Shown here: positions 1 through 64,000 of the stretch, one piece after another
How positions within the stretch are numbered: position 1 is the stretch's first letter
Layout of the letters: every line of letters starts with the position of its first letter
From: Siniperca chuatsi
Taxonomy: Eukaryota > Chordata > Actinopteri > Centrarchiformes > Sinipercidae
Direction of reading: 5' to 3'
DNA: 64,000 nucleotides
Assembly (NCBI RefSeq): GCF_020085105.1
Contig: NC_058045.1
Span: 10,061,833-10,125,832 of the forward strand
Position numbers and translations under genes: made by a program
The notes under the pieces: model-generated
What the model was told of the DNA's origin: nothing
Seen by the model: the letters and a program-made list of their open reading frames with translations, nothing else
Databases searched by the model: none

Positions 1-1116
1 ACACTAAAAAAGAAATTCCCTGAAAAGTGCTTTTTACAGGTTTTATGCAAAATTCATCATTTGTTGACTATAGAGTATGAAGATAAATGGCAGTGTTTGC
101 TTTTGCTGTATCACAAAGACACTTTTGTACTGGTTTAATGTTTTACGACAAAAAACATATATGTGATATGATATACACATACATATACATTATGTCTTCG
201 TGGGCCACTTAATTCCCTTTTACATTAGACATAATCACACAAATAACTGGACAGTCTTACCGATTTATCTTCTGTCTCAAGCTCCAGGCCAACATTCAAC
301 AGATTGGCCTCATACACCTTCCTCCTCTCCTTCATTGAAAATTGACAAAATGTACCTCCTTGTTAGAGCTGACATTTACTGTCTCGTTTTACAACACAGG
401 TGGATAATACACAGAAATGGGCCTCTTGTTTGCCCTTCCTCATACAGTGGAAAAAATGAATGAGCTCCTGACTAGGCCAGAGTGTTGACTCACTGATGAG
501 GCTGTGGGTAAAATGTGAGTCAGCTGTGACACTGCCTCATATCCGAGGAGTGGTAACACAGAGATGTGAAGACTAACAGCTCAGTACCAAACACTAAAAG
601 TCTTTCAGCACTCCAGCTGATAAAGAGACTACAAAGAGAGCCACAAAAAGACATGCGACCAACGACAGTATGGAAATACTTCAGAGTTGATTAACATAAG
701 AAAATAGAGTTGTGTCTGTCTCTTGAAGTGATCTTCTCAGAAAATTCCTTGAGAGGATTACTAGCTGAGAATAACAGTTTATCTAACTTTATCAGTGTTG
801 TGGTATTTAGGGTATGCCGCTGACACACACTGTGAACTCTGAGGATATCCTGTAGTAACAAATTCTTACAGTTTAAATCAAGAAGTGGAAATAACGTTAG
901 CTGTTCTTTTGTGTGACATTTTAGGATTTCAAGATATTTAGTTCTGGCCACAATGAATAATATTCGCTGTCATTCTGCTGAGTTGGAAATATAACAATAA
1001 CAACACTGTAAACATACATCAAGAAACAGAACATCGGTTATTACAAACATATGCTTACAGTTAGTGAACTAGGGAAATGTAACTTGTATATACAGTACAT
1101 AGAAGTTGTTTCTTAC
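1..1116 (-). other. ano5 intron (part)
   Basis: This is intronic sequence downstream of the exon at 1117-1224. The next expected ano5 exon, continuing the dimerisation domain, could not be found here and should lie off the left edge. I see no repeat or RNA gene in it. Confidence 0.6.
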
Positions 1117-4100
1117 CTGTTTTCTCTCACCATCTTTATCGTCAACATAGGACAGGACAAAATCAATCCGGCGCACTCCATCGCGGAAGAACACAGAGTC
1201 TTTACTGTGTTGCTGTTTGTCAATCTATAGTGAGATAGAACAGAGGTTACATCGTTTAAACACACACATACACAGGTACAGCATCAGCTCAACAAGTCTT
1301 TGGATGTATTCAGCACAGCAGACCACACAGTCAAGCTATGTCAGTGGCTAACACCAAAACCTTTGCCTAAAACAACAAAAATACTGAAATGGAGGGCATC
1401 TGCTATGACTAAGATGTTTCTTGTGACTTGTGTCCTCTTTATAGGATTTATTGAACAAAGTGAGAATAGGCTTTTTTGTATCACATAATGAAATCCAGAA
1501 AGATATCCAGAATCCTGTCAATGCTTTGATTTCAGGTCATCTGTCAACTCATTAAACACAACCTGAAGTTAAAAGTCATAGCAAAGGATATGTGGAGAGA
1601 ACTACAAATTTATGAATGCCATTCTCTACACAACAGGGACATCTAGCAGCCATATCAGGCTAAACACTCCAACATTGTTGTACTTTATTTGTCTATGCTT
1701 TTCTGTAAATCCTGGAATCCATAGTGTCTAAAAACACATGTATTGGTGGCTAAAGAAATTCCAAGCACGTGTATCAGCAAATGCTAGCCCTTCAGTGGCC
1801 ATATCTTTAGCAGTTCCAGGGCAGAAGAGGAATGAACCACAGGAATGCTTCAGGGAGGAAAGGAAGGCATGACTGCTTGCTGTTGGTGCTGCTTCAGCTG
1901 TTCAGAAAGCTAAAAATAACCATGTACCATGAACCTCTGTCATCACTATTCACTACAGTAGCTACCTACACAGGACTGCAGACCATTTAGAGAACTCAGA
2001 CATTCAGCATCAGAAAAACTACAACATCGCACTCGGTCACATCTACGGCCACTGTACTGTTGTTCTGTTCAGTTTGCCTGTCGATCAGCACAACACTGTG
2101 GGGGTAGGGAGGAAAGGAAAAGCACTTTACCTCCATGGCCCACTCCCTTTATGGTTATGATGCATCAGTGGAAAGTCCGATAGAGCAAAATTGTCTTTCT
2201 CCAGGGGGCACAGGCTGGCCCTGAAAGCACTGCTTTTCTCACGCTCACTCCACTGATCCCCCAGCCAGAGGAGCTCCATCCAGTCTACTCACCTCCCAGG
2301 ACAAGCCCTCACTTGCGCAAACATTCAGAAAAGGGAGAGGGAGAGAGGTGGAAGGCGGGATAGTAGGAGAGAAGTAGAGGAGACTCCTAGAGATTACATC
2401 AGCACGGGGATAGCATAGCTGCTGCCAGCTAGCTAGCTAATGTAATAAGAGCACAGCATCAAAAAATGGGAGGTGACATCACTATACTGTACAACACTGA
2501 CCATCAGGAGAGTAAAAGCAAGAGTCCCACACACATGTTGTATAATATTTCAGATAAAGAGTAAAACCTGAAAAACCAACAGACTACATGAAGAAATCTG
2601 CTCTGATAAGGCTGATAAGGGTGAACTACAGAAAATCTGTAAAAACAGTCTGACTTGATTGTTTGAAACTAATCAGCTAAACAATCAGGAGACCTTCCCA
2701 CAATGGTGTACAAAGTGCATATGAGACACTATCAATGAAAAAATGCATGTAAATTGCAGATATATTGCACAAATCAACAAAGGTATTGATATACTGTAAT
2801 TAAGACAGCTGTTTTTTAGCTCTATAGCTGGATCTACCGCCCTGGTTCCTACTGTACTAACTCATAGAAGCATTTGTGTCTACGTGTTCAACCTTTTTAC
2901 AGTTTTCTTATCCAAAATTATGCATACTGTACGTTCTAACCACTGGTCTGCATTACCTCCCAGACTAGATTGGACCATGTTGACCATGGCAGGGTGGTTG
3001 CTTTCTTTAACTGTGACGTCGCTACAGAAACTCTCTAATTTGCCGTAATTACAGATCAGCCATATGGAATCAGTGCATCTGCTGGGACCTACTTCTGCTC
3101 AGCAAAGCTGGTAGAGGCCACAGAGTTCTATACATTTGCCAACTAACCCCTAACTACTGGGTGTTTGGACATATGTACGTCTTTTATCTTAATTAAGGAG
3201 GGTAAAAGTAGAACATGGTGTAAGATAAATAGGCTAGTAGTTTCAGGGAGGGGCTTCTTTAAAATATTACTTCCAAAGCATTGCTTTTTTGGGCTAAAAG
3301 AGTTTGGAACAGAACTTCCATGGAACTGGTCACCTCTTTGGTTTGAAATATATCATCATAATGTAGAATCCTCTCTCCACCCTTTGACTCTCTTGTCTAG
3401 CTTCATTTTCTACACTTTAACACCCCTGTAAAGTCTCTAAAGCACTCTGATATTAGTGCCACAAAATCTAATGGCAAGAGTGCAATTCTCTTCTGTCTCC
3501 GTTTTTTTGCTTTATTATTTCAACAATATCAAACTGAAGAGTCTTTTTCTTCTTTCTTTTTTTGTGCAAAAAACATAGTTCTGTATTGCTATCCAAATTT
3601 AGTACATGGCTGCTTCTATATCTCTGGATTATAGCTTTATTTCATTGCAATAAATCATTGTAATCCTTAAATTTGTTCCAAACTCAGAGAAGACTGTTTT
3701 TCTCCAGAGCTAAAAAAGGAAAATTGAATACTCCAATTCCCAGATTTGCACAAAATTGTATCTGGTTCAGTGAGCCTCTCTAAAGGTTCACATTGACAAC
3801 CCCAAACTTCTTGTAGGAGGAGCGCTATACACTCAGCTTTTGTTTTCATTCTTCATTACAGAGGCAATTTATAGATGTGCAGCTGCCTCCCCTCTAAAAC
3901 TCCTTGATGTGATCTTCCACTTGGCTAAATCGTAGCCTTTACTTGGAGGGAGCCAGATTACTAGAAAGGCTTATTGCTGGGGTTTTTTCCCCTAAAGATT
4001 AGCCGCTTTTAAAAAAGGGTAATGATTCCACTTTTCATTAAAATGAGTTACACACTGTTTAAGGAAGACCACATTTTAGAGGATTCAAAAGAAGAAGCCT

Positions 4101-7100
4101 ACAGTACATTATATGGTTAGCCACAGCAAAGTTCAGTCCTGTCATGAGCACAGGGCAGGGCCATGATTACAGTATAGACTGTATACACTTAAAATACACA
4201 CATAAATGCACACACACAAAAACAGCTAGGCAAATGACAAATACGGTACACAGTGCATGTGCAAGTCTATGTGTGTGTGTGAGTGTGTCTGCAAAGTGTG
4301 CACTTTCTAATTACGCTGTAACACCACCAAGCTGTTGCTGTCTCTTCAGTGAAGCATACGATTATCACAGGTGAGAACAAAGCAGGTGAAAAGGCCTTTT
4401 CCATTTTTAATGAACTCTGATGATGCATCAACACATAGCTCATGCCAGTATGTTTCCATTACTCTCTGCAGAAAAAAACATGCCTTCCAGAAGCCTACAT
4501 CAGCTCTCTACCAAGAAATGTGTATTGATTTCAACTCTGATGTCCAAGCTATATTCTCGGAATATAATATATGGAGAAACTCAACACTGAACAGACATTC
4601 CTCAAGAAGGAAATAAAGGCTGGCAGGCAGGCAGACATATGCATAGTAAGTTGCATCACATCACAAGCCTGTTTTACCATGCCATACCCTGGAACGAAAC
4701 CTCAGGAATAGTGCCCGCTTTCTCGACAGCTGTGGAGGAACCGAGTGGAAAGTGAGGGAAAGCCTAACAACACAACAAATTCAACAGCATACAGCTAAAA
4801 CTGTAGCAGCAACCTTACAGAGGTGATCAAAATGGATCAAAAAGTCAGACTCCACACACATTGCATTATGTTTACACATTGTTGCAGATTATGTCCAAAA
4901 ACACTTCATAACACTGTAAAAAACACTAAATGTTATAAGTCAGGCATTGTCACAGTCAGGTCTTACTCAGTTATGGGTTAGAGTTCAGAGATGATGTGAG
5001 ATGACATACAAACACGCAGACACTGACACAGCAGCATGCATCTGTGTCCTCGACTGGTGTCTTACCCCAGTCAAAGTATTGATTTGCTCTAAAGTCTGAG
5101 TCTCAAACTGTGGACTGTCGCTGTGGTCAGAGGGGGCCAGGGAGGCCAGGCTGGTGTTGAGAGACTCACAGGTCTCTAGACACTCATCAGGCGTTAGAGG
5201 AGACTTTAAGCACAGTGTGAAAGGAGAAGAATAGACAGGAGCATAAAGTTTATCTCCAACTCTCTCAGGACATTTGCAGGTTGTAAACTATTTTGACTGG
5301 ATTGGAAAAAAAAAAGAAATCTCAAAACTGAGACTGTTAGATTTAGGCTCAACTGAGATCCACAAGATAAACCCTCCTGCCACATGTTGGCTGTTGATTG
5401 ATAGAGGATTTACAACAAGAAAATCATCTATAGTGACTATTTAACTTTTAAAAGAGAAGGAAGGAAATCTTTTACTTGTACACAATTAACTTCCTGCTAT
5501 CATGTTTACAGGAGGTAAGCTGGATGTGAAGATACGATGCTGTCAAACTGAATTCTTTCATGCAGCTTTCTTGGAAAGCTAAATATTAACATATAGGAGG
5601 GACACATTTTCACATATTTAAATATCTGGTAAAGATTCAAATCATCCAAGGATATGCAAACTATGAGGCACTTGCAGCCATATATAACGACATGGGATGT
5701 TATAAAGTTACTATTTGGAATTTGTATGAAAAGAAGTTCTCTCTCTGAAACTCTTCACAATCAAGGCAAAAGAAGTTGCTTTACAGAAACATCTGTTTGA
5801 AGGTGCTAAATGTAAGAAGGTGGTGAGTTCGGTGTTTACCGCTGATTGTCCCTGCTCAAGGGATCCTGTGCTGGATGAGGCATGTTGGTGGTAGCCATTT
5901 TTATCATCTGCAAGACAGTAACACAAAGAACACTGAATTAACAATAGAATTACCAATGTTAATTATGGGAGTATTCTCTAACCACTGTAAGAGAATAATA
6001 ACAAGTAGCATAATAAATCTCAGACAGGCAGGTTGGTGGCAGTAAAGTTAAGTTTCAGGCATATGAACAGCTGCCTGAGTCTACAGAGGAGCAGTGACAG
6101 ACAGCCAATGTTGTGGTCTATATTTGCACAGCATTTTGTGGCAGCGCTCCCAAAGGCCAGACAGCATGACTTAACAGGATCACTGTGAAAGAACACACAC
6201 AGCCACGTTTCTGTGCTGCGATTCTACCACGACAGTGAGCGACTGCAGGAAACGAGAATGAGAAGACACCCTCAGTGTGTTTGAAAGTGAAAGTGTGATG
6301 AAACATGGCTTTAACCATGATAAAGTTCTACTTTGATCTGCCCTTAACTTCCTGTCAAATGCAGTTTACATTCTGAGAAAAAGATTTACATAAACAAATG
6401 GCAGGGCAGCATCAAGCACTGTTGGCACCACTATGGCTAAAAAACATAAAGAAGGTTTCAGCCTCTGTGTCTGTGTTTTTAAATAGAAATGCAACAGTCC
6501 TAATTGATGGTCTCTCTGAGGTTATATTTAGTCTGGACTCAAAACAGAAAATGTGCTTACACAGACCTGAAACAAGCATTTGAACCTTGTAATATGTAAA
6601 CCTTCTCTGTCTCTACGTTATTACACACCAAGTCAACAAACTACAAGTTAGTGGTTCAAAACTAAAATGAATGACATTTATCATAAAAGCTCCACGCCAG
6701 AACTGGAGTACAGCACAACTTGTGATGCGGCTTTTCAGCTTTTCCCACTGCAGACCTTTGCTTTTTATTTTCTTGGACTGTTTTTCACTTAAGCTTTACT
6801 TACTTACTTAAGCTCTTGATAATGTCTCACAGTAACAATGTAACAACTAAAAGATATGCAATTGTATTTAGACTATGAAAATCAAGCCTGATGTTATCAT
6901 TTGCGTACACAGCATGATTGTTGTTACCAGTATCTTTTGAGTTATGACTGTGGACGTTTGGAGGAGACTGCAGTAACCCCTTAAAGAATGCTTGATAATC
7001 AGTACTATACAGTACAGTTTACAGCAGATTTGGACTTAAAGCTAAAACACGTAGACACCCTTTTATGATAGACGTTTATAGTGTTTTAACAACAACATTA

Positions 7101-9286
7101 AAGCCAACTTCTTGTTTCATCTTCCCTAAAAACCAGTTATGATAGTGACTTGGACATAGATTTGGACAGCTGTGTTCCAAAATATATTTCTTTCACAACA
7201 TATGAGAATGCCTCTCGAACATATTTTTTGCACAGTTGGACGCAGTATTAGAGCACTCAGTGTTAGCCATTCAGCTAAGCCAAGAGTCTTTTCCCACCTA
7301 GCTAAGAAGCCTCCACAGTTAAGCCTTTGTTTAAGAGAGAGCAGCTGATCACAGTGGAAATGCCACAAGGCTGCATCTGTCTCTTTCTTTTTTACCACAG
7401 CAACCCAACAGACTCAAGACCGCAAACCCCATGTACATCTATTATTTACACAAAGAAAGTAATTTTACAACTCAGCTATACTGATAATAAAAGGCAAATC
7501 CTGTTGAAACAGCGACAACAAATACAGCTGGTTTATTTAAATAACAGAGATATGATCTCCAAGCTATTTCTACTCTTGAGTATCGGTATAGCTGTATTGA
7601 ATTTTGCACCCATAGTTTTTCAGTGTTGTCACTGCCGCCTTGCAGGGGTGTTAACGTAAATTCAGCAGCCTCACTTCAAACTGCTACATTTTGTGTATGA
7701 AAACAGTGGGTTAGGGTGTGTCTGATTTCTGATTTCGTCGTCATGTTTAGAGTTGCAAGTTTCAGGTGCACACATACACCTGCTTTAACAGGTCAGTTCA
7801 CATATCAAGACAATGCTAGATACATTTAATCCATATATAATACAGTATGGGTGAGCACAATCACAATAAGCAAAAAATCCAAGTTAGTCTGAATCTGCAT
7901 GGTCAAACCATAACCACAAACAGTTTGGGGATCTGTACCTTCAGTATGTTCAATGTGGTTTGAATCTGTATTTAAATACAGTGCACAAAGAGTTTGTAAG
8001 CAAACTGTGAGACCTTCAGCTGTCCACGTGTTTTGACGTTACATTTTGCACACAAAATTACATTTAAAGACTCTCAGATTATTAGTTTTTTTAATTAATT
8101 TAAACTCTGAATGTGTTGTCTGGAAATAACAGCAGTGTGGGGATATGTAACAGTAAGACTTTTTGAGTGTATATTTACTGAAAATGCATTTTTGCTGGGT
8201 CTCCATTTATACAATAGGAATACAGTGTATATATATTCAGTTCTGATGGTTTGTGAAAGTTACAAAGACGCTGTTTTCCATCAGCAGTTGCCATTGTAGA
8301 ATCTATGTACCTCTATATTAAAATGATCAAGATTTGGAGTATTATTGTGATTTAATGTTGTGGAGCTGTGAGTGTGATTTGTAGAAAACACTGCTTCCAC
8401 TTTTGACACCATAAACACACAACACCAAGGTAACAGTAACTCTGGTTCATGATCCTATAGTGATCACTCACACTTCAATCTCAGCTAGACTGCTGTCTAG
8501 GATTCTCTGTATGCTGCAGATGAAACACAGCACATTTACATTTAAATCGATTCATACAGATAAGGGTTGCTGGAGAGCATCCAGAGTGATCATCCTCCAT
8601 TCTGCAAAACCATAACTGGCTAAAAGCACAGTCCTCTGTCTAAGCCTTTGTTTAAAATCCCCATCAGAAGCAGAGAGAGATTTGGGGTTTGTATTGGTGG
8701 ATAAAGTGGCAGCCTGTAAGAGTGTTTCCAGAAAGCAGGCCAGCTGTCGGAGGCTGGCTGGCTATAAGTCACTGCTGTTTTCATGGAAAGAAAGCCAGGC
8801 TATGAGCTGGTTACAGCGTTCAAGGGGAATTGTACAAGTCGGATACATTTTAAAATAGCTGAACAAATGTTACTATAATTCATTTTAAAATGTCCTGTAT
8901 TTAGGTGAAGTGGTACATATGCCAACATATATATAGCTTACACGAACTGAAACTTTATCACATAACATAGCCACACTAAAACTACAACCCTTTAAACGTC
9001 ATTCTAAAGTGTTGTAGTTTTAGTGTGGCTAATGTTTGTTTGTTTGTTTCATATTTTTCGAAAACTTTTGATTGTTTTAAAGTTCCGTACGTGCTGGGGA
9101 ATACCAACCTCAGGTTAGTCTTAATTAATTTCCCAGTAGGAATCTCAACACTAATGAAGATCAACACACTAACTTCATAGCAACATTGTAAAACTACGGA
9201 TCCGCAGCTTTAGGGCAGACCGGCGGCCGGCTGGCTCTAGCTTTTGGCTAACGTTACTCACCATTGAACGACTCTGTTGGGCTCAT
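1117..9286 (-). CDS. ano5: Anoctamin-5 (TMEM16E), 5' part only; gene continues past the left edge
   Basis: Four coding exons read on the minus strand: 9286-9262 (start ATG, M-S-P-T-E-S-F-N), 5907-5840, 5203-5066 and 1224-1117. They total 339 bases, 113 codons, with consistent phases and GT-AG borders. The last exon encodes QQHSKDSVFFRDGVRRIDFV and then LSYVDD. This closely matches the start of the cytoplasmic anoctamin dimerisation domain of ANO5 as I remember it, and fits ANO5 better than ANO1 or ANO6. The preceding Ser/Thr/Glu-rich segment is the poorly conserved N-terminus. In the family, ANO5 is an endoplasmic-reticulum and muscle membrane protein of the scramblase/channel fold, about 900 residues in human, linked to membrane repair. 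The transmembrane part is not in this window. The start is 2.9 kb from the divergent ano9 start. I cannot say whether this is the ano5a or ano5b copy. Confidence 0.88.
1225..5065 (-). other. ano5 intron with a GC-richer stretch and possible alternative first exon
   Basis: This long intron carries no recognised repeat. On the minus strand, 2136-2131 reads GCC ATG GAG followed at once by a GTAAAG donor. A second strong donor (GGGAG then GTGAGT) lies near 2292. Either could end an alternative first exon; see findings. The rest shows nothing I can name. Confidence 0.4.
5908..9261 (-). other. ano5 intron 1
   Basis: This intron separates the 25-base coding part of exon 1 from exon 2. The only structured element I see is the long inverted repeat at 8969-9030, listed separately. 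No coding exon or known repeat was recognised elsewhere in it. Confidence 0.5.
8969..9030. repeat. Near-perfect inverted repeat (hairpin)
   Basis: The 20-base arm AGCCACACTAAAACTACAAC (8969-8988) is perfectly reverse-complemented at 9011-9030. Inside the loop, CTTTA and TAAAG add five more pairs after one mismatch, leaving a terminal loop of about 10 bases. Outside the arms, ACAT and ATGT extend the stem across a one-base bulge. It could be a tiny foldback transposon relic or an intronic pre-miRNA-like hairpin. The sequence alone does not decide. Confidence 0.85.
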
Positions 9287-9640
9287 CTCAATTAAACTGT
9301 CCCCTCCCGCTTTTCCAGTTATTCGGTGCATGTTGAGTCTGTCGTGTACACAAGCCCTGCTTATTGGTCCTCATGTACACCAAGATATCCCCAGCCAGAC
9401 GATTTCTGTCCCGCCTTCCCACGCCTGAACTCCGGGCCGTTCTCCTTCACGGTCGTGCTCTTCAGAGACGCCTCAGCTAGCGGACCAGGCTACCTGGAAC
9501 ACGAAGGCTGACCTCCTTCACCCACTGCCCGCGGGACTGAGTGCTGCATCACTTCAGCACGGAGGAGGGGGGGAGAGGGGAGTGGCTCCACACCACACAA
9601 GCCAATAGTCTGAGCCTGGCGGGGGGGGGGACACAGATAC
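9190..9640. promoter_or_regulatory. GC-rich ano5 promoter region
   Basis: This block is much richer in G+C and CpG than its surroundings, with CGGCGGCCGG, CCGCGGG and G-runs. It spans the ano5 start codon at 9286 and the DNA just upstream of it. This is the expected place for the ano5 transcription start and 5' UTR. No single TATA box or initiator stood out. Confidence 0.5.
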
Positions 9641-12158
9641 TGAACCCAAATGTCTATATTTTAGGCATGTAAAAGTGAACGAACACAAATGGACAGTCCA
9701 AATATGTAACATTAGCTTTTGACATACTACAGAAGCTAACTTTAACTAGCGAACAAGTTGGAGGCAAACTTTCCTCCATGGAGTTCATTAAAACAACTGG
9801 GACTGTATGTTTGCACTTCAGTATTCTACTTACCAAGAAAGAAAAGAAAATATAGCTAGGTTGGGTCTAAACAGTCGTCTGTTTTTAAGTTACTTTCTGG
9901 CCAGTGTTACTCAGATGTTCATTGTTAACGGATGAGAGTTCGTGAAGAGTGTCGTTGCCATGGTCACCAGCAATTTAACAGTTCTAGAACTGTGTTTGAG
10001 ATATGACACCTTCCAGCCAACACTGCAGGATTGTTTCTACCACTGGATGTTTTGAAAAATCTGGAAGTGAAACCAAGTGGGTGGACTACACACTGTCCTA
10101 GTAACGGCCTAGTAGCTGCTGCTCATCCATCTGCAGTCAGACTCATAGAATGTGTTAATATGCTCAAATTAAGCTACATTAAACAAAGACAGACTACTCA
10201 AGGCTTGGATTACAAGGATACAATGATTTGAGTTTCTTGGGTTTTGATGCCATATCAATATGTTCCCTTAGCTAATTTATTTGCGTAGGTATAAATTAAA
10301 TTCGCTTGGCAAAATGTCTAGAGTGAGAGCTTCCAGGAACTCCTTCACAACAACCACATGAGTCAAATCACTCATGCATTTTCCAATATTGTTTCGTATC
10401 AAGAGACTTCAATCTCGTACCTGAGAAGATGTTCAGGCAGTTAAAGAGAAGTATATGTTCCCATAATAGAGAGTGAACCCTCAGTAATCATTTTAGGCTA
10501 TAACAGTCAAAAGTCCTCAGAAAAATATAACATATTAGACGTTCAATTCTTTGCTGAAGAGCCCTTTCACGGACTGTGGATAGTGAACCCTTCAGCAGTC
10601 ACTCGGATGTTTAGTTTAGTGTTTTGTTCAAGTCTGTTGTTTTCTCTCTGGCAGGGCGTTCACACAGGAAAGGGTCTATCAGCAGCTTCCCTTCTCCTCT
10701 CAGCCACCTCTCTCCTCTGTACTAACACTCCGATCAAATTTAGCAGCAGCGGCTCCCTCTACCACCCTTCAAGTGGTTTACACGGTCCAGTCTGATCCTC
10801 CTCTGCGGGGTGTGGCCGAGGACAGAAATACAGCCGCTTATTATTTTCTCGACCACTTTTTCTTCAGCCTCATATCGCCTCTCCTCCTTGACATGTGGGT
10901 CTTCTTGGGTGTGTAGTGCCGTCCAAGGTTTCCAAGACAGTAAGGGTAACAGTCATCTTTAATAACAAGGCACGGAGGGCCACCCGTTTGACATGTTAGT
11001 TTTTCTTTCGGTCAAAGAAAAACGATGGGAAACAGAAATGGGAATCACAAGACACATGAAGCAGATACAGATTTTAAATATTAGCCTATATTTAATATGG
11101 AAATGTGCAGCCATGTTCAAACACAGCAAGACACCAATGTCAGTAAAATATACTTGAAATAGGCCATTCAAAGTAAAAGTACTCATGCAGAATAAACATT
11201 TTCAGACAGTAATAATTAGATTACATTACTGGATTATTCCTATTTATGCTTTAAGCAGCATTTCAGTGTTGTGGGTAAGGTGGAGTAAAGTTTAATAGTT
11301 TTACATACTGTTTCATCTGTCACACTGCATTATATTTTATAGGTTGCTCATATATTTTGTACGCAAAATACAAGTTAAGTTACTTTCCACCACTGAAAAC
11401 TGTAAATATGTAAAATGACAATCATGTCAAGTTAACCTGTATTATTGTGTTATGGCTTTTGTTTTTGTACTTCCTGTAAATGTTGGTACGGTTACTCAAG
11501 ACTGAAAAGCCCGTTCTGCTGTGAATGGTAATTACCCTGCTCAGCCGTTTCTTTAGGGACCTCGAGATGCGTTCAAATTGTAATTCCATGACTCAAAGTG
11601 TAGAAGCGTTGTTCTTTTTTTTTTAAACAAATGTCACAGACTGACGTGTAGGATGATTCAGCCAATTATTAACCGGCTGTTAAAGTCACTGTGTTTGCTT
11701 CCATCTAGCGGTGGTTTTGTGCTATTTCGCATCAGTGAGGAGGAGGCAGCAAAAATATGCAATTCCATTGCACCTGACAAGCCACATCGAGATAGTCTCT
11801 TTTTCTCTACAGATAGCCCAGTGAAACACAGTAACCCTGTTTGTTTGTGTGTTTAATGACTTCATCGCTGAACTGACTGAACCGGGGGGGAAGGTGGTGG
11901 CTACAAAGATAGATGTTGTGACACCAGCAACAGGTAAGAGTCGCTTTTTTACATTCCTTAGCTAGTAATACAACAACACGTTTGTTCCTAGAGGAAGTGC
12001 GGAAGTCGCCTACTGCCTGTTCAAGAGCCCTCATGTCATTTTATAGGCGGGCATATCGGTGAGCTGACCGAGAGCCTGGGGGATCACTGAATGGTGACTG
12101 AGGCTTTTTTTTTTTTTTAAATCCTGGAAGTCGCATCTGTATTCAGCAGTTACTCATC
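9641..12158. other. Spacer between divergent ano5 and ano9
   Basis: No exon with convincing splice signals and protein similarity was found. It is ordinary A+T-rich teleost spacer with a T-run near 12106-12118. The ano9 5' UTR should occupy its right end. A noncoding first exon of ano9 further upstream cannot be excluded. Confidence 0.45.
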
Positions 12159-15100
12159 ATGCAAGGCCACAGGAGACAGGTAGGTGATCTTATTCATACC
12201 AATACATATCGATACACAATGGAGCTGTTTTGGCCAAGCTACTACTTTAAGCTTCTGTTATGCTGCCATAGGCCTGCTGTCTTTAACATGACTACCAATC
12301 CTGCCCTTGTCAGACTAAATAGCTCCAACAGAAGCTCATTCCAGTGCAGTCCAGTACAAGACCCATCCTTACGCAAATCAAGACTAGACTACATAGCAAT
12401 GCTTTAATCTGAATTAGGATTGAATGGGATGTATGTACTTCCACTGGTGTCATAATGTTCAGATTGTATTTCTGCGTCTGCCACACCTTCACTGTTAGGC
12501 TAAATCTAAGCTAAAGTAGACTGCTCTGTTAAGTGAATAGCATGGATTGGCATGACGTGAGAGCACATCTACATACATACCATGCTATTCAGACAGGTTA
12601 GATTAACCCTCTTCACTGACAGTCCTCCAAGGTGAGTCAGGATCCAACCCAACATCAGCACAGTGGCATTCACTGACACACCCCCACTACATAGTTAGAC
12701 AGGATTCTTTAGTACACGTTGACCTTTCTGCAGATTTTCACAAGCTTATTAGTACATATCAGTATGATGATCAAATCAAATGATGCCTTATAGTAAAATC
12801 CGCAGTATATCACGCTTTCACTTGTGATGTGTACATTTGCCATAATTGTGTGGATGACTTTTCCTTGTATTATTTTGTTGTGTAGCCCAGTATTGAACTA
12901 CTGGAATTAATGGGAGTGGTAAGAGAGAATGGCAGTGAACAGACATCACTTCCTCCCGTGGTAAGAATTTATAATGTGTCCTCGTTAACAACATGCTAAC
13001 TAGTCCTGGCCACCATAATTCATAGGTTAAGATTGATCCATATACTGACTGAAAGTCTGACTTTGGCATATCATTTTTGTCACACAGCACACTCCACTGT
13101 CGTATGACTACGTCCTGGTTGCCAAAACAATTGATAACCAGGAGAGAGAGGCTTTCAAGAAGCAAACAGAATACATTGAAGAATTGAAAAAAAAGAACAT
13201 GAAAGTCACAGTATGTGTTTAATTAAACAACGATTTTCTTTACTCTTTCGTTTCTTCAACACTCCTGGGTGTGTTTCAAAGGTCATGTGATTCATTCATT
13301 TACCTCATCTTTATTTGTTTCTGTTAGGAAATTATAGATGATGATCTTGTCTTCTACGGGATTCAAGCGCCTAAAGAAATTTTTGAGAAGTACAGGTATC
13401 TGCTCAAAGTGTCTGATGCTTGTAATTGGAGCTCGGATCAGAACATTGTACCGCTCAGCACCAGGTAAAACATGTTGCCCTAGCTATTTTTGACATTTTA
13501 AACAGGCACAGATGCTGTTTGAAGTGTCTGCGATTGTTATGTGCTCCATATGTTGCAAATGTACTTGTTTTTTGTGCAAATAATCTCTAAAGCATATAAA
13601 TACCATTTATTTTTGCAAATTTGTGATATGGAGATGAAATCCTACTCTTTGTGCATGTATGAATGTGATATTCTAAATGATCTCTAAGCACAGCTGTTCT
13701 TTATCATTACTAAAAGGCTAATTTTCAAAGGCTCCATAAAAATTTGACTGAACTAATGAAGTTTTGAAGTCTCGCTTTATAAGTTTAGCTTTATGAGTGA
13801 TACTTGTCCGTGTTTCAGGATAAGGATTGTCCACTTCATCTTGAATCACACCCCTCTCCATTCAGGAGGTGAGAAAGACTTACTGTGTTTACAATCCTCC
13901 TCAGGTAACCGGACACCTAATCTTTATTCTTATTTTTCTCACCTGTTTTCCTTCCCAGAGAGTTTGCGGGATCTTATGAAGATGAATGTTTTTGAGGCAA
14001 GGTTCTGCCTGCATGAGGTAAAAATCCAAGCATACAATATAAGCCTTGTCCTTTTGACAGCATCTATGATTTATCACAATCTGTTACAGATTGCAATATT
14101 GTCAACATATCTGGCCTGATAGTTGCGTTATTACCAGGACTTGGACAGGAACTGCAGATTAAACAGTCAACTTGTGCCTTAATTTTTGTATGAATAAAGA
14201 ATGAAAACAGTAGACAGGAATAAATGTAGTCATGCATGAGACCTGACCTCAACATTTTTTTTAAGGTCAGATGTGAATGATACGATTGGACCCACACATC
14301 CTCATGTTAAAGATAGTAACACTATTGTCTACTGATAAATCTCTTGTTTTCATGTGGCCGCTAAAGTGTTTTGCTTTTCTTAAGAGCTTCTAAAATTATG
14401 AAGTGAAACTTGGCAGTGGCCTTCCAAAACAATACGTCGCTGCCAAAACAGTATTTGTTCACAGAGACGCTATGCACGTCATATAAATGTAGTGAGTCAT
14501 TCAACGCTGGGACTAAGTGGGCCTGCATGTGAGCATACATTGATACATATGTGTACATATGTGTACACATGTTTACTGTTTACTTTATAACACTGTGGGA
14601 GGTGAAGACATTGCCAGGAAATTAAAATATAAATACATTTCCAAAGCTTATTCAAAATATGAGGCAGCATTAATTTTGGATGATTTTAATTGGATATGAA
14701 AGCTAGTAAAATCAGTTAAAATTGCCAGTAGATTATATTTTTACATTATAAGCTTCTGTTTGCAGTTTGACTGTATGCTGTGTCAGCCAATATGTATGAA
14801 CTTCTTCATATTGGTGATTTCCTTAGATTTTTTTGTGCTTCTGCTTTTCAGAAAAAGAAACAGAGAGAACTGAAGGAGAGCTGGGCACGATGGACAGCCT
14901 GTCTCCAAGGGCAACCCATAACTGCTGTCAGGTTTGGAAAGCAACACAACAGCCTATTCATTACTATGTTTTTTTTTTTTACAGGTGCAGTTATTGCAGC
15001 GTTATTGTTTTCCATGTCATCCTACTGTGAAGTAGGTTCAAGTGTTAACAAGACAACAGCAAACATGTCACTACCTACGCAGGATGCAGGCATTGTTTGG

Positions 15101-15781
15101 ACCCATTATTTAAAATTATGTACAGTACTTAAAGCTGGTAGAGTTGTTGTCTTTGTCTTTACATTCAGTCCAAACAGCAGAACACAATGCAAACATGCAT
15201 CACGTTTCCAATTTTAAGTAAAAGAAATATATTATATGTGTAAGCTTCATGTCAATTCATGTTAGCTGTGAGAAACTTTCAGCCTTTTATTATAGCACCC
15301 ACATTAGGCCTATCAGCACCCACTGTACATCATCGCTCCACGTTTTGTCAAAGTCAGCCAAGTGCTTGTTGTCCTCATAAGTGTTTTTATTTTGTAATAC
15401 CAGAAGGCTAATCACCCACATGGAAAAAAAATCTATGAGAATTTATGTTTTAAAATGTTCAACTTATAAACTTTATATATGAACATACAGTGTTTCTGTT
15501 AGTGTTACTTGATAAAAGTCAGTTTCTATAGATTTCATACATTATAGTTTAACAGTATAATTTTGCAAATGTTGGTTTAGTACCACATGCTTTTATATGA
15601 GTACTATTTACACTATTATATAAGTATAATGTATCAAATCTGTATGAAATTGGTTGCAAACATCATTGTATTTTCATAAACAATGTTTATAAACTGCAAA
15701 TGTGTAATGTTTGTATATAAAATTTTTCTACAGGCAATGATAAGTGCATATCCCCACCTCATAAGTTATGGAATTTTCTAC

Positions 15782-15830
<49 letters not shown>

Positions 15831-18800
15831 CTCATGTCAGGAACTACTTCGGGGAGAAGGTGGCCTTGTACTACCTGTGGTTGGGCTGGTACACGTATCT
15901 GCTCATCCCGCCTGCTATCATTGGGATCATAGTCTTCCTTTATGGCCTTGCCTTCTTCAACAGCTCACCCCTCATGTAAGTTTTTCCATGACGCCACAGT
16001 ATCTGTGTCATAACAGAGCATTAGCACTGTAATAAATAAAGTGCTTATTGTGTTGTAGAAAGGAGGTTTGTGAGGCTGACACGGTCATGTGTCCACTTTG
16101 TGACAAGAGATGCAAAGTGTGGCAGCTCTCCGACACCTGCACATATGCCAAGGTACATCAGTGCATTTACTGCAGACAGCTAAATGGTGTACCTGTCTGT
16201 TTGTGCTCACTGCTGGTCTCGTCTGTTTCCAGGTGAGCCTGCTGTTCGATAATAATGGCACAGTGCTCTTTGCGATGTTCATGGCAGTGTGGGGTGAGTT
16301 CTGTGTTTCTTTATGACATAATTATTCTTGTGTTGATAGAAATAATCATTTTCAATATTCCTGTTTAAGATAGAATAGTGTGATTTATCACAGTCATATT
16401 TCCTGCAGATGCAGTTTAGCCTCATAGCCATTAAAACCCACACAATATTTAATAAAAATAATTGAAAATCAGGGTGCAGAACGCTATACAGGACAACTTG
16501 TGCAAACAAGTCTTTTATCTGCCTCAAATTTATTTTATCCAACTGCCTGGATGTTTTTATGATCACTGAGACATGCACTGCCAGCGAGATGCCACATCAC
16601 TGAGAGAACCTACTCATCTTGGCTACTCACGTTTTAATCAGCCCGAGCCATCTGGCCGTGGGGTTTGTCAAGCAGTCATCTAAAAGAACATCTAATTGCG
16701 CTTTCATTGCCATATTCAGCTTTTAGCACCTCTGTGTTTTTGTGAATTTTTAAATGTTTACTGTTTGCTGTCAGAACTCTTCTCATATCAAATTCATACC
16801 TGTTGTAGAAAATAAGGATTCCGGCAAAATGTCGATTTCTTGAGTGGCGTTTCTTAGCACAGCTGTGGGCAGAGTACATTTAACTAGAACAGCCACTGCA
16901 GTCTGCCAAGAAAAAGGTGATTTCATGAGTATATCAGAGGAAGTGTGTGAGGGAGGGGGGAGATAAAGAAAGAGAAAGAATACATCAAGGACAGAAAAGT
17001 GGAACATTGATATTGCAGGACAAAATGTGCCCAGCTGAATGTACGTCCCTACACAACACCTGTTTAAAAAAACATGTCAAAAACAAAAGGTAATATGCTA
17101 TAATTTGGGGCTGGAGCTCACACGATGCAATATCATCAGTGAAGCAGTTTACAGTAAGACCACAAAAGTAGGGATCAGTTCCTGAGTCTATTTTTAACTA
17201 AAGCTTTTATGTGCTAAACCCAACCCAAACTATATATAAGTTGTCTTACTTCCCAAAACCTAAACACAGCCCCCATCTTTGTAACTGTAACAGTAGTTTT
17301 TGTGACTGGCCCTGTTTCAGTATGCCATGACCAAAAGAAAATATGTGGGTATACGTCAAAATTAAAGTTTTTCGTAAGATGTTGAACCTCAAATGCAGGC
17401 ATGTCGATATTTTCATACATCCAGTGAAGATGAATGCAAAACTGCTACCAAATATCCCAAAAGTGGCAAAAATTATTAACACCACAGTGGATCTATGTTT
17501 TCAAAAACTGTCACTGTGGTTCGGTTATGTTGTTATATTATATTTTGTTGTTACAGTAGGCTTTATGAACTCATATAAATCCCTGGTCTTCACAGCAACA
17601 CTGTTTTTGGAGTTCTGGAAGAGACATCGGGCTTCCTATGTGTGCGAATGGAAAGTGTCTGATTGGTGTGAGGAAGAGGTATGATCAGATCATTACATCC
17701 CATTTCAGTAATACCAGGTCAGTGATCATTGGAATTCATGGCTGTGTGTTTATTTTCTATTATGTCTAATAACTGTAGGAGGAACTGATCCTGGAAATTG
17801 TGAACAACGCAAACTGTGAACCAAAAAAATATAAGCACTCCTATCTGCGCAGCACTGTGGTTTTGATCTGTGTCACAGCAATGGTGGGTGACTTATCATT
17901 TTTACACTCTTCATATATAGTATTTAAAGGGCTTATAGATCTTTAGAGTTCAGCTTAAAGTAAGAATCAGGTTGAAGTTGTGTAAGATTCAGGTTTAGGC
18001 ATGCACAGTAGTTGAGGTTAGAATTAAGGGCTGCAAAAAGATGTAGTTAACAGTGGCCCTCACAAGTATAGTGATACAAGTGAGTATTTTTGTGTTTCCA
18101 CAGATATTGGTGATCATTGGCCTGACACATGCCTTGGTGGTGTTCAGGGTGATAGCAGCAGTGCTCTTGGCCGAGGGATCATGGGAGTTCCTAAGCAACC
18201 ACTCCAACAGCGGAGCGATGATGCTGGGGGCCGTCCTCCATTACCTCATCATCACTGTCATGACACGGGTATGCAGTTCTCTAAATGTGCATCTCTGTTG
18301 CCTTTTTTTCTCTGTGACTCTGACCATGTCTTTGTCTTTGCAGATCAACAGGATTGTAGCCATGAAGCTCTGTGAAATAGGTATTATTTACTAATTATTT
18401 TTCACTTTTATATGGTACCAAATTTTAAATAGATGCTGTTACACTCATATCCCACTCATGTTTCCTGGAAAAATTAAAGATTAGCTTTAAAACATCCTAC
18501 TTTTAAAATATAATTTAGGATTAGAAAACATTAAATGAGCAGTTATTTGAATAGTCAATAACAGGTTTACAGTTGTCAGAGTGGTGGGCAGTGAGAACAA
18601 ATGCAGGGAGGCTGAAGTAGGAAGGCAGGTAATCAGACAGGAAGCAGGTCAGACACACAGATAACAGGTTCAGGCAGGAAAGTAGTGTCTGGAGCTGTCC
18701 TCTATACTTTGGCCCAAATCCAGTGTCCACTCTTACAGACACAGATTTGTCTGCAAGGGCTCAGGGCTGTCTCAATGAGAAATTGGAAAGTGCATGAGGC

Positions 18801-21800
18801 CTCTCTCATGGACTTTTTAACCCCTTTCTACAGACATTTTCCCAATAGTCTTGGGAGCATTCCTTATTTTAAAAACAACAGAAGGGGGAAACCCAAAATC
18901 TTTTTTTTTTTTTTTTAAAGTTTACATATACATAACAGCAGTGTCTTTATGAACAAACAGCTTTCATGGAGAAGCGTGGACATTGGAACTGGGGTGCCAT
19001 ATGCATTGATTCAGGAAATGAAGGGTAGTTGTAAAGACACGTGATAGCTCAGGTGATATTCAGAGGAGGGAAACTCACTGAGGGAGACTAGAGGGAAGGT
19101 GAGAAATGACAGGATGTAAACTGTTTCAGAACATACAGTAACAGTAGGAACGGAAAGAGAGAAAGAGTCTGAGGCTGAAGAGGTAGAAGAGGGAGGGAGT
19201 GCAGGAATCATCATGAAAATATGGGCTGTTATGAGGGCCCCTGCGTTAAGACCCTGGTCTGTTGATCTTGTCATGTAGAGCAAAGGTTCCCAACCTGGGG
19301 GTCAGAACCCCCAAAGGGTCATAAGACAAATCTGAAGCTTCGCAAGATGAATAACAAGTTGGGGGGAAAGTCTAATTTTATCTATTTTAATGTGAAATAC
19401 TGGAGAGTTTTAGCTCCTCAGGCCTCTAAAAACGACCCAAATGAAACAATCTGAGAAGGGAACATCGCACTTTGGACTACTCACTATGCAGCAACAAGTG
19501 GCAAGGGGTCATGAGGAGACATTTCTTCAATTTAAAGGGTCAAGCCAAAAAGGATGTGACCCAGTGGTACAGAGTTCATCTTAGCCTCTCTACGTGTCAT
19601 TTGCTTGGGGTGCATGGTATATTTTTGCCTTGGACCCATTAGTGACTTAATAGACCTTTTCCACAACTTGTCATGGCAAGAGAAGCACAGGTGTAATTAA
19701 TAACTAATTAGCTAATGATCGCTCTGTTCGTCTAAAGTGTCCCACGTCAGTGAGGCGCATGCCCAATATCAGGGCCCTGGAACTGGCACGCCTAACTTTC
19801 TGCTATGACATGCTTGTCTGTGTAAAAACAGTCTTTTTGGCCATTGTGTCGTGCAGGGAGCCAGTCTAGTCCAGCTGTGATGTGTTGATTGCAGTTTCTA
19901 AAACCTCCCTGAAGAAACTGAAGATTTAAAAAAAAAAAACAAAAAAAAAACCAATAACTTCAGGTTTGAACAATCCAAAGTATATCTTAATAATGTGTGG
20001 ATCAACATCAAATAATTCAGATACAATGTAAATAGAGGTAATAATATAATAGGTGAAATGAAATTCTATAGTAGGACTTCTCTCAAGTGTGTGAGATTGT
20101 GCCATCCATTGACCAAATAGTGAACTGCATGAACACTGACATGAAGTATGTCTTCACCAGAGAAAACAAGATCATTTGCTGCCACAGAGAAGAATTTCAC
20201 AGTCAAGATGTTCACCTTCCAGTTCTTCACCTATTTCTCCTCCCTCTTCTACGTAGCCTTTTTTCTTGGCAGGTAAGAATGAGAACGAGTGGACTCTGCT
20301 AGGGCTGGCTGATAACTCAATATTCACATTTTGCGACTTTTAGTGGTGTCATATATTGTATAATAATATGTTTATTGATATAATTTCAAACATATCACCC
20401 AGCTCTAGACTCCAAGCCCGCACAGCAAATGTCATAACCTGAAGGACTAATGTCCAAATGAAAGGAGCTGATTGTCCTTACTTATTAACGCCCATTGTCA
20501 TAACCTGATGGGCTTGTATAACTAATGACATGTTTTTGTAACATACATGACAGGATAAATGGCCATCCTGGTGGTTATGTCCGAATTGCAGGGAAGTGGA
20601 GGCTAGAGGAAGTGAGTAACATAAATATTTATCCCATTTAAATGTCCATTTTTAAGTAAAAATTGCTATTTCACATTCGAATATTGTATCTGATTGCATT
20701 CCAAACATTTCACCTTCCCCTGTATAGTGTCATCCTAGTGGATGTCTCACAGACCTGTTCATCCAAATGGCGATCATAATGGTACTCAAGCAAACCATCA
20801 GCAATGTCTTTGAGTTCACTGGCCCGTAAGTATAAATCAGATTTGTGATTGTAAACTGTACATGTGCGCTGTATAATCCACTTTATTTACGTTGTCTCTT
20901 GTTTGCATCAGTTGGCTCTGCAGGTGGTTGAAGAGAAGAAGGACCCAGAAGCTACAGAGGAAATGTGCCCACTGCTACCTGAAAGATGAATCAGAGGCCA
21001 AACACAGAGCTGAACTGTGTGATAACTGCAAGCTTCGAGACTGGCTCAGCAACTACCGTCTCAATGATGTTGACTCCTTCAGCCTGTTCAATGAGTTTCT
21101 GGAGATGGGTATGAACTCTGCTGAATGCTTTTACAAAAAAAACAGTAGACACTAGACAAATACTGGACTGATTTTGACAAATCATCTTTTTCTTTGCTCT
21201 CTCCTTAGTGATCCAGTTCAGCTTCACCACCATATTTGTGGCAGCATTTCCTCTTGCTCCTCTGCTAGCCCTCATTAATAATGTAATTGAGATACGCTTG
21301 GATGCCATTAAAATGGTCACTCTGGAGCGCAGACTGGTTCCCAAGAAAACCAACGACATTGGTGAGGGTCACATTTGAACTAAGAAGGAATTTGTTAACT
21401 CAGTAAAATGTTGTTTGCCTCTTTATACTGTAGATAAAATTCTCCTCACGTCAATGTTTCCTTTCCTCAGGTGTGTGGATAGACGTGTTGGAGGCTATTG
21501 GTGTCTTAGCTGTCATTGCGAATGGGCTGGTCATCGGTGTATCTTCAGACTTCATCCCTCGATTGGTGTACCGTTTCCGCTATGGCCCGTGTGCCAACGG
21601 CACAGCAACAGATATCGAGTGAGAACATGCATTCTTCTAGAAAATGCTTATGTTCTGTCATGTCGTGTGCAACACTCACCTTAAATAAATCCTTCTATTT
21701 TTCAAGCTGCATGGTTGGCTACATCAACAACTCTCTCTCCATTGCACGAATGGGTGACCAGAACATACTCAACGAGTTTTCAGCGAATCAGATGATCACT

Positions 21801-23675
21801 CCTAGTGGCTTGAATGTCTCTTACTGCAGGTTTGTTCTCTTTTAATCTTATTTGTCTTCCACAGCTGAAGAGTTATTTAACTGGCACAATTCTGACATTT
21901 AGGTTGGGAAAAACCAAAGTCAAAACATACAATTTGAGTAACAACAGAGTCGAAAGCACCACCAGTGTTAATAACTGTTCAGAGTTCACACTCAGATGTT
22001 CTGTTGTTATCCTGGTAGTATTGCACTGTTACCGTTCCTGTAAGTACCTCAGGTAATAGAACTGCTATATAAATAAAGTTTACATTCTCCTTTAAAAATG
22101 GGTGGCCATCACTACAGCTGGTACCCACAATCATCTACTGTGTGTTGATAAGGGCGATAACATCTGCGTTCTGGTCTGTTTTTCTTCACAGCTATAAAGA
22201 CTACAGGAGCAACGAGGACTACAGTTTTACCCCACAGTTCTGGCTAATTTTAGCTGTGCGCTTTGCATTTGTCATCCTGTTTGAGGTAGGCCTTGACCAA
22301 ACAAGAAACCACTCACCACTTTTTCTTACAATGATTTCTTTTAGCAGTTTTTTTTTTGTACTGTAGCACCTAACACAACACCAAAATCCCCCAAATCCTC
22401 CCAGCTCACTGTTTGTCTGTTTTGAAACTCGCATGATGTCACAGATAAGTTTCAGAACGGTGAGCTGGGCTATAAGTAATCAGGGAGTGTTATCATTAAC
22501 AAAACCATATTTTCACAGATTACATTTTCCTCTATGCTTGCAGCACGTTGTCGTCATATGCAAATTCATTGCAGCCTGGTTTGTACCGAGCGCTCCCATG
22601 CAGGTCAAGAATGATAGACTCTTTGATAAACTCAACAGACTAAAAGAGGAACTCAGGTGAGTCTCAAATAATATGTAGATAGACTGGCGTGGCAGCTGGT
22701 TGCCAAAAAAAGTACAATCTTGCTCATTCATTTATACATTGCATCCCATTTCAGTAATACCAGGTCAGTGAAATTCATGGCTGTGTATTTTTTTTCTATT
22801 ATATATAACTTTAGGAGGAACTGATCCTGGAAATTGTGAGCAATGCAAACTGTGAACCAAAAATATATGAGCATTCCTATCTGCACAGCACACAATGGTG
22901 GGAAAATAAAAAAGAGAGCACTGGATTGGTACTCGGTAATGGAATCGGTATGAGGAGAGAAAAAGTAGGATCGGTGCATCTCTAGCCCAAACTGCTTACT
23001 TATTTCCCTGTCAAAAGTCTGCCTATCTTGTGCTTTACATGTTGTTTTGGTGTCTGAAAAACTCTAGCTAAGCTGAATCTTCTTTAATGAATCACATTCA
23101 CAGACCTTTTTCACAGCAGACTTGTCAGAGCAGGAAAAACTAGTCAAAATGTCTGCCATGAAAAAGGTCTATTCAATTTTAGTTTCACTCCCTTTGTCAT
23201 ATCACCTCCCGGCAATGCCTGTTTGGGAACCACTGCATTAAAACAAGAAAATTCACCCTAACCGTGAAATTCTATCCCATTGTTTTAGCACTTGCATGTG
23301 ACAGTGTGATTTTCCTCACAATTTCTCAAATGAAAGCAAATGAATGGCTATTCATGATACACAGTCAGCATTACTCTTCTTGACTCTTCATGAATTAATT
23401 AAAGAGATATACATTGAAAAATGAATATTCCACCCAAATTTCATGGTACTTTAATTTTTAACTGAATCCTAATCATCTAAATGATGACTCATAAATACAA
23501 ATGCAGCATTTGTGGTTTGTAGCTCTAATTATGTTTTTATTATATGATTGTACCAGATACAACATTTTGAAGTGTGTTTTTAAGATGTGCTTTGTGTTGT
23601 GTTGTGACCACTTTGACATATATATGCAACTAACCAATCCTTGCTTTTATTTCTTACAGTTCATTTAAAGCGTGA
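12159..23675 (+). CDS. ano9: Anoctamin-9 (TMEM16J), complete
   Basis: Coding exons: 12159-12179, 12886-12960, 13088-13210, 13328-13464, 13819-13868, 13959-14017, 14852-14931, 15841-15975, 16059-16152, 16233-16293, 17596-17678, 17779-17883, 18104-18268, 18344-18380, 20161-20272, 20554-20611, 20728-20825, 20912-21108, 21209-21361, 21471-21618, 21707-21829, 22192-22285, 22544-22656 and 23660-23675. The phase-consistent sum is 2337 bases, 778 codons, against about 782 in human ANO9. Start MQG and the segments [30 protein letters not shown] and RINGHPGGY match ANO9. Residues 1-180 are the cytoplasmic domain; about 185-760 hold the transmembrane bundle. Acidic residues expected at the TMEM16 calcium sites are present: E494, E559, E562, E591 and D595. 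ANO9 is a calcium-responsive channel/scramblase family member of epithelia. The last exon adds only S-F-K-A. Confidence 0.95.
15785..15829 (+). repeat. (TG)n microsatellite next to an ano9 3' splice site
   Basis: About 22 uninterrupted TG units end 11 bases before the acceptor of the ano9 exon at 15841-15975. They occupy the usual branchpoint-to-pyrimidine-tract zone. Confidence 0.97.
18381..20160 (+). other. ano9 intron 14, repeat-bearing
   Basis: This long intron holds a poly-T tract (18900-18916), a hAT-like element (19282-19560), a poly-A stretch (19928-19951), and near 19651 a fragment resembling the short hairpin element at 23102-23170. No additional coding exon is needed: the flanking exons join in phase as CEI-EKTRSF. 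Confidence 0.6.
19282..19560 (+). mobile_element. hAT-like nonautonomous element, copy 1
   Basis: It begins AAGGTTCCCAACCTGGGGGT, similar to the CAGTGGTTCCCAACC terminus of Charlie/hAT-type elements. It shares an internal block (AATGAAACAATCTGAGAAG) with copies at 57732-58040 and, inverted, at 62709-63030. The right end is not sharply defined. Confidence 0.55.
20299..20408. mobile_element. Short TIR element (MITE-like) in ano9 intron
   Basis: The ends are imperfect inverted repeats: CTAGGGCTGGCTGATA on the left and TATCACCCAGCTCTAG on the right. They enclose A+T-rich DNA. The ends resemble the GGGCTGGGCGATA motif common in fish repeats. No coding capacity. Confidence 0.5.
22742..22897 (+). 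pseudogene. Decayed duplicate of ano9 exon 12 with its upstream intron flank
   Basis: 22815-22897 copies the ano9 exon at 17779-17883, and 22742-22814 copies the intron sequence just before it (17691-17778), including the CAGTAATACCAGGTCAGTG block. The copy keeps an AG acceptor and the ATG-GTGGG donor. It lost 22 bases of the exon between CAGCAC and CAATG, so it is 83 bases long and frame-shifting instead of 105 and frame-neutral. Point changes such as AAC to AGC and CGC to CAC have also accumulated. It lies in the last ano9 intron, about 5 kb from its source. Inclusion in mRNA would break the C-terminus, so it is probably silent. Confidence 0.9.
23102..23170. repeat. 69-base hairpin element
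   Basis: The arms AGACCTTTTTCACAGCAGAC (23102-23121) and GTCTGCCATGAAAAAGGTCT (23151-23170) are inverted copies with two mismatches. A fragment with the same AGACCTTTT start occurs near 19651 in another ano9 intron. This suggests a small dispersed foldback repeat. Confidence 0.6.
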
Positions 23676-24240
23676 CAGCATTCAGACACTTTTATGTTGC
23701 ACATTTCCCCCTGAGGACATGAACCCAGTGTCGCCTTGTGCATTAAAGTGTCCAGACTATCACAATGTTGAGTCAACTTCAAAGCCATTAATCATCTCTC
23801 TGAAGAGTTCAGACGGAGGGCTCTCCCTCTCTTTTATTGTTTGCAGTCAAATTTTGAGTCAAAGTGATGGCTATCTGGATTCTCATCTATGAAATGGACT
23901 TTGATGACCGACCGATTTTTATTGGACAAAACAAGTTTACAGTAACTGATTTTACTGACCACGCCTTTCATGAAATTATTCTTATTCTTTTTTTTAAGAA
24001 TGCACTGATAGCTTACTGTTGGATCTCTATATTTGTGAGACGTATGTGAGTGTTTATATTGAAAGCCTGAACATAATTTATACTGCTACTGCACATACAG
24101 TACTGATTGTGTTATACGATGTTGCCTTATATTGTAAAAAAGCTGATGAATGTCATTACTGCAGACAGAATGTGATGGTGTCTTTTGTAAATCAGTCACG
24201 AGAATGTTTTGCATTATAATATTTTATATTATTGAATAAA
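23676..24240 (+). other. ano9 3' UTR with polyadenylation signal
   Basis: This follows the ano9 stop codon TGA at 23673-23675. A canonical AATAAA lies at 24235-24240 and is the first clear signal, giving a 3' UTR of about 0.57 kb. A Tc1 relic starts 155 bases later. Confidence 0.6.
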
Positions 24241-24394
24241 AGAGGAAACTTTTGGCCTCATGTAATGCCTTTTAAATTTAAGTTTGCCAATTGTGTCATA
24301 TTTAACATTTTGAATTTGCCAAATTACAGATTTAAGAATATACTCATTTGGTGCTGGTGCCATATGTTACAGTATTTCATTAATAGCTTATTTA

Positions 24395-24921
24395 CAGTGG
24401 TGTGCAAAAGTGTTTGCCCCCTAAACCTAATAACTTGGTCTGAACAAAATGAAGACTTTGGAGTGGCCTAGTTAAAGTCCTGACCTGAATCCTATTGAGC
24501 TGCTGTGGCATGACCTTAAAAAGGCAGTTCATGCTCGAAAACCCTCCAATGTGGCTGAATTACAACAATTCTGCAAAGATGAGTGGGCCAAAATTCCTCC
24601 ACAGCGTTGTAAAAGACTCATTGCAAGTTATCGCAAACGCTTAATTTGTTAGCAGTAACACCCTTGCAGTTGTTACTGCTAAGGGTGGCACAACCAGTTA
24701 TTAGGTTTAGGGGGCAATCACTTTTTCACTCAGGGCCATGTAGGTTTGGATTTTGTTTTCCCTTAATAATAACAACCTTCATTTAAAACTGCATTTTGTG
24801 TTTACTTGTGTTATCTTTGACTAATATTTCAATTTGTTTGATGATCTGAAACATTTAAGTGTGACAAACATGCAAAAAAATAAGAAATCAGGAAGGGGGC
24901 AAACACTTTTGCACACCACTG
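24395..24921 (+). mobile_element. Tc1/mariner fossil with transposase C-terminal remnant
   Basis: The element is flanked by TA dinucleotides (24393-24394 and 24922-24923). Its terminal inverted repeats begin CAGTGGTGTGCAAAAGTGTT and end in the reverse complement. Inside, about 24465-24652 in the plus frame reads WPS, a stop (TAA where CAA would encode Q), then SPDLNPIELLWHDLKKAVHA and further residues to a TAG. This is the end of a Tc1-type DDE transposase, including the final catalytic Glu of LNPIE. The rest of the transposase is deleted, so the copy is dead. Confidence 0.92.
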
Positions 24922-25216
24922 TATGTCAGTGTTGTCTTCAGGGCTGTAGCTTTCACACCAAGGTCATGTCCTCCTTCTCCATTGATTATGGGAATTTGGG
25001 GGATTTAATGACCTGAGGAGGACTGATTCTATTATTTCTTAGTCTCACTATTTTTACATTTTAATTTTTTCATGCACAAAATATAATAAAATGTATCCAC
25101 CAGAAATGTATTCCTGGCAGTGTGGAAAAGGCTTTGAAACAGCGGTTTGACCATCATGTACGTAGATACAATTGAAAGAAAATATAGTTGAACACTATAC
25201 CACTAGTTGATAAGGC

Positions 25217-25690
25217 TTAGAAGTTGTAACTTTATTGATGGTAAATAAAAAGTTTACTAATGCTTTATAGATAAGTCATAACTATTACTGAGGACACCTT
25301 TTGCGTTGCCAGGTTGTGAAAAATCCCTTTGACTGGTTTGACTGTTTCACTTCATTTTTGGAAACGGGCTGCTGACAATCTGGACCAAAATCCATTTATT
25401 AACACTTATAGCTGCATACTTCATGATTAAAACCCTTTACTACTTATTTATTATTTACATTTATACCTGGAATATTTAGAAAGTGAGAAACTCTTGAACA
25501 TTTATTAATGGATTACCAACATTTATAACTGTAAATAATACCAAATAGATATAATAAACACCAGCCAATATGATTTTTAACAACCTTGCAACCCAAACTG
25601 ATTTATAAAGCATGAGCAAATGATTTATTTACCATTATCAAAGCCATACAACTTTTAAATCCTGTATAAAAGGTGTCTTATTAGAAAGTG
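25217..25690. mobile_element. Long-TIR MITE-like element
   Basis: The left arm (about 25217-25275, containing GGTAAATAAAAAGTTTACTA and ATGCTTTATAGAT) is inverted at about 25600-25690 (ATTTATAAAGCAT, TTATTTACCATTATCAA). The outer AGGACACCTTTT and AAAGGTGTCTTA blocks are also complementary. There is no coding capacity. It lies between ano9 and sigirr. Confidence 0.6.
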
Positions 25691-25699
25691 GTGCCTTTG

Positions 25700-26071
25700 A
25701 ACACTAAATAAATAACCCGACAAGTCTTAATTTATAGAGCTACGTTAAGGCCGCTCTCGATTAGATGTTGACGTATTTTAGTGAATTTTCCTACGCCACC
25801 TCTTTCCAAGCCTCACTGTAACACAGGTGAAAGCCGGTGCAAACGTCACGTGACCGCGGGGAGCCAATATCCAGATGAGTTTTAGGTCTTTCCAGGTGCA
25901 GTTGAGCAACCAGAAGGCTGACGTCTGCGTAGTCACCTCTACGGCGCTACACAATAACTAAACTGTAATAAACTAACACGTTGTCTTTTAGGAAGTGATG
26001 TAGGTTTACAAAACGATTTTCACTCGGTTCAATTCTCACCTGAGGACGGAGGAAGCGGAAGACTGCGGCTC
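25700..26071 (+). promoter_or_regulatory. sigirr promoter region
   Basis: This block, richer in CpG than the flanking DNA, immediately precedes the sigirr start codon. It contains the palindrome GTCACGTGAC at 25845-25854 next to CCGCGGGG. A transcription start between about 25860 and 26040 is likely, but no TATA box was identified. Confidence 0.45.
25845..25854. promoter_or_regulatory. E-box palindrome of CLEAR/USF type
   Basis: GTCACGTGAC is a perfect 10-base palindrome 218 bases before the sigirr ATG. It equals the CLEAR consensus bound by TFEB/TFE3 and also suits USF1/2. Function is inferred from the motif and its position only. Confidence 0.45.
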
Positions 26072-29000
26072 ATGGCTGTGATTTTAGTCGCTTTCATATT
26101 GGTGTGCTTTGTTGAATGGAACAAGACTTTTCTCGCAGTCGGTAAGGATGTAACAAAACTTTACTAATAAAACGTTATGTACTTGATTTTACTCAGATAT
26201 GATAGGTTTGCACCTTATTTGGGAACTCCATTGTTAAATTCACAGAATTAGTTGATAGCTGTAGGATTCACCTTATTATTTTTTGGGTATATTTGTCCAT
26301 TTAAAACTATTAGTCACAGTCAGATTTACGGCATGCTGGATGGGTAAATACCAGGTCAATGCACATGTGGTCATTGTGTACAGGGTCACAGTATCTGTCA
26401 CGCAGTCACATGCTGTTGCCTGGCAACATGAGGACAAGACCCGAACTTCGGACCCGGATGTGTGTCCCTCTCAAATAAAACAAAGGGAAGTCAAAGAGGA
26501 ACCAGAGAGGGCAGTTGTGTGGCTTATTTTTGGTTTTGGTCGTAGTCACGATGAGCGCATGCGCCGTATATGTTGACGAACAGGTCCAGGCAGAAAAGGC
26601 CAGTTCTCATTAGTTAAGTTGTCTTCGATGCATTTTAAAGCTGTCCCGGCAGAGGTTAAATTAGAATAGGTCTCCGTCTGCATTGAACATGTCCTCAAAC
26701 AGAAAAGAAGAGTCAGTGTTTTTGTAATTTTTTTTTATCTAAGTCAGCAAAACACCACTTTGCTCAGAGTCTGCCAGGGTGAAAGAGTAAACAAGTTCAC
26801 TTTCATGCACCATTAGACACTTACTCTTTGCCAAAAGCTACACTAAAGCTGAACAGTCTTCTGAAGCCCCACAGAGTGTATGCAAACTGTTTCCAAAGTG
26901 GTTCCTCAAAAAACAAAGCTGATTTTAATATGACTTGGCTATGACATGACTGACACATTTATTACAGTTTACAATTATGTCATTATTAAAATCTAGGCAA
27001 GGTCATGGCAAGTTGGTTTTATTGCCAAATCAATCCCTGTCCTCATGTTACCTTACATAAAAAACGATTCCAATGATTTCCACGCAGTGAGGTATAGAGA
27101 TTTTTAATTTGGCAAGAAGAGAGCCCTGGTATGGCATTGGTACTCCCGTGTCCTTGAGTGGAGGGATCAGAATCGTTTTTTAGACAGAAGAAGTTGGATT
27201 CTGTTGCATCTCTAATGTAAAGATGAGTGTGTAAACTCCCTCCGTCTCTATTTGTAGCTCAGACTTGTGTGGATGAGAGCAGGTTTAAGGAGCAGGTGCT
27301 CTACGTGGGGCAGCAGGGGCCTCCATATCGGCTGAACTGCCCTCTGGAGCTTGTTCAGACCCAGAGCTCCCCGCAGCTCAAGCTTACCTGGCAGAAGGAC
27401 TGTGAGCAGCTCCTCGCCCAGGAAGGGAAGACCTACCTGGAGTTTAGCAGCCTCAGCTTGAAAGACCAAGGGAATTACACCTGTGTGCAACAAGGCAACA
27501 GCACAGCCTCATTCACTGTGCGTCTCATAGTTAAAGGTAAGTATTATTTCCATAAGTGTTGTGAAGTCATCTCAAACCTGATACTGTAATTGTGTGGCTC
27601 TCGCTGTAAGCTATTATTTGTCCCTGCAGTAAACTTAGAGTTTGTATGGGGGGTTGAAGGGGGTGGTTGAACGGATTGGCTACGCCTGCAAGGAGGCATT
27701 TTGTTTCAGCGTGCCGTCCAGCAGCAGTGCGCTCCCAGGCTGTACCTGGCAGCGCACATGAAGGCCTCTGTTGTCTGGAGCTCCTGCAGTGAACACAGAT
27801 AACAGTGGTATGGCTTTACACAGAGTCCCAGTGCTCCAAAGCGCCAGAATTTAAACCTAATGAGGGTCTGACCAGCCTCTGGAGGAATGTGGGATCCACT
27901 GTGAAACTGAACTGCACTGCTCTCCTCCTCTGGGACCCAAGAGAGGAGCAATGTGACACCACGCTGCAGTGGAGTAAAGATGGCCAACCCCTCACCAATC
28001 ACACACTTCACAAGCAGAATACCTCCTCATGGTGATTTGAAGCTTTTAAAATACCAGTTTTCCATTAATAATCAAGTGGAAGTATTTGAGAGTGCAAGAA
28101 AGATCAAGTTTTCTGTCGTACTTATCAGGTCTCCTGTTGTCGGCCAGCTGATGGTAAACAGTCTGCTGGTGATCACACTGAGAGAGCTGGACGATTTTGG
28201 GCTCTACAGCTGCACAGTGAGGAACATTTCCTCTGACTTCAGCCTACAGAATTCAAGTAAGACAACTAAAGATACCAACCTATAATATGCTGGGTCTCCT
28301 ATAGTCTGTCCTGCATCTTTTGTTATATTTCTAAAAAGATAGCCCACATAAAATTAAAAAAGAGACACAAGCACACAAATGTAACAACGTAGATTGGAGA
28401 AAACCGTGAAAGGCAAGACTCCATAAATAAAGAGGAGCACCAGTTATGCCAAGTATCTACATCAAAAATCATATGAAAGTATATTGTAGACGTGATCGGT
28501 GTATATCAAAACTATTACAAGGAAGTCAGCCAGCTCCACACGCTGTGTTAACTGTCTAGGGATTTTACAACTTTAAAATAGATACATACCTCCTTTATTA
28601 CATACAGCATTTCAACTGTGATACTGTTTATGCCACACACACTGATACATCCAGTCTGTATAATGTTACAGTGTCTTGGCAGGGAGCCTGGCCCAGCATG
28701 TAATATGTCAGCACCAGATAATCCTTGTGATTCACAACATGAATTGATTCTGATTAATGTTACTTCTCCCTGAATTAACTGTGCATTGAAAATGTGTACA
28801 GTTTGCTATTCTCTTCATTTTTGTAGTTGCAAGGACCCAGATGTACAGACACACTCTACTGACAGAATCCGTATTGTGTATAAAGTATTGGTTGATTATT
28901 TTATGCTTCTTTTTCTTTCTTTCTTTTCTCTGTGTGTGCACAGACGGCCCCAGCCACACAGCTGCTGTTATTGCAGCCATCATCCTCCTCCTCTTCCTCA

Positions 29001-32000
29001 CTGTAGCTGCTGTTGTGTACTCCAGGTGTCACCTGAACATCAAACTCTGGTACAGGAACTCCTACGGAGAATATGAACTCAGTGGTGAGGCTTCTTTTGA
29101 AGTGATATGAGGTTGCTATACTCGTGTATAAGACTGTAGTATTAACATTGCTGGTATGTGTCTCCATGTCTTCAGATGGCAAATTATATGATGCCTATGT
29201 TTCCTATGTGAACAATGATCATGACAGGAAGTTTGTCAACTTTATTCTCAAACCTCACCTGGAGAATAAAAATGCGTACAAGGTGCTCCTCAATGACAAT
29301 GATATCCTACCTGGCTCAGGTAAGCTTTCTGTGTGTAGTATTAAAGGGAACGCGGGATATATTGAATCCATTGTTTATGCAGTTTTTGTTGTTTTTTTAC
29401 AATCCAGGATTTTCAGATTCTGCTGTCACAATTATTACCTGTTATTCTGAGGCCTGTTTTGCCCAATTTGAAACATGCAAGCTGCAATTTGCAAGATGAC
29501 ATCATTTTCTCTCATGTTAATTTTGAGTTGTTTCATAAATCAAAACAAATGCCATACTTGAGACTTCACGAGAATGTAAGAGGCCCGTTGGATTTGCAAT
29601 CTACAATTTGCAAGCAACAATCACTTGTGTGACGTGACGTATAAGCAGTGCTCGCAAATCCTTTTTGTGAAACAGGCCCCTGGGTAACAAATTTTAATGT
29701 AAAGCTGCTAATTTTTTAACAATGCATAACAATATGAAGTGTCTCCAGAACCTTCTGCAGAGCTGCTAATGAACATGAGTCGCTCTCGGCGTCTGATCGT
29801 GTTGCTCTCTTATGCTTACCTTGAGCAGGACTGGTGCTCCAATAACTTCAGGTCAGACTCACACAGACGAATTTAATGTAGAAACAACACTGTTCAAACA
29901 GCACTTTATATATTTATAAAACTGAGTAAAACTACTGTGCCATCATTACAACATACCACTTGAGGTCAGTGTTGCTGCTGTATAGTGCAGTGTCCTATCA
30001 CAACTCATGACTGAAGCTGTGTGTGTTTTCAGACAGGGCCTTCTGCACATATTGGAGATATGTCAGCGGCCCATCTTCATCATGTTGGAGGGTCAGTCCA
30101 AACGCATGAGGCCTGAGATCAAGCAGCAGCTCACTGAGCACCAGCACCGCATCACCATACTCACCTGGAGGCACAACTCTGTGGTAAGATCCACAGTAAT
30201 AACCTACCAGTGCTCTCATGATAAAGCAAAAGCTTTCTGAGCAAACTTATAATAATGTAATTTTAAACACCATTATGTTTCTGTTTCGACAAAAAACAAA
30301 GGTAAATTGGATTTCAGCCAACTCACATGGAAAGAGTATATTATTATGTAAATACATATATACATATGTGCAAAGTATCTATAATGTTTTATAGTGTCTG
30401 CGCTCTGTCTGCCCTCTATTATAGTGAAATAATCATGTGAATAGACTGTGTCTTACACAACATTTGTTTCTGCTTTAAATTTTAAGTACTTTTCTAAAAC
30501 AAATATTTATGACTAAATAAGCAACAATCATAGTTTAAGTTCAGGAAAAAAACATCCTGAGATATTATTTTTTATTTGTAGGCGGTTTAACATGCAAAAA
30601 CTCAACTGATCTGTTTCCTTATAACTGCGGGTGTGGTTTGATCAGATTTGTTTGACTGGAAAGTGTGACTATTATCACATTTTGATTCAAATGTTGCTAA
30701 ATCCTGATTGGTGCACTAAAGTATGTGACAACACCTTTCTCCAACCGAACCCAGTTCAGTGCAAACCACTGAGAGGAGCTCAAAAAAACCAGCACAGGCA
30801 GAAATCTGTGAAAAAACCAACAACAAATTATGCAATTATAGATATTTCTGAGTGTAGAAATGTGTTTCAATGTAATTAAATAAATATACATATAAATTAA
30901 AATTAGAAATGTACAGTATATATATATATATTATGATACATGCAAGGCTTCTACAGTTCAGTTCAGTTTGACTCGTGGTGCGAGCGTGGTGTAATGTGTC
31001 GTGGTGTCCACAGACTCCCTCCTCAGTCTTCTGGAAGGAGCTGGCCTTAGCGATGCCTCGCAAAGTCGTCTTCCACAGGGAGTCTGCAGGCGACCCTCAG
31101 ACTGTGCTACAAGATGACAAGGACCCCATGCTGACCCTCGACGCCGACTACCTGGACTGCCGCTCGGACACTGACCCTGCTGGAGATCTGGGTAAGAACC
31201 GTCACAGGACTAGAAAAGTCCTCAAGTAATAATGTTAGGTTCACTCTTCACAGAAAGATGCATATGCAAAAAGTTTTGCATAAATGCAAGGTGACTGTTC
31301 GTATTTGAAAATTTGAAATCCAATACCTAGACAACATACAAGGCACATATGCTCATGTTTAACAACCATCTGGTACTGACTCTGATCCAGAGATGTAAAT
31401 GCTTGTCAACTGTTTGGTATTTCTTGTACATTGTCACATGAGAATTAAAATATAAAGAGTTCTAGCCTATATGCAAGTCTCAACCTGCTAAAGACTCTGT
31501 TCCCTTTTTCAACACACAGTGTGCAGTTGAATCCTATTGTACTTGACCCAGTTTGAATCAATAAACACGGACTCAACTACAGTTAATCATTAACTTCAAT
31601 ACTAGGACATCATATCAGATGATGAGCTTGCACATATTTTCTATACCAGCTTGTCTGTGATGTTTTATATCAAGACATACCAAGCAGACATGAGCTCAGC
31701 ATTTGCTTACTTGCAGAGAGTAACATCACTCTTATATGATTGTCCATACTGTAATTTCATTATGTTGGTCTATTCTGTACACTCGTCTATTACGTGTCTT
31801 TCCGTCCTCTGTTGCTCTTCCTGAGGTTTCTTCCATTTTTTCTCCGTTAAAAGGTTTTTTTTGGGGTAGTTTCTGGGATATATAAATAAAACTGACTTGA
31901 CTTATATTCTTCACTTAAATATGAAGCTACAGCCAGTTAGCTTAACTTAGCACACAGACTAAAAACAGGTGAGGTGCTGGTAGACAGCTAGCCTGCCTCT

Positions 32001-32441
32001 TTAGACAGAGGCAGGCTAGCTGTTTCCCCCTGTTTCCAGTCTTTATGCTAAGCTATGATAACCGGCTGTCGGCTGTAGCTTCATAATTGACAGACAGATA
32101 TGAGAGTGGTATCAATCTTTTCATCTAACTTTCGGCAAGAAATCATATAAGCATATCATAAAATGTCGAACTACTCCTTTAATCCCTCTTTGTACTACAG
32201 CAGTGAAAAATATAATGCATTTGCATTGATTTGGAATACATTTCTCACCTTTTGTCTTTCTGTTGCAGGGCTTCGCATCCCTGTGTACAAGGCTCTGGCC
32301 TGTAAAGCTCCTGTCCTCCCCGCTGCTCCCATCACTGTGGCTGAGCCCAAACCCTCGGACATTGACGTGTCCGACCTGGGATCACGCAACTATGGAGCCC
32401 GCTCAGACTTCTACTGCCTGGTCACTGAGGAGGACATTTGA
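26072..32441 (+). CDS. sigirr: SIGIRR-type IL-1 receptor relative with two Ig domains (teleost DIGIRR form)
   Basis: Coding exons: 26072-26141, 27258-27536, 27824-28031, 28129-28256, 28944-29084, 29176-29319, 29761-29851, 30033-30183, 31014-31191 and 32269-32441. They total 1563 bases, 520 codons. The signal peptide is residues 1 to about 24. Ig domain 1 (about 25-116) has Cys, Trp and DQGNYTC; Ig domain 2 (about 117-228) has LNCTA, LQWSKD and DFGLYSC. N-glycosylation sequons occur in both. One membrane helix lies at about 234-254. The TIR domain (about 279-425) has box 1 LYDAYVSY, the SRRLIVLLS strand and box 3 FWKEL. The tail [20 protein letters not shown] is almost identical to human SIGIRR. 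Human SIGIRR (410 residues) has one Ig domain. Teleost two-Ig members reported as DIGIRR damp IL-1 and LPS signalling. Neighbours ano9 and pkp3 match human SIGIRR. Confidence 0.93.
26142..27257 (+). other. sigirr intron 1
   Basis: It holds a RFX-type X-box, GTTGCCTGGCAAC at 26415-26427, and otherwise no recognised exon or repeat. The exon 1 to 2 junction is G|CT (Ala), just after the signal peptide. Confidence 0.4.
31920..32182. mobile_element. GCTAGCTGTTTCCCCCTG-family MITE, copy 1
   Basis: It lies in the last sigirr intron and runs from GAAGCTACAGCCAGTTAGCT to CGAACTACTCCTTTAA. It shares CTAGCTGTTTCCCCCTGTTT, TATGCTAAGCTA, GTGGTATCAATC and ACTCCTTTAA with copies at 38314-38816, 41007-41266 and (truncated) 63965-64000. 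It is partly self-complementary and noncoding. Confidence 0.75.
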
Positions 32442-33160
32442 TCCACATTCCCCTCACTTATCTCCCCTGATTTATAAAAATGAACAACTACATGGAGATC
32501 CTCATTAGCATTGCTCTTTATTTATCCATGTCAATATGGTAAATATGTTTTTGTTTCTTTTCTGTATAGCGTGTTGTTAAACAAAGTGTTACCCTTTTCT
32601 ATATCCACTTACCAAAGACTTATTTTGAATGTTTTTGTATTTTTTACTGTTGGGTTAAATATTTTATGAGACACTGTAGAATGAATTATCTGAAATATTT
32701 GTGTCAATCAGGGAAAGAAGTAACTTACTGTATATAGGGACATGATCATAACTGATCATTTCACAGCCAAGATCTCTCATTGAGTCCCCAGCAGAGGGCA
32801 GAGTAATGTCAGATAAGATGAAGGAATTCTGCAAACAGCAGTTTGTCTTAACTTGACAGCTGACAGTATACAGATGGTTTGGAAAGACAGAGAAAATACA
32901 TGTAAAAAAGTCCTAAAGTCAGATTTGAACCCAGAACACTGGTATCTGTCCACACACTGGTCAACTGGTGACGCAAATGACTGAAGAACTCACAGTTCTT
33001 CACAGTTCTGCAGTGGGGGTGATGTAAACTGACTCAAAACATGGCGGTCACGCTAATAAAGCAGTTTGACAAAATACCTGGCTATTTCTCTCTGTAAGGG
33101 CTCTGATCTCTGTCCTCATGGAGTAATGATCACCTACAGTGAAATAAGAGCCTAAATAAA
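32442..33160 (+). other. sigirr 3' UTR (probable extent)
   Basis: This is sequence after the sigirr stop TGA (32439-32441). AATAAA signals lie at 33055-33060 and 33155-33160, and either could define the end. Nothing else was recognised in it. Confidence 0.45.
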
Positions 33161-33280
33161 AGGTGCAGCAGGGAAGGTCTGGTATTGTTCCTGTCTGAGC
33201 AGGAGCAAATATGTAAACAGGGTGTGGCCGACATTTTACCGTGCTAGTGTCAGTCTGTTGCGGTCACAGCAAACGCTGCA

Positions 33281-33306
33281 GTGCGCACGCACACACACAC
33301 ACACAC
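33281..33306. repeat. (CA)n microsatellite between convergent sigirr and pkp3
   Basis: A short CA run lies in the narrow gap between the two predicted 3' ends. Confidence 0.8.
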
Positions 33307-33349
33307 GAGAAATGCTTACAAAATAACATTTCACTTCCAAATCTGTCAC

Positions 33350-34483
33350 TTTATTAGCTGAAAAATATCCAGATGATACATATGCCTGCATTCAACACAA
33401 AAGCAAATATTAAAACAGTCACAGAAACACAAGGTCACCATTTATACCACAGAGCAGTAAGAGTTACAATTCAGAGATTTTGAACTAAACCTTTTTTATG
33501 AATACTTACAAGTTAAACAAATAGAATTAAACTATTATACTTGCCAAAATAGGTTTCAATGGGGTCATTTATGAACACATAAAAAGACCCCCAATACTAA
33601 ACAAATATTGCCTTTGTTCTGAAAACAAAGTAAGGACTTTCCCCCCATACTCACACCATTTATTAAAATAGAAAAACAGCAGTTAGAATAGCATGTTAAA
33701 GAAAAATAAACAGACATAATGGTACTCTTATGAGTTCTGTTTGACAAAGCGATTAAAAATGTCACACATCAACATTTTGTATGACAAGACTGAGATTTCC
33801 CAAGCTTAAAAAGCACCTAACTAAATACAAAACTTTGGAGCCACAATCATCCCCAGATTTCTGAATCAAATTTAGTAATATAAAAATTTCAGCAATCCTG
33901 TGGTTTGCATTCAATTATAACTATGTATCGAAAAACTACAAATACAAAATACAAAGCTACAGTATAATAAACATTTGATTTCTGTGTAAAAGAGAAAGCA
34001 ATATCTACAAACATGCCATGTCACTGCCACATTTGTATGCAAGATAAGGCACAAGGGTCCACCAATATTGTCCATCAACAGTCGTGAACTGTTTTCAAAA
34101 TGGCAGAAACACAAACAGCTGCAAAACAAGTTGCTCTGACAAAAAAAAAAATAAATCCCTGATTCCACACTAAAACATACAGTGTTCAAACAAAACGGTT
34201 AAAGGTGCACACATTAGTCCATCAATAATCCACTGTACTGGATCCACATTTCAGGTCCTGATGTCCATCGAGTTTTAAAAATACACAGGAAGTCCTTTTT
34301 CATCGAGTAGATCCTCCATCACTTGTGTGTTCATGTTTTTAATCACAAAGGCAGTTAAAAACTGAACCCAAGGTATCTTTGAATAGTATAAAGAGTTTAT
34401 TTACTCCGGCATATCTGAAAAGATTTGCTCTAAAGGGGGCTGGTAGAGTGCAGGACTGATCACTGTTGTAGAAGTGAACTACG
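33350..34483 (-). other. pkp3 3' UTR with polyadenylation signal
   Basis: On the minus strand, AATAAA occurs at 33355-33350, about 1.1 kb downstream of the pkp3 stop codon. The stretch is A+T-rich and has no plausible exon. Other TTTATT matches (for example near 34397) could be earlier sites. Confidence 0.5.
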
Positions 34484-34932
34484 TTAGATCGTCATATCTG
34501 CAAAATCTGGTCTTGTAAACCCTTTCTGTAACACAAAGAAACAAGATGGTATTATGACATTTGTTTGGACATGAAACACAGCAAAAGTATTGTGTATAAT
34601 TTATTTAAGTTCTTATTTTAATATTAATTATACTGCACACCAGTGAGGTGTTGACCTGGAGTGACCTCTGAGCTCCATTTCATAGTTACGCAATTCTGTG
34701 TTTAAAAAGCTTAATTTTTGCGTATGTACATATTTTTCGTAACATGGTGGTGCAGGTATCTGAGTATTCAATGTACAACTGTATGTAAAACAAGCATTAG
34801 CACATGTATTCTGTTCTGTTGGGACTTGTTCATTAGGAAATAAACTGAACACCGCACCCTTGGGAGGGGCAAGTCGTAATCTGCGAAAGGCAGTAAACCT
34901 ACCTGGTCCTGCCCAAGACATGGATGCAAAGG

Positions 34933-34972
<40 letters not shown>

Positions 34973-34980
34973 TCATCAGT

Positions 34981-35011
<31 letters not shown>

Positions 35012-38000
35012 AAAGTGTTTTGTGATGAACTGGGGGCACTGCCAATAGAAAATGTATTTTATGTCTTTATACTGAATTAATTATGATGTGAAGTTGAAAG
35101 ATGACAGAAAAAAGTACTGAAGCTTTCAGACAAAAATTGAGGGCAGTTGTTTTCTGAGAAAAATGTGTCTGAGAATATTTTTAAGTCCCTTAGTAAGATA
35201 TCCTGTAGTGCAGTATAGTCATACATTAGTTGTGACATTTTTATTCATCATGTGTTTTTATAACAGTGCTATCTGTGCTTTCACAAAGTTTTCAACATAC
35301 TTATTCATGTTTAAAACCCTATACTATGTGATTCGATGATTAGATAATACACAATTATAATTAACTTTAAAGATTCATAAGTTGAGAGATTTAGCAGAAT
35401 ACAGAATGCTGAAACTCACAATAGACAATTATATAAAAAAAATTTCAATACTGTTGCAGTATCCTTGATATATTCTTGATTTTTTTCTCCTCAGTTTTTT
35501 TTTTGGCTACTTTAACATCAATCAGGTAGAGCTCCTTTTTAGTCATTTCTACATTCTCTTACCGATTTGTATGTTTTGTGCAGTTTCTTGTACTGGAACA
35601 TGTTGCTGAGAACTGTGGCTGCTGCTTTGGCTGCTTTCATCTTCGCAGTGCTAGAAAAAAAAAAAAAAAAGATTCATCCAAGGTTAACACTTGGTACAAA
35701 TAACCTTGTGTGCAAAGATAGGCTGCAATATTTTGTGTAACATTCAACATCAAATGTCATGCAAATGTGCAAATGTTTGTATCAGGGCTCATGTAAGTAC
35801 ACATATAACTAGCACAGTATGTTTCACCACTTTGCAAGCCACTTTACCTGCTGTCATGCGAGTTCTTGATGCCGACCAGTTTTGCCAGGCCATCAAAGAA
35901 GGCGATGTCTCTGGCAGCTATAGAGCTGCCGGTCACCAAGTTATTGAGAATACCACAGATGTTGACCACCACCTCGCTGGAGGGCTCCTTCTGGTTTCCA
36001 TCAACAGGCAGCTTGGTCACCAGGTTGTTCACCACCTTTGTGGCTGGATAAACCAACAAGTATCGTTAGGATGATATGTTTACAACACACACAATTTTCT
36101 GCCAATTCAAACAGTATGGTTGTTTCACGTGAGAGATGCTCTCTCGCTGGTGTGAAGGGTGATCTTTGTGCACCGATTTATGTGTGTAGGATTTAGCGAC
36201 ATTTGAATCAAGATCGAATGACAGTTGTTTGATTATGTTTATGTTGTCAGGTCACTCTCACTCAATCCTGATGAAACAGACAAGCTGAGTTTCTGAGTGT
36301 TAAATTCTTATTAAATAATACCTAACAGTGTTGTTTCCAAATTGAAACTTTGACTGTTGCACTTTTGGTAAGACGATTGATTGATTCCACTCAGGCTTGA
36401 TTGGTTATTCTTTGTGTCTTGGAAGTTTGAATTTCATCTTAAACTTTTGTGTCTGAATTTAACCAATCCAGTTTCAGCAACCAGATTACTGATACTGGAG
36501 TCTGTCTCAAATGTGATCAAACAAACACATTTTACTGAATGGGTTACAGGTATAACAGATTAACAGGTAATTCAGAGGCTATAAATTATTTATACCTAAC
36601 AAGCATAAAAAAAAAGAAGAAAAACTGACCCATGTCATTTTTATCCCTGGCATGACGGGACAGATTTCGGAGGAAGCCTGTGAGAGAACGCAACTCCAAG
36701 TCATTGCTGGTACGCAGAAGGTCCAGCATCACTGGCAGCATGCGCTCCTGCTCCAGAGCCACACGGCTCAGCACTGAAGCCCACTGCAGGACAAAGAGAG
36801 AGAGACAATTCAAATATGGGACCAACTTAGATTGTTGCATTTGAATGCTTTTCCAGGAGAACTCATGAATGGGCTGCTTACCCTCTTGTCTCCAGCTGTG
36901 ATGTTCTGCAGCGCTCCAGCAGCTGCTTCACGGGTGGTGGAATTGATCTCACACTGATGCAGCACACGGTTGTACACCCCCACTATCTGTGGGTGCCACA
37001 GCCACTCCACACTCTTTGGCACTCGAGCAACCTCGGTGAAAGTGGAGAGATCCTGGTTTTGGCTCTGTCAGGGGAAGGAAGACACAAGAAGACAGTGTTG
37101 AGATGGATGGTCTGGTCCATGCAGACAAAATGCTGATGGGTAAATCTCACATGTGTGTACATTTTTTGCTTTCTTGCTCTGAGGTGTAAAGCAACCAATG
37201 GCGTCACCCCTTCCTGAGTCCTGAGCTCTGGTTGGTCCTTCTAGGCGCATCAGAGCAGATGGAGGCATCTCACTGTAGAGCTGGTAGGAGAGGTTCCTCA
37301 AGACACACACTGCATTTTCCACCCCCTAAGAATACACACACACACACACACACACACAAATTAATACACAAGACTTTGGTTGAACAGCATCTTAAATCCA
37401 GCTCTATCTCTCCTTGTCTCACCTTGTCTTCTGCCTTGTTATCGTCAAAGGAGGCCTTGATGTAGCCCACCAAAGAGTCCACCAGTCCGTGCGTTTCTCT
37501 CATCTGCTGACGGGTCTTCTCGTTCACAGAGCTCAGATTCCTGAGCACACAGAGCGAGTGAGAGGTCAGGGAGCTATTTCAGGTCAAATTCAGTCAGGAA
37601 TCATGCAAGTCATTACTTTGGCCAGATGGTGGGAATAGAGAGGAATGTGGTAGTGTTTTCACTCCTGGCACTGTGCTGTGAAATTAATCACATGATAAAT
37701 ATCATGCAGGGAGTATTGCAAATATTCCCCAAATGGTAATTAATTTGGCAAGGGTGCACGTAAACAGAGCAGAACCAAAGCAACTGGAGGCTGCAGCGAC
37801 GCAGGATTTTGCAAACAACAATGAAAAGTGATGGGTGTGGTAAAAGCTCCAGTAGCTGTCAGCTGACACATGAGTTGGAGTGTTCTGCCCAGAACAAGTT
37901 CCCAAAATGCAAATGTGGTCATGAGAGAAAAAGCTATGCTGCAACCACAGAGAGAAGACAGATAAGTGAGGTGCACCTGAGGCATCCTGTGGTGTTGTAG

Positions 38001-41000
38001 AAGATTTCTGCCTCAGAGGGGGACTGCTGGATGCCTTCAGAGTTTCCGTCGCCTGACAGAGGGATGAGGATCCTCTCAGTCAGCTCAGGAAGTGTCTCCC
38101 TGGCCAGTTTCTCCTTCAGGTTGTCTTTGGATGAAAGGTTCCACAAGATACCTGCACATATACACAACAGGGGAGTAGTGTCAGCAAAACTGACATTTAT
38201 GACTCATTTTGCATAATGCTGTAGCTTCTTTAATGTTTCATTTCTTAACCTTGAGGTCAGGACTTTTGGACATTTTTAACTTCAGTCTTGGAGATGTTTT
38301 ACAGTCAGCTCAGTTTAAAGACATATTTCAGCATTTTGGGAAATACGCTTATTCGCTTTTTTGCCAAGAGTTAGATCAATACTGCTCTCATGTCTGTCTG
38401 TTCAGTATGAAGCTACAACCAGCAGCTTGTTAGCTTATCTTAGCATAAGGACAAGGGGGAAACAGCTAGCCAGGCTCTGTCCAAAGGTAACAAAAACTCT
38501 ACCAGCACTTCTAAAGTTTACTAATTAACACGTTATTCCTTGTTAGTTTAATCAGTACAAGAGGCTACAGTATTTACCAAATTATTTCTTGGCTAGGTGC
38601 AGTGACATCCTGGAGTTTTAAAGGTGCTGGGAGGCGGATTTAGTACTGCTGGACAGAGCCAGGCTAACCGTTTCCCCCTGTTTCCAGTCTTTGTGCTAAG
38701 CTAAGCTAAGCTAAGCTAACTGGCTGCTTGCTGTAGTATACAGACATGAAAGTGGTATCAATCTTCTCATCTAACTCTCAGCATGAAAGCAAGTAAGTGT
38801 TGAACTATTCCTTTAAGGATTCAATTGTCATACATGAGTTGAAACTATTCCAAAACACATATGAATGCTTTTCAAAACCTATAAGAGAAATTCAAAAAGG
38901 TAGTGAAGCTAAAACATTAGTTTGCACTACATATGTGGGTAAGATAAGACCTCTTTGTCACATTCTGGCAAACTAACCAGAAAAGGGTGCACAAGTACAG
39001 TTGCTCTGTTATTTATCACTTTCCCAATGTTTGTTACTGAACATGTGACACCGACTGAGTTTATTAGTGATCCAGCAGACATAAATCAAGCTGTCATGGC
39101 TCAAAGGGAGCGGCAGATATACTGTTGGGCTGCAAGCCCAGACAACTCCCATTCACTCCCTCTTCACACACCCTATAGAAAAGACTGCAGCTCCACCTCC
39201 TACTCTTTATGTAGTCAGACACACTACATGCCTTGCAAATCTCTACACTATAGAGTTGTAGTTGCAACATCCATTTTCTTAATTTTCAGTTAATTTTACG
39301 AGAGTATGACTGCCAGTTCCAAGACAACAGATAATTGTGAATTTGCAGATTTGCAGATTAATTTAAAAGAACGTGTGAGTCATGAGTCAACTGTAAACAA
39401 AACTTATTTAGACTTGAACACTGCAAGGCCAACAGACATGAATGTTGCTGTGTTTCTGTTGGTGTAAGGAAAAGACTGGTTCAAGCAACGTTTTTAATCA
39501 GCAATTGATTATGGTGATATTTTATATATGCATGCAAATTCATCTTCTTTGAAAATGTTAGATTCTGTGTACCATGTGGTGTTACAATTTCTCTGATTCT
39601 GGTTTCCGCACACATCATTGCAGTTTGTATGAGAAAGTCCTTATACAACCATAGAATGGAGCACTGGTACATTTTTCTTTATAAAGGCCATTTTACATGA
39701 ACTGCCTCCTTATTTATGTTCTCTACTGATTCTAAAAACTATCAGTAGTTGTAACCTTCGGTCATGTGGGTCTTTGGTGCAAGTGCTTTTAATGTTTTTG
39801 CACTCCATCTTGGTGTGAGCTACAGAGAACTAAACTAAACTTAAACCTTAAACTAAATTACTTTATTAGCATGGAAGATTATAAACACAGGATTAAGGAC
39901 TACTTGATCACAGAATGCACATTCCCTGTTACTGTGTGAAATTGTTATGCTGTTTGTTGTAACTCTTTACTGTTTTGTTTTAACTCTTCTGTTGTTTGTT
40001 TGTTTTTTGTGAAACTTTTTATGCTGCTGTCTTGCCCAGGACTTCCTTGTAAAAGAGATTCTGAATCTAAAAATGGGAATATTCCTGGTAAAATAAAGGT
40101 TAAAAACAAAGCAAAAACACTCTACTGAAATAATAACATTTCTCACATCTCTTTAAAAAATGTACTAATTCAAACTATGGTTTAGTTACAGTAAATGCTC
40201 GTAATCTGTGGATTCTTGTGAAAGTGTCTAGTTTCAGCTTGCCACCATCCTCCTATTTGTTTGCTGTGGAATGATATCAACTGCAAAGGCTACTGTTGGC
40301 TCAAAGAATATCAAAAGACGCCACTGCCAAGTTCATGTTGCATCAAAATATTGTGACTAACTAGTTTGCATTCATTTCTCCTTGAGGTAAAAGTCCAAAG
40401 TAAGCAGTCTGAGATCAACTCTCCTTGTTGTGTCATGTTTTTTATGTTAATGACTGAAATCAGGATTTTCCTACCAGTGATGTTTTTGCGGAGCTCATCA
40501 TCGGGCTCCCTAAGTGCCTCGACCAGCTGTGGGATGCCGCCCTCCTCGATCAGGGCCACCTTGTTGTCCATATTCTCATAGATGAGGTTACGTGCGGCAC
40601 CAGTGGCATAACGCTGCACTTCCTGGTTGTCGGAGTTGAACAGCTTCACCAGCTCACCAATGCCCTTCAAGTGACGCACCTAAAGACGGGGTGACAAGAA
40701 AAAAAAGTTCTGCTTAGGATTTGTGCATTTCTTCTTTAATGTTTTGGTTTTCTCCTATGATTAGGTGATTCACGTTTTTTCCATTAGCTTAGAAACTAAA
40801 GAAATAAACAGAGTTCTGGACTATGGATTAAAGCCCCTCTTTTATGTGATTATAACTTCAAGTTTCTATCTGTAGAAAAATGGTCTCATTGCAGTCTCAT
40901 CCCATTCATCTGTGTGCCCAGGTTGCATCAGCGTGCATTGCTGTCAGCCTCAGTATCCTTTTTTTATACCACTACTAGGAGTTTTTCAAATACTGACATA

Positions 41001-44000
41001 GGGGCTTTAAAGGAATAGTTAAACATTTTGGGAAATACACTTATTCCTTTCATTAACGAGAGTTAGATGAGAAGATTCAACATCACTCTCCTGTATGGAA
41101 AATATTTCTGAGGTGCCGGGATGATTTTGTTACCAATGGACAGAGCCAAGCTAGCTGTTTCCCCCTGTCTCCAGGCTTTATATTAAGCTAAGCTAACCAT
41201 CTGCTGTCTGTAACTTCTTATTTAACGTTAAGTTTAGTTCCCAAAATGTCAACCTATTCCCTTTAATATAAAATCATCTGTATCTCTTTTCAGAAAACTC
41301 ATTTAAAGACAGACTCTAAACCAGCTCACAATCTAACTGATCGACTGAGCCGTCATAAAAGTGTGTCACATAAGATAAGTTAGATATGATAGAGTTTAAT
41401 CTCTTTTCTACGTCTGCCATTCAACACCTATATAGGGCAGAGTCCAGATACGTTTACAGCAATGACAAAAATTGAGCAACATGTGAAACAACTGGAGTTA
41501 CAGAATCTGTAGCTACTTCATGTCACCATAAATGGAGAAACATCCATCAATGGACGCCTATACTTGAAGGAAAACAATTTTCATGTCTGAGTTTCTCAGT
41601 AAGGGATTACAGAGAGGAAAGACCCAGAAGAATTCTAACCACAAGTTTAAACAGTCAAGTACCTCAATTTTGGCGTCGTTGTCATTGTAACACTCATGTT
41701 GAATGTAGGCGGCACCCAGGACCTGCAGTTCAGGGTCGGGCTCTCTCAGATGTTGCACTGCTGTGGGCATGTCCAAGGATGTGATCCTGCCGAAGGAGCA
41801 AATTAACAAATTCAACCAAAGAATCTAAAACATTTAATTATGTCATTACCCTGTTTTTGTGTATGGTAGCACAAAATATGTCTTTTGGATGTTTGAATGA
41901 AAAGCAACAGAGTAGCCACAATAATTATTCAAAGATGATTTGTTTCTTGTCTGCAAAATTCAGCTTGTTGAATTTCTTCCAAAATCACACAGTGGTCTGC
42001 AAACCACATGCTGTGGGATGTGTGAAATGCGAGGCTTGAAACTGAGCTGCCACACCCAAAACCAGTCCTGCCACTATGCAGCCATGTCCCAATCCACAGT
42101 TTGCATCACACACACTCCCTCACTAAAACCTCCTGACACATGAAAGTTGTGACGCCATCATACTGGTGTATAAAATTCACTGACAGTCATAAAAGGTCAA
42201 GTAAATGACTCCACCAGAATGACTAGAGCTGTTATCGCTGTCATTGAGAATTATAACCCAATTGAAGGATAAGGCAGGCCTTGTTCTGTATTTTTGTAAG
42301 ACAGTGCACATGGGATTGAATCAAAATAAAACCACAGTGCACATGCTCATCGTAATAGAGGGACACAAAAGTGTGGCTCATTGACGTGTTTTTAGTAGTT
42401 TTTATACAATGGAGGCACACAAGATTGGCTCAGAAGATTAAGCTACTGTATATCAGGCTTTGCCTACAAAGACAATATGTATTAGTAGGATAAGTTCATT
42501 GTTGGTTTTTGTCTTTTCTTTGAATTTGTTGACAATAGGAAAGTTATAGAATATCACCAGACTTATACTTTACTTTCCTCATATCAGTCAACATCAACGT
42601 GTACTCAGGTTGGTTCTTGAGGTTGATGAAATCTAACCAGTCAAATGTGAACAGAGACCTTTTTGCATGTATAGCCTACCATTAAACACTGAAGATCTGT
42701 CAGTAATAGTATGAGAATGAGAAACATCAATGTGAGCAGAAATAATGGGCGACTTTGTTAGTCATGTGAGCTTCTCACCCGCTGAGGTTGCCCATGCTGG
42801 CTCCCATGTCCATCTGCCCACCGTAGATGTCCATGCCCCTGCCAACACTATGCATGCTTTTGATTGACATGGCACGGGACAGGGTGCCCGGACGCTGCAT
42901 TAATATGGTCCCCTGGGAACCAGTGGACATTCCGGATGCGATGAACCCTGTGTCCACTCTGTCCCCCCCTCCACCATAGATGCTCCCACCTGAGGACGTC
43001 TGGTGCTGCAGGGTCCCAGACATGGAGCCCATGCTCATCCGGTTTCGGTTTGTAATCCTGCTGATGGTCCGGTGGGCTGGGCCTTTGTAGGAATGTTGCT
43101 GGATGATCTCCGCCTCTCCTCCTGTCATTCCTCCACCATGAGAAAGAGTGCTACTAAGAGATCGGCGTATGTTTGCCGGAAAGGTCATGGCGCCTCCTCC
43201 TTGCCTCACCTGGTTGGTGTAGCCGTTGATTGCACTCTGAGTGTACTGGCGGTTGAAGGTGGTGTCCCGGTCAGAGATCAAGCTGCAAGCATCGCTGCTA
43301 TCAACTATCCAGGGATTCACCTGCGCTGTGTGCTGCCGCACTGCGTGCATGGAGAAAGTCTCTGGGTCCATTCTGCTCTGGGACCTGGTATTCCCTTGGT
43401 AGCCGCCCATTCGCATGTCTTCTCGGTAAAAACTGCCACCACTAGTAACACTACCACCACCACCACCACCACCACCAACCCCTCCACCCCCGACACTGAT
43501 CCTGTGGAACTGGGCTATGTCTGGACCAGCAGACTGGCAGCTGAAGCCCGACCTCTGGGATACCCGTGGACCCTGAGGATGAAGAGAGGATCAACTGTTA
43601 CAATCAAATGTGTAACCAGAGTTACTCATTATGTTCTAGTGAACTGTATGTGTGGGTGAATTTGTTGTGAGTCACTGAACATTGACAAAATCTGATCACA
43701 GGGATGTGACTATCATTCAGGAAACAAAAGGTCATGCCCTAAGAATTTTTTGTCATATTAATTTCCATTTCTCATACAAAACATACAATCAATTTAGGAG
43801 AGGTCAGCTTTACTATTAACTCAAATATAAAATTCAAATTCAGGTCTCTCTTAAGCTCAGAGCTCAAACATCTGTGGCGCAAAGCCAGCATCTTCCTGTT
43901 GAATCACTAAAATGGAGGAATCTTGAGGGTGGATTTGAAAACCCTGAGCTGATTTCATAACAGCCTACTGTGAAATACCACACCTGCTGTGTCCTGGGCG

Positions 44001-47000
44001 ACCCACTGTGACACCAGCAGAGGGTCAGTGATGGTGTATGTTTTTTTTTTTACAGTTAAATGACACATTACATGATCGGCTGAATATTTCCATGATATGT
44101 GTGAATACATGCTGAAACAGTGAGATAATCCTGCAGTGCTTACCATTGTTTTGGAGCCTGAGTACATGTAGGATGATTTAGAGCTGAAACTTGGGTTATA
44201 GGTCTGATACTTGATTGTAGAAGAACCACTGTAGTCTGGAAGGAAGCAGAGCGACAGAGTAACAAATAAGTACCACATATAATCACACTGATATCAGTGA
44301 TCAACTGTAATAAAATTAAGCTTTACTGAAAGACTAAAAACTGGTTCCACCTTTTCTTTGATACAGTATAATCAAAACAATTAATTAAAAACATACAGTG
44401 AACTGTATGTAATTGCATTGCCCTGTCCCGACAGATAGATTGAGATACAGTACTTATCGCTTACAAGTACAAGCACTTCTAAGTATATATTATAAATGCC
44501 ATTCAGCTAAAAAGTTACTTAACTAATCAGCACTTTATGGTGATTTTATGACAGAGTGTATGCATTTATTCTGTAAGCTGTAATATCAAATACAGTGCAA
44601 ATATATTTTCACTTATTTATTGCAAGCAGGGCGTTCACACGTCTTTATTCTAAAAGTAGACTCAGCTTGACTCAGCTGCTGACTATGTGTCTAGAATGAC
44701 TAGGTCAAAAGTAGACGGAAAATGTAAAACGGACAATTTTTAAGTTGTTGTGAGGTCACCTTTCACAATGGAAAATGTAGGGACTTTTTTTATTTATCAT
44801 TTTAAATTCCAGTACCTTAGCCAAGAGAAGAACTTAGAGTCTTAAACATAAACATGTTTTTTGTTGCGTCAACTGATCATTGAGCTCTGCCACATATATA
44901 AATAATATAGCATCAAGTCAACCCTGACCTTTGCTGGTGTTACTGCATGTAACAATACAATCACTGAAACAATGAAAATGTAATCCTGTTTACTTTCACA
45001 AGCTCATGTTTCCAAATTTAAACATACATTTCTTTGGGTTGTTGTTATTTAATTCATTGTTGCTCATATAAATTCATTTGAAGTAAAATTTTAAAGTTTA
45101 AAAAAAAAAAAAGGATAAAAGAAAATAAGCAAAATTATCAAGAAGATGTAACAAATGGCACAGTGAAGGTAGTTTTAATCACAGCATGACGAGATGTCTA
45201 CCCTCTTTAATTTACAACAATGAGCACTGGCACCATTTATGGCAGGAAAAAATGTGGTGGTAAAATTGCTATAGCCTAATAAATTCCATAGCAGGTGTCC
45301 CATTGCACTGACGCTTGGATTGCACACAGTCTGTAACAGCAGGACCTGACCAGTCATCAGGTCTGACGTCTCTGGTTACCCTTCACTTGGAGAACAGTTC
45401 ACATCTGACACACAAAGACACAGTAATGCAAACTAACAATAAAAAAGACTAACAGCCTACAGCCATGCTAGCAGCTCTGTAAGGCTGTACTTTAAGCTAA
45501 ATGCTAACATGTCTTAGTTTAGTATGTTAGCAGGTATTTGGTCATAAAACAAAGTATTTGACTAAATAAAATTTTGAACCGATGATGGCACTTGATGAAA
45601 AGTTAAGGGATCACCAAAGTTCTTATAAATCATCCTGAGGTGGACATAAATGTCTACAGTTCACAAAAGAACAAAAATGTCAACAACCAAACAACAATCA
45701 AAGTGCTCGATGCAAAGTGCTGCACAAAGAAGACAAAGAGTTGATTGATTTTATAGTTCTTGTTTTTTTAAGAAAAGATGATGAAGAAAAATGCCTTCAT
45801 GGTGGCAATAGAGGACAAGTTTGGGGATCACCAAAGTCAGTAAGATTCACCCTCTGGGATCCATGAACATCTATACAAACATTTCCTAGCCATCCATTCA
45901 ATAGTTGTTGAGATATTTCAGTCTGGATCAAAGAAGCCACACCGCTAGCATGGCTAAAAAGGTAACCGGCAGTCAGTGTTCTTGCTCCTTCAAAGCACCT
46001 TGAATGTTCTGACACGAGGCTCGAGCCAATGATCAATATTAGATCCAGGCCACACTGATCATGATTCAAAACTAACTAATTTCTTTGCCCTGAGGGAGCC
46101 CAAACACTTAATGACGCCATACTGCAACCCAGTATGGCATTGAAGTCCCAACTAAAATAATAAAATAATTTGAGGAAACATTATTAAAAACCAAAGAAAG
46201 ATTTGCGACTATATGTTGAGCCTGAACAGTTGTAGCTCTTACACTTCCCATGTCAGTAGAGGGGAGGGGGTGAACTGCCTTCATGCTTCATTTCTATAGA
46301 GCTCACACACACACCAAACCAGTTGGTACAGTGGAGAACGAGTGATACATCCCTTGACGCAGCCCAAGCCCAACCCTGGCAACGCCCAGCACACCTTTAC
46401 ATGTTGTCTTTTGAAAAATCAAATGTGGTCATAAAGCCAAGGACTTCACACATACACTCTTTTTTTTTCAGCTCTCACTTTCTGCAGAGACTTGTCCACC
46501 TGTGAGCACCAATTAGTCATTGCCCTAAATGCACTGCAGTTGTTGCAGCATTTACTGTAGATCCAGAGGAGGCGGCGTTCCTCACAGAATCCTGTGGGTG
46601 TTTTCCACATGTGTGGACACTCATGCATTCATAATGAGCTTCTCCAAAGCCACAAACCACTGAAATGACAGCCTTCCCTGTTAAGAATTCTTCTCTCCCT
46701 TTTGTACAGGTTTCAAAAGGGGGTGGATATGACATGAAAACATTTTATGGCTATTCTTTCCTCCCGGCAAATCCCAGGCCAAAGGACACGCGATAAGGAG
46801 ATAACAGTGTAAACAAATCGCTCAGCCTAGTTTTTCATCAATTTGGCCATGTTTGACCAAAGGGTTTGACAAGTATAATGGAGGCAGAAACTGACAGTGA
46901 CCCATTTAGCATTTATGTCCCTCTGCATACCAGCCATTACAAATGGCACGGACAGTATTGTTGGCGCCTGAAACTAGAAGAATGAGAAAATGATTCTTCT

Positions 47001-48839
47001 TCTGGCACCACACAGCCCAGAATTTAGAGGTCATATAAACAAGAACTCCTGCTCTGTCTGCTCCCTGTAGTTTGGGGGAAAACAGTGAATTATGGGACGC
47101 GAAGGAATGTCGTTGTGAATCAAGCAGCAGAGAGCAGGTGCACAAGTTTTAGTCACCAGATTTCATAAACAACACAAGACAAGACTGTGTAGCTCTACAT
47201 TTGACACTAATTCAGCTCTTTACCTGCGTCATATCATTAAATGTGTCGTAACAATCGAGTAAACTAATTCCCAACTCTCCTGGAAACCTTTCATTTCCCC
47301 TGTGGGAGTCTCAAGACTGCTTACGTAACAATCCCACCTTGACTGACTTTGTCTGTGTGCCAACACGGCTCAGACAGACACCTTTGACAATCTTGTTCTC
47401 GGTCTTTGAACAGGCAACACAGCAGCTGGTTCTCACAGCGCTGTCATCTCCCAGGTATCTCTTGAAACCTCACCTCTTAAAGCTGAGGCAGACCTGAAAC
47501 CAAATCCCACAGAGGGAGGCTTTCAATGTAGTCTGCTATCAGGGAACTTCATGAATGCAGCGCTTGTTTGGGCCTGTTATACATTAACCCTTTCTCTTGT
47601 GCAGCTACACGACAGTAAAATCGCTGCTGCTTGAGGCTACAGCTCAAGTTCATCTGCTATGAACCTGCAAAGCAGCTGAATGGCAGATTCCCTGATGAGA
47701 AATAAGTCCACAGGAATGCAGCAGGGACAGGCATGCACAAAAACACCACACACACACACACACACACACACACCAGGCAACTCATGCTCTTGCACTTGAA
47801 AGTAAAAGCTACTCCACTGATCTGAGTCACTTCAGGGAATTATGAATTGGGTTCCAGTAAAATAATAATAAGTAAATAAAAGAGAAAGTAACCTCTAGAG
47901 CTGCAACCATTAGTCAAATAATCAATTAGTCGATCAACAGAAAACTAATTGTCCACTCTTCTGAATTTGAATGAATCATTTAAGTAATTAAACAAAAATG
48001 GCACAATCGCTGGTTCCCGCCTCTTAAATGTGAATATTTTCTGGTTTTCATCTGACAAAACAAGATATTTGGAGACATCACCAGGGGCTCTGGAAACTTG
48101 TGATGGGCATTTTCTGCTATTTGTTGACATTCTATGAACCCATCGATTAATCAATTAATGGAGAAAATAATCAGTAGATTCATCAAAAATGAAAATACTC
48201 CTCAGTAACCTCCATGTTCACAATTTATGAATATGCTTGTGTGGTGTGATTCAAACAGGGAAGACGGACCTTGGAGGGATTTTAATTTTTGAAAATATAA
48301 ACAGGGGCATAACAGTTTTGCGATATGGGATGTCCAGTATTTGATGCTTAATATATCAGTTTTGGAGTAAGGCCATAGGAAACACGACTGACTGCTCAGA
48401 TAAGAGCGTCGATGCCCCGTCTATAGCACAGATGGTCTATTGTTAGAATATAAACTCTGCACTATAGTCAGACAATGCCACCTGTACCTGTGTGGTGACT
48501 TTGACTTTTACAAGTCCCTCAAGTGGGCACTTCACACGGAAATACTGTCTTGGAGCAGAACATAAAGCCGATGTAGATCCTTATGAAAGTGAGTTGAGAG
48601 ACTTGTCGATGTTTACCTGACATGGCGGAGTGTGAGGCTGATCCATTCTGACGCGGAAGTGTGGACTTCTCCGCCAGTCTCATCTGGACCTGCTGCTGGA
48701 CGCGCCGCGCTCTGGACACCTCGTCCGACACGGAGCTCCCGTTCCCGAGCTGGATGTCAGACGGGAGCCCGTAGGTGGTGACCGAGGTGTTGGGCTGTAA
48801 AGCGGACAAAAACACGCTCTCTGAGGCCAAGGCACTCAT
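34484..48839 (-). CDS. pkp3: Plakophilin-3, complete
   Basis: Coding exons in transcript order: 48839-48617, 44235-44144, 43572-42779, 41786-41663, 40679-40475, 38151-37977, 37540-37423, 37325-37161, 37064-36882, 36783-36630, 36043-35848, 35650-35563 and 34525-34484. The sum is 2559 bases, 852 codons, against 797 in human. The N-terminus FLSALQPNTSV and the armadillo half match PKP3: LQVLGAAYIQHECYND, ILWNLSS, AVCVLRNLSYQLYSEMPPSA, EWLWHPQIVG and AAAGALQNITAGD. Residues 1 to about 370 form the Ser/Gly-rich head; about 371-840 form the armadillo repeats. Plakophilin-3 links desmoplakin and desmosomal cadherins at epithelial plaques and also occurs in the nucleus and RNA granules. The head carries a glycine run from a (GGT)n repeat. 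The C-terminus is KGFTRPDFADMTI. The gene is convergent with sigirr, as in human. Confidence 0.95.
34935..35009. repeat. Inverted pair of microsatellites, (TG)17 then (CA)14
   Basis: A (TG)n tract at 34935-34968 and a (CA)n tract at 34981-35009 are separated by only 12 bases. Together they make a long inverted repeat in the last pkp3 intron. It could fold into a hairpin or cruciform. Confidence 0.95.
37334..37358. repeat. (CA)n microsatellite beside a pkp3 3' splice site
   Basis: On the pkp3 (minus) strand this is a GT run ending 8 bases before the acceptor of the exon at 37325-37161. Confidence 0.9.
38314..38816. mobile_element. GCTAGCTGTTTCCCCCTG-family MITE, copy 2 (long form)
   Basis: It starts TTTAAAGACATATTTCAGCA and ends TTGAACTATTCCTTTAAG. 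The motif GGGGGAAACAGCTAGCC at 38457-38473 is inverted at about 38655-38680, giving a large palindromic structure. It contains a (GCTAA)n pentamer run near 38695-38720. It lies in the pkp3 intron between the exons at 40475-40679 and 37977-38151. Confidence 0.75.
41007..41266. mobile_element. GCTAGCTGTTTCCCCCTG-family MITE, copy 3
   Basis: It begins TTAAAGGAATAGTTAAACAT and contains TTTTGGGAAATAC, AAGCTAGCTGTTTCCCCCTG and AAGCTAAGCTAACC. It ends near CAACCTATTCCCTTTAA. It lies in the pkp3 intron between the exons at 41663-41786 and 40475-40679. Confidence 0.75.
43448..43480 (-). repeat. (GGT)n run coding polyglycine in pkp3
   Basis: An in-frame GGT repeat on the pkp3 strand encodes eight consecutive glycines, preceded by GGGGV. 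It lies in the low-complexity head domain within the large third exon. Confidence 0.9.
45456..45965. repeat. Dispersed teleost repeat, two partial tandem copies
   Basis: The phrase GGGATCACCAAAGT occurs at about 45608 and 45823. Each is followed by a similar ATTCATCCTCTGGG-type context, and the second continues CCATCCATTCAATAGTTGTT and GAGATATTTCAGTCTGGA. I recognise this string as a recurrent element of fish introns. Family unassigned. Confidence 0.5.
47894..48200. repeat. Dispersed repeat with ATTAGTCGAT/ATCGATTAAT ends
   Basis: It runs from CTAGAGCTGCAACCATTAGT to CCATCGATTAATCAATTAAT and beyond. The internal GGGCTCTGGAAACTTGTGAT and GGGCATTTTCTGCTATTTG are typical of a very common fish nonautonomous element. 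The right terminus looks truncated. Confidence 0.6.
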
Positions 48840-49130
48840 GGTGAAAATTTAAAAAGCGAGACGCAAGTAGGGCGTCTGAACAAAACACAACACTGGTGTT
48901 TGCGCAGCTGAAAGTGTGTGGAGAGCTCCGGGAGGCGCACAGAGCGAGCGGGGCTGCACATCAGCAGGAGGTGGAGCCTCACTGAGCCGAGACACTCAGG
49001 TGCTCTTCCTCTGCTTCTTCTTCTTCTGCTTCTTCTTCTTTTTTGCGGTTTTACGGCAGTTGGCACCCTTAACGTTGCATTACCGTCTCCTTCTGGAAAT
49101 AGTTTATAGTTTCCTCAAAGTCCACTTTTA
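48840..49130 (-). promoter_or_regulatory. pkp3 promoter and 5' UTR region
   Basis: This G+C-richer block lies directly upstream of the pkp3 start codon. It holds a CTT/CTGCTT simple repeat at about 49011-49041, which is AAG/AAGCAG on the pkp3 strand. The transcription start is not resolved. Confidence 0.45.
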
Positions 49131-49528
49131 TTTTAAAGCCGTGTAATTAGTCCAGTAGCTCTCATGCAACCCATGAAACCAAATAGCCATTATCTGCCCT
49201 CCACACTATCTCCACACTCTAGCATGCTTTCTACACTTGCCTGTACTTGCCCTCTTTTTTGACTCACAGGTGAGCTGGTCTTCTTTTAGATAGGAATCAC
49301 ACAGTGTGAGTCAGATTTCTGTCAGCTATTTATGATGAATTCTCCAGCAGAGCGTAGTATCTCATAACTGGATTACGAAATGTTTGTGAGCTTTTATTTT
49401 ATTGGAAAAGACCTGTAAGTGGCATAAATCTATCTCTGAATATTTTCTCTCACTATTAAGTTTTTTTAAAATTCCTGTTTTTTGTTCCCTGCATAACCTG
49501 AATTTATTTTTAACAGACGACCTGAAGA

Positions 49529-49795
49529 CAGTGGTGGGATGTAACTAGGTGCATTTACTCAAGTACTGTACTTAAGTACAATTTTGAGAATTGTACTTTA
49601 CTTGAGTGTTTCCATGTCATGCTACTTTATACTTATACAATTAAAAATATATAATTTTATTATATTATATTATCCCACTGTATCTATTTAAGTAACATTT
49701 TCAATGCAGGACTTTTTCTAGTGATGGATTATTGTTATATTGCAGTTTTGCTACTTTGACTTAAGTAAAGGATCTGAATACTTCGTCCACCGTTG
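49529..49795. mobile_element. CAGTGGTGG-ended MITE, copy A
   Basis: The ends CAGTGGTGGGATGTAACTAG and GAATACTTCGTCCACCGTTG are imperfect inverted repeats. Internal ACTCAAGTACTGTACTTAAG palindromes recur in copies B (50748-51309) and C (62062-63112). No coding capacity. Confidence 0.8.
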
Positions 49796-50109
49796 CTTGA
49801 AGATTATGTGGATGTTATCTGAAACGTTTACAAAAGGAATTGTTTTTTATACTTCTTCAGATGTACCGTGTTTGAGATCACTGTAGAGAGAGATATTTAA
49901 GGTTTTTGTCTGTCGGCCACTCTGAGTCCAGACTGCTTCAGTGGAAACCCATTTGAGGCAAATTTGTGTTTGTAGTATGGGGTAATTAATAAAATTGACT
50001 TGAGTAAAAGAACGTCAAGGATAATATCAAGATATATATTTATTTTTTTCCATTTATTCACAGGTAGTGTCACTGAGCAATGCTTTCTTATTCAGGAACG
50101 CCCTAATGA

Positions 50110-50310
50110 CAGTTACATATTCACACCTGGAAGCTGTCCAGTACAACCATAGTCTGGGCAGCTCCACTGGAGCAGGTGGGGTTAAGCGCCTTGCTCAAGG
50201 CACCTCAGCGATGGTAATGAGGGAGGTGCAAGCTCTCCTTCACTTTCCCCACCTAGATTTATCCTGCCGGTTCAGGGTATTGAACCTGAGATATTTGATA
50301 GGGCAGAAAA
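50110..50310 (-). repeat. SINE-like dispersed repeat
   Basis: It contains GTTAAGCGCCTTGCTCAAGG, CACCTCAGCGATGG and CTTTCCCCACCTAGATTTATC. These are widespread in teleost genomes. On the minus strand, GGTTCAATACC resembles a tRNA-type B box, suggesting a SINE. The family and ends are unassigned. Confidence 0.45.
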
Positions 50311-50747
50311 ATATTTGTTCAAGTGGGGCATGAATTGCTTTTATAAATGCATAAGTGTATTGTCTTTGTTGTGTATTTGTTTTTCTTGAGTACAAAAAAG
50401 CTATTTTAATGTATCTTCTTGGACCCTGTAGGCTTTTTAAATGTTAAAATATACTTTAATGTAACATTAAGTTGAATTTTTAATTTAATGTTACACTTTT
50501 AAAAAATGTAAGTTAAATACATTACAATTGTGTCCTATCAACATTAAAACACAAGCAAAGATCCATCTTGTAACAGGGTTAAACAGTGAAAGTGACAGTG
50601 CGGACAAACCAGGTAAAACAGCTGTCAGTCATTCAGCCCTGATTATAGTCAGTGGAGTCATATTTACATTAATAATGAGGTTAAATGTGACAAAGCTAAT
50701 CTCTTTATAGCCATAAAGCTATAATTCTTTTACAACACTGTTGTTTA

Positions 50748-51309
50748 CAGAGCTGGAATGTAACTAAGTACATTTACTCAAGTACTGTACTTAAGTATAA
50801 TTTTGAGGTACTTTTACTTGAGTGTTTGCATTTTATGCCACTTTATCCTTCTACTCCACCACATTTTGGAAGCCAATGTTGTACTTTTTACTCCACTACA
50901 TTTATTTGACAACATTAGTTACTAGTTACTTTACAGATTCACATTATTAACACAACATATAAATCCACAATAAATGATAATGTATTATTATGGATTGAGC
51001 TTCCCAGCAGTGTATAAAGTAGTTCAAATCAGCTCCACTTTTACCAGCTGCAGCATTGGATGAACACATTAATGCATCACTAATTATAATCCAGTAATAT
51101 AATTTATATGATTTTGAAATGGGCCATTCTGCATAATGAATTATTTTACTTTTGATACTTTAAGTATATTTTGATGCTAACATTTATTTACTTTTCTTAA
51201 GTAAAAGTTACATACATGACTTTTACTTGTAACAGAGTATTTCTACACCGTCGTACTGCTACTTTTACCTAAGTAAAATATACAGTATGAGTACTTCTTC
51301 CACCACTGG
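50748..51309. mobile_element. CAGTGGTGG-ended MITE, copy B
   Basis: It starts CAGAGCTGGAATGTAACTAA and ends GAGTACTTCTTCCACCACTG. It is longer than copy A and preserves both ends and the ACTTAAGTA palindromic blocks. It lies in the cd81-pkp3 spacer. Confidence 0.8.
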
Positions 51310-52772
51310 TTGTTTAGTTTTGCAAAAACAGTTTTATTTATTTGTTTATTTAACAGGGACCATATAGATAAACATTGTTACATACAGATAAGCAATGCAA
51401 CAGATGTAATGTATACAGGGATAATATGTAAATAATATTATAAAGAGTACGGTCTAGACCTGCTCTGTAGGAAAAGTGCAATGAGATAACTTCTGTTATG
51501 AATTGGTGCTATATAACTAAAATTCAACTGAGTCTGACAAATCCACTCAACTAATAAAACAATGTAAGGTGTTCATGTTATTTTGTCCCACCATACAATC
51601 CACAGTTTCAAAAATTAACATCCACTAAATTGATGGTAACTGATGTTGAATCAACACCTCTTTGACACACTGAACACTAAAAGCTTCATAAAGTTATCTT
51701 GCATTGGAGATAAATATAGTTTACATAGGAATTTGTTCTTTCTTCAACAAAACAACGGGAGAACAAATTTTATCTACATGTAGTAACACCTATTTTATCC
51801 ATTTTTTGTAGATTTTGAAACATCTTAATATATTCTGTATTTACGTTCTACTTTTTGTATGTATGTTAGGTTAATACATGTATATGCCCTAAACTTTATG
51901 CTTCAGTATGCAGCAGTAAAGGCCTTTTTGTCTAGGGTGTTTTCACAAATTGGCATGATATGAAGTTAAATCTATCAAATGATGTTAAGTATGAATGGAG
52001 GACTGTTACCAGGTGTGGCACAGACTCTCTCTATTATTAAGTTGGAGCCACACCTAAGGTTTATCTGGCTTGTTTTATTTGAGCTTAGCAACTGTGAGTC
52101 ACTGCAGCCAATATTAAAGTGATATGAAGTAGTTCATGTTATATGCTGCATGTCTGTGGTATCTGCCTGGATACAGGCTAAACTGTTAGAAAAAAATCAC
52201 TGTTGGAGCAGAATAAATAAATATAATTATTATATTATATATATTATATACATATATTATATGTATTATAATACATATAAATTAACATATTCGCTCTAAT
52301 TGCTTTATTTCCTGGGTTCCTTCCTTTGTTTAAATGCATTTGAGCAGAAAGAGATGAACTGCAGCCTGTCTAAAGGTTATTCAGTCAGCCAATCATTTTC
52401 CTCGATTTATTTTTCCCAAAGTAAATCAAAGTCACTAGTTTTACACTGAACCGGATGCAGTAGGAGATCTATCGAAGCATGACCGATTGCCTCCTCCTCC
52501 CTCTGCTTATAGTATCAGCTTATCACCTTATCACCTTTCACTTGCGCAAATATTTCTTCACATTCCTTCCAAATCTGTTCACGCTGACTTCACTTTCATT
52601 GTCACGGCATATTTGTATAGAAACAATCAATCACAGCTTCACATGCATGCACTGAATGCCGCTTAGTGAGTCTGAGAGACAAACATTCTCAGTGAAATGA
52701 ATTTATAATCCAAACAGCAATAAAATAGATTAATCTGGTATAAATAAATAAAAATCATACATTTTGACTCAC

Positions 52773-52853
52773 CATTACCATTGAAGCTGTGTTGATTGTA
52801 GATGTTCTCCTCTCTGATGTTGAGCACCTGCTCGTCTAACCAAGTGATCTGAT
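52773..52853 (-). CDS. Isolated exon-like coding segment, gene unknown
   Basis: On the minus strand a good acceptor (TTTCTAATATCCCACCAG) precedes 81 bases. These are open in only one frame and end at a strong donor (AATG then GTGAGT). It encodes, after one carried base, QITWLDEQVLNIREENIYNQ followed by HSFNGN. Both ends are phase 1, so the exon is frame-neutral. The second pkp3 exon accepts phase 1, so this could be part of an alternative pkp3 5' end, 4 kb upstream of the usual start. No ATG is in frame within it. I do not recognise the peptide. It may also belong to an unannotated transcript or be a chance exon. Confidence 0.3.
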
Positions 52854-53306
52854 CTGGTGGGATATTAGAAAGTATTAAAAGTTATAGTCACAGTCACCGC
52901 CCTGAAAATTATAATTCCCCTTTCCATTGCAGGTAAATGCAGGGCATACACAAAACAAAACAAAGAGTTGAGTCACAGGGGAGTATGACACCACTGGGTG
53001 TGTACAGAAGAGGGGGGCAGACAGTCTGACTGTGACACTCAGGACCAGTGAGAAAAGACAAAGTGCATTTAGCTGTTCAGTTGTGCTGTTGCTCTTCTAC
53101 TGAGGAGGAAAGTCTTCATGGGAACTGAGGGGAGTTTTTGTATTATAAATTTGCTAAATACATTTATATTTATGTTGTGTGATTCAACATCAGTGCTGAT
53201 TTTTTTTAGGCTGTTGCAACATTTCTTTGATGACTCAGTCAGTAGAGCATCAGTTCAGAGGCACAGAGTGACCGAAATCAACCTAAAGGTTATTGGCTCA
53301 GGGCAA

Positions 53307-53334
<28 letters not shown>
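53307..53334. repeat. (TG)n microsatellite
   Basis: An uninterrupted TG run in the cd81-pkp3 spacer. Confidence 0.9.
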
Positions 53335-53337
<3 letters not shown>

Positions 53338-54310
53338 CAGAGAGAGTGATTGCATGAGAGAGCGAGTGTGACAACCTTGTTCTGCCTGCTGTCTCATGCG
53401 TCAGGCCCCAACTGTCTGTCTGTCTGTGGTGATCACTGAAACTACACTACGTGGCCAGAAGTACCAAACATTTAAAAAAAAAAACATAAGAATAAAATAA
53501 TACACAGAAGAAAATAATAATAAAATATGCTCACGTGTTCACCCAATGCACATAGAAATAGATACAAACACCTACAAAGGTTTCAGAAGAAATAAAACAG
53601 CAGGTATGAACGGATTATGAGAGAATGGGCCCCTGGACATGTTAAAGGCCCCCCACACCTCAGACTGAAAGAGACATTTTGCAGGTGAACCAGAACTCTC
53701 AGGTGCTGCTGTTGGTTTAAAACCTGAACCTGAACGTCAGTATTTTGTTCACGCTGGACACAGAGAGAAGCCATCATACGCCTGTCCAAAGCTTCCTACC
53801 ACAGCAGACCTACACTGACACTCCTCTGTTCAGATATTAAACTAAATACATACAGCACACTATATAAAATAAATATTATACGTAACCATCAGAGTAAGCC
53901 TGAGATGCAGCACGCACCTTTTCTGCTATCACAACGATATATATTGCTTTAGTAGTGTTACTGTATTTTAATGAAAAGTCGCTGAAGCCTCAGAACACAG
54001 TGCAGATGTAATATCAAAGAAAAATCAACAAAAACAAATATTGGACGGGATTTGGTTGGCTGATACTCAAAATGAAAAGACTCAGGAGCAAAACAAAAAT
54101 TGATCAGGACATTGCGACTTTTAACTGTGACTTTACAACAGGAAATGTTTTTTTTAAAGAATCTTTTTATTATCAATTTTTCCAACAAATATATTTATAT
54201 TTCCAATAATATCTTTTGAACCACAAATTGAAATAAATCAGAAAAAGAAACGTCCCTCCCGTTTCCCTCACTTTCTCCCTACTTTTCTCTCTTTTTACAA
54301 ACACCCTGAT

Positions 54311-54315
<5 letters not shown>

Positions 54316-54369
<54 letters not shown>
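54316..54369. repeat. (AT)n microsatellite
   Basis: About 27 AT units with one slight irregularity at the left end. The run is self-complementary and prone to slippage. Confidence 0.95.
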
Positions 54370-54372
<3 letters not shown>

Positions 54373-54865
54373 AAGTCAACCACATTGACATGTACAAACT
54401 GGTTTTTAAAGTTAAAAGTGAAAACTAAAATAATCAGAGCGCACATTTCACCGCTTATGAGTTATATCTTATGAGGTATACCATTACTTTTACATTCAAA
54501 CATGCCCCAATAATAGATTAAATGGTTTCAGATTTCTTCATAAACATTTAGTTTACCTCTCAAAGTGTATCTTATTTACTCTTATGTAATCTTATTTTGC
54601 CCCATACAATGAGCCATATTTTTAACCCAGACATTATTTGGCTTATCACTTTTTTCCAGTTCAGAGCAATAAGTAGCTTTGCTTGTAATATACACATATC
54701 TATAAATGTATAGTCTTCTGACAACAAGAAATGTTAACTCTTCAAACAGAGGCTCTGTCATCTGTGGGGGGGCTTTGGCCCCTGGGCCTGTGCCTGGTAG
54801 TACTGTTCAGTAATTCATCCACGAGAGCAGGTTATGTTAAAAGCACTCCTGAGGGAAATATCTGG

Positions 54866-55206
54866 CTCTTTAGCTGCTAAATGCTCCACTATGTTCACCA
54901 GCTAGTCACTAGCTGTGTCTGTCTGCCGTTTGGGGCTGAGCAGGTACTGTACAGTGGGTTTTTAGAGCTTTTACTCTGCAATCAGTTGCCTGCTGCGGCT
55001 GAAAACAACGATTTGAGAGTGGTGAGAGTGATCTGTAACAGTAAGCCTGAAATTGCAGCTGGACAGCAAAAAAATGAGCTGAAACTCTTTATAAAGCTCC
55101 ATAAAGTCTCTGAGGATTCATCACTGCGAGTGACCTCTTTCATATTATTTTCACATTGTAATTTCATACATTGTTATAGTAAAAATATTGATTATAGCGG
55201 CTTTAA
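54866..55206 (+). repeat. Probable dispersed teleost repeat containing a 137-codon open frame
   Basis: It begins near TTAGCTGCTAAATGCTCCAC and ends near GATTATAGCGGCTTTAAG. I recall both phrases from repetitive fish DNA. The open frame within it has no recognisable protein features. Confidence 0.4.
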
Positions 55207-55865
55207 GAAAGCCCTGTTGCCATTGCACTTTGTCCTGGATCTCGGGACAGACAGGAGCCTTTGGTCAAAGGATCTCAGGTTTCTGATACTGTGATATGAG
55301 GACAGGAGTTCTATAATGTAATCAGGGGGCAAGACCATTTTACACTTTGTAAACAAACAAAGGATTATATAGAAAAGCATCTGAGTGGCAACCCTTTGCC
55401 ATGAAGTGAGCTTGCACATTTGATGAAGGTGACAATGTACAGAATTGACTATAAAGCAAAGGTGTTAAACCCAATAAGGATATATTTCATGTTTTATGGG
55501 CTAAACATGAACAAATATGTATTCATTTGTTTGCCAAAAAGTAATTCACAGAAAAATAAATGTAGGCCTACAGTATGTTATCCTACATAATGATTTTACT
55601 TGTGTTTGGAGTCAGTTAGACCCCAGAGAGGTCTATCTCCTTGTTAGACCTCCAAGTAGACTTATTTGGGATTTGGGTTTAAGGTAGTGCATCATAAAAA
55701 GTACAGACACCAATCACAAACACAGAGCGTATAACACAGCTGTGAATGAAGTAATGCTTCATTTTCTGTATCTGACGTCTAAAATCATGTTTATAAGCAT
55801 TTCATATATTTGGGAAAGTGAATAATCAAGCTGATAAAACAATGTTAAGTATGTTTTTTGAGCTG

Positions 55866-56154
55866 TTAAAGCTAGGGTAGGTAATGTTGGAGAAACTAGC
55901 AAGAGACAGCTAGATTTTGAAAGTATCCAACCAAAAAAATCCCATCCCCTCCCTTCAGGCCTCCCTCCAAAGCCACTCCCCCAAATGAGTGCACGGGCAG
56001 AGTGTGCGATGGGCTTATTACAGTTCTGCGACAGCCACAGATACCAGATTTTTTTCAGAGCATTTGATTTATTGATTGCTGTTGAGATGTAACGAGAATT
56101 TCAACAAAAATAACAAAAAATGCTTCTGAAATACATTACCTACCCTAGCTTTAA
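55866..56154. mobile_element. MITE with 22-base perfect inverted repeats and TTAA ends
   Basis: The left terminus TTAAAGCTAGGGTAGGTAAT is perfectly inverted at the right (ATTACCTACCCTAGCTTTAA). Two further complementary bases on the inner side make 22. The outermost TTAA on both sides fits a TTAA target site, as used by piggyBac-type transposases. No coding capacity. Confidence 0.85.
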
Positions 56155-56489
56155 AGAGGGCCCAGGGTCTCCAGGAGGGTACAGACCTTGCTGCGGCATT
56201 CTTAACTAGTTGGAGACCTGATGAGTGATGCAAAAATGTAAAGACTTGCAGTGCAGTAAGGCAGGTGGACATGAAGGTGTGGAAGGCTTTCTCCGGGTCA
56301 GAGATACAGAGAACTGATGTGACTGAATCTTGATTTGACAAACTGATTTATTTGTTTTCCAGACTTTAATGCTAAATCAGACATGTCTCCAAGATTTAAA
56401 GCCCCTGTGTGATTGATGATTGTTGATCGCACCTATATGTCATTGTTGAACATCTCATTACAAAGCCTTGGGCATTAATATAAGACTTG

Positions 56490-56730
56490 GCTCTCAGTCG
56501 GCGTCCCAGTTCACCCCAAAGGTGTTGGCTAGGGTTGAGGTCAGGGCTATGTGCAGGCCAGTCAAGTAATTTCACATCAATCTAAGAAAACCACTTGGAC
56601 CTGGCTTTGTGCATGGGGACATTGTCATGTTGAAACAGGGAAGGGCTCCCTAAACTGTTGCCACAATGTTGACCATAAAACACAGCTGTCTAAATTTCAT
56701 CGTATACTGTAGCATTAAGGGCAAAGCCCA
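56490..56730. mobile_element. Decayed Tc1/mariner-type fragment
   Basis: GGTTGAGGTCAGGGCTATGT, GCAGGCCAGTCAAGTAATTT, GGGGACATTGTCATGTTGAA and CTGTAGCATTAAGGGC match, with decay, the reverse-strand transposase text of a common fish Tc1-like family as I remember it. No terminal repeats were found nearby. Confidence 0.5.
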
Positions 56731-57731
56731 AACCACGAAAAACAGACTAAAATCAGAACAAACATATGTGGGCATTGGGTGTTATAATATGTGTATATAT
56801 AATGTACATTAAATAAAATAAACTAAATAATAATAGCCAAATAATAAAGCCAAATTCAAACAGATTAATTCAGAGACACTTTGTAGATACAGTACATTAA
56901 ACACCAAATATGGTATACTCTACTGAAGTCCTGTAATAAATCCTGCCTTCATGAAGGTTATAACGTTCACCTTCGTTGAAACATTTTAGAAGGGTGTTGA
57001 TACAACTTTATGGTCATTTTGGAAGCCGTAGTTTGTATTACTACTGTTGACTTGCATTGAGTTATAGGTGGTTCTAATATTAAGTCTAGCAATGAAGAAA
57101 CAGAAGTCACTGAGAAAACAAGAGAAGGTCTCTTTTTATGCGTTGCATTAACTTTGCTTATCTTGTCCAGGAACTTACATAACCACTGTGTTATAGTTTC
57201 ATTCTACAAAGTTTTGTCCTCAAAATATCTTTCCACCAATTATGCCTCTTGAACGTGTTTGAGCTCGGGGGCATTCTGAACTAAATGTAAACTTTGTAAC
57301 ACATGGCGTTAGTGCTTTGTGTCCTCTGATGAAAAAGTAAACCTGTTGTCAGGACAAAAACTGTGTTTACTGGGTGTGTCTGCTGCCACAGTGCCAGAAA
57401 TACAAGTCAGTTGCGTTTTCAGCTGTGCTGCAGTGGGAAAGATAGTGCTGATTGAGCAAAAGGGGTGTTGATATCCCACTGCCCCCCTGTGGTGACACAC
57501 GGCAAATACTGTGGGCCGGTGTGTAGGTTTGAAAAAAGTAAACTATCAAGGGCAGGAAAGACATTGTTGTACAGATCAAATAGAGATCTTGTACAGTATG
57601 TGTGTCAGTCAAACACAGAGCATAGTCCTACATTTAAAACAATCCCACAGTGAAGAATGTCACTGTAAGGACTTGGATCCATGAAGTTGTGGAATTTCAA
57701 ATTTCATATATTTAACTCCTTTGTGTAGTGC

Positions 57732-58040
57732 AGTGGTTCCCAACCTGGGGGCAGGGACCTCTACAAGAGTCTACTGGGCTACGAGTTGATTGCCCAAAAA
57801 CTGAAAAAAAAAAAAAAAACTCAGACTCACTCAACTCATTTGGACACAAAATATATTTATTTTCCTAACTTTTCTATATTCGTTAAATCCCCCCCCCCCA
57901 ATATTGTAATTTTACCTCTTCAGTACTCTAAAAACTATTCAAATGAAATAATCTGAGAAGTGAGAAATGCTCACACATTATAGGCGTGGAACAAAAAATT
58001 GCTTCATCTTAAGGAGTCACAAGCGAAATAAAAGGTTAGG
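57732..58040 (+). mobile_element. hAT-like nonautonomous element, copy 2
   Basis: It starts CAGTGGTTCCCAACCTGGGG and shares AATGAAATAATCTGAGAAG with copies 1 and 3. It is interrupted by A-runs and C-runs. It ends near the cd81 polyadenylation signal. Confidence 0.65.
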
Positions 58041-58056
58041 TGTAGTGTAGACATCA

Positions 58057-58690
58057 TTTATTAGCATTATTAAAACAGGCTGAGTAAGAAGACATGACTG
58101 TTATTGTCATCATTTAAGGGCGAGTGTTTCACAAGTTAATAAAGGAGAGACAGCATGAAGATGTTTCATCAGGCACAACGAGACACACAGTCGACTAAAA
58201 AACACACTAGGCTAACTAGTCATCCTGATAATCGTTAGAGTAAGACGTTACATTACCATATACCACTGAAACCCTGCTGCTTAAATTATATTATAACACT
58301 GCAGCGAGATACATAACAAACAATCAATCACATGGACTCTCCTCAGTGTTATTAACATATGACAAGTATATATACAATTTATACATCCATAAAAACAGCA
58401 TTAAGTTCAATGACTTCAGAGAAATATTTCATAACATACTGTATGTATAAAAGATTCAAGTGAAGTGTTGTATGATAAATAAAGAACATCTGACTGACAG
58501 AAGCTAAATTGTTGTGTAAGACAGATGAGTGTTGATGGATTAGCAATATAAAAACAAGTATTTTCTAATCTAAAATAAAAAGAGAGCTATATCCATCTTG
58601 CTATGTTATAATTATAAGTAAGAGGAGCTGATGCATATAAACCCATAATAAAATAATTCCATTATAGGCTGATGTGGACTGATGTGACGC
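58057..58690 (-). other. cd81 3' UTR with polyadenylation signal
   Basis: On the minus strand AATAAA occurs at 58062-58057, about 0.63 kb beyond the cd81 stop codon. No exon or repeat was recognised between them. Confidence 0.55.
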
Positions 58691-61207
58691 CTAGTAAACT
58701 CCAGGGCTGTTACGGATCCCACAACAGAGCACCATGGTGAAGATCATCTCGAAAATCTAAATGGGAAAAAGGACAGAACGGCTTAATTCAATAAGTTTCT
58801 ATTCAAGTACCTGCATCCTTATCACAGCTCATAAAAGCAGGAGTTTCAGGGAAATGTTGGCCATGTTGTGAGCCTTTTCACACCACAGCCGTGTGAAATA
58901 ACCAACTACATTTTCAATCTGACACTCACCATGATGACAGCAACCACCAAGGCAGCCAGACCAATCAGGTAGAGCTTCTCCGAGAACAGCTCGATCAGCT
59001 TATCATGACAGCTCTGGGAGGAGACAGAGGCAGAACAGAACATGCCAATGGGATAAATGAGACATTTTTCACCCCTCACACTGTACACACACTGTAATGG
59101 ATTACATGTAACAGAGAGCTGGGTCAGTTGTCAAAACAAGGTGCTGAAAATCAGCTGCCTCTGACTACACTTCTGAATAATTAATTATGTATATGTTATC
59201 TATTAGTGGCATAAATACTAACAAGGAGTCAAAAAGGGTAAAAGTCTTAATCGCTGGTGTCAGTAATTTGGGTCAATATAGCACCAACACAATACTGGGT
59301 AACTTTAACTTGGGTAGAAACCCACCCAAGACAAGGTGTTGTTTTAGTTAAAACTTTAGTGTTATTTTTTATATTACTGTTGGATTATTTACCCAAAGTA
59401 AATATGGTATGGTTGTGAACTGTTCTAATCTACTGTAGTTCTTTTTAAACTTCATGTCACTATGTGTTACTGATTGTTAATGTGTATCCTTTGCAGTTTT
59501 GAGCACATCGTTTCAGACAACTAACAATACATTTGTGGCCATTTTGAGGTCAAATTTGAGCTTTTTGTGTTCTGGGTCAAAATATTCATATTTTAGTTTG
59601 AGTTAATAACCCAACGGTTATATAAAAAAACAATACTAACACTGGATCAAAACAACCCATTGATAATGGGTTAAGCCAGGACTAGGTCTGTGCTATATTG
59701 ATCCAAACTGGGTCAATTTTGAGTGAGTTTTGGTATGAAGTAAAGTTTCTGGAAAATTAATTGAGATAATTGAAATAATCAGACAGGGATGTCTGTTTTT
59801 GGCTAATCCAGAGACTTAAATATCTGACATAAAGGAACATCATCACATTGATCCAATGAGCCAACCTTTATTGTCATAAAGCAGTCCTGCTCATTGATTT
59901 CAAACATTTATCTATCACAGTATAAACTGTATGGAAAACTTATATTTATAACTTATATAAAATGTATATTATCTCAGGGGTGTATACTGCCATATTGCCC
60001 ACACTAATAATAACTGAAATCAATCAGTCAATCAATAAGCACAGGAATTTACTTTTTGATTTTTCTTTTTGACAACCATCCATTTCTTAACAACAACAGT
60101 TTCATAGGTTACAGGTTACAGTTTCGCATTTGGCTACATTTGGTGAGATGCTGTAATTAGTCAATCCAAAGGCTGATGATAAGTTCAAGTTGCAATTTCA
60201 TAAAACCTGAAATTTATATTTGCCCCTCTTTCTAAAGATGCTAAATAATAGTCTATTTTCTGTCTGTTCTGCAGCCATTGAAATATATTCTAAGGATGGC
60301 AGACAAAGCCAATAAAAACATTTTCATAACAGATATTGTGAAGGTATTGTGTTCATTGTGAATTTTAGTAAGAATATGTGTATACCTGAGATTTCAGAAA
60401 ATCTTCTAGAGACTTTCTGGGACACAAGGTGCCGATGACTTGTTTGAAGAGAGCAGTGTCGTCTCCTTTACCACAGCAGTCGAGCTGAAAGGGAGATCAA
60501 GAGCAGAAACAAGAGGTCACTCACTCAACAAAATACATGATCGAAATTGATTTCTATCGCTTATAGACATAACAAAACAACTGGCTTAGGGCCATCAGAG
60601 CCCCAATAAAGTGAAGATTTTCCATCATGACGTACCGTCTGGTGGAAAACATCCAGCACCTTGATGGCAGAGTCTTTACTGGGAGACCCTGAGACGTCCA
60701 CAGCTTTGATGTATGCAGAGTCGTAGAAGTTGATCAGTTCTTTGGAGATCTGTGGACAGTCAGGAGTCGGGCAAGTTGTTTTAGAGACACAACAACAAAC
60801 AGAGCAGGTTCACTGGAGCAAAGGTGGAAAATCAAAGCAAACATCAAACATTCAGAGCTGCAGTGAAATGCGGGCCTGTGTGTGTGTGTGTGTGTGTTTT
60901 CTACTGTGTCCCTGTTCATGAAACCCCAGATTGCTGCAGCCACTTCACAAGCAAAGAGGATCACCAAAAAGAAGAAGAACTAAAGAAAGAAAATGAGGAA
61001 AATTATTTGAACCTCAAAGTCTTTTTAATAAAATTAAACTGAAAAACACTTCCTGCAGGATAAAACTCACACATGTGGGAGCTGCAAAGTCAAAAAGAGA
61101 GATACTCACTGTTCCCAACAGGCACTGAGATTCCTGAATGGCACCGTAACATCCGAGGAAGCCCACAAGCATCATCACAGCCCCAACAGCTATCAGTATG
61201 TACACAC
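58691..61207 (-). CDS. cd81: CD81 tetraspanin, exons 3-8 (5' end off the right edge)
   Basis: Exons in transcript order: 61207-61110, 60979-60905, 60749-60636, 60484-60386, 59013-58930 and 58756-58691 (stop TAG). All phases agree. Exon 3 encodes the second membrane span and inner loop, [20 protein letters not shown] then [13 protein letters not shown]. This is nearly identical to human CD81 and distinct from CD151 or TSPAN4. Exon 4 encodes the third span ([20 protein letters not shown]). Exons 5-6 form the large extracellular loop with the LDCCG motif. Exon 7 gives [20 protein letters not shown] and the fourth span. The tail ends [13 protein letters not shown], with juxtamembrane cysteines that are palmitoylation candidates. 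CD81 organises membrane microdomains with partners such as CD19 and Ig-superfamily proteins. Exons 1-2, about 60 residues, are missing from the window. Confidence 0.95.
60877..60898. repeat. (TG)n microsatellite just inside a cd81 intron
   Basis: On the cd81 strand this is a CA run starting 6 bases after the donor GTAGAA of the exon at 60979-60905. Confidence 0.9.
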
Positions 61208-61447
61208 CTGTAAACACAGAGACAACAGGAAACTGACAAACGTACCAGGGTTCAAAGAAGTGTAGTTCATCATTGTGTCCTCAGCACCACTAGGGGGCAG
61301 CAGTGTCAGAGCAGTGTGTGACTGCTGCTCATTCATTGATTCAGACATTGTTTGGTAATGGACTTCCTGGATGGCTCTCTTGCTTTCCCTGTAGGATGAC
61401 ATGACATTACTGACATCCTGGAGCTCCCAGATCCTGAGAGAGAGAGA

Positions 61448-61524
61448 CAGGCGCTGAGGCCAGGAAATGCCTACCAGGCGCTGAGGCCAGGAAATGCCTA
61501 CCAGGCGCTGAGGCCAGGAAATGC
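61448..61524. repeat. 27-base tandem minisatellite, about 2.9 copies
   Basis: The unit CAGGCGCTGAGGCCAGGAAA plus TGCCTAC is repeated at 61448, 61475 and 61502 with no differences seen over the shared length. It is markedly G+C-rich compared with its surroundings. Confidence 0.95.
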
Positions 61525-62061
61525 ACACAGACGTTGCTGTGCGATTAAACTGACATAAAGAGGAGTCTAAAATTACATTTATACTGAGCGCTCGAGCAAT
61601 GTATTAACCTATAAAAAAATACATTTTTGGCCATTATCCATGGTGATGAAACAAAATACACAATTTCTAAAACTTTTAATTGCAAGCAGAAGTGTTCAAC
61701 AGGCACCAGTATAGGTAGTCCTGTTCCTGCAGGAAAAAGTAAATGAATAGCAATAAAGCTCCAGTTACAGCAGAGGTCTGGCTTATGTTTTATGCAGCTT
61801 AAAGAAAAGGTCCTGAACACAGAGTGAAGGTGAAAAAATATATCTATTTTACTAGCTATATGGTGAGCTTAATTTAGAGTACAAAGAAGCACTTGGAGCA
61901 ATGAAGGCATGCATTAATAGATTATAAAAGCTATCATAACAGGCCGCCAATCTGCTTTAGACTCCTCTAAATGCATCTGTCACTCGTCTTAAACAGTTAA
62001 AAGTTGTTAAAGCTGAGAAAAATTGTCCCATAATACACCATTTTGATTATTTTGTTATTAG

Positions 62062-63112
62062 CAGTGGTGGAAGAAGAATTCACATCCCTTACTTAAGTAA
62101 AAGTAGCAATACCACACTATAAAAATATTCAATTACTGGATTCAAGATTCTACTCTTTTTAAAGTAAAAATACAGAGGTTTTATCAGAAAAAATTTAGGC
62201 TACTTAGAGTATCAAAAGTAAAAGTTCTCATCATCAGAATATCATCTTTTTATTCCACACATTCTTCTTCTTTGTCAAAACCTGGCGCCTACAACAATGT
62301 ACAGCAGACAGTTGACTCGGAGATTCAGGTGTGTTATACTAGTAGTGACTAATGCAGCCTCAGGTTGCTAGCCTCAAGATGAGGAGCAGGCTACAGAGCT
62401 CTGGTAAACTCACTTCTTTCTAACTCCACACTCCCAGATTTTTTACATTTTTTCCCTAAGTTTCAGAGAAGCTGTAGTTTGTTTTAGTTTAGAATGAATC
62501 TAACGTCTTTAATCCACCCTCATGACCTCAGCAGATCCACAGCAACCTTTACCCTTTACCATAACAACAGTCTAACTACACTTCACTACATTTCAAGGGG
62601 AAATATTGTACTTTTGACTGTATTTATCTGACAGCTATAGTAACTAGTTACTTTTCACATGATAAGCTTATAAAATACACTTCCAAAATACATCGTTAAA
62701 GATTAGACCAGTGGTTCCCAACATTTTTGCCTTGTGACCTCTTACAAAAAAGCTAGTTGGGGCCCCATGTCATATTTCAGATGTATCTGAGGTCATTAGC
62801 AGTTCCACCAAAAAGAGATTTCCCCTCTTCACTTCTCAGATTGTTTCATTTAAATAATTGTTTGAGACCCGAACAGGTCAAACTATCCAATATTTCACAA
62901 GAAATGCAAAGATTAGAGAAAAGTCCAAACTATGAATACACATTTGTGTCTCAGCACTTTCTTTGCTTCCCCATTAACTATCTCATGACCCCTCAGATTT
63001 TTCTTATGACCCTTGGCTTGGGAACCCCTGAAATAAACTACCTGACAGTATATAAAGTAGTGTATTGGTACTTTTACTGAAATGAAGAATGGGAATACTT
63101 CCTCCACCACTG
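62062..63112. mobile_element. CAGTGGTGG-ended MITE, copy C, split by an insertion
   Basis: The left end CAGTGGTGGAAGAAGAATTC and right end GAATACTTCCTCCACCACTG are inverted copies. Internal TTACTTAAGTAAAAGTAGCA matches copies A and B. A hAT-like element (62709-63030) is embedded in its right half. Confidence 0.8.
62709..63030 (-). mobile_element. hAT-like nonautonomous element, copy 3, nested in MITE copy C
   Basis: It is bounded by CAGTGGTTCCCAAC on the left and TTGGGAACCCCTG on the right, an inverted terminal pair. The internal CTTCTCAGATTGTTTCATTT is the reverse complement of the block shared by copies 1 and 2. No clear 8-base target duplication was seen. Confidence 0.7.
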
Positions 63113-63964
63113 CTTTAAAAAAAAGATGGTCTGGGAGCAGTCTGTTTCTGAGTTTTCAATTTTAACACACACGCGAACAAAACACGCACAGCCTCTAATG
63201 TAGCCTGACAGAGCGGTGTAAAAGGGACAGCATCTGTAGGCCTCAAACACCTCAGACTGTACCTCATATATCACGCACAGCCATTCCACGTACTTACGTC
63301 TACACCCTCTCTTTTTCTCTCTGCCTCAACTCAATGCCCCCCTTCTCTTTCCCTTTCAGGACTTGATGTTTGCAATGCGGCAAAGCAGGCATTATTTCCA
63401 CTGCCTTCCATTACTATGACAACACCCTTTGAGGTTTGAAGGCCATTGAGACTTTGAGGGAGACAGGCAATTTTGTACCACCGGGGAAGTTCATTTATTT
63501 CTTGTCTCCCAGTGTAATCTCCAGAGGGGGAAAAAGAGGGGGTGAAGACCAGCTAAAACCCCCACTTGGACTTCTCTTGTCTTTTCTCATCCAGTATCTT
63601 TAAAAAAAGAGATGTGAAGCCATGGCCACACTTTCGGAGCATGACACCAATACACTGAGATGAACCCAATCATACTGTATGTCAATGTATAAATGATGAG
63701 GTAAGAAGTAATTATTAAAAAGGCTCCATATAAACATTTCATCCTGTCATTTTGTTAACAAAAAGAGTTGGAATAAAAGGTTGCAGAGCATCTTTAACAA
63801 ATTACCCCCTGCAGTAAATATTAGAAATACTAAGTTAAAGTTACACAATATATTTGTAGCCCACCTTACAGTAACTTCAACATCATTCACAATTCATAGA
63901 TAATTCAAGTGTGTGCACTGTAAATAGTTGACGTGTCACTTGGTCTGTAAGCAGTGATAGCAGG

Positions 63965-64000
63965 TTAAAGGACAAGACCAACATTTTTGGAAATATGTTT
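63965..64000. mobile_element. GCTAGCTGTTTCCCCCTG-family MITE, start of copy 4
   Basis: TTAAAGGACAAGACCAACAT and the following TTTTGGAAATATG resemble the left terminus of copy 3 (TTAAAGGAATAGTTAAACAT, TTTTGGGAAATAC). The window ends inside the element. Confidence 0.5.

Follow-up and report, generated by a model that had tools for sequence, protein, structure and literature searches.

Exon copies that lie in introns of their own gene are a known and common kind of duplication. In the part of its report considered here, Exonize names intronic matches of this sort possibly unannotated or degenerate exons (PMC12343006), and the corresponding part of a 2022 survey of tandem exons counts, for human exons, 4,027 targets in introns that lie outside both annotated exons and repeats (PMC9013439). 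Pack-TIRs form a second related group, in which a segment is flanked on both sides by the ends of one TIR transposon while its parent lies elsewhere and is not transposon-flanked. According to the portion of the Pack-TIR survey considered here, 56.9% of the elements analysed are found no more than 15 kb from the parent, and for most of these the distance is at most 5 kb; microhomology is present at a breakpoint in 67.6%, with a median of 2 bp; and single-copy Pack-TIRs are explained by transposition-independent gap filling (PMC8277862).

The ano9 gene of Siniperca chuatsi, located in the window (the whole stretch of 64,000 nucleotides that was analysed), carries a copy of its exon 12 within its last intron. 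Like the intronic exon duplications of the two surveys, it consists of an exon with flanking intron sequence copied into an intron of the same gene; unlike them, as far as the excerpted descriptions go, it is separated from its parent by 5 kb with 11 coding exons in between, is mismatched in phase and is fused to a transposon end (PMC12343006, PMC9013439). Single-copy Pack-TIRs resemble it in being single (here, among the matches listed), in lying about 5 kb away in cis, in being joined to a TIR transposon and in a possible short microhomology at the junction. They differ, in the account given by the part of the survey considered, in that the ano9 copy has the transposon on one side only and no convincing target-site duplication, and in that its gapped alignment, with 87% identity by blastn, falls under the survey's 90% BLAT cut-off (PMC8277862). 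Of the two defining features of a Pack-TIR, the locus thus shows a parent elsewhere that is not transposon-flanked (the source at 17691-17888), together with the right transposon end only. Nor do the two exons form a tandem mutually exclusive pair, being 5,036-5,046 bp apart and incompatible in phase. Whatever the route by which it arose, the copy is very probably a relic without function, left by a small duplication in cis, and appears to be unused.

Host gene and neighborhood

The coding span of ano9 covers positions 12159-23675 on the plus strand and comprises 24 coding exons encoding 778 aa, according to an exon model with a frame that is open to its TGA. Exon 12, the parent of the copy, is 105 bp long with phase 0-0 (17779-17883, plus strand). 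Exon 23, the upstream neighbor of the copy, occupies 22544-22656 (plus strand) and leaves phase 2, and the coding part of the last exon, exon 24, which supplies the residues SSFKA and the stop, occupies 23660-23675 on the same strand.

Pfam was applied to the assembled ano9 gene and to 20 open frames out of the 59 in the window that reach 95 aa. It identified the Anoctamin family PF04547 in the assembled 778-aa product (E 7.4e-143), whose best PDB chains are anoctamin-1 and anoctamin-6. Beside the anoctamin gene, SIGIRR-like frames at 27227-29447 on the plus strand include an Ig-domain frame (27227-27586) and a weak TIR-domain match below the Pfam curated cut-off (29106-29447), and a PKP3-like Arm-repeat frame lies on the minus strand at 40314-40679. 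Since SIGIRR, PKP3 and ANO9 are grouped together in one abstract (PMC13281847), these SIGIRR-like and PKP3-like neighbors support the name ano9, which an earlier sequence-only reading had already proposed and which rests on domain and neighborhood.

Extent and reality of the exon-12 duplicate

The source segment, 17691-17888 on the plus strand, contains the last 88 bp of intron 11, exon 12 and the first 5 bp of intron 12. Its duplicate in the last intron of ano9 spans 22737-22902 on the same strand, with 154 of 166 aligned bases identical; the 12 mismatches comprise 7 in the 83 aligned exon bases and 5 in the 83 of flanking intron, and the copy lacks 7, 3 and 22 bases of the source in three gaps. 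The local alignment score of the two stretches as first proposed is 232, whereas the highest control scores are 29 (1000 single-base shuffles) and 30 (1962 pieces drawn at random from the window), and blastn returns E 6e-55 at 87% identity. Self-comparison of the window (E 1e-8, low-complexity filter on) yielded 10 repeat pairs; the exon-12 pair ranks first among them, and no other has both its arms within the ano9 coding span. Source and copy have the same orientation, with 11 other coding exons between them.

The duplication of exon 12 within ano9 is therefore real, with an exon resembling an intron of its own gene far above chance, as expected of a degenerate intronic exon duplication. The sequence-only reading was correct in describing a past intragenic duplication that later decayed and in locating the recurrence of exon 12 and its upstream intron flank; its limits are adjusted here, as the copy begins at 22737 rather than 22742 and the homology continues 5 bases beyond the pseudo-exon to 22902. 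Because the copy carries intron sequence, the duplication took place at the DNA level. A retro-copy of spliced mRNA was considered and ruled out, as 88 bp of intron 11 travelled along.

Within the duplicate, an 83-bp pseudo-exon at 22815-22897 (plus strand) retains the AG of its acceptor and the GT of its donor, as indicated by the alignment and the splice-site scores, and the junctions 22656, 22815, 22897 and 23660 proposed earlier agree with the 24-exon coding model. Only 83 of the 105 bases of exon 12 align to the copy; the other 22 were lost, between 22891 and 22892. The earlier proposal that these bases were removed between short CAGCA repeats is borne out as regards the loss itself, but a clean CAGCA-to-CAGCA deletion does not account for it, as the repeats are 26 bases apart; the best 22-base placements of the deletion match 25 of 28 bases, with one of the three misses lying beyond the end of the homology.

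Genome search and the paralogous exon

A search of 718.8 Mb in 65 contigs with the exon-copy sequence listed three matches, namely the copy and the source themselves and an exon of a paralogous anoctamin gene, a count that is a lower bound since very common words were skipped. These matches are those of an intragenic exon duplication and not of a repeat dispersed genome-wide. It would thus take an almost negligible chance for the exon-12 copy to be a coincidental similarity, a dispersed repeat overlapping the exon or an assembly error: the first is contradicted by a score far above all controls, the second by the identity of the matches listed (at least three), and the third by 12 mismatches and three indels in 166 aligned bases, which look unlike a repeated read.

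The equivalent of exon 12 in a second anoctamin gene, at 38.09 Mb of contig 1, is matched over its full length with 77 of 105 bases identical. As this paralog keeps all 105 bases, the 22-base loss happened in the copy. When the paralog was used to polarise the 7 exon differences between copy and parent, four had changed on the copy (three of them at codon position 2), one favours a change in the parent or homoplasy, and two were uninformative. A second exon-12 copy was not found in the 27 kb fetched for the paralogous gene, a stretch that reaches about 8 kb past the exon-23 equivalent and in which the last exon of that gene was not located.

The second gene is itself ano9-like and extends over approximately 38,092,700-38,109,100 of contig 1 (L004-L006), with query residues 240-773 matched in the stretch fetched. 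It is perhaps a teleost duplicate.

A truncated transposon at the right flank

MITEs of the hAT-like type are characterized by short terminal inverted repeats, an 8-bp target-site duplication and a lack of coding capacity. The right flank of the exon copy, 22909-22984 on the plus strand, was matched by nhmmer to the terminal ~76 bp of a dispersed, apparently hAT-like element whose 5' part is absent. The exon copy joins directly to the inner part of the truncated MITE, giving the order intron, exon copy, MITE end and intron, a transposon fusion that the earlier reading had overlooked.

At 13 other places in the genome there are matches to the segment 22898-23000, and their right ends correspond to 22979-22987. 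A first nhmmer profile, built from 10 of these 13 matches, recovered 22909-22984 at E 6.5e-17, a value that is not wholly independent since the matches had been found with the right flank as query. It also detected a longer relative (26932-27214, E 3.9e-39), which, unlike the right-flank match, is independent of that query. Seven further pieces were considered for a second, fuller profile; four were included, and three (L043, L046 and L048) were left out for want of a clear 5' start. The fuller profile gave E 3.1e-19 for the right flank and E 9.3e-47 for 26932-27214; it placed the right-flank match out to 22995, because one untrimmed row (L045) had kept flanking bases. The family is large, with 386 first-look candidates, 40 of which were scored and matched. 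One relative (L015) is a complete 230-bp element with the 5' start TAGGGATGCACCGATCC, flanked by GTAGCAAT and GTGGCAAT, which are alike at 7 of 8 positions, an arrangement that resembles a hAT MITE. Further relatives are longer and reach about 370-385 bp.

The longer family member at 26932-27214 lies in the same window, just upstream of the SIGIRR-like frames.

Junction and left flank

The copy and the transposon meet at TGGG (22899-22902, plus strand), a possible 4-bp microhomology common to the source and several MITE members. It is present in L009, L015, L016 and L018 and absent in L008, L012 and L019, while no match to the pattern was obtained for L010, L011 and L013. In simulation, at least 4 shared bases occurred at random joints with a frequency of 0.020, to be read with the fact that the register was picked after looking. 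Breakpoint microhomology is common in Pack-TIRs and not required of them.

On the left side, 13 family members compared on both strands gave 26 pairwise scores, each below its own 60-shuffle maximum, and the MITE profile had no match in 22541-22760; the left flank itself (22657-22745) returned no other match in the genome search. No convincing 8-bp target-site duplication was found in three registers over 21301-22900: with at most one mismatch the only candidate is at 22295 (GACCAAAC), and with two mismatches there are several, including one at 22702, which precedes the copy by 35 bp; neither 22295 nor 22702 has a TIR behind it. Near the source (17691-17888), neither profile detected a MITE within the window. 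The link to the MITE is consequently one-sided, as neither left MITE sequence nor a convincing target-site duplication was found, and a later independent insertion followed by a deletion may account for it instead.

Phase, reading effect and splice sites

The intron that hosts the copy has phase 2 in the coding model, a mismatch with the phase 0-0 of exon 12. Insertion of either 105 or 83 bases between exons 23 and 24 consequently gives the same product, in which EELSSFKA-stop is replaced by EELRRN-stop, with the stop three codons into the insert; its distance to the last junction is 73 nt for the deleted copy and 95 nt for an intact 105-base exon. The earlier expectation that inclusion would replace the last residues is thus upheld. 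Its companion claim, that an exon neutral to the frame became a poison exon through the deletion, does not hold, as the phase-2 host gives the same stop codon for the intact exon. Silencing by the 22-base deletion was likewise dropped, since the new stop codon lies upstream of the deletion, which makes no coding difference. The stop on inclusion is due to the intron phase and not to the loss of 22 bases, and an exon of phase 0-0 placed in a phase-2 intron would therefore have been a poison exon from birth at this place. What decides whether a copy of this kind could be harmless is the phase of the exon and not its length.

Nonsense-mediated decay (NMD) is expected for stops located more than 50-55 nt upstream of the last junction. 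Since the predicted stop lies 73 nt before that junction, NMD would be expected if the spliceosome took the copy, which by its predicted inclusion would resemble known poison exons or NMD switch exons.

Splice sites were scored with a weight matrix built from the other introns of ano9. The acceptor scores 0.99 in the copy and 0.82 in the parent, the donor 4.73 and 4.75, respectively, and the sites of both are weak, in the lower part of the ano9 range. Scores equal to or above those of the copy are reached by 5 further GT among 53 scored and 13 further AG among 45 scored in the host intron, and by 197 of 2355 GT and 771 of 2571 AG in the window section 24500-63900. Because equal or better sites are so common in the same intron and window, the surviving acceptor and donor say little about use.

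Origin of the copy and competing explanations

The likeliest route, which has roughly an even chance of being the actual one, is that a break occurred in or beside a MITE which the last intron already contained, and was repaired. The gap would have been filled with DNA synthesized from the nearby exon as template, whereby about 198 bp (exon 12 with the end of intron 11) were copied 5 kb downstream in the same orientation; the 5' part of the MITE would have been lost during repair and the right end of the copy fused to the MITE interior, after which the exon copy would have decayed through substitutions and three indels. That the MITE was there first is suggested by divergence: 14 aligned MITE relatives show 8-17 differences from the column majority at 70-81 sites, compared with 12 of 166 between copy and parent, which would make the family older than the duplication. 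The spread may instead reflect old subfamilies, and the divergence of the fragment in the window depends on the alignment, with 17 of 81 in one and few mismatches by eye in the profile alignment. The opposite order is a serious but less probable alternative, in which a plain local duplication or insertion produced the copy, the MITE landed beside it later, and a deletion took the 5' part of the MITE together with the right end of the copy. This sequence of events yields the same final structure and competes with the repair route only, not with the view of the copy as a relic. Local duplication is not rare, since direct pairs of at least 100 bp without a match in other sampled chunks (six pairs) occur in 3 of 20 sampled 10-kb chunks; the alternative, however, needs an extra deletion that ends no more than 5 bp from the donor of the exon, and the MITE relatives appear more diverged than the copy is from its parent.

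Transport of the copy by a mobile, exon-capturing MITE, that is, a true transposing Pack-TIR, would explain why an exon copy is fused to a MITE terminus; it is nonetheless very unlikely, as the matches listed include no other genomic copy of the captured segment, the profile found no left terminus, no convincing target-site duplication is present, and the parent lies in cis, 5 kb away. Similarly improbable is a live poison exon whose occasional inclusion would send ano9 mRNA to decay and thereby tune its level. Acceptor and donor scores equal to those of the parent and a predicted stop 73 nt upstream of the last junction are what such an exon would offer, but GT and AG of equal or better score abound in the same intron and window, and the copy has decayed by substitutions and three indels. 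A related idea, to be given equally little credence, is that the copy has been kept as a poison cassette specific to the lineage, inclusion of which at a low level would couple the ano9 mRNA level to the splicing factors of exon 12, given that the splicing signals of the two are nearly identical. With repair at a pre-existing MITE as the preferred route, the locus would illustrate, on a small scale, how a break at a transposon in an intron could give rise to an exon copy in the same gene, leaving the general picture unchanged.

Local duplication rate and other repeats

The 20 sampled 10-kb chunks were taken at hand-picked positions on 9 contigs; the window was divided at 10-kb multiples, which kept the ano9 pair out of the count. 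Thirteen pairs of at least 100 bp at E 1e-10 were found in five of them; seven of these pairs, in three chunks (six direct and one inverted), were not matched elsewhere among the sampled chunks, and some of them may be uncommon repeats.

Other repeat pairs of the window involve 49528-49638 and 50747-50854, as well as 31917-32182, 38315-38797 and 41111-41226. Three pairs around 32 and 38 kb look dispersed, because they are also matched in two to three other sampled chunks. Just downstream of ano9, the segment 24393-24923 has a perfect inverted repeat with 30-bp arms separated by 471 bp and looks like a small TIR element.
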